DNA of 50,006 nucleotides. Origin: Sphingobacteriaceae bacterium (GTDB taxonomy: Bacteria; Bacteroidota; Bacteroidia; Sphingobacteriales; Sphingobacteriaceae). Below, in pieces: positions 1 through 50,006 of the stretch. Position 1 is the stretch's first letter; each line of letters starts with the position of its first letter. Position numbers and translations under genes: made by a program. Where the stretch lies: the NCBI GenBank assembly GCA_947460875.1, contig CANHGR010000015.1, positions 1 to 50,006 of the forward strand. The letters are read 5' to 3'. The notes beneath the pieces were generated by a model. It did not search any database. It was given only the letters and a program-made list of their open reading frames with translations, and was not told the origin of the DNA.

Positions 1-927
1 AATAATACAAGGTGCCTTGTCTTTAGCTTGTTTAAATAAATCGCGTACTCGGGATGCGCCAACACCAACAAACATTTCTACAAAATCAGATCCCGATAAG
101 GAGAAGAAAGGAACTTGCGCCTCGCCGGCTACGGCTTTAGCCAACAAGGTTTTACCCGTTCCGGGTGCACCAATAAGCAATGCGCCTTTCGGTATCTTTC
201 CGCCAAGGTTTGTATATTTTTTTGGATTCTTAAGGAAATCTACGATCTCCATCACTTCCTGTTTCGCTTCTTCAAGGCCGGCGACGTCATTAAATGTAAC
301 TGAGACCTGTGATTCTTTGTCGAACAAAGTCGCCTTTGACTTTCCGATGTTAAATATTTGTCCGCCTGCACCTCCGCCTGCGCCACCACCCATGCGCTTC
401 ATAATAAACATCCAAATACCGATAAAAATGATAATCGGCAAGATGAACGACATGAACCAGCCGGTCCAGGGGCTTTCTCTCGACTCTGAATTTAAGGGTG
501 TACGCTGATCTGATGGAATATCTTTCTCAGCTTCCGTTAATTTAGCCTCAAAACTTTCGTAGGTAGCCTGCTGAAACGTGTATTGCGGTCCGGTAACCGG
601 CACGTTAAAGCTATTCTTTTTGTTTACATCACTATACTTGGGCAAAGCCAAACGATCTTTCTTAATGTATACCTCGATATTATAGAGATCGCCATTCTTG
701 TACGCAACAAGTTTCTCAACATCCCCGGCTTTCAGCATCTCATTTTCAAACTTCTGATAAGTTATCAACTTGGCAGAATTACTGCTAAAAACATATTGCA
801 CTAAGAACAGGCCAACGATGATGGCACCGTAAAGCCACATGATGTTAAAGCGCGGAGGCTTCGGTACAATTTTTTTACCTGGTGTCTTCTTAACTGTTTT
901 CTTTTTATCTGTACTGCTTTCTTCCAT
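1..927 (-). CDS. ftsH: ATP-dependent zinc metalloprotease FtsH, N-terminal part (cut by window edge)
   Basis: FtsH is a membrane-anchored AAA+ protease that degrades misfolded membrane proteins and some soluble regulators. Only the first 309 codons lie here; the second half of the AAA domain and the HExxH zinc protease domain run off the window start. Visible from the N-terminus are a Lys/Pro-rich cytosolic leader, a first membrane segment (about residues 29-46), a periplasmic domain, a second membrane segment (about 165-185), a Gly-rich linker with repeated GGGAGGG, and the AAA module starting with [11 protein letters not shown]. The Walker A motif GAPGTGKT is at residues 253-260. The start ATG at 925-927 fits the usual Bacteroidota N-terminus. 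The gene follows rsfS by 50 bp on the same strand, so the two are probably cotranscribed. The family assignment is firm. Confidence 0.97.
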
Positions 928-977
928 TTCAATTTATTCCAACAAGACGTAAATGATAATTAAGCCCGAACTATTTG

Positions 978-1352
978 TTAGGCACTTTGATAACTTTTCA
1001 ACTCTGCATCGCCCCACAACTCTTCAATTCCATAAAACTGGCGCTTGTCGGTCTTAAAGATGTGAACAACTACATCAACATAATCGAGCAAAATCCACTC
1101 TCCTTGCTGCAGGCCTTCTTTTCGCCAAGGCTCCTGTTGCAAAGCTTTGTAAACTTCCTCTTCAACGCTTAATGCAATTGCTTTTACTTGCGTACTTGAT
1201 TCGGCATGACAAATAACAAAGTAATCTGTGACAGAACTTTTTATATTCCTAAGATCTAACCGTACAATTTCGTTTCCCTTCTTTTCCTGAATTCCATAAA
1301 TAATGATCTCAGAGATATAGGTTGAGTCACTAATAACTTTGCTTTTTACCAT
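978..1352 (-). CDS. rsfS: Ribosome silencing factor RsfS (Iojap/YbeB family)
   Basis: The 124-residue protein has the RsfS/Iojap fold signatures: the DLRNIKSSVTDYFVICHAES stretch (about residues 33-52), the PWRKEG element and WILLDYVDVVVHIF near the C-terminus. RsfS binds ribosomal protein uL14 on the 50S subunit and blocks subunit joining when nutrients are scarce. Length is normal for the family (105-140 aa). It lies directly upstream of ftsH on the same strand, a common Bacteroidota order, and divergent from birA with only 37 bp between start codons, so both promoters must share that gap or reach into the coding ends. Confidence 0.95.
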   Translation of the reverse strand: MVKSKVISDSTYISEIIIYGIQEKKGNEIVRLDLRNIKSSVTDYFVICHAESSTQVKAIALSVEEEVYKALQQEPWRKEGLQQGEWILLDYVDVVVHIFKTDKRQFYGIEELWGDAELKSYQSA

Positions 1353-1370
1353 TAAAAAAAATTAGTTTTG
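1338..1370 (+). promoter_or_regulatory. Candidate Bacteroidota-type promoter for birA
   Basis: TTTG at 1338-1341 and TAGTTTTG at 1363-1370 are separated by 21 bp. They match the primary sigma factor pattern of Bacteroidota (TTTG at -33, TAnnTTTG at -7). The -33 element lies inside the rsfS 5' end. A transcript would begin near 1375-1377, about 14 nt before the TTG start of birA. This is pattern recognition only. Confidence 0.5.
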
Positions 1371-1389
1371 AACTATAAGTACTTCAATA

Positions 1390-2157
1390 TTGCAAAATAA
1401 CACTTTTTCAGGATTATTTATCGGACAAAATTTTGTCCATTTGCCATCTGTTGATTCTACCAACAATTATCTGAAGGAAGAGTTGTCAAAATCTACGCCA
1501 TTACCGGAAGGCACTGTAATAATGGCAGACAACCAGTTTGCCGGGAGAGGTCAAGTTAATAACACTTGGGTTTCTGAATCAGGCAAAAATCTCACTTTTT
1601 CTATTCTGCTCAATCCTTCTTTCCTTGCTCCCCACCAACAATTCAAACTCAATAAAACCGTTAGCGTCGCTATTAACGATAGTTTAAGGTCAATTATTGG
1701 CGAACGAGTTAAAATTAAGTGGCCTAACGATATCTTCATAGAAAATTATAAACTGGGGGGTGTATTGATAGAAAATATTATTCAAGGATCAAATTGGAAA
1801 CATGCCATTGTAGGCATAGGATTGAATATTAATCAAATAGATTTCCCGGATTGTTTGAAAAATGTTACATCGCTTAATAAGATATCAGGAAAAGAATATG
1901 ACGTAAATATTATATTAAGGACTGTTTGCCATGCCATTGAACGCGCTTACTTGTTTTTAAGAACATCCGCCTCTGAAAAGGTAGACATCCGATATCAAGA
2001 ACTTTTATACAGGCTAAGCGAGAATCATTTTTTTCGAATAAATGGCGAAGAACAACTGGGTAAAATAATTGGGGTAGACGAATCTGGATTGCTGATCGTA
2101 GATTTTTTAGGGATTCATCGTACCTTTGGCTTTAAGGAAATAGAATATGTGATTTAA
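1390..2157 (+). CDS. birA: Biotin--[acetyl-CoA-carboxylase] ligase, monofunctional
   Basis: Biotin protein ligase activates biotin with ATP and attaches it to the lysine of biotin carboxyl carrier proteins, feeding fatty acid synthesis. The 255 residues show VDSTN (about 21-25), the biotinyl-AMP loop GRGQ (52-55), KWPNDIF (catalytic Lys) and GGVLIE. There is no N-terminal winged-helix domain, so this is a class I enzyme that does not double as a repressor. The reading frame opens with TTG at 1390; no ATG in frame lies close enough upstream, and the next internal ATG would delete the VDSTN motif, so TTG is the likely start. It ends 6 bp before dsbD, suggesting a birA-dsbD-pfkA transcript. Confidence 0.95.
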   Translation: MQNNTFSGLFIGQNFVHLPSVDSTNNYLKEELSKSTPLPEGTVIMADNQFAGRGQVNNTWVSESGKNLTFSILLNPSFLAPHQQFKLNKTVSVAINDSLRSIIGERVKIKWPNDIFIENYKLGGVLIENIIQGSNWKHAIVGIGLNINQIDFPDCLKNVTSLNKISGKEYDVNIILRTVCHAIERAYLFLRTSASEKVDIRYQELLYRLSENHFFRINGEEQLGKIIGVDESGLLIVDFLGIHRTFGFKEIEYVI

Positions 2158-2163
2158 GGTAAT

Positions 2164-4206
2164 ATGAAAAAACTGATTTTCCTTTTGATGTGTTTCGTTC
2201 TGATAAACAATGCTTTTTCTCAAATCGAGACCCCAGTCAGTTGGCGTTTTTCTTCGGAAAAAATCTCGACTACCAACGCAACCCTTGTTATCACTGCTAA
2301 AGTTGCACCAGGATGGCATATCTATTCAACTAATATCCCGGAAGGGGGTCCGATTCCAACTTCATTTAAATTTAATAAATCTGCCGACTACAGCCTCGTA
2401 GGGAAACTGATCGAAGCAAAGCCGGAAAGTGCTTTCGATAAGAATTTTGGGATGCAGATTTCCTGGCATAGCGGATTGGTTGAATTTAAGCAAAAGATCA
2501 AATTGAACTCCTCCGCTACCACGGTTACCGGCGTGTTGGAATTTATGGTTTGTAACGATCAAAAATGCCTACCGCCTGAGGAAATAGAATTCAAGATAGC
2601 TGTTAATTCTATGGGCGAAAGCGGTGTTATATCTGACGAAACAGCTAAGCCGGTTTCAAATCTATCTGCGATACAGCCCTCAAGAAGCGTTGATCTTGCT
2701 GATGATCAGAAAACAATAAGCACGGATTTTGGTCGTTCAGCATCTAAAGATTCCGGCTCGCAGTCTAAATGGTGGTTTTTAGAGATTTTTATCGCCGGAT
2801 TTATTGGTGGTTTGGCGGCATTTTTTATGCCTTGTATCTATCCAATGATACCACTCACCATTTCCTACTTCACCAAAAAATCAGGCTCCAGGACAAAGGC
2901 AATTCAAAGTGCGCTGATTTATGGATTATCAATAATTAGTATTTACGTCGGTCTTGGATTACTTGTCACATTTTTATTCGGTGCTTCTGCACTGAATGAG
3001 GCGGCAAGCAGCGCGACATTCAATTTGTTGTTCTTTATAATGCTCGTTGTGTTTGCCATTTCATTTTTAGGAGCTTTTGAAATTACGCTTCCGTCATCCC
3101 TGGTAAATAAAGCTGATGAAAAGTCGAATGTCGGCGGATTTATTGGTTTGTTCTTCATGGCATTTACTCTTGCCCTTGTTTCTTTTTCGTGTACCGGACC
3201 AATAATTGGTTACCTTCTCGTTGACAGTGTTTCCAAGGGAACATATTTAGGTCCTGCAATCGGAATGTTTGGATTTTCCTTCGCATTAGCAATACCTTTT
3301 ACCTTGTTTGCGGCTTTTCCATCGTGGTTGAAACGATTGCCCAGTTCGGGTGGTTGGTTAAATACGGTGAAGGTTTCACTAGGTTTTTTAGAGCTCGCAC
3401 TTGCGTTCAAATTTTTATCAAACGTCGATCTTGCCTACCACTGGAATATCCTCGACAGGGATATATTTTTAGTTATTTGGATAATAATCTTCGGCATGTT
3501 GGGCATTTATTTACTCGGGAAATTAACGCTTTCGACTGATAGTGCAATTCAAACACTGTCTCTACCCAGACTTTTTGTTTCAATGTTAGTATTAGGCTTT
3601 ACTATTTACATGATTCCAGGCTTGTGGGGAGCACCGCTAAAGGGCATAAGTGCTTGGCTTCCGCCTCAGAGCACCCAAGAGTTTGATCTGTTTTCAAACA
3701 ATTCTTCGTCCATTTCAAAATCAACTGAAACTCCCGGAAAAAAATATAACACTCTTTTTCACGCACCAAATGGCATCGATGCTTTTTTTGATTATGATCA
3801 GGGCATGGAACAAGCAAAAAAGCTAAATAAACCTGCGCTGATAGATTTTACCGGGTGGAGCTGCACAAATTGCAGAAAAATGGAAGCTTCTGTTTGGGCA
3901 GATCCCGAAGTACTAAAACGCCTAAAAGAAGACTTCGTCTTGATATCTTTGTATGTAGATGATAAAACCGAGCTGGCAGAAAATGAAAAATACACTGCCA
4001 AAAGCGGAAAAAAGATTAAATATATCGGCCAAAAATGGAGCGATTTTCAAGCTGTACGATTTAACACGAATTCACAGCCATTTTATGTCATTGTAGACAC
4101 AGTTGGCCGAGAACTCATTGCACCTCAAGCTTTTAACTTAGACGTTAACAATTACATTGAATTTTTAGAAAGCGGTAAAACAGCCTTTTCAAAAACAACA
4201 CTATGA
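2164..4206 (+). CDS. dsbD: Thiol:disulfide interchange protein DsbD (three-domain form)
   Basis: DsbD passes reducing power from cytosolic thioredoxin across the inner membrane to periplasmic thiol proteins. A signal peptide (about 1-20) precedes an N-terminal DsbD-alpha-like domain with the cysteine pair in CNDQKC. A central eight-helix membrane domain follows, whose redox pair is the Cys of FFMPCIYP in the first helix and of SFSCTGP in a later one. The C-terminal thioredoxin domain has active site WSCTNC (C567 and C570). All three redox pairs are present, so the protein looks functional. Length of 680 aa is usual for Bacteroidota. The stop codon overlaps the pfkA start (ATGA, 4203-4206), so translation is probably coupled. 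Confidence 0.95.
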   Translation: MKKLIFLLMCFVLINNAFSQIETPVSWRFSSEKISTTNATLVITAKVAPGWHIYSTNIPEGGPIPTSFKFNKSADYSLVGKLIEAKPESAFDKNFGMQISWHSGLVEFKQKIKLNSSATTVTGVLEFMVCNDQKCLPPEEIEFKIAVNSMGESGVISDETAKPVSNLSAIQPSRSVDLADDQKTISTDFGRSASKDSGSQSKWWFLEIFIAGFIGGLAAFFMPCIYPMIPLTISYFTKKSGSRTKAIQSALIYGLSIISIYVGLGLLVTFLFGASALNEAASSATFNLLFFIMLVVFAISFLGAFEITLPSSLVNKADEKSNVGGFIGLFFMAFTLALVSFSCTGPIIGYLLVDSVSKGTYLGPAIGMFGFSFALAIPFTLFAAFPSWLKRLPSSGGWLNTVKVSLGFLELALAFKFLSNVDLAYHWNILDRDIFLVIWIIIFGMLGIYLLGKLTLSTDSAIQTLSLPRLFVSMLVLGFTIYMIPGLWGAPLKGISAWLPPQSTQEFDLFSNNSSSISKSTETPGKKYNTLFHAPNGIDAFFDYDQGMEQAKKLNKPALIDFTGWSCTNCRKMEASVWADPEVLKRLKEDFVLISLYVDDKTELAENEKYTAKSGKKIKYIGQKWSDFQAVRFNTNSQPFYVIVDTVGRELIAPQAFNLDVNNYIEFLESGKTAFSKTTL

Positions 4207-5180
4207 GTAAAATAACAAGTATAGGTATTTGTACTTCAGGAGGCGATGCTCCAGGCATGAATGCGGCAATTAGGGCAGTAGTCCGAACAGCGCTTTTCAG
4301 CCGAATACAGGTTACCGGAATTATGAGAGGATATGAGGGAATGATTAATGGTGAGTTTATCCCGATGGAAAGAAGTTCTGTAGCCAATATTATTCAACGT
4401 GGTGGTACTATTCTAAAAACTGCCAGAAGTGAAGAATTCCGAACAAAAGATGGGAGAAGAAAAGCATACGAACAATTATTAAAACAAGGAATCAATGCGC
4501 TAGTCGTAATAGGAGGCGACGGTACTTTTACAGGAGCTCAAGCATTTCTGGAAGAGTTTGACATACCGATAGTAGGGCTGCCCGGCACTATTGACAATGA
4601 TTTACAGGGAACAGATTTTACGATCGGGTATGATACAGCCATAAACACAGTTGTTAACGCAGTAGATAAAATTCGCGATACGGCAGAATCTCACGACCGC
4701 GTGTTTATCGTAGAGGTTATGGGAAGAGATTCTGGATTAATTGCATTAAGAAGTGGCATAGGAGTAGGCGCAGAAGCAATTTTAATTCCTGAAACAAAAA
4801 CTGATATAAACGCTTTAATAAAAAGACTGGAAAAAGGCAGGAAGGATAAATCTTCAAAAATAATAATTGTCGCTGAAGGTGATGATGCAGGCGGCGCATT
4901 TGAAGTTGCAAGGGTGGTAAAGGAAAGGTTTCCAAATTACGACACTCGATTGTCTATACTTGGTCATATACAAAGAGGGGGAAGTCCTTCCTGCATGGAT
5001 CGCGTTCTTGCAAGCAGACTAGGGGTAGCGTCGGTGGAGTCTCTGTTGCAAGGCAGAACGGGTGAAATGATCGGTATTGTGCATGGTGATATCGTATATA
5101 CACCATTTGGTCATGCCATTAAACATATCGCGGAAGTAAACCCAAGCCTGTTAAAAATAGTTGAAATTTTATCTTTATAA
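4203..5180 (+). CDS. pfkA: ATP-dependent 6-phosphofructokinase
   Basis: PfkA phosphorylates fructose 6-phosphate to fructose 1,6-bisphosphate, the committing step of glycolysis. The 325-residue protein has GGDAPGMN (13-20, ATP binding), GGDGTF (104-109) and the catalytic loop PGTIDND (127-133, D131 as base). The Gly after Asp in GGDG and the Gly in PGTIDND are the residues found in ATP users; pyrophosphate-dependent enzymes carry Asp and Lys there. Allosteric-site elements such as GHIQRGGSPS are also present. The length equals the classic bacterial subunit. It overlaps the end of dsbD by 4 bp. Confidence 0.97.
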   Translation: MSKITSIGICTSGGDAPGMNAAIRAVVRTALFSRIQVTGIMRGYEGMINGEFIPMERSSVANIIQRGGTILKTARSEEFRTKDGRRKAYEQLLKQGINALVVIGGDGTFTGAQAFLEEFDIPIVGLPGTIDNDLQGTDFTIGYDTAINTVVNAVDKIRDTAESHDRVFIVEVMGRDSGLIALRSGIGVGAEAILIPETKTDINALIKRLEKGRKDKSSKIIIVAEGDDAGGAFEVARVVKERFPNYDTRLSILGHIQRGGSPSCMDRVLASRLGVASVESLLQGRTGEMIGIVHGDIVYTPFGHAIKHIAEVNPSLLKIVEILSL

Positions 5181-5342
5181 TTAAATTTTATATTAACTAT
5201 ACATGTCAGCGCTATAAAAATTATCTTTAAAACTGACTTTAATTATGAGGATCTTCTTTTTTAAAAGATATTTGGAAAAGAATTGAGCTTATTATTTTTA
5301 AAATTTATAGAAACATCTAAAAAAACAAAATTTAATTATATT

Positions 5343-6587
5343 ATGAAACGATCAAATCTTTCTCTAAGCCTATTAACCGTACTCGCGGGACTCCTATTGG
5401 GATTTACAGACCCAATAGATAAAGTGACAAAAAAGGAAAACAAACAAGTAGTCCCAACTTTAAAGCTTCAGGCGGTTGCAGAAGGACTAAGGTCGCCTAT
5501 GGCGCTCGCTTTTCCTGACGACGGAACTGGTCGTACTTTCATTGCTGATCAACACGGAGTAATTTCTATTATGGACAAGAAAGGGATTGTGAGTGCTACA
5601 CCTTTCCTTGACCTTCGTAGTAAGATCGTCATCAATCAAGGCTATGACGAGAGGGGTCTGTTAAACGTGGTTTTGCATCCGCAATTTAAATCAAATGGCA
5701 AATTCTATGTCTACTATAGTGCCCGCTTAATGGCCCCTGTACAAGGTGTAAACAACAAAAGCATACTTTCAGAATTTAAAGTCTCTGCTACAAACCCCAA
5801 TATAGCAGATACTACTTCCGAAAAAGTACTTTTTTCACTTGATGATCCGGAAAGCAACCACAACGGCGGTGCCATGGCTTTCGGTCCGGACGGCTATTTC
5901 TATATCAGCATAGGCGACGGTGGCGGAGCCGGTGACCGGCATGGCCCAACCGGATTTGGTCAGAATCTTAATGTGTTTTTCGGAAAAATTCTAAGAATTG
6001 ATGTTAACAAAGGCTCGCCATACGCTATCCCGGCTGACAATCCATTTGTTGGAAGAGCCGATGTGAGACCTGAGATTTGGGCGTATGGCCTTAGAAATGT
6101 CTGGCGCTTTTCCTTTGACAAAGTTTCAAAACAATTATTTGCCGGCGAAGTAGGTCAGAATCTATATGAAGAAGTTGATATTATTGAAAAAGGCGGCAAT
6201 TACGGGTGGCGGACCATGGAAGCAAATTACTGCTTTAATCCGGCAAATGGATGCGATATGACAGGCCTCAAGCTACCTATTCATGAGTATCATCATTCTG
6301 TAGGTATAAGCATTACGGGTGGCTATATTTACAATGGTAAAGCTTTATCTTCTGAATATAAAGGGCGTTATATTTTTGGCGATTACAACGTCGGTCGTAT
6401 GTTTTATATTGAAAAATCTGGCGACAAATGGAACAACCAAGATATAACTCTAGTCAATAAACCAGCGGGAGCATTTCGTCTATTATCATTTGCCGAAGAT
6501 CTTGCCGGCGAAATCTATGTTTTGGCCAAGACCAATGACGGTATATCTCAAACAAAAGGAATAGTTTACAAACTAGTTAAACCCTAA
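5343..6587 (+). CDS. Secreted PQQ-dependent (aldose) sugar dehydrogenase, GSDH family
   Basis: The protein is a soluble glucose/sorbosone dehydrogenase-type six-bladed beta-propeller. These enzymes oxidise aldose sugars in the periplasm with pyrroloquinoline quinone and Ca2+. Family motifs seen are the opening [65 protein letters not shown] and [23 protein letters not shown]. The frame is open from 5283, but the ATG at 5343 gives a proper signal peptide (residues 1-22 or so) and was chosen. No pqq synthesis genes are in the window, so cofactor supply is unknown. The stop codon overlaps the gmhA start by one base (TAATG), implying cotranscription. Confidence 0.85.
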
Positions 6588-7150
6588 TGGATAGTATAAG
6601 GAAACATTTTGAAGAAGCTCAATCCATCTTAAACGAGTTTCTCAATAATGCCAACTTAATTAAAATAGAAGAAGCGGGTAAAGTACTGGTCAATGCCATC
6701 AAAAATGGCAAAAAAATCATTTCCTGTGGAAACGGGGGATCTATGTGTGATGCTATGCATTTTGCAGAAGAACTTTCTGGACGCTATCGCAATGACAGAC
6801 CGGCATTTCCAGCAATTTCAATCTCTGATCCATCACACATATCTTGTGTAGCTAACGATTATGGTTATGATGCCGTTTTTTCAAGAATGGTTGAAGCGAT
6901 AGGGCAATCAGGCGATGTATTATTCGCAATCAGTACAAGCGGAAACTCTCAAAATGTAATTCACGCAATAAATGCTGCTAAACTTAAAAATATGTTAGTA
7001 ATTGCCCTAACAGCCAAAACTGGAGGAAAAATTGCTCAATTATGCGACGTAGAAATTAGAGCTCCTTATTCAGACTTTTCAGACAGAGCACAGGAAATAC
7101 ACATCAAAATTATACATTCTCTTATCGATTATATAGAGCGGCACGTTTAG
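6587..7150 (+). CDS. gmhA: Phosphoheptose isomerase GmhA (SIS domain)
   Basis: GmhA converts sedoheptulose 7-phosphate to D-glycero-D-manno-heptose 7-phosphate, the first step of ADP-heptose synthesis for lipopolysaccharide core. The 187-residue SIS-domain protein carries CGNGGS (47-52), [19 protein letters not shown] with E61/E62, STSGNS (116-121), and the C-terminal QEIHIKIIH with H172 and H177 where family catalytic residues lie. Length matches E. coli GmhA. It starts inside the stop codon of the sugar dehydrogenase and its own stop codon lies inside a terminator hairpin. No other heptose genes are nearby. Confidence 0.9.
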
Positions 7151-7163
7151 TGCCGCTTTTTTT
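7138..7163. terminator. Bidirectional intrinsic terminator between gmhA and nadA
   Basis: A perfect 7-bp stem, GCGGCAC (7138-7144) with GTGCCGC (7150-7156), closes a 5-nt loop and is followed by seven T residues (7157-7163). The gmhA stop codon (7148-7150) sits in the loop and stem, and the nadA stop codon (7162-7164) overlaps the T-run. For nadA transcription the hairpin lies just beyond its stop codon, so it can serve both convergent genes. Confidence 0.85.
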
Positions 7164-8154
7164 ACAATCCGAACTTTGCAGATATTTCAAGCATTCTCTC
7201 AATAGGCTTTCTCGCCTTTTCAATTATTTCTAAAGGAATAGTTATCTCAGGCATTTCATTTTTTAAACACAGGTATAATTTTTCTAGTGTATTTCTTTTC
7301 ATGTGCGGACAGTCATTGCACGCGCAAACGTTATTTGGAGGCGCAGGAATAAATATCTTATCAGGATTGGCCTTTTCCATCTGATGTATAATTCCACTCT
7401 CTGTAGCCACTATAAATTCTTTACTCTTGCTGTTAATAGTAAAATTTAATAGCCCGGTTGTCGATCCAATATAATCTGCGATTTTTAAAACTACGTCTTC
7501 ACATTCCGGATGTGCAATAAACAATGCTTCGGGGTGGCGTTCCTTTAATTTCGTTATTTTTTGTATCGAAAAAATCTCATGCACCATACATGCACCGTTC
7601 CATAATACAAGATCTCTTCCAGTCTTTTTAGCGACATACTTTCCAAGATTTTTATCCGGACCAAAAATTATTTTTTGACCTATCGGTAGGCTTTCAACTA
7701 TTTGAACTGCATTAGACGATGTGCAAACAATATCACTCAAAGCCTTCAATTCTGCCGTACAATTTACATAGGTAATTACCAAATGATCTGGATATTTCTC
7801 TTTAAACTTCGTAAATAAATGTGGCGGACAGCTATCTGATAACGAGCATCCTGCCTTTAAATCCGGTAATAAAACCTTCTTTGTAGGTGATAATATTTTT
7901 GCAGTTTCGGCCATGAAGTGCACGCCGGCAAAAACGATAATATCGGCCTTTGTTTTAGCTGCCTCTTGCGATAATCCCAAACTATCCCCAATATAATCAG
8001 CAATATCTTGGATATCAGGTTCTTGATAGTAATGAGCGAGAATAACAGCATTTTTTTCTTTTTTTAATTTATTTATTTCTTCAAAAAGATCGAGCGATGG
8101 GTCTATGGGTTCATCTATAAATCCTTTGATATTTAATTCTACTAATCTATCCAT
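7162..8154 (-). CDS. nadA: Quinolinate synthase NadA
   Basis: NadA condenses iminoaspartate with dihydroxyacetone phosphate to quinolinate in de novo NAD synthesis, using a [4Fe-4S] cluster. The 330 residues show [20 protein letters not shown] (about 39-58), AGCSLSDSC (C103), NGACMVHE (C189) and [10 protein letters not shown] (C282), the three cluster ligands of the family. The frame is open a few codons further to 8169, but ATG at 8154 gives the usual N-terminus. It is divergent from nadB across a long AT-rich gap, so the two enzymes that act together have separate but adjacent promoters. Confidence 0.96.
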
Positions 8155-8565
8155 TTGTCCACACTTCAATAATTATAATTTATTATATAAAAAGAATACT
8201 ATTGTTTATTATGATGTTAGTTATGTTAAGAAAATATAAGGTGAATTTTTGATATTCTTATTTATAAGTTTCTTTCAACAAATTATTAACACAAATACTT
8301 AATTTCTTTACTTGGAGCTAGGTTTTGTGTAGATAAGTTGATCAGGTTGTTGTTACGACGTTGATATTTTAGTTCTAGTTTTTAGGTTAACAAAATCAAA
8401 TTCGTTGCGCAAAACTATTTAGTAATTTTTTTGTTTTAGGATCAAATCAAGCCAATAGAGCTTTTTTAAAAATCTTGAAATAGTTTCTAGACAAAATTAA
8501 CATCTTTATAGCTGTTTATATACATTTTATAAAAGCATAGATGATTCGTATAATTTTTTGTTTAA
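8155..8565. other. AT-rich nadA-nadB divergent intergenic region
   Basis: About 410 bp without a convincing coding frame separates the divergent NAD genes. It is strongly AT-rich. It must hold promoters for both genes, but I found no complete TTTG/TAnnTTTG pair at good spacing on either strand, only partial matches such as TACTATTG near 8199. No riboswitch, tRNA or repeat was recognised. Confidence 0.4.
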
Positions 8566-10152
8566 ATGAGAAACGTTGATTTTCTTATAATTGGGTCAGG
8601 AATAGCTGGTTTGAGTTTCGCTTTAAAGGCGGCAAAGCACGGTAAAGTGCTTATTGTCACGAAAGCGAATGAGGATGAGTCTAATACCAAATACGCGCAA
8701 GGTGGTGTTGCTGTCGTTGTGGACGAAGAGGATTCTTTTGAAAAACATATAAGGGATACGTTAATTGCAGGAGACGGTTTATGTGATAGAAATATTGTAG
8801 ATATTGTCGTAAAAGAGGGGCCCGAAAGAATACAGGAGATAATCGATTATGGGACCAATTTTGATAAAACCAACCGTGGTTTGTATGATCTTGCCAAGGA
8901 AGGAGGTCATTCGGAACATCGGGTGTTACACTATAAAGATATTACTGGCTTCGAGATAGAAAGAGCGCTATTGGAGCAAATTCACAAAGATCCTAACATT
9001 GAAATCCTAACACATTTTTTGGCAATAGAGTTAATTACCCAACACCACTTGGGCGAATTAGTAGGAAAAAATTCGACAGATATTACTTGTTATGGTGTTT
9101 ATGTGTTGGATACTACCGACAATTCTGTTGAAGTAATAGTATCAAAAACGACTGTAATGGCAACCGGCGGTGCGGGTCATATTTATTCGACGACGACCAA
9201 TCCGGTGATTGCTACCGGCGATGGTATTGCAATGGTCTACAGGGCAAAAGGGAAAGTTAGAAATATGGAATTTATACAATTTCATCCTACGGCTTTATAT
9301 TGTCCCGGCGAATATCCCTCTTTTTTAATTTCTGAAGCGGTAAGAGGCTTTGGCGGAGTATTGAAGACCAAAGATGGCGAGGAGTTTATGCATTTGTATG
9401 ATCCGCGAAAGTCTCTGGCCTCGAGGGATATTGTCGCTCGAGCAATTGATTCTGAAATGAAAAAATCCGGCGATGATTTTGTGTATTTAGATATTCGGCA
9501 TCGTTCAAAGGAGGATATTTTAGTGCATTTTCCTAATATTTATGCGAAGTGTCTAAGCATTGGAATTGACATGACGCGCGATATGATACCAGTAACACCG
9601 GCGGCCCATTATATGTGTGGTGGAATTATGGTCGATGATTTCGGTCGCTCAACGATTAAAAGACTTTACGCCTGCGGTGAATGCGCTTCTACGGGACTTC
9701 ACGGCGCTAATCGACTTGCTTCTAATTCTTTGTTAGAAGCCACAGTTTTTGCAGATAGGATTTACCGCGATGCCACGGCCAATTTTGTTGAAAACGATAT
9801 TCCAGTGAATATCCCCGAGTGGGACGATTCGAACACAAGGTTGTTGAATGAAGATATTCTTGTAACCCACAATCTGAGAGAAACTCAAAAAGTGATGAGT
9901 GATTATGTAGGCATAGTACGGTCAGATTTTAGATTGGACAGGGCGATGCGCCGACTTGGTTTAATTTATGACGAGACAGAAACTTTTTATAAGATGACCA
10001 AACTATCTGTTAAATTATGCGAACTTAGAAATGTTATACAGTGCGCCTATTTAGTGATAAAATCTGCGATGCTTAGAAAGGAAAGTCGTGGCTTGCACTA
10101 TACCACAGATTATCCCGAACACTTAGATAATCCGAATGATACTGTTTTCTAG
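8566..10152 (+). CDS. nadB: L-aspartate oxidase NadB
   Basis: NadB is an FAD enzyme that oxidises L-aspartate to iminoaspartate, the substrate of NadA. The 528 residues begin with the dinucleotide-binding GSGIAGLSFAL (from residue 10), followed by NTKYAQGGVAVV, GGHSEHRVLH, MATGGAGHIY, EFIQFHPTALY and SRDIVARAID, all typical of the succinate dehydrogenase/fumarate reductase flavoprotein family. CGECASTGLHGANRLASNSL contains the active-site Arg region. The length is normal and no frameshift is seen. It sits opposite nadA; nadC is not in the window. Confidence 0.96.
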   Translation: MRNVDFLIIGSGIAGLSFALKAAKHGKVLIVTKANEDESNTKYAQGGVAVVVDEEDSFEKHIRDTLIAGDGLCDRNIVDIVVKEGPERIQEIIDYGTNFDKTNRGLYDLAKEGGHSEHRVLHYKDITGFEIERALLEQIHKDPNIEILTHFLAIELITQHHLGELVGKNSTDITCYGVYVLDTTDNSVEVIVSKTTVMATGGAGHIYSTTTNPVIATGDGIAMVYRAKGKVRNMEFIQFHPTALYCPGEYPSFLISEAVRGFGGVLKTKDGEEFMHLYDPRKSLASRDIVARAIDSEMKKSGDDFVYLDIRHRSKEDILVHFPNIYAKCLSIGIDMTRDMIPVTPAAHYMCGGIMVDDFGRSTIKRLYACGECASTGLHGANRLASNSLLEATVFADRIYRDATANFVENDIPVNIPEWDDSNTRLLNEDILVTHNLRETQKVMSDYVGIVRSDFRLDRAMRRLGLIYDETETFYKMTKLSVKLCELRNVIQCAYLVIKSAMLRKESRGLHYTTDYPEHLDNPNDTVF

Positions 10153-10182
10153 GATGTTATTTATTCAATTTGATTATATAGT

Positions 10183-10707
10183 ATGGCTTTAATTCTTCCA
10201 GTTCAAGGTGTTTCCCCTGTTATAGGTTCTAATTCGTTTGTTGCAGAAAATTCAACAATTGTGGGCGATGTGGTTATAGGTGAAAATTGTTCGGTTTGGT
10301 TTAACACAGTGATTAGGGGGGATGTCAATTTTATTCGGATAGGCAACAATTCCAATATTCAAGATGGCGCCGTTATCCACGGTACATACAAGAATGCATC
10401 AACAACGATTGGGAGCAATGTTTCTGTTGGGCATCGTGCAATTGTGCATGGTTGTACCCTAAAGGACTATGTACTTATTGGTATGGGTGCGATTATAATG
10501 GACCATGCGGTTGTTGAAGAGTTCTGTATTGTTGCTGCCGGTTCAGTGATTTTGGAGAACACTGTTTGCGAGTCGGGGTATTTATACGCTGGTGTTCCGG
10601 CACGCAAGATAAAAGCTTTAACAGAAGAACAGGTTGCGTTAGTGAAGCGGCTCCCCGGAAATTATATTATGTATTCGGGATGGTTTACAAAGGAGGCACC
10701 AATATAG
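10183..10707 (+). CDS. Gamma-carbonic anhydrase family protein (left-handed beta-helix)
   Basis: The 174-residue protein is built of hexapeptide repeats (IVGDVVIGENCSVW, IRIGNNSNIQDGAVIHG, TTIGSNVSVGHRAIVHG, VLIGMGAIIMDHAVVE) forming the left-handed beta-helix of the gamma-class carbonic anhydrase/YrdA/PaaY family. Histidines in VIHG, GHRAIVHG stand where trimeric members bind a divalent metal. The C-terminal GVPARKIKALTEEQ is also typical. Catalytic carbonic anhydrase activity is not assured; many YrdA-like members are uncharacterised. It lies 30 bp after nadB, and its 3' end overlaps the convergent lipoprotein gene by 23 bp. Confidence 0.9.
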   Translation: MALILPVQGVSPVIGSNSFVAENSTIVGDVVIGENCSVWFNTVIRGDVNFIRIGNNSNIQDGAVIHGTYKNASTTIGSNVSVGHRAIVHGCTLKDYVLIGMGAIIMDHAVVEEFCIVAAGSVILENTVCESGYLYAGVPARKIKALTEEQVALVKRLPGNYIMYSGWFTKEAPI

Positions 10708-12307
10708 GTTCTTCGAGATCCCAGTTTGGTCTTAGGCTGATTTCTGTGTTGCTGTTCCAAATTTTTTCGGGCTGCCTGTTTTTTTGAACACTCCCTGTGT
10801 CCCATTTTCCATTTTTGTTCGCATCGTACACGACTCTTATATTATACAGTCCAATAGGGATACTTTTATATTCTATTCTGCCGCTGTGCGTGAGCGATGT
10901 GGTTTTGGCGATAGTTGTTCCACTTTTTATCAATTGTATAAGATAATTAGCAGTATCAGGAAGACTAACAATAAGGCTTAGGTCGCCGTAGAGGTTTTCG
11001 CCCAAGAGTTTGAACTTATTGGTATAGTATTTATTGTTTCCGTATGTTCCGATAAATGTATTTTCATTTATTCTAATGCTATAGTTTCTTCCTGATTTCC
11101 AAGGATAGCTTAGTTTATATTTTCTTTGATTTGTTGAATCAGCAGTCACTTGCAACCCTTTTAGGGTGGTTGAATCGTCAAGTAGAATAATTCGGCTTAC
11201 ATCAATTTTACTTGCCGGGGATGACAAGGTTAGTATTAATCCGCTTAATGGACTCAGTCCCGAATTTTGGATATTGTCAGCTATAGTTATGATTCTGGCG
11301 TAAGTGTCTCTTTTTGAGCGCCTTATTACAACAGTGTCCAAGCTTTTGGTTTTGTCTTTGATTTCTAGTTCGATCGAATCGAATGCCAATTCAGGCAACC
11401 AAAGGTAAGCTGAATCTCCTGTCGAATTGAATTCGGTTTCTTTTTTTGAATTTAATTCCGGCATGTTTAGAATGTTTAGCGATGGAGTTTCGACGGTTTG
11501 ATTGAAGGTCATCGCAATTCGTCCGTCGGGTTCTATTCGTTTATCTAATACCTGGAATGCAGCGGCATTTTGTTTGAATGTTTCAAGTTTTACTTGCGTG
11601 ACGTTTGTTTTTAAAGCGATTGGTTCTGTCAAAAATGCTATTTCTTCAGTTACGGAATTATATATTCGGTCACCGCTTTGTTCTTTTAAAGCATAAAGTC
11701 TGTAGGTATCGGATCTCAGATTTTTGAATGTGAAGTTCCCAGCTGAGTCTGTCTGTGTGATGATGTTTGCGGGCTTTTTTCCGAAGATTGTATCCTGGGT
11801 GGTAGGGATCAGAAAAACCAGGAGCTCTGGTTCGATTTTTGTTGTTAGAGAATTTTTTACGGTTCCTGATATTGTCAACGAATCAATAATATTTCCGGTT
11901 GAAAATACGTAGCTAAAGTTTCTTAGGATATTTCCCTCGTTGTAGTCGGCCAATCCTTTTCCGAAATTTATAGTATATGTTGTGTTTCTCTCGAGGGAAT
12001 CCGCGAATGAAATAGTTAGCAAGTTTTTTTTTGCCCTTAGTTCGGGAAGCTTAGCTAAAGAAGGAGATATGCTAATCTGTTTGTACTCATCGATTAGTTT
12101 TACGAATTCATCAAATATGATCTCGATTTTTTCTTCCTTGAAATTTCTAGTCAGATTTTCTGGTTTTAGCTCAACGACTTTTGGAGCGTCGGTATCTCTG
12201 GGTCCACCTGTGGGTTGTTGTACGCTTGCGCAGCCTGAAATAATTAGAAATAATGAAAATCGACAGAGATTTAATGGCTTAAGAAGGGAGTTTACTGAAG
12301 AGGCCAT
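10685..12307 (-). CDS. Ig-like (Big_5) domain lipoprotein
   Basis: The 540-residue protein begins with a lipoprotein signal ending in a lipobox ISGC (Cys near residue 26), followed by the family hallmark QQPTGGPRDTDAPKVV. An Ig-like Big_5 domain follows at about residues 40-140 (IIFDEFVKLID, TYTINFGKGLADYNEGN). Beta-sandwich repeats resembling carboxypeptidase-regulatory-like modules (ISGTVKNS, GNFTFKNLRSDTYRLYALKE) come next. A C-terminal IGLYNIRVVYDANKNGKWDTG segment closes it. The family is widespread in Bacteroidota and is presumably an outer-membrane or surface lipoprotein; its function is not known to me. It is downstream of mnmG on the same strand with a gap of about 125 bp that holds its own promoter-like site. 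Confidence 0.85.
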   Translation of the reverse strand: MASSVNSLLKPLNLCRFSLFLIISGCASVQQPTGGPRDTDAPKVVELKPENLTRNFKEEKIEIIFDEFVKLIDEYKQISISPSLAKLPELRAKKNLLTISFADSLERNTTYTINFGKGLADYNEGNILRNFSYVFSTGNIIDSLTISGTVKNSLTTKIEPELLVFLIPTTQDTIFGKKPANIITQTDSAGNFTFKNLRSDTYRLYALKEQSGDRIYNSVTEEIAFLTEPIALKTNVTQVKLETFKQNAAAFQVLDKRIEPDGRIAMTFNQTVETPSLNILNMPELNSKKETEFNSTGDSAYLWLPELAFDSIELEIKDKTKSLDTVVIRRSKRDTYARIITIADNIQNSGLSPLSGLILTLSSPASKIDVSRIILLDDSTTLKGLQVTADSTNQRKYKLSYPWKSGRNYSIRINENTFIGTYGNNKYYTNKFKLLGENLYGDLSLIVSLPDTANYLIQLIKSGTTIAKTTSLTHSGRIEYKSIPIGLYNIRVVYDANKNGKWDTGSVQKNRQPEKIWNSNTEISLRPNWDLEEPILVPPL

Positions 12308-12338
12308 TTATAAGGCTTTAGAGAGATTTTTGGCTGTG

Positions 12339-12346
12339 CAAATATA
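12339..12346 (-). promoter_or_regulatory. Candidate -7 promoter box upstream of the Ig-like lipoprotein
   Basis: On the minus strand these bases read TATATTTG, a full match to the Bacteroidota -7 consensus TAnnTTTG. It lies 32 bp before the lipoprotein start, giving a leader of about 25-30 nt. No clear TTTG is found at -33 spacing, so support is partial. Confidence 0.35.
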
Positions 12347-12432
12347 AAGCATTAGCACACTCGAGATATGCTGTCTGAGGGCTTTATTTTTAGTTTGTTT
12401 ATTTCCCAGGTAAAGCATTGTTAATGAGTGAT

Positions 12433-14295
12433 TTAGGAATTTATGTGAACCATAAGAACTGTTATGTCTGAGGGAGACACTCCCGAAATTCTCGATGCTT
12501 GCCCTAGGGTCCTGGGCTTAATTTTAGATAATTTTTCTCTGGCTTCTGTCGACAAAGATTCTAATGTTCCATAATCGAATGCCGGATTAATGTAATGGTC
12601 CTCAAATTTTTTCATCTTATTAACTATTTCGAGTTCCTTCTCGAAGTAGCTTTCGTATTTTACGATGATTTCTGCTTGCTCTAATGTTTCTGTACTATAG
12701 GTTTCGAATTTCTTGTTAACTTCTTCGTTGTAGGTTCTTAAGTCGTTTATTGATACCTGCGGTCTGCTCAGAAGATTAATGAGTTTTACTTTATGGGGTA
12801 TAGGGCTTGTTCCTAGGTTGGCGAGCATTGTGTTCGCTTGCGCTGGCTCGACTGAAGTGTTTTTAATGAAATTCACAAGTTCCGCTGATTGTTTTATTTT
12901 GTTTTCGACGACTTCCAGGCGTGAAGTTGAGATTAGTCCTAACTCATGTGCGATTGGGCTCAGGCGAATATCGGCATTATCTTGTCGCAATAGTAGTCGA
13001 TGTTCCGCCCGAGAGGTGAACATTCTATACGGCTCATCAGTTCCCTTAGTCACGAGATCATCGATGAGTACTCCAATGTATGAATTTGACCGTTGCATGA
13101 TTAGTTCATGTTGATCTTTTAGTTTTTGATGCGCATTAATGCCGGCTATAAACCCTTGGCTTGCCGCTTCCTCATATCCGGTTGTTCCATTGATTTGGCC
13201 TGCAAAATATAGGTTCTCTATGTTTTTTGTTTCGAGCGTCAGGCTTAGTTGTGTAGGCGGGAAGTAATCATACTCAATAGCATATCCTGGTCTGAACATT
13301 TTTGCATGTTCGAATCCCGGTATTTTTACTAATGCTCGGTACTGTATATCTTCCGGTAGAGAGGTTGAAAAGCCGTTTACATAGATTTCTACAGTATTCC
13401 AACCCTCTGGTTCTACAAATATTTGATGCCTGTCGCGCTCAGCAAAGCGATTTATTTTGTCTTCTATGGATGGGCAATATCTGGGACCCAGTCCTTTTAT
13501 TCGTCCGGTGAACATTGGGGATTTTTCAAATCCCTCTTTTAATGTTTCGTGTACGGCCGTATTGGTGTAGGTGACCCAACAGCATCGTTGAAGTTTTGAG
13601 GGTTCGGTGTTTGTAAATGAAAACTTTGACGGATTTTCGTCGCCCCATTGTTCCTCCATTTTTGTATAGTCCAAGCTTCTGCCGTCGACTCTCGGTGGCG
13701 TTCCAGTTTTCATTCGGCCTGATTCAAATCCTAGCTCGCGTAATTGTTCCGTAATTCCTGTTGCAGATCGTTCTGCACTTCTGCCACCGCCAAATTGTTT
13801 CTCACCGATATGTATAAGGCCGTTCAGAAAGGTGCCATTGGTAAGGATGACGGCATTCGCTTTTATTTCGATACCAAGGGAGGTCTTTACGCCATTGATT
13901 GTATTTCCTTTAGTTAGTATTGACGTAACGGTATCTTGCCAAAAGTCGACATTTTTAGTTTGTTCCAACATTAAACGCCATTCTTCTGCGAATCGTAAGC
14001 GGTCAGTTTGTGCGCGTGGACTCCACATTGCTGGACCCTTAGACTTGTTTAGCATCCTAAATTGAATCGTTGATTTATCGGTGACGATTCCGGAATAACC
14101 TCCCATTGCATCGATCTCACGTACAATTTGGCCTTTAGCAACTCCTCCCATAGCTGGGTTGCAGCTCATTTGAGCGATAGTCCCCATGTTCATTGTGATG
14201 AGCAAGACTGATGATCCTAAATTTGCGGCGGCCGCCGCAGCTTCGCATCCGGCGTGGCCGGCGCCAACTACAATGATATCGTATTTTTTAAACAT
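12433..14295 (-). CDS. mnmG: tRNA uridine-5-carboxymethylaminomethylation enzyme MnmG (GidA)
   Basis: MnmG, with MnmE, uses FAD, NADH and methylene-tetrahydrofolate to modify the wobble uridine (U34) of several tRNAs. The 620-residue protein has the FAD-binding [10 protein letters not shown] (11-20), [23 protein letters not shown] (about 44-66), [39 protein letters not shown] and the C-terminal MnmE-binding region. Length is standard. It is 32 bp downstream of the ABC-F gene on the same strand. The classic partners gidB/rsmG and parAB are not adjacent, although a parS-like palindrome is. Confidence 0.97.
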
Positions 14296-14311
14296 GATTT
14301 TATTTTCTCAA

Positions 14312-14327
14312 TGTTCCACGTGGAACA
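14312..14327. promoter_or_regulatory. parS-like ParB binding palindrome
   Basis: The 16-bp perfect inverted repeat TGTTCCACGTGGAACA occupies the middle of the 32-bp gap between the ABC-F stop codon and the mnmG start codon. It differs from the Bacillus consensus TGTTTCACGTGAAACA only at the symmetric pair of positions where parS sites are known to vary, and it equals the form reported for pseudomonads. ParB nucleates on such sites to load SMC and segregate the origin region. I found only this copy in the window. The identification is from sequence match; ParB binding is inferred. Confidence 0.75.
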
Positions 14328-16187
14328 TTAGGATTCAATTAGCTCGGCTAATTCGATCCATCTGTTTGTTTTTTGCTCAAGTTCAATATTGAGCTCCTTG
14401 ATTTTTTTCGCAATGTTGTTTAGTTCGTCATGGTTTTGCGCATCTGAATTTAACTGTAAAGCTAAGGCCTTTAATCGTTCTTCGACTTCTTCAATTTCTT
14501 TTGCCACTGAAGCATATTCTTTTTGTTCATTAAAACTTGCTTTCTTTTTGATTGGCGATTGCGGCTTTGTTATACTAGATAAACTGTCTTTCGCTAATTG
14601 TTTCTTTTCTTCTTGTTCCATTCGGTAGTCTGTATAGTTGCCTATATAGATTCGAATATGTCCTTTTTCTTCAATTATAAACAGCTGTTCCGTCAGCCTA
14701 TCTATTAAATACCGATCGTGAGATATTAGAAGAAGAATGCCGTTAAATTTCAAAAGAAAATCTTCTAAAACATTTAAGGTGTCTATATCTAAATCGTTTG
14801 TAGGCTCGTCTAAAATCAAGAAATTAGGATTTCTCATTAAAATCCTCATTAGTTGTAAACGCTTTTTTTCTCCTCCGCTAAGTTTACTTACTTTATCATG
14901 CTGCTTTTGGGGAGGGAAGAGAAAATGTGTAAGTAACTGAGATGCGGTGAGCATTTTGTTGTCGGCCATCGTAATATATTCTGCCACATTCTTAACCACG
15001 TCGATTACGCGTTCGTCTTCGCCGGCATCCAGTCCGCCTTGTTTGTAATATCCAAAAACAGTGGTTTCGCCGACATTCACACGCCCTTGGTCTGCCTGTA
15101 ACGCACCTGTAATAATATTAAGGAGAGTTGATTTTCCGGTTCCATTTTTCCCCGAGATTCCTATCCGATCTCCTTTCTTGAATGTGTAACTGAAGTCACT
15201 TATGATAATACGATCATTAAATGATTTTGTGAGATGTTCTAACTCAAGAATTTTATTTCCTTGTCTCGAAACTCTTACGCTTAGTTCTAATTGATCCTGT
15301 GTTCTTTTACCTTGAACCTTTTCTTCCAGATCGTAGAATGCTCCTATTCTAGATTTCGATTTAGTTGATCGTGCCTTGGGTTGTCTACGCATCCATTCGA
15401 GCTCGCGACGGAGGAGGTTGCTATTCTTACTGTACTCAGCGTTTTCAGCCATCAGTCTTTCGTCCTTTTTCTCCAGGAAATAGCTGTAGTTGCCTTTGTA
15501 AGAAAAAAGCTTACCGTGTTCAAGTTCAATTATATTTTGACAGACGTTATCTAGGAAATACCGATCATGAGTAACCAAGACAATTGTTTTTTGTCCGGTC
15601 GTTAGAAAGCTTTCCAGCCATTCTATTGTTTCAATATCTAAATGATTTGTAGGTTCGTCAAGAATATATACGTCGGGTTCATCAATAAGTAATTTAGCTA
15701 GGGCCAATCGTTTTCTTTGACCACCCGAAAGGCTATTTATACTTTGATTTAGATCGGTTATGCCCAGCCTGGATAGAATAGTTTTGATCTCGTACTCGTA
15801 TTCCCAGGCATTTAGTTCGCTGAGTTCATCGGTAAGCTGACTTAATAAGTTTTCATCGGGATGGGTCTGTTCAAGAAGCTCTTCGTATTTTCTTACTGCC
15901 TGTTGTTGTTGATTATCAGCACTATAGATAAAATCAGCAATAGTAGTCTGGCCTGTAAAGTCCGGATCTTGTTGCAGATAACCCAACTTTAAAAAGCGTT
16001 CTTTAACGACCTTTCCGACTGATGGTGCTAAGACTTCGGCCAGTATCTTTAAAAGCGTGGATTTACCGGTTCCGTTTATTCCGACCAGGGCAATTCTTTC
16101 TCCCTTTTCAATACCTAAGAAAAGATCGTTAAATAGCCATCTATCATGGTACTTGTGACCCAGGCTCTCTGTTGATAAAATACTCAA
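14328..16187 (-). CDS. ABC-F family ATPase, Uup-like
   Basis: The 619-residue protein has two ABC ATPase domains and no membrane segments, the ABC-F layout. Domain 1 has Walker A GINGTGKST (36-44), signature LSGGQRKRLALA and DEPTNHLD. The inter-domain linker is rich in Arg/Lys (RRQPKARSTKSKSR). Domain 2 has GKNGTGKST, LSGGEKKRLQL and DEPTNDLD. A Lys/Glu-rich coiled coil (about 555-619) forms the C-terminus, as in Uup. ABC-F proteins act at the ribosomal E site or, for Uup, in DNA and ribosome-related quality control. Resistance-type ABC-F function cannot be excluded but the core-gene context argues against it. The stop codon abuts the parS-like palindrome. Confidence 0.92.
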   Translation of the reverse strand: MSILSTESLGHKYHDRWLFNDLFLGIEKGERIALVGINGTGKSTLLKILAEVLAPSVGKVVKERFLKLGYLQQDPDFTGQTTIADFIYSADNQQQQAVRKYEELLEQTHPDENLLSQLTDELSELNAWEYEYEIKTILSRLGITDLNQSINSLSGGQRKRLALAKLLIDEPDVYILDEPTNHLDIETIEWLESFLTTGQKTIVLVTHDRYFLDNVCQNIIELEHGKLFSYKGNYSYFLEKKDERLMAENAEYSKNSNLLRRELEWMRRQPKARSTKSKSRIGAFYDLEEKVQGKRTQDQLELSVRVSRQGNKILELEHLTKSFNDRIIISDFSYTFKKGDRIGISGKNGTGKSTLLNIITGALQADQGRVNVGETTVFGYYKQGGLDAGEDERVIDVVKNVAEYITMADNKMLTASQLLTHFLFPPQKQHDKVSKLSGGEKKRLQLMRILMRNPNFLILDEPTNDLDIDTLNVLEDFLLKFNGILLLISHDRYLIDRLTEQLFIIEEKGHIRIYIGNYTDYRMEQEEKKQLAKDSLSSITKPQSPIKKKASFNEQKEYASVAKEIEEVEERLKALALQLNSDAQNHDELNNIAKKIKELNIELEQKTNRWIELAELIES

Positions 16188-16326
16188 AATATTTAGAATG
16201 ATTTTGTTCGTTAAACTATATTCAACGAACTTTGTGTCAATTAGTCAGTCGTTGCATTTAAATTATGCAAAGTAAATGAATATTATCTGCAAAAATGCAC
16301 ATTCGTCAAACTGGATCAAAATTTGC

Positions 16327-16338
16327 ATGTTATAACAT
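16327..16338. promoter_or_regulatory. 12-bp palindrome upstream of the pirin gene
   Basis: ATGTTATAACAT is a perfect inverted repeat ending 14 bp before the pirin start codon, in the divergent gap shared with the ABC-F gene. A TTTG at 16322-16325 precedes it. It could be an operator, but AT-rich palindromes of this size also occur by chance. Confidence 0.3.
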
Positions 16339-16352
16339 ATAATTAAATTCGT

Positions 16353-17063
16353 ATGAAAAAGACAATTCATAAGGCCGATAGCCGAGGTATTCAAGATCAC
16401 GGCTGGTTGAAGGCAGCTCATTCTTTTAGTTTTGCAAGTTACTACGATCCTGCAAGAGTACATTTCGGCCTACTTCGTGTACTTAATGATGATATTGTAG
16501 CGCCGGCGATGGGATTTGGTACCCACGGCCATGATAATATGGAGATCGTTACAATTCCATTGAGGGGCTCTCTGGCGCATAAAGATAGTCTAGGTTCTGA
16601 AGGCGTAATCACACCTGGAGAAGTTCAAATTATGTCGGCTGGAACAGGAATAAGGCACTCCGAGTTTAATGCATCACAAACAGAAGAAACCAACCTTTTG
16701 CAGATTTGGGTATTTCCAAAGGAAAGAAACATCGAACCACGTTATGATCAAAGAAACTTTGATGCGGTCGATTCAAAAAATATTTTTCAAATGCTAGTTT
16801 CCCCTAACGGGGAGGGCGGCACAATGTTGATAAATCAAGATGCGTACTTTTCGATCGGAAATTTTGACAAGGAAATTGCTATTTCTTACAAAATTAATCA
16901 TCCCGGTAACGGCGCTTATATTTTTATTATTGAGGGAAATGCCAAAATTGAAGGGGATGAACTTAACAGGAGAGATGCAATGGGGATTTCTGAAGCCGAT
17001 GAGTTTAATTTATTGATTAGCAAGGATTCAAAATTATTGGTCATTGAAGTTCCGATGGAATAG
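16353..17063 (+). CDS. Pirin family bicupin protein (YhaK-like)
   Basis: This 236-residue protein belongs to the pirin group of double cupins. The N-terminal cupin holds the metal-binding set H58 and H60 (FGTHGHDNMEIVT), H102 and E104 (GIRHSEFN). The PLRGSLAHKDSLG and PGEVQIMSAGTG stretches are typical. The C-terminal cupin lacks a comparable metal set. Some relatives degrade quercetin, others are redox-sensitive regulators; the substrate here is unknown. The gene is alone on the plus strand between ABC-F (divergent) and ybeY (convergent, 7 bp apart). Confidence 0.9.
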   Translation: MKKTIHKADSRGIQDHGWLKAAHSFSFASYYDPARVHFGLLRVLNDDIVAPAMGFGTHGHDNMEIVTIPLRGSLAHKDSLGSEGVITPGEVQIMSAGTGIRHSEFNASQTEETNLLQIWVFPKERNIEPRYDQRNFDAVDSKNIFQMLVSPNGEGGTMLINQDAYFSIGNFDKEIAISYKINHPGNGAYIFIIEGNAKIEGDELNRRDAMGISEADEFNLLISKDSKLLVIEVPME

Positions 17064-17070
17064 GAATGTC

Positions 17071-17499
17071 TTAAAAGTTGCGGAGTGCAAGGTATTTATT
17101 CTCCATTTCGGTCATAAACACCTTGTTTTTTTTGGGCTTGTCTTTGTACCCCAAAAGATGAAGTACACCATGCATCATAACTCGGTGGATCTCGTCTACT
17201 ACACTAACACCAAACTTGAACGCATTTTCCGAAACGCGATCGATGCTGATATAGATATCGCCACTGACCGTTCCAACATCTTCAGCGTTGTCAAATGTAA
17301 TAACGTCTGTGAAAGTAGAATGATTTAGAAATTGTTTATTGATTTCTAGTAAGTAAAGATCACTACAAAAGACAAAGTTGAGTTCAGTAATTTTATATTT
17401 TTCGGCTTGAACAGATGTTTTTATCCAAGCTTTCAACCCGCTCTTTTTTTCAAGTCGAAGTTTTACATCTTCAGTAAAGAAGTTAATACTCCCCTTCAC
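17071..17499 (-). CDS. ybeY: rRNA maturation endoribonuclease YbeY
   Basis: YbeY is a metal-dependent RNase involved in 16S rRNA 3'-end maturation and ribosome quality control. The 142-residue protein has FLNHSTFTDVITFD (57-70), GDIYISIDRV (80-89) and the metal motif MMHGVLHLLGYKD with H110 and H114. The third ligand is His in most bacteria (GYDH); here the sequence is GYKDK, with D120 at or next to that place, a variation I associate with Bacteroidota members. It follows the anti-sigma kinase gene by 2 bp, so it is probably the last gene of that operon. Confidence 0.93.
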   Translation of the reverse strand: MKGSINFFTEDVKLRLEKKSGLKAWIKTSVQAEKYKITELNFVFCSDLYLLEINKQFLNHSTFTDVITFDNAEDVGTVSGDIYISIDRVSENAFKFGVSVVDEIHRVMMHGVLHLLGYKDKPKKNKVFMTEMENKYLALRNF

Positions 17500-17501
17500 A
17501 A

Positions 17502-17945
17502 TTAGATGTTAAAATGAAGCGCTACTTCGCTACCGTTAGAATTGAAGACGCAGCGATCTGCGAGCTGTTTTACAATAAAAATACCTCGGCCCGTGAGCTG
17601 TTCTATATTCTCAGGAGATGTTGGATCGGGTAAATTATGATAATCAAACCCATCTCCCTCGTCGGAAATAGTAAAAACAAAATTCTTGTTATTTTGAATT
17701 TCAAGCGTTATCCGAACTTGCTTTTGATCGTCTTCCTTATTGCCATGTAAAATAGAATTGTTTGATACCTCACTAACACATGTGAGGATTTTGGCGTAGG
17801 TTTCATCGGGAATATTATACTGTTCCTTTATTGTGTCGACGAAATTCTCAACTAAGGTAAGACTGTTCCGGCGCGAAGGAAGTTCTAAAGTATACAAAAC
17901 CAGATCTTTGGCTATTTCAACCCTATTTCTGAGCATCGAAATCAT
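17502..17945 (-). CDS. ATP-binding anti-sigma-type serine kinase (RsbW/SpoIIAB-like)
   Basis: The 147-residue protein is a single GHKL ATPase domain of the RsbW/SpoIIAB type. It has the N-box EVSNNSILHGN (59-69), the G1 box DEGDGFD (95-101) and the G2 box LTGRGIFIVKQLAD (117-130). Such kinases bind a sigma factor and are released by an anti-anti-sigma protein they phosphorylate. No sigma factor or STAS-domain partner is within the window. The start overlaps the DUF4175 stop codon by 4 bp (17942-17945), and ybeY follows 2 bp later, so the three are one transcription unit. Confidence 0.88.
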   Translation of the reverse strand: MISMLRNRVEIAKDLVLYTLELPSRRNSLTLVENFVDTIKEQYNIPDETYAKILTCVSEVSNNSILHGNKEDDQKQVRITLEIQNNKNFVFTISDEGDGFDYHNLPDPTSPENIEQLTGRGIFIVKQLADRCVFNSNGSEVALHFNI

Positions 17946-20900
17946 TTACCAGGGTTCAAAAGCTTAAAATAATCGCCAATTTTTATCTTATAGAATGAGT
18001 TTAAAGCAGGTGGCAGTGTTTTCAAAAGTTCGGTTTCCCTCTGCTTTAGCTTCTGATATTCTTCTAGAACAATTTTATAATTTGCCGTCTGTTCTTTTCC
18101 TTCTTTGCTTTCTCTTTTAGGATCCATTTCGCGCTCACGCTCAGCTTTTTCAGCATCCAAAAGCTTGGTAATAATGTCTTGTTGACGAATTAATGTTTCT
18201 TGTTGAATTTTTTTATTTAGCAAATCCGTCTCCGATTGCTCCATATCTCTCTCCAACTTATCAAGGTCACCTAATGAGCCTTGTCCATCTTTGTTTTGTT
18301 CTCTGTTAATTTGTTGAATCGCCTGTCGGATCATCGCCTGCTCACGAGCCATGCGAGCTAATTGTTCGCTCATCATGCCTCCTTGGCCGTTGCCACTTTG
18401 ACCTTGTCCCTGTCCTTGACCTTGTCCTTGTCCTTGTCCCTGTCCCTGTCCTTGACCCTGTCCTTGACCCTGTCCTTGTCCCTGTCCCTGACCTGGTTGC
18501 CTTCCAGGTTGTTGGCCTTGTTGTTGCATTTGCTCACGAGCTTTTTGCATATTTTCATTAAGTTTTTGCTGCATTTTAGCCAACTCAGACAAACTAGGTC
18601 GGCCTTTTTTGCCCCCTGCTTGTGCATTCTTCATAGACATTTGCAAATTGTTTAATGCTTCGCTCAGCATAAGAGCGAGATTATTAATTGAGGTCATGGC
18701 ATACTGCTGACTTCGGCTAGCTTCAAGAGCTCGTCTTGCCGGCAAGTATTCGAGAGCCATATCAACGTTTTGGTTCATTGACTCTATTTCGTTGGTAACC
18801 ACAGACTGGATTTGTGGAACGCGCTTACTTAAATTGTATAAACTGTCTTGAACTATAACCAGATTATCCTTGATATCTCTTTGCTTTTGTGTCGCAGCTG
18901 CGTAGCCGGGATCATTGATGTTCATGCTCTTAATCGACTGCATTATTTTCTCTTGATCAAATGAAGAAGTTAATAGGTTGTCAAGGATCTCGCGCAAAGC
19001 ATCTGCATTTTCTGCAACTTCTTCTTGTTCATTTTGCTGTTGCTCTTTCTCCATCCGTTCGGCCATTTCATCCATCTGTTCAGCGGCTTCTTCTTGGCTT
19101 TCTTCAGCCTTCTTCATATTCTTATTTTCCAGATTCTTGCTGCTTAGCTCTTGCTTTTGTTTAATTTCTTGTTGCTCTTTTTTAGGGTTTTCAAACTTAT
19201 TAGGGTTTGCAAGTTCTTCGTTTTTCTTTTCGAGTTCTTTCAATTGCTCTAGTAATTTGTCGAAATCTTCTTTCAGCTTATCCTGATCTATTTTCGCCTC
19301 TGCAGCATCGGCAGCTCTTTCTTTAGGCTCTTCCTTTGCAATTTCCTTTGATTTGTCTGCAAGCTTCTGTTGCTCTTGAGCCATTTCTTTCAGCTCATCT
19401 ATTTTCTCAGTGAGCTTGGTGTCAAATTCAAGTTCTTTGTAAAGTTCCTTCAAGCGCTCCAGATCCTTCTTAACCGATCTGTTTTCTTGTTGCAACCTTG
19501 ACATTTGTTGTTGAGTTTGAGGTTTATTGCGTTGCTCAAGAAGCTTTTCTATATTGTTCAAAAGCTCTTTTAATTTTTCGTCAAACGCATTGTTCAGTAA
19601 CTCTTCAAGCATCTGTTGTCTTTCCTGCAGTTCTTTAGGCAGTTCCTTAAACTCTTGCTGGTTGAAATTATTTTGCTTATTCTCTTGCTGAATATCTTTA
19701 ATTAGAGATTCTAAGGCTTGTTGTTGTTTTAAAAGCTCTTCTACTTTTTTAGTTTCTTCATATGACAAACTGGTTTTACCCATCAATTCTTGATTCAGCT
19801 TCTTAGCTTCTTGTTCAATTTGACTTGCTTTTCCGATGGCATTTTCCATCTTTTGTTTGATAGCTTGTGTAGACTCGGCTATTTGGCTTTCGATCTGATC
19901 TTGCGTTGGAAGATTGATAGTCTTTACAGGCGACTTGGAAGATTTAGCCCCATTAACTCCATCATTATCAAAAACTTCGAAATAATATTCGAGTTGTTGG
20001 CCGGGTTTTACACTAGCATCATCAAGATTCCACAAGTAGAAGAAATTGCTTTGAATTGAGTTTCTCTCAAAATTGACTGCCTTGGAGCTGATTTTTCCGG
20101 TATTATCCTGATTCTTGATGGTGTAATGGAAAGTCAGTTTAGAAAACCCGTAATCGTCATTTACTTGCCCCACAAAGTACAGCAGTTTAGAGTTTAAAGA
20201 GTCCGGCCGTTCACTAACTTCTATCGCTGGATTTAGGTCAGGAATGATGTTGAGTTGGTAACCCACCGAATCGAGGTTCACTACCTCGTTATTTATCGGA
20301 CGGAGAGAATATCTCATATTTCCCATTGCTCTAAGCGAATAGGTGAATAGGTTATCTGCAGTCGGCTTGATCGTAACTTTACGTCCGCCCACGCCCATTA
20401 CCAAACCATTTGTATTTTTAGCACGGAACTTCCAATTTACCCTTGTTCCTTCAGGTACTGTTAAATCTCCTGAGTTGCTGATCGTTTCATTCTGCTTTCC
20501 GAGGTAAGACGGGTACTCTAAAGAAACGTCAAAGTTTAGAAGCATGGGCTTCCGTTTTACTTTGATCGTGTAAACGTCCGAAGAAAACTCGCCACCCATT
20601 AAACGAATCGTTTTTTCCTGCTGGATATTTTTGAAAGTATAGTTAAAGCGGATGATGTTTTCTTTGTCCAGTTTAAAGCTATTAGATCCATCTTCGATAT
20701 AAACTTCCTGCGGAATTTCGTTTCCCGTTAATTTTATTTGTATTTCGTAATCATCCCCCTGTGTGGCTACGAGGTTTTTATTCAGTACAACAAATTCGAA
20801 GGGTGCTTTTTTAACAAAGCGTTTATTATGTTGTATAAGGCGTTCCGTTCCTTCGCTAAAAATCGAAGGAGCGGTGAAAGCAATCAGCATAATAACAACA

Positions 20901-21403
20901 AGAGGCGCTACAGCATATTTTAAATAGCGGCGATTCTCGCCAATTGCAATTGCAGAAGCAAAAGGCACTGGTCGCAATTCTGATATTTTCTGGTTGATGC
21001 TGGCTTCAATCAAAGCGAGGTGCGCTGAACTTGACTCAGCGAGCTTTTTTAATTGCAATGTATTAATCAGCTTATCTTTTACATCGCCAAAATGATCACC
21101 AATAATGGCCGAAGCTTGCTCATGGTCTATCGTTTTTCCTAGCCGCATGTATGCCATCGAGGGCAATATGATCCATCGGGTTAGAATGGTTAAGTTCAGG
21201 CCAATAAATCCGTAGAATAAAACCGTTCGAATTACCGGACTAAAATTTCCATAATACTCTGCCATCGTAACGAGCACATAACTGCCAAACAATGAAGCAG
21301 CCAGATAAATACTTCCACGAATTATTTTATTGAGATAATATTTACGGATAAACTCATCGATTTTTTCGATGAGCAGAGCATAATTTCCTAAAATAGAACC
21401 CAT
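17942..21403 (-). CDS. DUF4175 family large membrane/coiled-coil protein
   Basis: The 1153-residue protein has two membrane segments near the N-terminus (about residues 24-45 and 58-80) and a third at about 160-180. An extracytoplasmic beta-rich region follows (about 190-500), then a very long Gln/Glu/Lys-rich coiled-coil region (about 500-850). A second helical region follows, then a Gly-Gln repeat (16 units) near residue 985, and a conserved C-terminus ending in PALNSFYKIKIGDYFKLL. The family is large, membrane-bound and poorly characterised. The operon with an RsbW-like kinase hints at stress or envelope signalling, which is inference. No frameshift was seen despite the low-complexity tract. 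Confidence 0.88.
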   Translation of the reverse strand: MGSILGNYALLIEKIDEFIRKYYLNKIIRGSIYLAASLFGSYVLVTMAEYYGNFSPVIRTVLFYGFIGLNLTILTRWIILPSMAYMRLGKTIDHEQASAIIGDHFGDVKDKLINTLQLKKLAESSSAHLALIEASINQKISELRPVPFASAIAIGENRRYLKYAVAPLVVIMLIAFTAPSIFSEGTERLIQHNKRFVKKAPFEFVVLNKNLVATQGDDYEIQIKLTGNEIPQEVYIEDGSNSFKLDKENIIRFNYTFKNIQQEKTIRLMGGEFSSDVYTIKVKRKPMLLNFDVSLEYPSYLGKQNETISNSGDLTVPEGTRVNWKFRAKNTNGLVMGVGGRKVTIKPTADNLFTYSLRAMGNMRYSLRPINNEVVNLDSVGYQLNIIPDLNPAIEVSERPDSLNSKLLYFVGQVNDDYGFSKLTFHYTIKNQDNTGKISSKAVNFERNSIQSNFFYLWNLDDASVKPGQQLEYYFEVFDNDGVNGAKSSKSPVKTINLPTQDQIESQIAESTQAIKQKMENAIGKASQIEQEAKKLNQELMGKTSLSYEETKKVEELLKQQQALESLIKDIQQENKQNNFNQQEFKELPKELQERQQMLEELLNNAFDEKLKELLNNIEKLLEQRNKPQTQQQMSRLQQENRSVKKDLERLKELYKELEFDTKLTEKIDELKEMAQEQQKLADKSKEIAKEEPKERAADAAEAKIDQDKLKEDFDKLLEQLKELEKKNEELANPNKFENPKKEQQEIKQKQELSSKNLENKNMKKAEESQEEAAEQMDEMAERMEKEQQQNEQEEVAENADALREILDNLLTSSFDQEKIMQSIKSMNINDPGYAAATQKQRDIKDNLVIVQDSLYNLSKRVPQIQSVVTNEIESMNQNVDMALEYLPARRALEASRSQQYAMTSINNLALMLSEALNNLQMSMKNAQAGGKKGRPSLSELAKMQQKLNENMQKAREQMQQQGQQPGRQPGQGQGQGQGQGQGQGQGQGQGQGQGQGQGQGQSGNGQGGMMSEQLARMAREQAMIRQAIQQINREQNKDGQGSLGDLDKLERDMEQSETDLLNKKIQQETLIRQQDIITKLLDAEKAEREREMDPKRESKEGKEQTANYKIVLEEYQKLKQRETELLKTLPPALNSFYKIKIGDYFKLLNPGK
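18398..18493 (-). repeat. 16-unit hexanucleotide repeat coding (Gly-Gln)n inside the DUF4175 gene
   Basis: Sixteen consecutive 6-bp units, read on the plus strand as TTGACC, TTGTCC, CTGTCC or CTGACC, give a 96-bp tandem repeat. On the coding strand each unit is Gln-Gly with CAA/CAG and GGT/GGA codons. Units differ only at synonymous positions, so the dipeptide is conserved while the DNA has diverged. Changes in copy number would keep the frame. Confidence 0.95.
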
Positions 21404-21481
21404 AGCGAATGCCCAATTAATTAATTATTTTAAAAATAACGATTTTTAATTAAGAAGTGTTTGATGTATTAAAAATAATAG

Positions 21482-22723
21482 CTATTGAAGCATACAGCCG
21501 GCTACGGTAGTATAGCGGGTTTCGTCTATCAAGATCGCTCCGCCGTTTACTCGAAGAGCGTTATAGCCGTCAAACACGATCGACGAAGCTGTTTTGATCG
21601 TGACATGCACGATGTCATTTAGAGTAGCTTGGTGTACGTCACTCAATTTTTCAAGGGTATTAACATCAAGTTTATAGTTGATTTCTTTTACAACACAACG
21701 AACAACCTTACTGTGTAGCTGAATTAAATACTTATTTCCTGCTACTAAGGGTATGTTATCCATCCAGCAAAGCATGGCAGTTACTTCCTGTTCAACTTTG
21801 GGTAGGTTAGAAACTGAAACAATCATATTTCCTCGATTAACGTCGATATCGTCTTTTAGCTGTATTACAGCGCTTTGAGGCGCATAGGCTTCGTCAACTT
21901 CAATTCCGTGAACCTCTACAGTGTCAATTTCTGATTCAATGCCTTCGGGAAGCACTAAAACCTTGTCGCCTTTTTTATATGTTCCACTGATCACTTTGCC
22001 CGCATATCCCCTGTAATCATGTAGATCATCAGATTGTGGTCTGATCACGTACTGAACTGGAAAGCGTGGCGTACTTAGATCGATATCCTCAACAACATTG
22101 ACAGATTCAAGATAATGAAGTAATGACTCGCCCTTATACCAAGACATACTTGAAGAAGCGTTGACAATATTATCACCCTGCAAGGCACTGATTGGAATAA
22201 ATACAACATCTTTAATATCTAATTGAGCAGCCATTTTGCTGTAATCACTCAATATTGTGTTAAAGACTTCTTCAGAATAAGCCACCATATCCATTTTGTT
22301 GATGGCTACTACAACATGCGGGATTTGAAGCAACGAGGCAATAATACTATGCCTACGAGTTTGCTCTATTACGCCCAAACGCGCGTCAATCAAAATAATA
22401 ATTAAGTCCGAATTTGAAGCCCCTGTAACCATGTTACGGGTGTATTGGATATGCCCAGGAGCATCGGCGATGATAAATTTACGTTTAGCTGTGGCGAAAT
22501 ATTTATAAGCAACATCAATTGTAATTCCTTGCTCACGTTCTGCGCGTAAGCCATCAGTAAATAAGGCAAGGTCAATTACCCCTTCGCCTTTATTCTTGCT
22601 TTGTTTCTGGATCATCTCCAGCTGGTCTACTTTTATAGAATCGGTATCATACAGCAAACGCCCGATCAGCGTACTCTTACCATCGTCAACACTTCCTGCA
22701 GTTATAAATCGTAGTAAATCCAT
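21482..22723 (-). CDS. cysN: Sulfate adenylyltransferase subunit 1 (GTPase) CysN
   Basis: CysN is the GTPase subunit that drives ATP sulfurylase; with CysD it makes adenosine 5'-phosphosulfate (APS). The start at 22723 gives MDLLRFITAGSVDDGKST with the G1 loop at residues 9-18; DAPGHIQYTRNM (G3) and NKMDMV (G4) follow. The frame extends upstream to 22771 but only through AT-rich repeats, so the inner ATG is preferred. At 413 aa it has no C-terminal APS kinase (CysC) domain, in keeping with the direct APS reductase encoded upstream. A 203-bp repeat-bearing gap separates it from cysD. Confidence 0.95.
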   Translation of the reverse strand: MDLLRFITAGSVDDGKSTLIGRLLYDTDSIKVDQLEMIQKQSKNKGEGVIDLALFTDGLRAEREQGITIDVAYKYFATAKRKFIIADAPGHIQYTRNMVTGASNSDLIIILIDARLGVIEQTRRHSIIASLLQIPHVVVAINKMDMVAYSEEVFNTILSDYSKMAAQLDIKDVVFIPISALQGDNIVNASSSMSWYKGESLLHYLESVNVVEDIDLSTPRFPVQYVIRPQSDDLHDYRGYAGKVISGTYKKGDKVLVLPEGIESEIDTVEVHGIEVDEAYAPQSAVIQLKDDIDVNRGNMIVSVSNLPKVEQEVTAMLCWMDNIPLVAGNKYLIQLHSKVVRCVVKEINYKLDVNTLEKLSDVHQATLNDIVHVTIKTASSIVFDGYNALRVNGGAILIDETRYTTVAGCMLQ

Positions 22724-22724
22724 T

Positions 22725-22831
22725 ATTAAGATATGAGTATTAAGATATGAGTGTTGAGATATACGCCTCAAACCATCCTTGATATTGTTGTTAAAGTATT
22801 TTTATAGATAGTAGAATTGAGATATACGCCT
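22725..22831. repeat. Short direct repeats in the cysD-cysN gap
   Basis: ATTAAGATATGAGT is present twice in tandem (22725-22738 and 22739-22752), followed by a diverged third unit. TTGAGATATACGCCT occurs at 22754-22768 and again at 22817-22831, 63 bp apart. The first copies run right up to the cysN start codon. The rest of the 203-bp gap (22724-22926) is AT-rich with no recognised gene. Confidence 0.8.
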
Positions 22832-22926
22832 TAAAATTATGTAGCATATCGAATCTAAAACTTTACTGTTAAATATTTTCTTTTTTATGTTAGCAATATG
22901 CGCCCAGGCTTTTATCTTACATCTCC

Positions 22927-23835
22927 CTAAAAATATCCCGTTTTCTTTCTGTCTTCCATTGCCGCTTCAGACACTTGATCGTCGATGCGGGTTTCACCGC
23001 GTTCGCTGATATTGGTTTCGTTGATTTCTCGAACAATATCGTCTATCGTGTCTGCAGTTGATTCAACAGCCGCGGTACAGGTCATATCGCCAACGGTACG
23101 GTAACGTACCCGACGAGTAACAATAGAATCGCCTTCGTCAATTCTGATGAATGGCGAAGTTGCTACTAAAAATTCTCCATGAACTAAGACTTCTCTGTCA
23201 TGCGAGAAATAAATTGACGGCAACTCAATTCCTTCCCGTTTAATATAATTCCAGACATCAATTTCTACCCAATTGCTTATCGGGAATACCCGCACGTTTT
23301 CGCCTTTGTGAATTTTACCGTTATATAGGTTCCATAATTCTGGCCGCTGGCGCTTAGGATCCCAGGCGCCAAATTCATCTCTTACTGAGAAAATACGTTC
23401 TTTCGCCCTTGCTTTTTCTTCATCGCGTCTGGCACCTCCAATACAGGCATCAAATCCAAATTCTTCTATCGTATCCAACAAAGTGTATGCTTGGAGGGCA
23501 TTACGCGACGGAAATTTTCCTGCCGGATCTTTCAGATTTTTTGATTTTATGGTGTCTTCGACATAACGCACAATTAGTTTTACGCCAAGTTCATTAGCAA
23601 GCTTATCGCGATACGCAATAGCTTCAGGGAAATTATGACCGGTATCAATGTGTACTAATGGGAAGGGGATTTTTCCAGGCTTAAAAGCCTTTAATGCAAG
23701 TTGTACCAGTGTGATCGAATCTTTTCCACCTGAGAAAAGCAAAGCGGGACGCTCAAATTGCGCAGCCACTTCGCGCATAATGTGTATCGACTCAGATTCC
23801 AGTTGATCTAAATAATCTAATTTATATTGAGGCAT
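22927..23835 (-). CDS. cysD: Sulfate adenylyltransferase subunit 2 CysD
   Basis: CysD catalyses adenylylation of sulfate from ATP to form APS. The 302-residue protein belongs to the PP-loop ATP pyrophosphatase family with SGGKDS (35-40), followed by PFPLVHIDTGHNFPEA, GGARRDEEKARAKERIFS and SNWVEIDVWNYI. It ends with RKKTGYF, the usual CysD terminus. It begins 9 bp after cysH on the same strand. Length equals E. coli CysD. Confidence 0.97.
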   Translation of the reverse strand: MPQYKLDYLDQLESESIHIMREVAAQFERPALLFSGGKDSITLVQLALKAFKPGKIPFPLVHIDTGHNFPEAIAYRDKLANELGVKLIVRYVEDTIKSKNLKDPAGKFPSRNALQAYTLLDTIEEFGFDACIGGARRDEEKARAKERIFSVRDEFGAWDPKRQRPELWNLYNGKIHKGENVRVFPISNWVEIDVWNYIKREGIELPSIYFSHDREVLVHGEFLVATSPFIRIDEGDSIVTRRVRYRTVGDMTCTAAVESTADTIDDIVREINETNISERGETRIDDQVSEAAMEDRKKTGYF

Positions 23836-23844
23836 GTCTTAATC

Positions 23845-24558
23845 TTATGAATGAGTGTGTAATCCGCACTCCTTGTTTGCACTTTCTTCCCACCACCACC
23901 GCCCGGCTCTGAAGTCTTCTCCTTCGCGAATGGCGCGGGTGCAAGGTGCACAGCCGATACTTACAAAGCCTTTATCATGCAGCGTATTGTAAGGGACGCC
24001 ATTTGAATGTATAAAAGCTTTTAGTTCCTCGGTTGTCCAATGAAGCAACGGATGATACTTTATAATGTTATTATTTTCATCCCATTCTATCTGCGGTAAA
24101 TCATGTCTATTCGGCGAATGTTCGGCACGAAGGCCGGTGATCCAAAGCTCATTTCCGGCAATAGCCCTTTGCAAGGGTTCAACCTTCCGGATATAGCAAC
24201 AAGCCTTGCGGTTTTCGACAGACTCGTAAAATGAGTTTGGACCTTTTTCAGAGATAAAAGATTCAAGTAGTATATGATCGGGATGGTAGGCAGTTATTTC
24301 AACGTCGTATTGTTCGCGAGTCCGATTCCAGACGTATAAAGTCTCTTCAAATAAGCGCCCGGTATCTAAGGTGAAGAGTTTTATTTCGGATTTTTGAGCG
24401 GCAATTAAATGGGTAATTACTTGATCTTCCCAGCTGAAGCTGGTTGAAAAGATAGTTTTTCCGGGAAATTTTCCAGGCAGAATCGCCAAAGCCTCCTGAG
24501 CCGGGAGCATCGCCACGGAGGATAAAGATTCTATTCTATCTTTTTGCGTTTGAAACAT
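23845..24558 (-). CDS. cysH: Assimilatory adenylylsulfate (APS) reductase CysH
   Basis: The 237-residue PP-loop protein reduces activated sulfate to sulfite. It has the cysteine pairs C120-C121 (KACCYIRK) and C203/C206 (IGCAPCTR) that ligate a [4Fe-4S] cluster, plus the catalytic C231 in KECGLH. The cluster cysteines mark APS reductases; PAPS reductases of the E. coli type lack them. This matches the absence of an APS kinase in the cluster. It is the first gene of cysH-cysD-cysN. A promoter-like -7 box and a leader hairpin precede it. Confidence 0.93.
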   Translation of the reverse strand: MFQTQKDRIESLSSVAMLPAQEALAILPGKFPGKTIFSTSFSWEDQVITHLIAAQKSEIKLFTLDTGRLFEETLYVWNRTREQYDVEITAYHPDHILLESFISEKGPNSFYESVENRKACCYIRKVEPLQRAIAGNELWITGLRAEHSPNRHDLPQIEWDENNNIIKYHPLLHWTTEELKAFIHSNGVPYNTLHDKGFVSIGCAPCTRAIREGEDFRAGRWWWEESANKECGLHTHS

Positions 24559-24577
24559 AAATTAATTTGTTTAGAGA

Positions 24578-24599
24578 AGAGCGGGTCAAAAAACGCTCT
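24578..24599 (-). promoter_or_regulatory. Leader hairpin upstream of cysH
   Basis: A 6-bp stem, AGAGCG (24578-24583) and CGCTCT (24594-24599), encloses a 10-nt loop in the untranslated leader of cysH, about 20 nt before the start codon. On the minus strand the loop carries a run of T after the first stem arm rather than after the hairpin, so it is not a standard terminator. It may be a stabilising or regulatory structure. It does not match a SAM riboswitch that I know. Confidence 0.35.
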
Positions 24600-24634
24600 A
24601 TTCTTTCAATTTTATTGTCTTTAGAAAAAGTAGG

Positions 24635-24642
24635 CAAAAGTA
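24635..24642 (-). promoter_or_regulatory. Candidate -7 promoter box for the cysHDN genes
   Basis: On the minus strand these bases read TACTTTTG, matching TAnnTTTG. The box is 76 bp before the cysH start, so the leader would be about 70 nt and include the hairpin at 24578-24599. A TTGAC lies upstream but only 12 nt away, too close for the normal -33 element. Confidence 0.35.
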
Positions 24643-24804
24643 AAATAGAATTGTCAACTTAAGAAGTAAAATGCGAAAAATTACAATAAAATCTAAATTT
24701 AGCCTGCTTTTTTATACCAAATTTATGTACCTATCGGCAGAAAGATAATTGAGTTTTCTACAATTCCTACCTGTATTTTTCATCTTATTTTCATAGTGTC
24801 CTAT

Positions 24805-24812
24805 TAGCTTTG
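24805..24812 (+). promoter_or_regulatory. Candidate -7 promoter box for the small gene at 24833
   Basis: TAGCTTTG matches the Bacteroidota -7 consensus TAnnTTTG and lies 20 bp before the ATG at 24833. No clear -33 TTTG was found at proper spacing. It supports the idea that the 82-aa frame is expressed, and the ars genes might be read from here as well. Confidence 0.35.
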
Positions 24813-24832
24813 ACATACAAATTCAAGAAACT

Positions 24833-25081
24833 ATGATGACTATTCAAGAATTTACACAACTCGATGTTTACGAAAAAGCGGAAGTAGCCTGGACCGGAAA
24901 CTTCATTGCAGACAGAATGGATAAAGCTGATATCGTCCAGTTATATATACTTGAAAATTTCTTTGTAGAGATATTTTACAATCTTCTTGATAGCGAAATT
25001 ATCACAGTGAGACCGTTTACTAACGTTCATTTTTTGGAAGCCTATTGCGAACATATTGATATTTCAAACCTGGTGTGTTAA
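24833..25081 (+). CDS. Small conserved hypothetical protein upstream of the ars operon
   Basis: The 82-residue acidic protein shows ADRMDKADIVQLYILENFFVEIFYN and RPFTNVHFLEAYCEHIDIS. This pattern resembles a family of roughly 80-aa Bacteroidota proteins (LYxLxxFYVEVFYN ... LxPYLxxIDIS) that I recognise but cannot name. No signal peptide or metal motif is seen. Two start codons occur in tandem at 24833 and 24836. The next gene, arsR, starts 46 bp later on the same strand, so cotranscription is possible, but a link to arsenic is not shown. Function unknown. Confidence 0.6.
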   Translation: MMTIQEFTQLDVYEKAEVAWTGNFIADRMDKADIVQLYILENFFVEIFYNLLDSEIITVRPFTNVHFLEAYCEHIDISNLVC

Positions 25082-25107
25082 CATAAAGTTTATATTCTTA
25101 AAATTTA

Positions 25108-25127
25108 ATCGTAATATTGCAATTAAT
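25108..25127 (+). promoter_or_regulatory. Operator-like site directly before arsR
   Basis: The 20 bases before the arsR ATG start with AATCGTAATATTGCAAT and contain the palindromic core ATTGCAAT. A near copy lies before the DUF6428 gene at 25471-25490. The site includes TAATATTG, one mismatch from the -7 consensus, so bound ArsR would block transcription. ArsR autoregulation is established for the family; assignment of this site is inference. Confidence 0.5.
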
Positions 25128-25454
25128 ATGGGACTCACTAAAACAGAGATCTTTACGGATGAACAAAATAAGCTGGCTTTGATGCTGAAGGCGATGGCTC
25201 ATCCGGCTCGAATTGCAATACTGCAGAGTATCATTCAGGCAAATGCCTGCATCTGTGGCGATCTTGTTCATGAACTCGGTCTGGCACAAGCCACAATTTC
25301 ACAACATCTTAGGGAACTAAAAAATGCTGGACTTATAAAGGGTACCATCGAAGGGGTAAGTGTCTGTTACTGTATCAGCCCAGAAAATTGGAAGCTTTTA
25401 GAAAAGCACTTCGCGTCCTTTATGGGAGCTTATAAAGGGTCAATGTGTTGCTAA
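25128..25454 (+). CDS. arsR: ArsR-family metalloregulatory repressor
   Basis: ArsR/SmtB repressors bind operators as dimers and release DNA when As(III) or another metal binds cysteines. The 108-residue protein has a winged-helix domain (LMLKAMAHPARIAILQSI at 19-36, recognition helix QATISQHLRELKNAGLI at 54-70). Candidate As(III) ligands are C41/C43 (ACICGDLV, the place of the classic ELCVCDL motif), C80/C82 and the terminal C107-C108. The frame is open from 25056, but the ATG at 25128 gives the family N-terminus and lies immediately after the operator-like site. It heads the genes for DUF6428, ArsC and ACR3. Confidence 0.92.
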   Translation: MGLTKTEIFTDEQNKLALMLKAMAHPARIAILQSIIQANACICGDLVHELGLAQATISQHLRELKNAGLIKGTIEGVSVCYCISPENWKLLEKHFASFMGAYKGSMCC

Positions 25455-25470
25455 AAAAATATTTTCAGTC

Positions 25471-25490
25471 AATCGTTAAATTGCAATATT
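25471..25490 (+). promoter_or_regulatory. Second operator-like site, directly before the DUF6428 gene
   Basis: The 20 bases before the ATG at 25491 begin AATCGTTAAATTGCAAT and share the ATTGCAAT core and AATCGT flank with the site before arsR. The match suggests that ArsR controls an internal promoter here as well as its own. Confidence 0.5.
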
Positions 25491-26054
25491 ATGAATACAA
25501 TTGAATTATTGAGCTGGGGGGATTTTAAAGATACTCTTAAGCAACATCCGGAAGCAATTCTGCAGTTTCAATACTCAGAAAATAAAATAGTAGATGCTTC
25601 CTATCATATCACGGAAATCAAACAGGCGCCCATTACGTCTGTGGATTGCGGCGGTGTTAAAAATAACTGGACAGAGGTGATCCTGCAACTTTGGGAGCCA
25701 GCAGGAAAAGAAGGCGGCAGGGCAATGGCAGTCAGTAAAGCTCTAACCATCGTAGAAGTAGTCGAAAACGTTTTGCCCTTAAACCCTGCCGGGATTGTAA
25801 AGATAGAATTTGGCAATTCTGAATACGATACTAGGCAAATGTATCCTGCAGAATTTAAAATTGAGGGTGAAAACCTAATTGTAAATTTAATGCCTGACTT
25901 TACCCAGTGTAAGGCGATAGGAAGAGGTGGAAGCTGTGGTACAACTGAAAAAGGACAAGAGGAGTGCTGTGCTCCGGCAGAGAAAAAGAAAGTAGAACCA
26001 GTTAAACTGGTAGCCAATGCAAGTTGCTGCGAGCCCGGTGGAGGCTGTTGCTAA
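25491..26054 (+). CDS. DUF6428 family protein with cysteine-rich tail
   Basis: The 187-residue cytosolic protein has an N-terminal domain matching the DUF6428 family found in Bacteroidota arsenic operons (LQFQYSENKIVDASYHITEI, SVDCGG, LQLWEP, ALTIVEVVENVLPL). After about residue 139 it changes to a Cys-rich tail: C140, C149 and vicinal pairs C159-C160, C179-C180, C186-C187. Vicinal cysteines bind As(III) in ArsD and related proteins, so arsenite binding is a reasonable inference. No activity is known to me. It lies between arsR and arsC with its own operator-like site. Confidence 0.85.
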   Translation: MNTIELLSWGDFKDTLKQHPEAILQFQYSENKIVDASYHITEIKQAPITSVDCGGVKNNWTEVILQLWEPAGKEGGRAMAVSKALTIVEVVENVLPLNPAGIVKIEFGNSEYDTRQMYPAEFKIEGENLIVNLMPDFTQCKAIGRGGSCGTTEKGQEECCAPAEKKKVEPVKLVANASCCEPGGGCC

Positions 26055-26086
26055 AAAATAAAAACCAACGGTTTAAAATTTACAAA

Positions 26087-26503
26087 ATGAAGAATGTTTT
26101 AGTATTATGCACGGGTAATAGTTGTCGTAGTCAGATCGCAGAAGGCTATTTGAGGCATTTTGCGGGCAAAAAAGCAAATATTTATAGCGCAGGGATTGAA
26201 ACTCATGGAGTTAATCCAAAAGCAATAAAGACAATGGCAGAAGATCATATTAATATTTCGATGCATACCTCCAACAATGTGGTTGAGTATCTGACTATCC
26301 CTTTTGACTTTGTGATCACCGTTTGTGATCACGCAAAAGAGAATTGTCCCTATTTTCCTACTCAAGGAGAGCGCTTGCATTTTAACTTCCCCGACCCTGC
26401 CAAAGCGATGGGAACCGATGAAGAAATAATGGCTGAGTTTAGAAGGATTAGAGATATGATAAAGGTTTACACAGCAGATTTTGTTAAAACGAAACTGAAC
26501 TAA
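26087..26503 (+). CDS. arsC: Arsenate reductase ArsC, thioredoxin-coupled type
   Basis: The 138-residue protein is a low-molecular-weight phosphatase-fold arsenate reductase that converts As(V) to As(III) for export. The P-loop CTGNSCRS holds nucleophile C8 and R14. C80 and C87 in [10 protein letters not shown] have the spacing of the resolving cysteines of Staphylococcus/Bacillus ArsC, and FPDPAKA supplies the general acid Asp. The frame is open from 26024, but the ATG at 26087 gives the standard MKNVLVLC start. It ends 1 bp before the ACR3 gene. Confidence 0.93.
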
Positions 26504-26504
26504 A

Positions 26505-27578
26505 ATGGCAATAGATCATTGTGCACCGGCTGCGGAACGTAAAAAGCTAAGCTTTTTGGATCGCTATTTAACCTTGTGGATTTTCTTGGCGATGGCGCTC
26601 GGCGTGTCTATTGGATATTTTATACCTTCTTCTTCTGCGCTGATTAACTCTTTTTCAAGTGGTACAACTAATATTCCGGTAGCAATCGGATTAATTTTAA
26701 TGATGTATCCGCCTCTGGCGAAAGTGAACTATGAAAAAATGGGTGAGGTGTTCAGGAATACTAAGGTACTTGGTGTATCACTGTTTCTGAATTGGGTGTT
26801 GGGACCAATACTTATGTTTGGGCTTGCAGTTATTTTTCTTCGTGATTATCCTGAATATATGGCGGGACTGATATTGATTGGTATTGCACGTTGCATTGCA
26901 ATGGTTGTAGTTTGGAACGAGTTAGCTGATGGAAATCGCGAATACGCGGCGGGTTTGATCGCTTTAAACAGCATTTTTCAAATTTTATTCTATAGCGTCT
27001 ATGCTTATTTGTTTATTACCGTGCTCCCTCCATTTTTCGGAATACAAGCACTCGAAGTAGATATTACAATTGGGCAAATTGCAGAAAGCGTTGGAATTTA
27101 CCTTGGGGTACCGTTTTTTATTGGAATAATTAGCAGGTATGGGCTAATTAAATTGAAGGGTAGAGAATGGTTTGAACAAAAATTCGTTGCTGCAATCTCG
27201 CCAATTACGCTGATAGCCTTATTGTTTACGATCATGATTATGTTTAGCCTTAAAGGCGAACTTATTGTCCAAATTCCAATGGATGTGCTGCTGATCGCGA
27301 TTCCACTTGTGATTTATTTTGCGATCATGTTTTTAGCCGGTTTCATCGTAGGTAAGTTTTTCGGCGCAGATTATTCAAAAAGCTCATCGATTGCATTTAC
27401 AGCCGCAGGTAATAATTTTGAACTCGCTATTGCCGTTTCGATTGGTGTCTTTGGAATAAATTCAGGTCAGGCATTTGCAGGAGTTATTGGGCCCTTAGTG
27501 GAGGTGCCGGCATTAATAGCTTTGGTTAATGTTGCCTTTTTTTTACGTAGAAAGCACTTTTCCGATTCGGGCGAATGA
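26505..27578 (+). CDS. acr3: ACR3-family arsenite efflux transporter
   Basis: The 357-residue membrane protein has about ten hydrophobic segments and ACR3 landmarks: [20 protein letters not shown] (14-33), [36 protein letters not shown] with the conserved Cys, and [19 protein letters not shown] near the C-terminus. ACR3 exports As(III) using the proton-motive force. It is the last gene of the ars operon. No arsA ATPase or arsD is present. Confidence 0.95.
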
Positions 27579-27912
27579 TTAGAATCATAATAAATCATAG
27601 CTTCAAATTCCACTTTAGTGTTTTGTATCTAACAAGCAACTTCGCTATGTTCTAACGATCCTTTCTTGGCCTATCGACTAGGATACCCGCGCTTGCAAAT
27701 TTGTTATTCTGCTTGCTAAGCTTAGTGAGTACAATTCATAAGGCTGCCCGGATGGCGACCTGCGGTTTTATACAGGATTCTGCTTGTCGTGATTTTTGAT
27801 GTCACATCCTCACTTCTTAATAGTCAATAATCTCAGCAAGCCTCGTATTGGCTCAGCTTTGCAAACATACTTAGCATCGTTTTTTCAGAACTTTCTGCCA
27901 ACGATAGGTCTT
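27579..27912. other. Non-coding stretch between acr3 and the susD relic
   Basis: About 330 bp has no frame with recognisable similarity. It has a higher GC content than most gaps in the window, which would fit decayed coding sequence, but I could not identify a source gene. Confidence 0.35.
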
Positions 27913-28083
27913 CGGTCGCAGGAAGGTCGTCGTCGTACAGATTTAGTACGTTGGGATAAATATACTACCGGTACATGGTGGGATAAAACTCCAGACAAAG
28001 ATGGTCATACAAATATTTTCCCTATCGGACTGAATGTTTTAGGAACATCTCCTCAATTGGTGCAAAATCCTGGTTACCAGTAA
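27913..28083 (+). pseudogene. 3' relic of a RagB/SusD-family gene
   Basis: The last roughly 55 codons before the TAA at 28081-28083 read EGRRRTDLVRWDKYTTG, WWDKTPDKDG, NIFPIGLNVLGTS and QLVQNPGY. This is the hallmark C-terminus of SusD-like glycan-binding lipoproteins ((R)RTDLxRWxKY ... FPIPxxxLxxNPxLxQNPGY). The rest of the roughly 500-aa gene, its signal peptide and a susC partner are missing. The upstream part of the open frame (to 27796) has no SusD similarity, and a terminator follows the stop codon. It marks a deleted carbohydrate-uptake locus next to the present sugar cluster. Confidence 0.8.
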
Positions 28084-28084
28084 G

Positions 28085-28133
28085 AAATAAAGCAGGGTAG
28101 TTGGAAATTTCTAGCAACTCTGCTTTATTTTTA
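28085..28133 (+). terminator. Terminator after the susD relic
   Basis: AAATAAAGCAG (from 28085) pairs with CTGCTTTATTT (28120-28130), with additional inner pairing GTTG/CAAC around a short AT loop; the right arm runs into a T-rich end. It begins directly after the relic's stop codon, as expected for the original susD operon end. Confidence 0.7.
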
Positions 28134-28266
28134 ATAGTTTCATATTCGCAAATCTGAAACTCATCGATAACAGAGTACGAGAAAATGATTTATTGATTAA
28201 AACATGGACGTAAATAGGTGATGTTGAAAGCTTTGAAAAATATTCTCTAATTATAATAATAAAACT

Positions 28267-29691
28267 ATGAACCAATTCAGTAAAGTAGCGTGCTTTATCC
28301 TGGCAAGCGCATTTTTTTCGCAATCAGGATACGCTCAAAGTCCGCCTGTTTCCATATCGTTAAACGATTTGGCAGAGTTTCGTTTTCCGGGTAAAAATTG
28401 GGTTTTGGCTTCTGATGCCACTGCTAGTTTAACCGCGGCTAATGTAATGAAACCAGTAAGTGGTACCGGGGTTGTAGTAAATACGAAAAGTGGTACTAAC
28501 CTTATTACTATACAAGAATACGGAGATGTGGAAATTGATCTGGATTTTATGGTAGCTAAAGGGAGCGCTACCGGAATCTGGCTGCAAGGCCGTTATAATA
28601 TACAATTATCAGATAGTTGGACAAAAACAAGTCCAACCTATGCTGATATGGGAGGCATCGGCCAGCGGAGCAATAATCCTAGTTCAGGAATTGAAGGCAT
28701 GGCTCCAATGATGAATGTTGCTAGGGCCCCTGGCTTGTGGCAGCATCTGAAAGTACGATTTGCCGCACCAAAATTTAATGCAAGCGGTGTTAAGACGTCT
28801 AATGCACGTTTTGAAGAAGTTTATGTGAATGGTGTACTCGTACAACAACAAGCAGAAGTAGCTGCGCCTTCACAACCTGCAATGTACAGTGATGAAAAAG
28901 CAGTAGGCCCGTTAGTACTGCAAGGCAGTGGAGGAACTGTGGCATTTCGAAATATTCGTCTTGCTCCCGTTGTTGCTATTCAGGCTCCGGTCGCTGTTGG
29001 TCCGCCGCGTCGTGGTGGTGTAAGAATAGTGAATCCAATTCTGCTTGATCCAAGCAATGAACCTTATCTATTAAGGGGTTATTTAAATTATGGCACGAAG
29101 AAACGTACGCATGTTATTTCAGTGGGGAGCCCTAATCAGACTAACTATTCTTATGATCTTAAGCAAGGTGCATTGTTACAAGTATGGAGAGGGAGATTTG
29201 TAGATGTCACCGAGATGTGGGAAGCTAGGGGAGAACCTCAATTGGAAAAACCTAATGGTAGCGTGGTAATTTTATCTGGCGCTCCTGCACTTGCATCCTT
29301 AGCTGATGCTAATGCAGTTTGGCCTGATTCTATCGCTTTTGACGATCTTAATAATAAAGGATATGTACTAGACCAGGCTAGAAATCCAACATTCAAGTAT
29401 GTATTTATGGGAGCTAATGTTGAAGACAAAATTTCTATTGCCATGAATGGTCAGTCTATTGTGCGTGAAATTAGTGTAAGCAACGCTCCAGCAAATTTCT
29501 ATTGTAGAGTTGCCGCAGCAGGCAAAATTGAATCTGTTGGCAAAGGATTGTACGCAATTGATGGAAAGTCGCATTATATTCAGGTGGATGCAAGGTTTAA
29601 GCCAACGCTAAGAAAGACAAGTAGTGGACAAGAACTGATCACAAGCATCGGCAATAGCGCCGGACCCCTAACATATTCTATAATCTGGTAA
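28267..29691 (+). CDS. Secreted DUF1080 (3-keto-disaccharide hydrolase family) protein with extra C-terminal domain
   Basis: The 474-residue protein has a signal peptide (about 1-24) and an N-terminal DUF1080/PF06439 domain (about 30-240): a concanavalin-like beta-sandwich with IDLDFMVAKGSATGIWLQGRYNIQLSDSW, WQHLKVRFAAPKF, YVNGVLVQQQ and a closing VAFRNIRLAP. After a Pro-rich linker a second, beta-rich domain (about 255-474; LRGYLNYGTKKRTHVISVGS, LQVWRGRFVDVTEMWEARGE) follows that I cannot name. PF06439 members hydrolyse 3-keto-glycosides. The gene starts a plus-strand set and its stop is 7 bp before the next ATG. Confidence 0.8.
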   Translation: MNQFSKVACFILASAFFSQSGYAQSPPVSISLNDLAEFRFPGKNWVLASDATASLTAANVMKPVSGTGVVVNTKSGTNLITIQEYGDVEIDLDFMVAKGSATGIWLQGRYNIQLSDSWTKTSPTYADMGGIGQRSNNPSSGIEGMAPMMNVARAPGLWQHLKVRFAAPKFNASGVKTSNARFEEVYVNGVLVQQQAEVAAPSQPAMYSDEKAVGPLVLQGSGGTVAFRNIRLAPVVAIQAPVAVGPPRRGGVRIVNPILLDPSNEPYLLRGYLNYGTKKRTHVISVGSPNQTNYSYDLKQGALLQVWRGRFVDVTEMWEARGEPQLEKPNGSVVILSGAPALASLADANAVWPDSIAFDDLNNKGYVLDQARNPTFKYVFMGANVEDKISIAMNGQSIVREISVSNAPANFYCRVAAAGKIESVGKGLYAIDGKSHYIQVDARFKPTLRKTSSGQELITSIGNSAGPLTYSIIW

Positions 29692-29698
29692 AAGAAAA

Positions 29699-31768
29699 AT
29701 GATGACTAATTATATAAAACTATATCGCTCAAGCAGATACTTGCTAAGCTGCATATTATGCAGTCTTTGTACCACAGTAGTAATGGCACAAACTGCCCCT
29801 GTACAAAATCGAACTACTGCAAATTCAGATACCAGCCGTCGCCAAACTGAAGACGAAATTTTCAGATTGCGCACAGTGCCTATTCCTCAGGGACTTTTAC
29901 TTGAAGTTGGCGGGATGGCATTTCTGCCCAATGATGCACTTGCTGTGGCAACTCGTCGTGGTGAAGTATGGATCATCAGTAATCCATATATGAAAAATAA
30001 TCAGGCTCCCAAATACCAGTTATTTGCACAGGGAATGCATGAGGTTTTGGGCATGAATTACGTTAATGGTGAGCTGTATGTTACTCAGCGCTCTGAATTA
30101 ACCCGTCTAAAGGATCTTGATGGTGATGGCAAAGCCGATTCATATGAAACGGTATATAGTTGGCCATTGTCGGGTAACTATCACGAATATTCGTATGGTC
30201 CGATGCTTGATAGAGATGGTAACATGATCTTGGCTTTAAATCTTGGATGGACAGGTAAGGAAGTTAGTTTGTCGAAATGGCATGGTTGGTTTCTTAAACT
30301 AACGCCGGACGGAAAAATGGAACCTTTTGCAACAGGCTTCCGCTCGCCGGCAGGAATGACATTAAATAACGATGGAGAAATCTTTTACGTGGAAAATCAA
30401 GGTGGATGGGTTGGTTCAGGCTACCTTGCTCACGTAGAAAAAGGAGATTTTATGGGGCATGTTGAAGGACTCAGATGGGCGGATCAGCCCGGATCTCCCG
30501 TTAAATTAAAGATCTCAGATATTCCTAATACCGGTGAGCCTAAATTCGACGTAGCTAAAAGAGTACCCGGATTGAAGACACCTGCAGTATGGATGCCTCA
30601 CGCAATTTTTGGAATTTCAACTTCAGGAGTTCTAAACTATGACACTAAAGGCAATATGGGGCCTTTTGAAGGTCAATTATTCGTTGGCGATCAGGGTCAG
30701 AGTAAGATTATGAGAATAGCTTTGGAGAAAGTTAAGGGAGTTTATCAGGGAGCGGCTTTCTTGTTCCGCGCTGGGTTCTCTTCTGGAATTTTGCGTATGA
30801 ACTGGGGTTCTGATGGCAGTATGTTTGTAGGAATGACCTCCCGTGGCTGGGGGTCAACGGGCACTTCGCCTTTCGGCTTACAACGCCTAGAATGGAGTGG
30901 AGTGACTCCTTTTGAAATCAAAACGATCAAAGCACAACCTGACGGTTTTGAATTAGAATTTACTGCACCTGTAAATGAAGCCAGTGCGCGTAATGTAGGT
31001 TCATATGCAATGAGAAGTTTCACATACAAATACCATTCTACCTATGGAAGTCCGGCAATCAATGCAAGTAATCGGCAGATCAAAGCGATTGTAGTTTCTC
31101 CTGATAGAATGAGAGTTCGTTTGGTTGTTGACAGCTTGAAAGAAGGCTATATACATGAGATTAAAGCAGAGGGAGTACAATCGACAGACAAGTTGTTAGT
31201 GATGCATAACGTTGGATATTATACACTTAACCGTATACCCGATGGCGAAAAAGTTGTAATAACTAGCGCTAACATGGTAACGACCGCAGATCATAATATG
31301 GCGGCGATGTCTACTGCGGCAGGGGCAACTACTCCGCTCAGAGCTGCGGCTAGTGGCAAGCATGTTACCACTCAACCTGCGGATTGGACTACCGGAGCGG
31401 ATCGTACAATTGTTCTTGGCGTAAGACCCGGATTGAAGTATGACGTAGAAGCAATTACTGTTAAAGCAGGAAGCAAGATAAAACTGACTTTTAACAATAA
31501 TGATGATATGCAGCATAACGTAGTTATCACAGAACCGGGAATGGCCACTCTTGTAGGAGAAATGGCCCTTAAATTAGGCATTGATGGAGAGCGTCTAAAT
31601 TTTGTTCCGACAACTCCAAACGTGGTTGTTCATACATTTTTATTGCAGCCTGGAAAATCAGACTCTATTTATTTCCTTGCACCTGATAAGCCGGGTGAAT
31701 ACCAATACCTGTGTACTTATCCAGGTCATTTTATGGTTATGAGAGGTACTCTTAAAGTTGAAAAATGA
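29699..31768 (+). CDS. Secreted dehydrogenase-like beta-propeller fused to a blue-copper (cupredoxin) domain
   Basis: The 689-residue protein has a signal peptide (about 1-30). A sugar-dehydrogenase/NHL-type beta-propeller follows (about 55-400; GMAFLPNDALAVATRRGEVWII, LKDLDGDGKADSYETV, GFRSPAGMTLNNDGEIFYVENQG, PHAIFGISTSG). A linking beta region (about 410-510) leads to a C-terminal plastocyanin/auracyanin-like domain. Its type-1 copper ligands are H606 (MQHNVV), C672, H677 and M681 (CTYPGHFMVM). The propeller part is related to GSDH-like proteins used by cytochrome-linked oxidoreductases. An internal redox chain from propeller to copper is inferred. Two ATGs, 29699 and 29702, are adjacent. 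Confidence 0.85.
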   Translation: MMTNYIKLYRSSRYLLSCILCSLCTTVVMAQTAPVQNRTTANSDTSRRQTEDEIFRLRTVPIPQGLLLEVGGMAFLPNDALAVATRRGEVWIISNPYMKNNQAPKYQLFAQGMHEVLGMNYVNGELYVTQRSELTRLKDLDGDGKADSYETVYSWPLSGNYHEYSYGPMLDRDGNMILALNLGWTGKEVSLSKWHGWFLKLTPDGKMEPFATGFRSPAGMTLNNDGEIFYVENQGGWVGSGYLAHVEKGDFMGHVEGLRWADQPGSPVKLKISDIPNTGEPKFDVAKRVPGLKTPAVWMPHAIFGISTSGVLNYDTKGNMGPFEGQLFVGDQGQSKIMRIALEKVKGVYQGAAFLFRAGFSSGILRMNWGSDGSMFVGMTSRGWGSTGTSPFGLQRLEWSGVTPFEIKTIKAQPDGFELEFTAPVNEASARNVGSYAMRSFTYKYHSTYGSPAINASNRQIKAIVVSPDRMRVRLVVDSLKEGYIHEIKAEGVQSTDKLLVMHNVGYYTLNRIPDGEKVVITSANMVTTADHNMAAMSTAAGATTPLRAAASGKHVTTQPADWTTGADRTIVLGVRPGLKYDVEAITVKAGSKIKLTFNNNDDMQHNVVITEPGMATLVGEMALKLGIDGERLNFVPTTPNVVVHTFLLQPGKSDSIYFLAPDKPGEYQYLCTYPGHFMVMRGTLKVEK

Positions 31769-31808
31769 AGAATATAAAAATTATAAACTAAACCCAAAAA
31801 ATTGAATT

Positions 31809-32678
31809 ATGAAAAGTTCAGCGTTTTTAATAACTACCTTATTAGTAGTAAGTGTCATCGCGGCTAGTGCTCAAACACCAGCCCCAACGACGGCGCCTGC
31901 AACCACTCCAGGTCAGGCTTCTAGAACAACAGCTACCGCCCCCGGTCAAGCGGGAGCCCCTAGAGCGAGAGGTAATCCTGAAGAAACAGAAGTTTGGGAG
32001 CCACTACCGAAAGTAATTGCGCCAGGAAAAACCTTCAGCGACGCACCGTCTGATGCTACTATTTTATTTGATGGAAAGGATCTAAGTCAATGGGTATCTT
32101 CAAGAGATAAGTCTGAGGCAAAGTGGTCTGTTGCCGATGGTAATTTTACTGTTGTTTCCTCTACAGGTGGTATTCAAACTAAAAACTCTTTTACTAATTA
32201 TCAATTACATATTGAATTCCGGGTTCCAGAAACTGTAACCGGCGAAGGACAAAACCGTGGGAATAGTGGAATCTTCCTCGCTGCAACACGTGGTAATGCA
32301 GGTGGTTATGAGATACAGGTATTGGATGGATACAATAACGAAAACAAAACGTATGTGAATGGAATGGTGGGTAGTATGTATAAGGAGTCTATTCCATTGG
32401 CAAATCCAGCACGTAAAAAAGGTGAATGGAATGTTTATGATATCGTCTGGACTGCACCAACATTTCATGAAGATGGAACAGTGAAAACCCGGGCGAGAAT
32501 AACAGCATTCCTAAATGGTGTATTGGTTCAAAACAACTATGAGCTTCTGGGCGAAACTGCATTCATAGGAAAACATGACTACGTAAAAGGTGGTCACGGC
32601 CCCCTGCCAATTAGTTTGCAGGCGCATGGTAATCCGGTTAGTTACCGCAATATTTGGCTGAGAGAGCTAAAAAAATAA
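31809..32678 (+). CDS. Secreted DUF1080 (3-keto-disaccharide hydrolase family) protein
   Basis: The 289-residue protein has a signal peptide (1-21), a Pro/Thr/Ala-rich linker (about 22-60) and one PF06439 domain (about 75-289). It shows ATILFDGKDLSQWVS, AKWSVADGNFTV, NYQLHIEFRVPE, NSGIFLAATRGNAGGYEIQVLD, GEWNVYDIVWTAP and a closing NPVSYRNIWLRELKK. These are core features of the family, including the NSGIFL strand and the Glu-containing EIQVLD strand that lines the active cleft. It lies 40 bp after the cupredoxin-fusion gene and ends before a long stable hairpin. Confidence 0.88.
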   Translation: MKSSAFLITTLLVVSVIAASAQTPAPTTAPATTPGQASRTTATAPGQAGAPRARGNPEETEVWEPLPKVIAPGKTFSDAPSDATILFDGKDLSQWVSSRDKSEAKWSVADGNFTVVSSTGGIQTKNSFTNYQLHIEFRVPETVTGEGQNRGNSGIFLAATRGNAGGYEIQVLDGYNNENKTYVNGMVGSMYKESIPLANPARKKGEWNVYDIVWTAPTFHEDGTVKTRARITAFLNGVLVQNNYELLGETAFIGKHDYVKGGHGPLPISLQAHGNPVSYRNIWLRELKK

Positions 32679-32721
32679 TTTTTAAGTAGTTCAATTTGAA
32701 CCTCATCCAAGTTAGTAAGAT

Positions 32722-32745
32722 CGCTGCCTGCATTTGCGGGCAGCG
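32722..32745 (+). terminator. Stable hairpin after the third gene of the plus-strand sugar set
   Basis: A 10-bp stem, CGCTGCCTGC (32722-32731) and GCGGGCAGCG (32736-32745) with one G.U pair, closes an ATTT loop. It is followed by CCTTTA, not a real U-run. It may be a weak terminator or an mRNA 3'-end stabiliser that lowers expression of the gene at 32881. Confidence 0.5.
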
Positions 32746-32880
32746 CCTTTACTCACGATTATTATTCCACTAAACTGATATCAATTGAGGAAGTTTTGCC
32801 AAAACATCCCGAGAATAACCAGTTTCTGACAGGTGTATAATCAATTGAATTAAGATAAACTAACGCTGACCAATTTCTTC

Positions 32881-33525
32881 ATGAAAAAACTAATCTTAAT
32901 TGCACTGTTACTACCTTGGATGGTGGTTGCTAATGCCCAGACGAAAAGGCTGAAGCCGATGTTTAATGGAAAGAATTTACAGGGCTGGAGTAGTTTTCTA
33001 CGTACATCAGGCCTAAATAATGATCCACAACAGGTTTTCGTCGTTGAAAAGAAAATGATACACGTACGGGGAAAAGAATTTGGCTATATAATAACAGATA
33101 AGAGTTATAAAGATTTTCATTTTTCGGTGGATTTTAAATGGGGAGTGGAGAAATATGCGCCAAGATTGACCGCAGTTAGAGACGCAGGTATTCCTAACAA
33201 AATTTGGCCTCTATCTGTAGAATGTCAGATTCAGGAAGGTGATGTTGGGGATATTTGGTTGCTTGACCGCGCTACTGCAGTAGTTGATGGGAAAGTCACC
33301 ACACCAGGAAACTCAGTACGTGTGCAAAAGAAAAAGGACAATGAAAGGCCAACAGGAGATTGGAATACAGTCGAGGTTGTTTCTAAAAACGGAAAGTTTT
33401 CTTACTATGTTAATGGATTACTGGTGAATGAAGGAGAAAATGCTAGTACTAAAGAAGGCAGAATTTTGCTTCAGGCGGAAGGAGCAGAACTTTTTTACCG
33501 CAATGTTAAGATCGCAGAATTATAA
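32881..33525 (+). CDS. Secreted DUF1080 (3-keto-disaccharide hydrolase family) protein, short form
   Basis: The 214-residue protein has a signal peptide (1-19, ending NAQ) and a single PF06439 domain: KPMFNGKNLQGWSSFL, VEKKMIHVRGKEFGYIIT, FHFSVDFKWG, PLSVECQIQEGDVGDIWLLD, GDWNTVEVVSKNGKFSYYVNGLLVNEGENA and a closing EGAELFYRNVKIAEL. The Glu-containing VECQIQEGD strand matches the family active-site strand. It is set apart from the previous gene by 202 bp with the hairpin at 32722-32745, so it may have its own promoter. Confidence 0.88.
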   Translation: MKKLILIALLLPWMVVANAQTKRLKPMFNGKNLQGWSSFLRTSGLNNDPQQVFVVEKKMIHVRGKEFGYIITDKSYKDFHFSVDFKWGVEKYAPRLTAVRDAGIPNKIWPLSVECQIQEGDVGDIWLLDRATAVVDGKVTTPGNSVRVQKKKDNERPTGDWNTVEVVSKNGKFSYYVNGLLVNEGENASTKEGRILLQAEGAELFYRNVKIAEL

Positions 33526-33825
33526 AAAATGTGATGGTCTGACAGCATCAATAAATACCTATTGAAGGCTTAAGTAAACTCGATAAGTCTCTTTTCATTC
33601 AGATTTATCTGTGTTTGAGATCTTAGTAGTAAAAACCGGATTCTTCTTTTTTAAACTCGATTTTTAGAGTACTTCATTCGTTAATATAATGGTATTTAGT
33701 AAATTTCGATAACTGATAATATTTTATAAGAGTTAGCAGAAGTTCAGATGTGATTTTTATTGTTTTACAATCGAAATCACTAATTAGGCACTGACTAACA
33801 ACAAGTTACACACAAAAAAACTTTT
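33526..33825. other. AT-rich gap between the DUF1080 gene and tRNA-Pro
   Basis: Three hundred bases of AT-rich sequence without a credible frame. The promoter of tRNA-Pro should lie at its right end, but I could not fix a clear -33/-7 pair. No repeat of the tRNA 3' end, as would mark an integration site, was found. Confidence 0.4.
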
Positions 33826-33899
33826 CGGGATGTAGCGTAGCCAGGTATCGCGCCAGCATGGGGTGCTGGAGGTCGGAAGTTCGAATCTTCTCATCCCGA
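33826..33899 (+). tRNA. tRNA-Pro (anticodon GGG)
   Basis: The 74-nt sequence folds as a cloverleaf. The acceptor stem CGGGATG (33826-33832) pairs with CATCCCG (33892-33898), with discriminator A at 33899. A D-arm follows (33835-33851). The anticodon stem CCAGC/GCTGG (33853-33857, 33865-33869) has loop ATGGGGT with anticodon GGG at 33860-33862. The T-arm has the TTCGAAT loop. The 5' CGGGATG start is typical for proline tRNA. CCA is not encoded, as usual in Bacteroidota. Confidence 0.96.
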
Positions 33900-34002
33900 C
33901 GAATTGAAGCTTTCTGAGAGGTCTCCAAGGACAATAGCGGAAAGCGTTTAATAACTTTTCCCGCATCTGCAACTAGGCCAAGTACCGACTGGAATTTCTG
34001 TG

Positions 34003-36294
34003 CTATTTAATTTGGTTTAACTCGTCCATCGTAAAGCTTTGTTGCCGGGACGGAAATTTGCGACGGACCGCCGAAATATCAGCGGCGCTAACCCGCTCTG
34101 CGTTATTGTTCCAGGAGTTTCTAATAAAGCTGAGCAAGGAAGCGATGTCCTCGTCGCCAAAAGCGATGTTCTGGCCAAGTGCAGGCATGTCGCCATTAAT
34201 TTCCGGACTCTTATATACTTTCCCGTTAACGCTTATCGGACCGGAAAGTCCATACAAAATAATTGAGGCTAGCTTGGTTTTGTCGCCTGTGACCCACTCA
34301 GAATTATTTAATGGCGGTGCAAGCGCCGTAACGCCGTTACCGTCTGAGCCGTGACAGGCTTGACAGATGGATCGATAGATTGCCACCCCCCTTGAGAATT
34401 CTCTTTCAGGAGGGATTCTTGTATTTCGGGCGCTTTCGCGAGTTTTGATGGCTGTCAATACTCGTTGAAGTTGCCGGCGGATAACTAGGCCGGTATCGGG
34501 GTTTGCAGCGATCAATTCTTTTTCAAACTCCGCTTCACTGTTTTGAATGCCACTAACCACTGCGTCTGATACAAAGTTGTTTTTCGGGAAGATTGATACT
34601 GCTTTTCGTCGTAGTCGGTTTGCCGTCGCCGGATCAAAATTCTGGATAGATTGTGCTAGAAACGCGATGTAAGGGGCTGAGCTTTCGTCTTTTTGATCAA
34701 GGATGTTGTCTAAGGCAGCAACGTAAGTGGCGAAGTTCTGTCGGCTAAGCACGGAGTTCACTGCTGTCAGTGCCTGTGCGCGGATATGAGCATCGGTGTT
34801 TGCTAGCAAGGGCATTAAATCTGAAGATTGTAAATCTTGTAGGCCTTCTATGGTCCATAGAGCATGGATAGTCGTTAACGGATTGACAGGGTTCTTTACT
34901 AGTTTGCGTAGAGCCGGTAGCACTTGCACAGATTTTTTGTCAACAAGCAGTTGTTGTGCTTTATCCCGCACCCAACCGTTTGGATGCTGTAGCAGAGTCA
35001 CTAATTTTTTTGGATCAGTGCTCAAAGTGGCGGCAATCGCTTTTTTGTCTGACGGAACAACCTTGTAGATTCTACCTAAGCTGCTGGGCGTAGTAAGATC
35101 GCGTTTTTTAACTTCACCCTTTAGATATCCGGTGATGTAAGTACGGTGCTGGATAATACCTCGGTACATGTCGACAACGTACATGGCCCCATCCGGACCG
35201 TTATACAAGTTAACAGGTCTAAAGCGCTCGTCTTTGCTCGCTAAGAACTCCTTTTCTGCATACGCTTGCTTTCCTAGGATTTGAAAGGCACTTTCTTCAA
35301 GAATGTTTCTTTTAATTAGATTAGCCGCTGGTTCGGCAACGAAAGCGTTATTTTCATATTCTTTGCTAAAAAGGTTGCCACGGTAAACTACCGGGCCGCA
35401 AGCGGCGGTAAAGTTGACGAGCCGCATGTTTTTATCTAACACGCCGTCTTGGTAGCCGCGATTAACTCCCGGCGTTGGTCGAATGGGATAAACACGATTG
35501 CTTTTGACTACGTTCTCATTAAATCCGGCAACGCGCTGAAGGTTGCTATTTCCGGAGCCAAAACCCGGACTAAAGAACTCGCCGATAAGGTTTTGAGAGT
35601 TATTATTATAATAAAGCCTTCCGTAGTTGTCTTGTGTAATACCCCACTGTCCTCTGAAATGAGTTTTTTCTATCAACCATGCGTCTCCGTTCTTGCGGTA
35701 TCTTTTTGCTGATTTCGCATTATAAATCCAGTTGTCCAACGCTCGCATAAGGCCATTTGGTTCATGTTCTACGTTGCCACCGTCGGTATAATTGCCGTCA
35801 ACCAGCACTTTTTTGCCCGGTTTATCGGCGTTTATTTCAAAGAACCAAAGATTCGGTGATTCCGCTACTAAAATGCCGTTTTCTATCAGGCACAATCCGC
35901 GGGGGAGTATTAGAGAATCGAGAAATACTTTTCGGTTGTCCATGATGCCGTCCTTGTTGGTATCTTCAAGGATGACAATTTTACCGTGTGGAAACTCTTC
36001 TCCTGATCCCAAAGTATCCGGCATATAGCCGTCCATTTCTGCCACCCACATTCTTCCCTTATCGTCAAATACCATGGCTACGGGCGTACGGACAAGCGGT
36101 TCTGCAGCTACCAATTGAACTTTAAAGCCCTCTTCTAAGACCATCTGTTTCATGGATTCTTCCGGGGATAAAACAGGAGAATTTGTTAAGGTATCGTCCG
36201 GGCGAATAGCATTTCCAGAAAATCTGTAAGATGCACTCATCGTAAATAATCCAATGACTCCCAGAATAGCTGCCAGCGAGCGAAGTTTTTTCAT
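34003..36294 (-). CDS. Secreted membrane-bound-dehydrogenase-type propeller with HEAT repeats and C-terminal cytochrome c
   Basis: The 763-residue protein has a signal peptide (about 1-25). A dehydrogenase-type beta-propeller follows (about 45-410; EPLVRTPVAMVFDDKGRMWV, DTNKDGIMDNRKVF, YNGPDGAMYVVDMYRGIIQHRTY). A HEAT-repeat helical region (about 420-600) leads to a C-terminal c-type cytochrome with CQACH (C644, C647, H648) and a likely axial Met in GDMPALG. The layout matches the Pirellula/Verrucomicrobia-type putative membrane-bound dehydrogenase family with a PVC-type haem domain, common in Planctomycetes, Verrucomicrobia and Bacteroidota. The substrate is unknown. It starts directly where the two-domain DUF1080 gene ends, so both are in one operon. 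Confidence 0.88.
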   Translation of the reverse strand: MKKLRSLAAILGVIGLFTMSASYRFSGNAIRPDDTLTNSPVLSPEESMKQMVLEEGFKVQLVAAEPLVRTPVAMVFDDKGRMWVAEMDGYMPDTLGSGEEFPHGKIVILEDTNKDGIMDNRKVFLDSLILPRGLCLIENGILVAESPNLWFFEINADKPGKKVLVDGNYTDGGNVEHEPNGLMRALDNWIYNAKSAKRYRKNGDAWLIEKTHFRGQWGITQDNYGRLYYNNNSQNLIGEFFSPGFGSGNSNLQRVAGFNENVVKSNRVYPIRPTPGVNRGYQDGVLDKNMRLVNFTAACGPVVYRGNLFSKEYENNAFVAEPAANLIKRNILEESAFQILGKQAYAEKEFLASKDERFRPVNLYNGPDGAMYVVDMYRGIIQHRTYITGYLKGEVKKRDLTTPSSLGRIYKVVPSDKKAIAATLSTDPKKLVTLLQHPNGWVRDKAQQLLVDKKSVQVLPALRKLVKNPVNPLTTIHALWTIEGLQDLQSSDLMPLLANTDAHIRAQALTAVNSVLSRQNFATYVAALDNILDQKDESSAPYIAFLAQSIQNFDPATANRLRRKAVSIFPKNNFVSDAVVSGIQNSEAEFEKELIAANPDTGLVIRRQLQRVLTAIKTRESARNTRIPPEREFSRGVAIYRSICQACHGSDGNGVTALAPPLNNSEWVTGDKTKLASIILYGLSGPISVNGKVYKSPEINGDMPALGQNIAFGDEDIASLLSFIRNSWNNNAERVSAADISAVRRKFPSRQQSFTMDELNQIK

Positions 36295-37688
36295 TAAAGG
36301 GCTTTAATTTTTATGCTTCTGTAAGAAACTAAATTGCCGTGATCTTGTATCAGAATATGGCCGGAGGTCGCTTCCCCGAAATTTTTAAATGGCGTATACT
36401 TACTTAATGCTACCAGATCGCGATATTCTTTTGATCCTCGCACATACGAAAGGACTTTGATCCCATTCAGGTAATGCTCTACGCTGTTATCCGGATAAAC
36501 GACAACCCTGCCAGTATTCCATTGTCCGGGCGCACGTATAAAGCGATTCTCTTTTTTAGCGGCCATCAGGTCGTAAAGCGAGCCAAGTGTCCTATTACCG
36601 TCGCGTCCTAATTTGGCATCAGGATGGCGCTCATCATCTAAAACCTGATATTCTAATCCGATTGCAGAGCCAGGGTTATTTTCAGATAAAGTGACGAAGT
36701 ATTTTACCCCGCTGTTTGCACCAGGTGTGATTTTAAATTCGAAAGATAGATCGAAAGATTTAAACTGTTCTTCAGATACAATATCGCCTCCGTTGGTCGA
36801 TTCTTTTCCTTCAGCAGCTAAGACTGTAAGCAAACCATTTTTCGCTGTCCATCCTTTTTCAGGGAAAGTCTTTTTGTAGGCGCCTTTCCACCCCTTTGAA
36901 GTTTCGCCGTCAAATAGTAAACGCCAGCCGTCTTGTTTCTCATAATCGCTTAACGCGTTAGGTGTTTTGTTGACCACATAAACCCCCTTTGGAAAAGGCG
37001 TTGGCTGAAGATTAGATGTTTTAATTCGAATGTCTTTAAAATAGACTTTTTTATTTGCCCCTTCAGCATTTGTAATACCATGCATTTGAAGAGCGATGAA
37101 GCCGCTTTGATCTAGGGTATCTACAACATATCCGCAAGGAATTCCATTTACCCAGGTTTTCATTTCGTTGCCGATGCATTCAATTTTTAGGTGGTTAAAC
37201 TCGCCAACTTTAAAAGCGTCCTGAGCAGTAGAATTTAATGTCATCGGATATAGCCAATCACGTCTTCCCTCATCATAAATACCTCCGCTCCATTTTCTGG
37301 TTGACGGATCAATTTCGATTTGCCGACCGAATACTCTTCCTTTGCCCTTGTTAGCTGCCGGATCATAATGACTGCGAACTTGCACGCCGGAATTGCTAAG
37401 AGTACTTTCAACCTTTACGTCAAGCTCCAAAACAAAATCGGCATATTCTTTTTCGTAAACAAGAAAGCTATTTCCAGAATTAAGTACAGCAGTACTGGTG
37501 CCAAGAATTTGGCCTTTTTCTACTTTATAATTAGCATCGCCGGCCATTTGCTTCCATCCTTCGAGCGATTTACCGTCAAATAGTTTGGTCCAACCTTTTT
37601 CTGCTTTTTGGGCAAAGCTGGATGAGAATGACGCTGCGATCAATATCAGGGGCAATACATTTTTAACGGTGGTTAAGATATTTTTCAT
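36294..37688 (-). CDS. Secreted protein with two DUF1080 (3-keto-disaccharide hydrolase family) domains
   Basis: The protein of about 464 residues starts with a signal peptide (MKNILTTVKN onward, cleavage near residue 27). Two tandem PF06439 domains follow. The first (about 30-225) has WTKLFDGKSLEGWKQM, NSGVQVRSHY, RQIEIDPSTRKWSGGIYDEG and VYFKDIRIK. The second (about 250-464) has WRLLFDGETSKGWKGAY, NSGVKYFVTL, EYQVLDDERHPDA, SLYDLM and VSYRSIKIKAL. Both keep the Glu strand (EID, EYQVLD). The 37688 ATG was preferred because the two codons before it start from TTG. The last base of the stop codon is shared with the next gene start. Confidence 0.9.
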   Translation of the reverse strand: MKNILTTVKNVLPLILIAASFSSSFAQKAEKGWTKLFDGKSLEGWKQMAGDANYKVEKGQILGTSTAVLNSGNSFLVYEKEYADFVLELDVKVESTLSNSGVQVRSHYDPAANKGKGRVFGRQIEIDPSTRKWSGGIYDEGRRDWLYPMTLNSTAQDAFKVGEFNHLKIECIGNEMKTWVNGIPCGYVVDTLDQSGFIALQMHGITNAEGANKKVYFKDIRIKTSNLQPTPFPKGVYVVNKTPNALSDYEKQDGWRLLFDGETSKGWKGAYKKTFPEKGWTAKNGLLTVLAAEGKESTNGGDIVSEEQFKSFDLSFEFKITPGANSGVKYFVTLSENNPGSAIGLEYQVLDDERHPDAKLGRDGNRTLGSLYDLMAAKKENRFIRAPGQWNTGRVVVYPDNSVEHYLNGIKVLSYVRGSKEYRDLVALSKYTPFKNFGEATSGHILIQDHGNLVSYRSIKIKAL

Positions 37689-37768
37689 GAACAATCTGTT
37701 GGTTTTAATTGCTGTTGGCTTTTACGCTTAATTAAAGATAAGGGTTTTATAAAAAACATAGTCATATG

Positions 37769-39073
37769 CTAGATATTTACTCTCTCCATCTTAGGTGTTA
37801 AGATATGCATGAGCAGCCATGCTAGTAAATACGCGCTGCCACAGACGAAAAACATAATGTAATAGCCTGTTTCAAGGTGTCCCTGGCTTTTGTAATAATC
37901 AAATAGCGGACCTACAATTTTAGCGATAGCCATTCCTCCAAATGCACCTGCCATACCGCCTAACCCGGCTACGGAAGCAATTGCTTTTTTCGGAAACATA
38001 TCAGATACCGTCGTAAAAATGTTTGCGCTCCAAGCCTGATGCGCGGCAGTTACAAATCCGATCACAAGAACGGCGAACCAAACATTAATGCTGCCTAAAT
38101 ATTGGGCGGCCATCACCGGTAATGAGCCAGCTGCATAAATCAACATTGAAGTTTTTCTTGCTCTGGTCACCGTCCATCCATTTTTAATAAATCGCATAGG
38201 CAACCACCCACCCCCAACGCTGCCGATGGTGGCTAGGCTATAGACTAAGGCTACCGGAAGTACGATATCTGTTCCGCTGAGGTTATATTCAGCTTTTAAA
38301 AATGCGGGTAGCCAAAAAAGGTAAAACCACCAGATGGGGTCAGTCAGAGTTTTGCCGATCATGAAAGTCCACGTTTGCTTATATCCTAACAACTTGCGCC
38401 AAGATACTTTTTCATCGCCGGCTACTTTAGCGGCTGCTTCATCATCATGATCGCTGTGAATATAATCAAACTCTGCTTTGCCCAATTTCGGATGATCTTC
38501 AGGTTTTTGATACATGATAAACCAAAAAATTAACCAGAAAAAACCTAGCGAACCTGTTAAAATGAATGCCCATTGCCATCCCCAGGCCTCAACGATGAAG
38601 GGCACCGTGAGTGGCGCCACTACCACGCCAATATTTGTTCCGGCATTAAAAATACCAGTAGCAAGCGCTCGCTCTTTTTTAGGAAACCATTCTGCCGCCG
38701 ATTTAACTGCTGCTGGCAGATTGCCTGCTTCGGATATACCAAGCGCCGCACGGGCTATAAAAAATCCGAATGTGCTTTGTACCCAACCATGGCCCATTGC
38801 TGCCAGGCTCCAAAGAAAAACTGAAATAGCGTAGCCTAGTTTAGTACCGATTTTGTCGATTAATCGCCCCACGCTAAGCATCCCGATAGCATATGATAAT
38901 TGGAAAGCTATAACGATGTTAGCGTAATCTGTTTCCGACCACTTAAATTCTTGTTCAAGCGTAGGCTTTAAGAGACTGATCACAGAGCGGTCGAGGTAAT
39001 TGATCGTGGTCGCAATAAATAATAGCGAACAAATCGTCCACCGGTAGTTTCCTACGGGACTGGTTTCTTTCAT
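37769..39073 (-). CDS. MFS transporter, anion:cation symporter (hexuronate-type) family
   Basis: The 434-residue protein has twelve predicted membrane segments and family signatures: ATTINYLDRSVISLLKPTL near the N-terminus, GRLIDKIGTKLGYAISVFLW (the MFS loop 2-3), ARAALGISEAGNLPAAVKSAAEWFP, KKERALATGIFNAGTNIG and the central cytosolic loop with YQKPEDHPKLG. ACS-family members such as ExuT carry hexuronates and other sugar acids. A sugar acid or 3-keto-sugar product as substrate is inference from neighbours. It is 80 bp upstream of the two-domain DUF1080 gene on the same strand. Confidence 0.9.
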   Translation of the reverse strand: MKETSPVGNYRWTICSLLFIATTINYLDRSVISLLKPTLEQEFKWSETDYANIVIAFQLSYAIGMLSVGRLIDKIGTKLGYAISVFLWSLAAMGHGWVQSTFGFFIARAALGISEAGNLPAAVKSAAEWFPKKERALATGIFNAGTNIGVVVAPLTVPFIVEAWGWQWAFILTGSLGFFWLIFWFIMYQKPEDHPKLGKAEFDYIHSDHDDEAAAKVAGDEKVSWRKLLGYKQTWTFMIGKTLTDPIWWFYLFWLPAFLKAEYNLSGTDIVLPVALVYSLATIGSVGGGWLPMRFIKNGWTVTRARKTSMLIYAAGSLPVMAAQYLGSINVWFAVLVIGFVTAAHQAWSANIFTTVSDMFPKKAIASVAGLGGMAGAFGGMAIAKIVGPLFDYYKSQGHLETGYYIMFFVCGSAYLLAWLLMHILTPKMERVNI

Positions 39074-39122
39074 TGGTTTAACTGTATTAGGTCGGTCTGG
39101 GTTATCACGTTCAAGGTACTAA

Positions 39123-40307
39123 TTAATTCAATATTTCAACCATTACTTCCGCGCCCTTGCGTTCGGCCGAAACATAGCCGGTATATATTGTGGTTATCAC
39201 ATCTGCTGCAAGCTTACTATTGCTTTCTACAGGTTCGTTAAAAGCAGCTGATCTGTAAAAGGCATCCATTTCATGTTGATAGCCTGTATACCAATCTTCA
39301 TCAGGCGAGATAGAAGACCAACCTTGCTTGGTTTCGGTCTTTTCAACAACATAAATGTCTTTATAATATTCTTCTGAAGGCGTATAAGACTGCATGGAAT
39401 TGTTAGGATTGATGTTACAAATTGTTCGATGGTTGTTGGCATTAACTTCCAGCCAGTTATGTACCCCACCTAAAACCAGCTCACTGGCAAATATGGTAGC
39501 TATGGTACCGTCGTCGAACGTGATATGCAGCATGGCAAAATCTTCGATATCCGTATAGCCGCTTTTTAAGTGACCTTTATCTTCAAATGAAGGCAGGCGT
39601 GTGATAGCGTGGGTCCGGGCCGAAATTGACTTAGGCCGTATTGGATGACCGTTTTTAACGCGGCCTTCAACATGCTTCAGATAGATAGCTGCCGTTAATG
39701 GGTGACACCCTTTGCCGATCATCGATCCGCCGCCAGATAAGTGCCATTTTCCGTAGGCTAAAGAATGAGATCCCGAATGCGATTCTTCGCCGTGCATCCA
39801 AAGAATTTGTGCTCCCGTTTTTTCCAGGATTTCCCGTTCTTTTTGGATTGAAGGTGCATAGACCCAATTCTCGGCGTACATGATTTTTCCTTGACTTTTT
39901 TTCTCTGCTTCTAGCATACGCGCGATGCTTTTTAGCGTTTCTTTGAGTCCTTCTTCTCTAGAGAAAGTGTCACCATTAAAGTCGGCGCTGCCATTGCCAA
40001 AATATCCCGTAAAGGGCTTTTCTACAATCACATGCTTGTTTTTCTTAAGTGCTGCGATGACAAAAGGTTCGTGTGTTACTGGCGGAGTGCAGATATGCAA
40101 CACATCAGATTGATCGATAAGCTCATCTAAATGATGAAATGCCTTAAGGTTGCGGATAAGGGCAAACTCTTCCATCTTAGACGCAGTTGACGAATGAACC
40201 CCTACAATCTCAACATTGGTACTGAAAACCCTCCTTAAGGCTTCAAAGTGAAATTTCGCAGCAAAGCCCGATCCGACAATACCAGCACGAATTATTTGGT
40301 TCTCCAT
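39123..40307 (-). CDS. Gfo/Idh/MocA-family NAD(P)-dependent oxidoreductase
   Basis: The 394-residue protein starts with a Rossmann fold (IRAGIVGSGFAAKFHFEAL, from about residue 6), followed by the EKPF motif (HVIVEKPFTG) and a C-terminal beta-sheet domain with GKGCHPLTAAIYLKH as the catalytic segment. Family members oxidise or reduce sugars and cyclitols, several at C3, giving 3-keto-sugars. There is no twin-arginine or other signal peptide, so it acts in the cytosol. The frame is open to 40361 but the ATG at 40307 matches the family N-terminus. It is probably the first gene of the minus-strand set reading into the MFS transporter. Confidence 0.9.
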   Translation of the reverse strand: MENQIIRAGIVGSGFAAKFHFEALRRVFSTNVEIVGVHSSTASKMEEFALIRNLKAFHHLDELIDQSDVLHICTPPVTHEPFVIAALKKNKHVIVEKPFTGYFGNGSADFNGDTFSREEGLKETLKSIARMLEAEKKSQGKIMYAENWVYAPSIQKEREILEKTGAQILWMHGEESHSGSHSLAYGKWHLSGGGSMIGKGCHPLTAAIYLKHVEGRVKNGHPIRPKSISARTHAITRLPSFEDKGHLKSGYTDIEDFAMLHITFDDGTIATIFASELVLGGVHNWLEVNANNHRTICNINPNNSMQSYTPSEEYYKDIYVVEKTETKQGWSSISPDEDWYTGYQHEMDAFYRSAAFNEPVESNSKLAADVITTIYTGYVSAERKGAEVMVEILN

Positions 40308-40610
40308 TATTAAATTTAAACGATAAATATTGACCAGCAATTTGGGTAAATTTAATTTCAAAAAAAAACTCGGTTACGACAACCTTTTAATAGTATCTAT
40401 CGTGATGTTAGAAAAAGAGGGATTGGTCAGCCACTTTAATGAATTAATGCCAATGATGGAAGGCTGATTCAGGATGCCAGTGTTTACTAAGCACTGAATT
40501 TTTAGGGTTTGTTAAAGTTGATCCAAGATCTTCCAACCTCGTACCGAACTGTTTTTAATTTATTTTCAATTGATGGCTATACACACGAAGCAATTTTCAA
40601 AATTAACACC
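40308..40610. other. Upstream region of the Gfo/Idh/MocA gene
   Basis: About 300 bp, AT-rich near the start codon, without a convincing gene. It should contain the promoter for the minus-strand sugar set, but no TAnnTTTG box with proper spacing was found. Confidence 0.35.
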
Positions 40611-41012
40611 CTAAACGCCGAGTCCGAGAGTACCTGATGTGTTTGCCAAGTACGCATCTTGTGCGATGATATCTGCGGCCATTGATCCGTTAAGATTTCC
40701 AATAGTAAGATGAGCATTTTCTACACCCGCGAGGTATTTTACGGTCACTCCAGCCTTTATTTTATTTCATCGTTGTAAAGTTCGCGAGCGAAAACACCGC
40801 CAAACTAAGATCAATCACTCATGTTGATAAGCATATTGTCCAATGAAGCTAGCGTGTAAGGCAATTTAAGGTCATTCCCGACAAGCGCCAGCATGTTAAA
40901 AAGGCTAAAATCAAAGCGGTAAGGACTTCCAACTAATAGTAGCCGGTACAATCTTGGGAATACACTAAAAGGCAGTTTAATGCCAAAATTGCAAGAGCAA
41001 TAGTTTTTTTCA
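40611..41012 (-). pseudogene. Decayed small secreted-protein gene
   Basis: On the minus strand a start at 41012 encodes a clean signal peptide (MKKTIALAILALNCLLVYSQ) followed by DCTGYY and a stop. The reading continues in another frame (LALVGNDLKLPYTLASLDNM), then FGGVFARELYNDEIK, then in a third frame AGVTVKYLAGVENAHLTIGN through NTSGTLGLGV to a stop at 40611. Signal peptide plus QDCxGYY recalls small secreted Bacteroidota proteins, but the family assignment is weak. The several frame changes and in-frame stops argue for a degraded gene. Confidence 0.45.
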
Positions 41013-41192
41013 TGAATATTTAGGTATCTCAAATTTATCATGATGGTGTATTAATGTCAGCACACGATATTGTTTGTTGACATCCGAAATAAAAATTACA
41101 ATCTTAATAATTGTTTAAAACTCTTTTAAAATGCCGTATTAATAATTTTTATTTTGCCGAAATAACCGCTAAATACTACGTTTTTATAATTT

Positions 41193-42395
41193 ATGATCTC
41201 TCCTTTCTATAAAATCATCTACGTTTTTCTTTTTCTAGGCTGGCTCGCTTCATGCTCTTCCCCTGTAGGAAAAATTTATAAACGCACTGAAAATACAGAG
41301 AACGAGGATAGTTTATTACTTGTCTATAATCCAAAAAAGGCTAATAAGGAGATCGATCGGTTTATGATAGATCTTCATAAAAGGAGAAACTTTAACGGTA
41401 ATGTGTTAATAGCAAAAAAAGGCAAGATTCTATATGAAAATACATTTGGTTGGGCAGATTATCTCCATCGAGATAGCTTAAAAATTGATTCTCGCTTTGA
41501 GCTAGCATCCATCACCAAGACCATGACCTCTACTGCCATTCTCATTCTGGCAGAGCGCGGAAAGCTCAAATTAAGCCAAAATGTAAAAGAGTTTTTCCCA
41601 AATTTCCCTTATGATAGTATCACTGTAGAGCTATTGTTAACGCATCGATCGGGAATGATGAATTACGTTTATTTTGTGGACGGACTATGGAAGAAACAAA
41701 GAAAGGATGAGCGTAAAGGAATTACTAACATGGATGTGATGGATCTGATTGCTGAACATAAGCCCAATCCGTACAATAAGCCGAACCGAAGCTTCCATTA
41801 CAATAATTCTAATTATATGGTTTTGGCTGCAATAATAGAAAAAGTGACTGGGACATCTTACTCAGATTTCATGAAGGCAAATGTGTTTATTCCGGCCGGT
41901 ATGAAAAATACCGCGGTTTATTCAAAAGCGGTTTATGATACCATTCCGGTAGATGTTGTGGGGCACGACCGTACCTGGCGATATTCTGTAGTGCAGAACT
42001 TTTTGGATGGTCCGGTTGGTGATAAGGGTGTTTATAGTACTGTCGAAGATCTTTACCTATTTGATCAAGCCCTTAGAAAAGGCAGACTACTTAAAAAGGA
42101 AAATCTGGATTCTGCATACATCGGTCGTAATGAACGATCTAGAGGTCATTTTAATTATGGGTACGGTTGGCGCACTTTTGATGCGCCCGGCCAGAAAGTG
42201 GTCTACCATACCGGATGGTGGCATGGTTTCAGACATATTTATCTTCGAGATCTGAAAAACGATATCACTATTGTCTTGTTAACTAACCTGACAGGCGGCA
42301 GTTTACTTCAGTTGGAAGAGCTCTACAAGATGGTTGGAATGCCAGTTGTGCAAAAAAGTTCTTATACCGGGTCAGGTGACCCGGCAGATGAATAG
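41193..42395 (+). CDS. Serine hydrolase lipoprotein, class C beta-lactamase/penicillin-binding fold
   Basis: The 400-residue protein has a lipoprotein signal with lipobox LASC (Cys21) and a beta-lactamase-type serine hydrolase domain. It shows SxxK as S106-I-T-K109, HYNNSNYMVLAAIIEKVTG holding the Tyr-x-Asn motif, and HTG in VVYHTGWWHGF as the KTG equivalent. Members act as D-aminopeptidases, esterases or carboxypeptidases; true beta-lactamase activity is unlikely to be deduced from this. It is followed 24 bp later by the YbaB gene. No resistance regulator is adjacent. Confidence 0.9.
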   Translation: MISPFYKIIYVFLFLGWLASCSSPVGKIYKRTENTENEDSLLLVYNPKKANKEIDRFMIDLHKRRNFNGNVLIAKKGKILYENTFGWADYLHRDSLKIDSRFELASITKTMTSTAILILAERGKLKLSQNVKEFFPNFPYDSITVELLLTHRSGMMNYVYFVDGLWKKQRKDERKGITNMDVMDLIAEHKPNPYNKPNRSFHYNNSNYMVLAAIIEKVTGTSYSDFMKANVFIPAGMKNTAVYSKAVYDTIPVDVVGHDRTWRYSVVQNFLDGPVGDKGVYSTVEDLYLFDQALRKGRLLKKENLDSAYIGRNERSRGHFNYGYGWRTFDAPGQKVVYHTGWWHGFRHIYLRDLKNDITIVLLTNLTGGSLLQLEELYKMVGMPVVQKSSYTGSGDPADE

Positions 42396-42419
42396 GAAAA
42401 GAAGTAAAAACTTAAAAAG

Positions 42420-42725
42420 ATGTTTGACAAAATAGCGCAGGCTCAGCAAATGGCGGGAGAAATTAAGAAGAAACTCGACAATATCAGCGTCCGTAGCGAG
42501 GTGGAAGGTGGTAAAATATGTGTTGTTTCTACCGCAAACAAAACGATTTCAGCAATAGAAATCGACACCAATTTTTTAAAAACAGTTGAGAAAGAGGAGC
42601 TAGAAGATCTGCTGTTAATTGCCGTTAATCGGGCATTGGAACAGGCAGAAAATGTTAGTCAAACCGAGATGCAAGCCGCAACGAGAAACATGTTTGGCGA
42701 TTTAGGCGGTATGTTTGGAAAGTAA
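42420..42725 (+). CDS. YbaB/EbfC-family nucleoid-associated protein
   Basis: The 101-residue protein matches the YbaB/EbfC family: MFDKIAQAQQMAGEIKKKLDNIS at the N-terminal helix, EGGKICVVSTANKTISAIEID in the sheet and a C-terminal helix ending GDLGGMFGK. Family members form tweezer-like dimers that bind DNA. In many bacteria ybaB follows dnaX and precedes recR, but neither is present here. A bidirectional terminator follows the stop codon. Confidence 0.92.
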   Translation: MFDKIAQAQQMAGEIKKKLDNISVRSEVEGGKICVVSTANKTISAIEIDTNFLKTVEKEELEDLLLIAVNRALEQAENVSQTEMQAATRNMFGDLGGMFGK

Positions 42726-42758
42726 AAAAACGCGGCTGTATTTAAGGCCGCATTTTGT
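42724..42758. terminator. Bidirectional terminator between ybaB and glgC
   Basis: A-rich sequence, then GCGGC (42732-42736), a 10-nt loop, GCCGC (42747-42751) and ATTTTG. It terminates the plus-strand YbaB gene and, in reverse, glgC, whose stop codon is 20 bp away. Confidence 0.75.
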
Positions 42759-42777
42759 CTATTTAATAAGTCAAATT

Positions 42778-44049
42778 TTATATCGTCGTACCATTAGGCA
42801 AAAAAGCCGATTTTTTGACGACGACAATCCCTTCTCTAACCGTATATTTTCCATAATCGCCATCAGTCAGATGCGCTCCGCCTGTGATGCGCACATCGTC
42901 GCCAATTTGGCAATTCTTGTCGAGAATTGCATTTTCAATATAGCAACGTTCGCCAATCCCCATGATCGGAGTACTTGTGTCGCTTGCCTTGTCAAGTTGA
43001 TCCAACGTCTGGTAGTAATCTGTACCCATTACATAGCTCGCCACGATCGTTGTTCCCCTTCCAATCCTTGTTCGGATACCAATTACCGATCGTTCAATTC
43101 TACTTGCATTGATGATACATCCATCAGCAATTATCGTTTTTTCTAAGACAGTACCTGAAATTTTAGAGGGGGGCAGCATACGCGGCCTACTATAAATACT
43201 ATGTTTATCAAATAAATTAAACGCTGGAATGTCATCAGTTAAGCCAATATTGGCCTCAAAGAAAGATGGAATGCTTCCGATATCGGTCCAATACCCTTCA
43301 TACTGATAGCTTAATACTTTGTGCGACGTGATCGCATCAGGTATGATTTCTTTTCCGAAATCAGCGTGCTGATCACCTTTTAATAGATCAAAAAGCGCTT
43401 TACGGTTAAAGACATAAATTCCCATGGAGGCAAGATAGTTTTTCCCTTCTTTTTGCATCTGCTCGCTTACTTCAGATTCAAGTCCGCTAAGTTTTTCAGC
43501 CTTTGGCTTTTCTACAAAAGATGTAATATAATTTTGGTCGTCAGTTTTTAGGATACCGAATCCGGTTGCATCCTTGGCATTTACCGGGATAGTGCCTATC
43601 GAAATATCGGCGCCACTTTTTTCATGGTTGAGGATCATGTCTTCAAAATCCATTTGATAGAGCTGATCTCCGGATAAAATTAAAACATAGTTAAATTCAT
43701 GAACGTCAAGATAGTGCAATGACCGACGTACCGCGTCAGCGGTACCTTGAAACCACTCCCTAGTATGCGGCGTCTGCTCTGCTGCGAGAATATCAACAAA
43801 TGCACTGCTGAAAATGCTAAAATGGTAAGTATTTTTTATGTGTTTGTTCAGCGATGCTGAATTAAACTGTGTTAAAACAAATATCCTGTTGATCCCGGCA
43901 TGGAGGCAATTGGAAATAGGAATATCGACCAGACGGTATTTACCGGCGATCGGAACCGCTGGCTTTGACCTTGTAGCAGTTAGGGGATGTAAGCGAGAAC
44001 CTTGTCCTCCGCCCAGCACTACTGCGATTGCTTTTGTGACCATGCTCAT
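42778..44049 (-). CDS. glgC: Glucose-1-phosphate adenylyltransferase GlgC
   Basis: GlgC makes ADP-glucose from glucose 1-phosphate and ATP, the regulated step of glycogen synthesis. The 423-residue protein has LGGGQGSRLHPLTATRSKPAVPIAGKYRLV near residues 12-42 (nucleotide loop and activator site), ISGDQLYQMD, GIYVFNR, YWTDIGSIPSFFEANI and a C-terminal left-handed beta-helix domain (IGRGTTIVASYVMG, NCQIGDDVRITGG). It starts inside the glgA stop codon (ATGA overlap), so glgA-glgC are translationally coupled. Confidence 0.97.
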   Translation of the reverse strand: MSMVTKAIAVVLGGGQGSRLHPLTATRSKPAVPIAGKYRLVDIPISNCLHAGINRIFVLTQFNSASLNKHIKNTYHFSIFSSAFVDILAAEQTPHTREWFQGTADAVRRSLHYLDVHEFNYVLILSGDQLYQMDFEDMILNHEKSGADISIGTIPVNAKDATGFGILKTDDQNYITSFVEKPKAEKLSGLESEVSEQMQKEGKNYLASMGIYVFNRKALFDLLKGDQHADFGKEIIPDAITSHKVLSYQYEGYWTDIGSIPSFFEANIGLTDDIPAFNLFDKHSIYSRPRMLPPSKISGTVLEKTIIADGCIINASRIERSVIGIRTRIGRGTTIVASYVMGTDYYQTLDQLDKASDTSTPIMGIGERCYIENAILDKNCQIGDDVRITGGAHLTDGDYGKYTVREGIVVVKKSAFLPNGTTI

Positions 44050-45467
44050 AGGTGTTTTAGGCTTTTATAAAGATTAATATATTGTTTGGCTGATGTATTC
44101 CACGAAAAATCGAGAGACATCATTCGTTTTTGTAATGTATTTAATTTTGTTTCGTCTGAGTACAGTTTGACGGCTCTGTCTACCGCTTCGCACACATTTT
44201 CGATGCTGGCTTCCTCGAAAGTAATACCATAACCTTTAGGCGTATCAAAGTCTACAACGGTGTCTTTTAGCCCGCCGGTGCGGCGAACCATTGGCATTGT
44301 CCCATAGCGCATCGAGTAGAGTTGGTTTAACCCACAAGGCTCCACACGCGAGGGCATCAGTAAAAAATCCGCACCAGCATATATTCGATGCGAAAGCATC
44401 TCATCATAACCGATAAAAACATTATAGTTTTTATGACGGCCATGATATAGCTTTTTGAGTTTATTTTCCACTACAAGCTCGCCCGAACCCAGCACGATAA
44501 AATTGATCTTGTTTTTATGAGTCAGTAGACTTTTAGCTATAATTTCCGGCAAAAGATCAGAGCCTTTTTCACTAACTAAGCGTCCAATAAATGCAAATAA
44601 AGGCTTTTTTACTGCTAATCCAAATTCATGGCAAAGCAATTTTTTATTCTTAAATTTTCCCTTCTTTAGCGAATCGGTGGTGTAATTATTTACGATCATT
44701 TGATCCGTTCCAGGATCCCAGACTTGCATATCGATCCCATTAATGATACCCCTGCCCTTTGCTTTTTCCATTTGGAATAAATGCTCTAATCCATTTGAGT
44801 TAATTGAAAGTTCTTCCAAATAACTAGGCGAAACCGTTGTGAACATATCGCAGCACTTTACCGCTGTTGCGAGGGGGTTAATGCATCCACCCCAATCAAG
44901 CAAACCGGTCATTGTCAAGTCGATTTCTGGTAGATAGCTAACTTTGTTCCAGCCAAACCATCCCTGGTACTGACCATTATGGATAGTACAAACCGTTCTG
45001 ATGGCCGAAAGATTACGATATCTTCCAGAATGACTAATCAGAAATGGAACTAAGCCGGAATGATGATCATGACAATGAATGACATCAGGTTTTTTTGGCG
45101 TTTGCACCATCCAATCTAAGAAAGCAAGTTGGTAGGCTACAAATTGTTCGGTTTCATCATTATAAGCATATACTTCTTCGCGATCTAGCAAACCCGGAAT
45201 ATGAACGAGGTACAAAGGAAATCCTAATTTATTAGTACGTTCTTTTAAAATCTGGAAGTTAAAGGGACGGTTTCCTAAATTGCTTGCTGCTTCATATACC
45301 ACCTCAAAATCGTTCTCTCTTACAAACTTTCGGTCGTAATAAGGCATTACAACAGAAGCCTTTAGGCCAGATAAGCATTGGTATTTCGGAAGAGCGCCGA
45401 GTACGTCTCCCAATCCTCCAACTTTAGCCACAGGATAGCATTCGGCACTTAGATGGATGACGTTCAT
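44046..45467 (-). CDS. glgA: Glycogen synthase GlgA (ADP-glucose type)
   Basis: GlgA elongates alpha-1,4-glucan from ADP-glucose. The 473-residue GT5 protein has the ADP-glucose-binding KVGGLGDVLGALP (15-27), CHDHHSGLVPFL, TIHNGQYQGWF, the GT1-like C-terminal domain with FIGRLVSEKGSDLL and the conserved PSRVEPCGLNQLYSMRYGTMPMVRRTGGL. It is the first gene of a glgA-glgC pair. Glycogen branching and degradation genes are not in the window. Confidence 0.96.
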   Translation of the reverse strand: MNVIHLSAECYPVAKVGGLGDVLGALPKYQCLSGLKASVVMPYYDRKFVRENDFEVVYEAASNLGNRPFNFQILKERTNKLGFPLYLVHIPGLLDREEVYAYNDETEQFVAYQLAFLDWMVQTPKKPDVIHCHDHHSGLVPFLISHSGRYRNLSAIRTVCTIHNGQYQGWFGWNKVSYLPEIDLTMTGLLDWGGCINPLATAVKCCDMFTTVSPSYLEELSINSNGLEHLFQMEKAKGRGIINGIDMQVWDPGTDQMIVNNYTTDSLKKGKFKNKKLLCHEFGLAVKKPLFAFIGRLVSEKGSDLLPEIIAKSLLTHKNKINFIVLGSGELVVENKLKKLYHGRHKNYNVFIGYDEMLSHRIYAGADFLLMPSRVEPCGLNQLYSMRYGTMPMVRRTGGLKDTVVDFDTPKGYGITFEEASIENVCEAVDRAVKLYSDETKLNTLQKRMMSLDFSWNTSAKQYINLYKSLKHL

Positions 45468-45565
45468 CTTAGAAAAAGAAACAGATTTTCAAATGGTTAT
45501 GAAAGATAATGATTTAAATATAAAACAAGCAAGAAATTAATTTCATAGGTCTCAAGAAATTGCGA

Positions 45566-48367
45566 TTAATGAGCTTCTAGCCAATTATTTCCTTGTCCGA
45601 TTTCCACAACTATCGGAACGATTGTTTTGATCGCATGCTTCATGCCATATTCAATAATCGGCTTGAGCGTTTCGACTTCATAGAGCGGAACATCAAAAAC
45701 CAGCTCATCATGGACCTGCATGGTCATTTTGGCTTCAATTTTTTGCTCCATCATCTCCCTGTGGATATTAATCATCGCAATTTTTATCATATCTGCAGCA
45801 GATCCTTGGATTGGGGCATTAATCGCATTTCGCTCGGCGAAGCCACGCACGGTTTGGTTGGCCGAATTAATGTCGCGCAGGTAGCGCCTTCTGCCCATTA
45901 TGGTTTGAACGTAACCGTTTTCACGGGCAAAGTTCATCGTATCATTCATGTATCGTTTGATACCGGAATATTGCGCAAAGTACTGCTCAATAATCTCTGC
46001 AGCTTCTTTTCTTGGGATGCCCAGGCTCTGCGATAAACCAAAGGCTGATTGACCGTAGATGATACCGAAGTTTACGGCCTTTGCATTGCGTCTCTTATCG
46101 GAATCTACTTCTTCTAATGAAATTCCGTATACTTTCGCCGCAGTTGCTGTGTGGATGTCCAATCCCTGAGCAAAGGCCTCCATCATATTTTCGTCCTTGC
46201 TGATCTCTGCAATCAGGCGCAACTCAATCTGCGAATAATCGGCAGAAAGAATAACATGATTCTCCGACCTCGGAATAAAAGCTTTTCGCACTTCGCGACC
46301 GCGTTCCGTTCGGATAGGAATATTTTGAAGGTTTGGATTGTTAGAACTCAATCGTCCAGTAGCTGCAACTGCTTGATTATAAGAGGTATGTACTCGTCCG
46401 GTTTTTGGATTAATCATCAATGGCAGCGCATCGACATATGTGGATTTTAGCTTTTGCATCTGCCTGAAATCCAGAATATCCTTTACTATATCGCTTTTAT
46501 TTGCCAAGGCAATCAATACGTCTTCTCCGGTTTGATATTGTCCGGTTTTTGTCTTTTTTGCTTTAGGATCTAATTGGAGCTTATCGAACAGTACTTCGCC
46601 CAATTGCTTTGGTGAGGCAATATTAAAACGTAAGCCCGCTTTTTCATAAATGGTTTTCTCCAGTACTGCGATATCAATTTGCAGCGAAAGAGAAAAATCC
46701 TTCAGGGCGTTCTGATCAATACGCACCCCTTCGCTTTCTATATCTGCCAATACGTAAATCAACGGATTTTCTATTTCTGTTGCTAATTTTGACGCTCCCA
46801 CTTGCTCCAGCATCGGCTCAAAGACATCTTTCAATTGTAGCGTGATATCCGCATCTTCGGCAGCATACTCTTTTATCTGTTCAAGCTCCACATCTCGCAT
46901 ACTACCTTGGGCTTTGCCTTTGGCGCCGATCAAAGAACTAATAGATACTGGTGTATATTGCAAGTAATTCTCTGCCAAAATATCCATGTTATGCCGCGTG
47001 TCCGGATCGATCAGATAATGCGCTAACATCGTGTCAAAAAGCTTACCCTTAACCTCCACACAATACCATTTCAGAATCAGGATATCGTATTTTAAGTTTT
47101 GTCCTATTTTACGGATTTGCTCGTTTTCAAGCACCGGCTTAAATTCCTGGACTATTTTATTACACTCGTCCTGGTTAACAGGTACAGGAACATACCAACC
47201 TTCACCCGATTTGATCGCGAAAGATAATCCAACCAACTCTGCATTATTTGCATCTAAACCGGTAGTCTCCGTATCAAAGCAAATTGCTTTTTGAGCGCTC
47301 AATAAGCTGATCAGTTCTGCACGCTTTTCAGGTGTGTCTGCGAGAAAATAGTGATGTGGAGTATTCGAAATATTTTTTGACGGACGAATCGGTTCATCAA
47401 CTAAAATATTAGTTTGAACGACAATCGTTTTGGAGGCATTTCCGAAAAGATCCATCTGGCCTGATGTATGGGTGACAGAAACTTCTGTAACGTTAAACTC
47501 TTCGCCGAATACACGCCTTCCGATGGTGCGGAATTCGAGTTCTGCAAAAAGGGGTTCGAGTAATTCGCGACTAGGTTCTGTGATTATTAAGGATTCCTCG
47601 TCCAATTCGACCGGCGCATTTAAGATGATTTTAGCGAGTTTTTTAGAAACCAGTCCCTGCTCGGCAAACTGTTCAACGTTTTCTTTCAGCTTTCCTTTTA
47701 ACTCGTGACTATTCGCAATGATGTTTTCTACCGATCCGTATTGTTTGATGAGTAGTTTAGCAGTTTTTTCGCCCACTCCGGGAATTCCCGGAATATTATC
47801 AACCGCATCGCCCCAAAGCCCTAAAATGTCCACTACCTGTTCAACATGTTCAATCTCCCATTTAGCCAGGACTTCAGGCACACCTAGAATTTCCATATCA
47901 TTACCCATACGGGATGGTTTATAGATGAATATGTTTTCAGAAACTAGTTGTGCAAAATCCTTATCGGGAGTCATGCAAAAGACGGTAAAGCCTACTTGTT
48001 CTGCTTTTTTTGCAAGTGTTCCAATGATATCATCTGCTTCAAATCCGTCGGACGTGATGACGGGTATGTTAAATCCCTCAATCAGCTTGAAAACATAGGG
48101 TAAGGCGCGTGAAAGATCCTCAGGCATCGATTCGCGATGAGCTTTGTAAGCAGCAAAATCAGTATGTCTTTCGGTAGGCGCCTGGGTGTCAAACACTACC
48201 GCCATGTGCGATGGTTTTTCTTTTTTCAATACCTCCATCAGCGTATTGGCAAAGCCCATTACCGCCGAAGTGTTGAGACCTGAGGATGTAAAACGCGGGT
48301 TTTTACTTAAGGCGAAATGTGCCCGGTAAACGAGAGCCATACCGTCGAGGAGGAAGAGTTTTTTCAT
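45566..48367 (-). CDS. polA: DNA polymerase I
   Basis: PolA fills gaps and removes RNA primers in replication and repair. The 933-residue protein has all three domains. An N-terminal 5'-3' exonuclease (1-290; FLLDGMALVYRAHFAL, DGFEADDIIGTLA, GIPGVGEKTAKLL) is followed by a 3'-5' exonuclease (about 340-530; CFDTETTGLDANNAELVGL with the acidic catalytic residues kept, YDILILKWY). The family A polymerase (about 560-933) has SADYSQIELRLIAE, KAVNFGIIYGQSAFGLSQ and MQVHDELVFDVP. The proofreading domain therefore looks active. A -7-like box lies 50 bp upstream. Confidence 0.98.
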   Translation of the reverse strand: MKKLFLLDGMALVYRAHFALSKNPRFTSSGLNTSAVMGFANTLMEVLKKEKPSHMAVVFDTQAPTERHTDFAAYKAHRESMPEDLSRALPYVFKLIEGFNIPVITSDGFEADDIIGTLAKKAEQVGFTVFCMTPDKDFAQLVSENIFIYKPSRMGNDMEILGVPEVLAKWEIEHVEQVVDILGLWGDAVDNIPGIPGVGEKTAKLLIKQYGSVENIIANSHELKGKLKENVEQFAEQGLVSKKLAKIILNAPVELDEESLIITEPSRELLEPLFAELEFRTIGRRVFGEEFNVTEVSVTHTSGQMDLFGNASKTIVVQTNILVDEPIRPSKNISNTPHHYFLADTPEKRAELISLLSAQKAICFDTETTGLDANNAELVGLSFAIKSGEGWYVPVPVNQDECNKIVQEFKPVLENEQIRKIGQNLKYDILILKWYCVEVKGKLFDTMLAHYLIDPDTRHNMDILAENYLQYTPVSISSLIGAKGKAQGSMRDVELEQIKEYAAEDADITLQLKDVFEPMLEQVGASKLATEIENPLIYVLADIESEGVRIDQNALKDFSLSLQIDIAVLEKTIYEKAGLRFNIASPKQLGEVLFDKLQLDPKAKKTKTGQYQTGEDVLIALANKSDIVKDILDFRQMQKLKSTYVDALPLMINPKTGRVHTSYNQAVAATGRLSSNNPNLQNIPIRTERGREVRKAFIPRSENHVILSADYSQIELRLIAEISKDENMMEAFAQGLDIHTATAAKVYGISLEEVDSDKRRNAKAVNFGIIYGQSAFGLSQSLGIPRKEAAEIIEQYFAQYSGIKRYMNDTMNFARENGYVQTIMGRRRYLRDINSANQTVRGFAERNAINAPIQGSAADMIKIAMINIHREMMEQKIEAKMTMQVHDELVFDVPLYEVETLKPIIEYGMKHAIKTIVPIVVEIGQGNNWLEAH

Positions 48368-48416
48368 TGGAGGGATAACATGATTACACCGATAACAAGA
48401 TTATAAAGACTATTTT

Positions 48417-48424
48417 CAAAGTTA
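48417..48424 (-). promoter_or_regulatory. Candidate -7 promoter box for polA
   Basis: On the minus strand these bases read TAACTTTG, a full match to TAnnTTTG, 50 bp before the polA start codon. No convincing TTTG is present at -33. The 5' leader would be about 45 nt. Confidence 0.35.
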
Positions 48425-48442
48425 GAAATCTTATTGAATCCT

Positions 48443-49015
48443 TTACCTGAAACTGCAATTTGCGAGGTGGTCGTTTATCATTCCTGTGGCTTGCATGTGT
48501 GCATAACAAATGGTCGGTCCGAAGAACTTGAAGCCCCTTTTTTTCATGTTTTTGGCAATGGCATCTGATAGTGCTGTACGGGCCGGCAAATCAGAAATCT
48601 CGAGGGGCGAGTTAACCAGAGGCTTCTGATCGGGCATAAAAGAGTACATAAAGGCATCAAAAGAGCCGAATTCTTTCTGTACTTCTAAGAATAATTTCGC
48701 GTTGCTTATGGCTGATACAATTTTTAATCTGTTACGGATAATCCCTGTATCCTGAAGCAATCGCTCCACATCCTCATCCGAAAATGTTGATACTTTAATG
48801 GGATCAAATCCGGCGAAAGCATTCCTGTAATTTTCTCTCTTTCTCAAAATCGTAATCCAGCTTAACCCCGCTTGCGCGGATTCAAGAACAAGAAACTCAA
48901 ATAGCACTTTGTCGTCATGCACTTCTTTGCCCCATTCTTCATCATGATATTTGGTGTAGCTCGGGTCGCTGCCACACCAGGCGCAGCGGATGAGATTAGG
49001 ATTATCAGTAGGCAT
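48443..49015 (-). CDS. tag: DNA-3-methyladenine glycosylase I
   Basis: Tag excises 3-methyladenine from alkylated DNA. The 190-residue protein has the zinc-site Cys and His in RCAWCGSDPSYTKYHDEEWG (10-29), the LESAQAGLSWITILRKRENYR helix, FDPIKVSTFSDEDVERLL and the C-terminal FGPTICYAHMQATGMINDHL, which supplies the other zinc ligands (His and Cys). Length matches E. coli Tag. It is upstream of polA on the same strand with a 75-bp gap. Confidence 0.96.
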   Translation of the reverse strand: MPTDNPNLIRCAWCGSDPSYTKYHDEEWGKEVHDDKVLFEFLVLESAQAGLSWITILRKRENYRNAFAGFDPIKVSTFSDEDVERLLQDTGIIRNRLKIVSAISNAKLFLEVQKEFGSFDAFMYSFMPDQKPLVNSPLEISDLPARTALSDAIAKNMKKRGFKFFGPTICYAHMQATGMINDHLANCSFR

Positions 49016-49463
49016 CTGAGACAGGAAATGGTTTAGAAAATGTAGGACGGTTTGAAATGATTTTACTTGATAGTTTAGTTTTTAATAGCTTGTAATCAGC
49101 TACTTGGCTTTTATGTTTTTAATTTTTTTGGAATAGGTATCAATACGTTTTAAAAAATATTCGAGTAAAATTTAATGGTCTGCCTTGCTTGGAATAGTTC
49201 GAGCAATTTTGGTTTCAATTTTCAAAGAATCGAATCAATCGAAAATACTGGAGCTTTCGGCGCTTATTATTTTTTGGTGTGATGTTTTATTTCAGTTCAC
49301 TATAAATTTGAAATCACAACATCATTCTAGTCTTGGTTTATGTTTGGGTTAATAATGTAATATGTCGAATAGAGACAGTCTAGACATGAAGATCAATCAG
49401 AATAGAATTTCAATTTATTTTACTAGATTATTTCAGCCTGAGTAAATACGCCTGGATCTTCCC
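49016..49463. other. AT-rich gap between tag and the alkyltransferase-like gene
   Basis: About 450 bp with no credible frame, RNA gene or repeat that I can recognise. It should carry the tag promoter and the 3' end of the trmB/alkyltransferase-like transcript. Confidence 0.4.
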
Positions 49464-49796
49464 TCAGCCCAATTCCACACCCGGATCCCAATATAGCTTC
49501 TTAAAATCAATAACTTTATCATCCTCCACCTTAACCCCTTCATTTTCTAGCAGCTGCTGCATTAAATTAGCTGTACCAAAATGATGCTTTCCAGTTAATA
49601 AACCGCTTCTGTTAACTACTCGATGTGCCGGCACGGGATGATGGGTGGTATGAGCAGCATTCATGGCATATCCTACCATTCTTGATGAGCGTACCATGCC
49701 AAGATAAGATGCGATAGCACCGTATGAAGTTACTCTTCCTCTTGGTATTTGGCGTACCACCTCGTAAACATCATCAAAAAAACTTTCGTTGCGCAT
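49464..49796 (-). CDS. Alkyltransferase-like protein (MGMT family without acceptor cysteine)
   Basis: The 110-residue protein is the DNA-binding domain of O6-methylguanine methyltransferase: VYEVVRQIPRGRVTSYGAIASYLG, SSRMVGYAMN and PVPAHRVVNRSGLLTGKHHF. In active transferases the motif is PCHRV; here Ala57 replaces the alkyl-accepting Cys, which is the definition of alkyltransferase-like (ATL) proteins. ATLs bind O6-alkylguanine and hand it to nucleotide excision repair. It starts directly after the trmB stop codon with no gap. Confidence 0.92.
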   Translation of the reverse strand: MRNESFFDDVYEVVRQIPRGRVTSYGAIASYLGMVRSSRMVGYAMNAAHTTHHPVPAHRVVNRSGLLTGKHHFGTANLMQQLLENEGVKVEDDKVIDFKKLYWDPGVELG

Positions 49797-50006
49797 TTAA
49801 TGAAAGCTGAACTTTAGGTAATTAATATTCTTATCATGAGCAAGGTATTTTTTCTCGTAATAGGTTTTAATGGAAAGAACATCATCAACAAATGTTGAAG
49901 AATATAAATCCTTAGTATCGATGTGAAGTTTCAATCCCAATTCAATTATTTTCTGAGCAGTGTACTCATATAATCCGTCATTGTCGGTCTTTAGGTGGAG
50001 TATTCC
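49797..50006 (-). CDS. trmB: tRNA (guanine-N7)-methyltransferase TrmB, C-terminal end (cut by window edge)
   Basis: The last 69 codons of a minus-strand gene enter from the window end. The translated segment begins GILHLKTDNDGLYEYTAQKI, where LKTDNDxLYEYT is a signature of TrmB, the enzyme that makes m7G46 in tRNA. It ends with KFSFH and TAA at 49797-49799. The N-terminal SAM-binding part is outside. Cotranscribed with the ATL gene. Confidence 0.9.
   Translation of the reverse strand, partial: GILHLKTDNDGLYEYTAQKIIELGLKLHIDTKDLYSSTFVDDVLSIKTYYEKKYLAHDKNINYLKFSFH

Follow-up and report, generated by a model that had tools for sequence, protein, structure and literature searches.

The window, a stretch of 50,006 nt on contig C15 of a Sphingobacteriaceae genome, contains eight genes on two facing strands at positions 28267–40307. 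On the forward strand these are L1 (28267..29691), a secreted DUF1080 (PF06439) protein with an extra C-terminal domain; L2 (29699..31768), a propeller fused to a type-1 copper cupredoxin; and L3 (31809..32678) and L4 (32881..33525), two secreted single-domain DUF1080 proteins. On the reverse strand lie R1 (34003..36294), which combines a propeller, a HEAT region and a c-type cytochrome; R2 (36294..37694), a secreted protein with two DUF1080 domains; R3 (37769..39073), an MFS carrier of the hexuronate/aldonate (ACS) type (MFS_1, 196 bits); and R4 (39123..40307), a cytosolic Gfo/Idh/MocA oxidoreductase (GFO_IDH_MocA, 67.7 bits) whose ATG start at 40307 is found inside a longer TTG frame reaching 40361. 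The two blocks converge at a forward-strand tRNA-Pro gene with a GGG anticodon (33826..33900), called by ARAGORN and Rfam. Directly upstream of L1, tblastn revealed a C-terminal stub of a SusD gene (27922..28080, forward strand).

The first-pass annotation of this DNA had listed four secreted PF06439 proteins with five domains in total, one propeller fused to a cupredoxin and another to a cytochrome, an MFS transporter and a Gfo/Idh/MocA oxidoreductase. Our profile scores and coordinates agree with this inventory, and the profile search of each protein that it had proposed recovered the domain families listed. It had also remarked on the lack of a GH-family hydrolase and of an intact SusCD: indeed, a Pfam profile search found no GH-family gene in 28267–40307, and in place of adjacent SusC and SusD genes the locus retains the SusD stub alone.

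Judged by the sizes of the intergenic gaps, which are 7, 40 and 202 bp along the left block and 49, 74 and −1 bp from R4 to R1 (R1 and R2 overlap by one base), L1-L2-L3 is operon-like and R4-R3-R2-R1 is probably one operon. Promoter and terminator scans of the locus gave a signal no better than that of shuffles. Inspection of the N-termini by eye indicated signal peptides in L1–L4, R1 and R2, with none visible in R4.

Homologues of L2 were found in relatives, and L1 and L2 are a fixed pair: in each of the nine relatives of our first set L1 immediately precedes L2 and has the same orientation, and a sample spanning the class shows the two adjacent at 27 of 29 loci, mostly within 60 bp of each other. 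In one relative the gene order is SusC-SusD-L1-L2 (locus L063), where the protein upstream of the pair is SusD_RagB by Pfam; the stub in the window is 47% identical to this SusD along 53 residues, the match ending at residue 543 of its 544 (tblastn, E 2e-13). This gene order and the SusD remnant give the left half the look of a utilisation locus from which SusCD has been lost. An intact SusCD lies upstream of the same genes in L063 for the left half, and in the Pedobacter loci L117 and L118 for the right half. The relative that carries L063 has a further L1-L2 pair (locus L057) beside a Gfo/Idh gene, a TIM barrel gene and a propeller giant. Orthologues of these three neighbours (85%, 67% and 65% identity, respectively) sit on contig C4 of the host genome, where the giant combines ThuA with DUF7133.

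The alignment of the L2 family shows the same propeller throughout, followed by either a type-1 copper domain or a CxxCH cytochrome. The copper domain presents an azurin-like His...Cys...His...Met pattern and is recognized by Pfam as Copper-bind in the window protein (50.4 bits), with Cytochrom_C above its cut-off in the homologues of loci L060 and L063. Among 36 distinct full-length homologues, 18 carry a cupredoxin, 18 a cytochrome c and none lacks both. In a tree built from the propeller part alone, all cytochrome versions fall on one side of a single branch (support 100/98), and one carrier change explains the tree, compared with a mean of 12.2 when the carriers are shuffled. Replacement of copper by haem in one and the same position would be expected of a propeller whose electrons must leave the protein, and we therefore consider it very likely that L2 is an electron-exporting periplasmic dehydrogenase. 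The alternation offers sequence evidence for electron delivery by the L2 propellers.

Two residues of the L2 propeller, His162 (in YHEY) and Arg215 (in RSPAG), are near-invariant in the family; they could serve as catalytic base and as a ligand of the cofactor, in the manner of soluble glucose dehydrogenase. Against known families, L2 passes the cut-off of DUF7133 (32.2 versus 27 bits), scores just under that of GSDH (PF07995; 22.9 versus 25 bits) and reaches 44.9 of the 122.2 bits set for TIGR02604, having a cupredoxin in place of the haem. A profile search of the PDB with the L2 propeller alone gave nothing useful, and an AlphaFold model of L2 made without an alignment was unusable (pLDDT 32). 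When the R1 and L2 families were compared profile to profile, the match was weak (probability 18%, E 0.0013), with HFRGQWG of R1 paired with GFRSPAG of L2.

All four DUF1080 proteins score above the cut-off of 26.8 bits of PF06439, the 3-keto-disaccharide hydrolase family (L1, 68.8; L3, 144.6; L4, 99.1; R2, 282.3), and the two domains of R2 were also resolved one by one. The closest solved structure to R2 is 4jqt (447 bits) and the closest to L3 is 4qhz (247 bits), and the E-x-Q-x-L-D stretch of the solved relatives is kept in domain 2 of R2 and in L3; L4 gave weak matches only. In the family alignment, residues about 255–474 of L1 form a conserved C-terminal domain with no Pfam match, and the E of the conserved YEIQL motif is replaced by N, a change which suggests that L1 may not be an active enzyme. 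A catalytic-residue assignment for characterised 3-keto-glycoside hydrolases was not found in the searchable literature text.

R1 scores well above the cut-off of TIGR02604, the model for PVC-type haem-binding CxxCH proteins (199.3 versus 122.2 bits), and matches DUF7133 (329.9 bits) and Cytochrom_C (32.8 bits), with HEAT_2 at 21.9 bits being under its cut-off of 27.7; the Pfam search listed no PF07995 match for this protein. Its CxxCH at 644–648 and Met703 are invariant in 17 aligned rows, and the cytochrome at its C-terminus has a match in the haem domain of the nitrite reductase from Ralstonia. A lipobox-like cysteine is present in 16 R1 homologues and absent from the window protein. The top fold match by Z of the predicted R1 structure (mean pLDDT 74.7) is the PQQ sugar dehydrogenase 3a9g (Z 15.8), with SMP30 lactonases and an NHL domain within 1 Z unit of it. 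Fold and domain composition point to R1 as a probable periplasmic dehydrogenase. The proposal of the first-pass annotation that the propellers are periplasmic dehydrogenases with carriers of their own is thus supported on both sides of the locus, by the copper/haem alternation of L2, which is strong evidence, and by the PQQ sugar dehydrogenase folds among the best matches of R1.

The genes around R2 in other genomes are informative with regard to R1. R2 orthologues are found beside an exported-type Gfo/Idh gene, within 180 bp, in 9 of 16 loci; R2 adjoins R1 in the Pedobacter quisquiliarum locus described below, and in Pontibacter an exported Gfo/Idh and R1 share a locus. In the window, R1 alone fills the place beside R2 that is held elsewhere by the exported Gfo/Idh. 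Three of the exported proteins, those of cluster c3, Pontibacter c38 and locus L087, have glycoside 3-dehydrogenase as their nearest named family, with scores far below the cut-off. A BT2158-like exported Gfo/Idh is also encoded elsewhere in the host genome.

The conserved surroundings of R4 give the right half a more definite context. Three of 99 relatives have R4, with R1 no more than about 10 kb away in every case, and a scan of GTDB genomes yielded 80 R4 loci with proteins 58–78% identical, 16 of which have R1 nearby; R3 adjoins R4 in 26 loci, including the window. We clustered the neighbours of R4 and named them by NCBIfam and Pfam. Two Pontibacter loci (L105 and L108) contain R2, an exported Gfo/Idh, LacI, D-mannonate oxidoreductase, UxuA, UxaC, R4, R3 and R1. 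Three Pedobacter loci (L117, L118 and L131) likewise have R4 among glucuronate genes: in Pedobacter cryoconitis and Pedobacter antarcticus SusC-SusD-R1-R2 is divergent from LacI-R4-R3-mannonate oxidoreductase-UxuA-UxaC-KdgK-Eda, and in Pedobacter quisquiliarum (L131) R1-R2 is divergent from R4-R3-mannonate oxidoreductase-UxuA-UxaC-KdgK-Eda. The earlier linking of the MFS carrier and the cytosolic Gfo/Idh/MocA enzyme with R1 and R2 is therefore borne out, these genes being neighbours in relatives too, and by gene order the right half goes with glucuronate catabolism. We discarded the idea that this half is specific for lactose, since its conserved partners are glucuronate genes.

UxaC converts glucuronate to fructuronate, from where the mannonate branch takes over. 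The step that R4 could add ahead of UxaC is the making of the uronate itself, and reduction of a 3-keto-uronate would fit, by analogy with LgdC of the levoglucosan pathway, a cytosolic Gfo/Idh/MocA enzyme that reduces 3-keto-glucose (PMC10066097). R4 scores 18.8 bits against the model of the BT2158 glycoside 3-dehydrogenase (NF058561), far from its cut-off of 750. The best NCBIfam match of R3, TIGR00893 (galactonate/ACS group), also stays below its cut-off (236.5 versus 395 bits). In Bacteroidales and Planctomycetota R4 has other neighbours, without uronate genes, so its role may extend beyond uronates.

The host genome encodes UxaC (669.6 bits) and UxuA (415.3 bits) on contigs other than that of R1–R4: UxaC is on C6 with KdgK-like, Eda-like and altronate dehydratase genes, and UxuA is on C8 beside an SDR. 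The KdgK-like and Eda-like frames on C6 are so called only because their first residues are similar to those of named relatives. There is no match to the GMC oxidoreductases (PF05199) in the whole host genome and therefore no LacABC-type 3-dehydrogenase, the one of its kind in the periplasm that is best known. A search of the host genome did not find PqqE either, so that PQQ, if it is the cofactor, must be imported.

Are the two halves parts of one system? The first-pass annotation had read all eight genes as one two-sided pathway; on that reading the two dehydrogenases would act on the same substrate. The eight genes are adjacent in this genome and have protein families in common, and their grouping goes beyond chance, as seen in the adjacency of L1 and L2 and in the recurrence of R1 near R4. 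Nevertheless, the gene-neighbourhood comparison that the annotation had suggested separates the halves: each is conserved on its own, with different conserved neighbours, and of the genomes and loci that we examined this one alone has them side by side. The first nine L1-L2 regions contain no close R1, R3 or R4 orthologue, though they do hold distant propeller-cytochrome proteins (25–33% identical to R1); conversely, no L1-L2 pair occurs in the R1 and R4 loci examined. Moreover, the pair in L057 adjoins orthologues of genes that here lie on another contig. We regard a single pathway as highly improbable and have dropped the single-cluster reading, the halves being apart in relatives.

We propose instead that the locus holds two independent periplasmic oxidise-then-cleave modules placed face to face, with R1–R4 serving for uronosides, a reading to which we give somewhat less than an even chance. 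It is favoured because R4, R3, R1 and R2 sit in glucuronate operons of Pontibacter and Pedobacter and because UxaC and UxuA are present in the host genome. According to this model, R1 would be the periplasmic oxidase of a glycoside of the glucuronic acid type, with C3 as the most likely site of oxidation (position and substrate are both deduced), and would pass the electrons through its own haem to the respiratory chain. R2, with its two DUF1080 domains, would cleave the keto-glycoside, R3 would import the freed 3-keto-uronate, and R4 would use NAD(P)H to reduce this compound to the uronate, the direction again being deduced; the product would then be consumed by UxaC and the other enzymes of the hexuronate pathway, whose genes lie elsewhere in the genome. 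On the other strand L2 would be a similar dehydrogenase with a copper carrier here and a haem carrier in a sister clade, and L1, L3 and L4 its putative DUF1080 partners, acting on a glycoside other than that of the right half.

It is possible, more tentatively, that the DUF7133/TIGR02604 propellers and their L2 cousins form a so far unrecognised class of glycoside 3-dehydrogenases in the periplasm, paired with DUF1080 cleavers and having interchangeable built-in haem or copper outlets, and that the right operon degrades glucuronosides by a 3-keto route without needing a glycoside hydrolase. We found no report of C3 oxidation by DUF7133 or L2 proteins in the accessible literature. A rather unlikely alternative would make R1 and L2 aldose 1-dehydrogenases similar to soluble glucose dehydrogenase or Asd, converting free sugars to aldonolactones for energy or aldonate uptake, with the DUF1080 reaction being a separate matter. 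The solved relatives in the R1 fold search are indeed aldose or pyranose dehydrogenases, R3 is similar to galactonate/ACS carriers, and some R1 homologues adjoin a DgoD-type galactonate dehydratase and a KDPGal-type aldolase, neighbours with which C1 oxidation, of galactose, fits better in those genomes. However, glucuronate oxidised at C1 would become glucarate, which is no substrate of UxaC, although R1 is found in UxaC operons; the fixed pairing of L1 with L2 would be left unexplained, as would the presence of R1 beside R2 where other genomes have an exported Gfo/Idh.

The propellers might also cleave the glycosidic bond themselves, or be lactonases or binding proteins, with the carriers serving another purpose. 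A literature search on the function of TIGR02604/DUF7133 proteins turned up only one report (PMC5342196), that of Lac161_ORF7, a metagenomic "novel beta-galactosidase" assigned to Verrucomicrobia. It is the one biochemically tested protein with the R1 architecture that we found (TIGR02604, HEAT_2 and cytochrome c), likened to R1 by this architecture and not by sequence; the purified protein was reported to release glucose from lactose (PMC5342196). This activity is a clean fit to neither the C3 nor the C1 model, and it does not tell direct cleavage from oxidation, as lactose oxidised at C3 could also break down to glucose. The SMP30-type lactonases ranking close in the R1 fold search would suit a lactonase. 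On the other hand, the presence of a carrier in 36 of 36 complete L2 homologues and the one copper/haem exchange between them argue for electron transfer in catalysis, and we consider propellers acting as cleavers or lactonases quite improbable.

Degradation by oxidation and subsequent cleavage is itself already known, and 3-keto-glycoside roles of DUF1080 proteins have been described (PMC9007349). The model of two oxidise-then-cleave modules shares with the BT2156-BT2160 type pathway of Bacteroides a secreted DUF1080 cleaver, Gfo/Idh/MocA oxidoreductases and 3-keto intermediates (PMC9007349); in that pathway Gfo/Idh proteins (BT2158/BT2159 models) act as the dehydrogenases, whereas here the candidate oxidases are haem or copper propellers, and R4 has no export signal. 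In the LacABC systems of Caulobacter and Pedobacter, periplasmic cytochrome-linked C3 oxidation is likewise followed by a secreted DUF1080 protein (PMC9007349), but LacA is a flavoprotein, a type for which our GMC search was negative, and in the window oxidase and cytochrome are one polypeptide. The LgdA-LgdB1-LgdB2-LgdC pathway for levoglucosan ends, as proposed for R4, with a cytosolic Gfo/Idh/MocA enzyme, which turns 3-keto-glucose into glucose (PMC10066097); its oxidation, in contrast, is NAD-linked and intracellular, and elimination is carried out by TIM-barrel proteins rather than DUF1080. With the PQQ sugar dehydrogenases (sGDH, Asd, AA12) R1 shares a six-bladed propeller that matches 3a9g, 2ism, 2g8s and AA12 entries, and L2 its marginal GSDH match; they differ in that L2 stays under the Pfam cut-off, PqqE was not found, and R1 has a HEAT region between propeller and cytochrome.

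What is new relative to the first-pass annotation is the glucuronate link of the right half and the carrier swap in the left. The linkage to a uronate regulon gives R1 a concrete candidate class of substrates. If the model is true, glycosides would be opened by an oxidation linked to the respiratory chain followed by DUF1080 cleavage, a route missed by searches for glycoside hydrolases. Proteins of the DUF7133/TIGR02604 type are numerous, with nine propeller matches in the 2.2-Mb host genome.

The secreted DUF1080 protein L1 (28267-29691, forward strand) carries a conserved C-terminal domain, at residues about 255-474, that no Pfam model matches. This domain is kept in all 10 aligned L1 homologues that adjoin L2, the propeller-cupredoxin protein encoded directly downstream, and may mediate docking to the propeller. 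In one relative, L1-L2 is adjoined by orthologues of the Gfo/Idh protein, the TIM barrel and one of the giant propellers of L099, a locus of the window's own genome (C4:1-20000). There, positions 1550-14635 hold three consecutive genes for giant propeller proteins, each about 1100-1160 aa long, together with genes for a free-standing cupredoxin, the Gfo/Idh protein and the TIM barrel; the single giant scanned contains ThuA and the propeller family DUF7133.

The same genome has a second 3-keto-type locus, L102 (C1:155000-174000), where a DUF1080 protein is encoded together with a TIM barrel and an exported Gfo/Idh protein (positions 8863-14541). This Gfo/Idh is the most BT2158-like protein seen in the genome; its score is 414.7 bits, the cut-off being 750.

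A lipobox-like cysteine lies near the N-terminus of every aligned homologue (16/16) of the predicted periplasmic dehydrogenase R1, but is missing from the window's own R1 (34003-36294, reverse strand). Judging from this difference in sequence, the window's R1 may be free in the periplasm, and its homologues in relatives lipoproteins. At L094, L095 and L097, R1 homologues (about 50% identical) share one gene row with a KDPGal-type aldolase, and L094 additionally has a galactonate dehydratase.

Orthologues of the cytosolic oxidoreductase R4 (65-70% identity) also occur in Bacteroidales (L120, L123, L124, L127, L130 and other loci). In these loci no uronate genes were found beside R4; its neighbours there encode a prolyl oligopeptidase and a PD40 propeller, and three further genes next to it are small and conserved.

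Next to the cluster in the window lies an arsenic-type operon (25056-27578), encoding an ArsR regulator, a DUF6428 protein, a low-molecular-weight phosphatase/arsenate-reductase-like protein and an SBF-family (ACR3-like) transporter.
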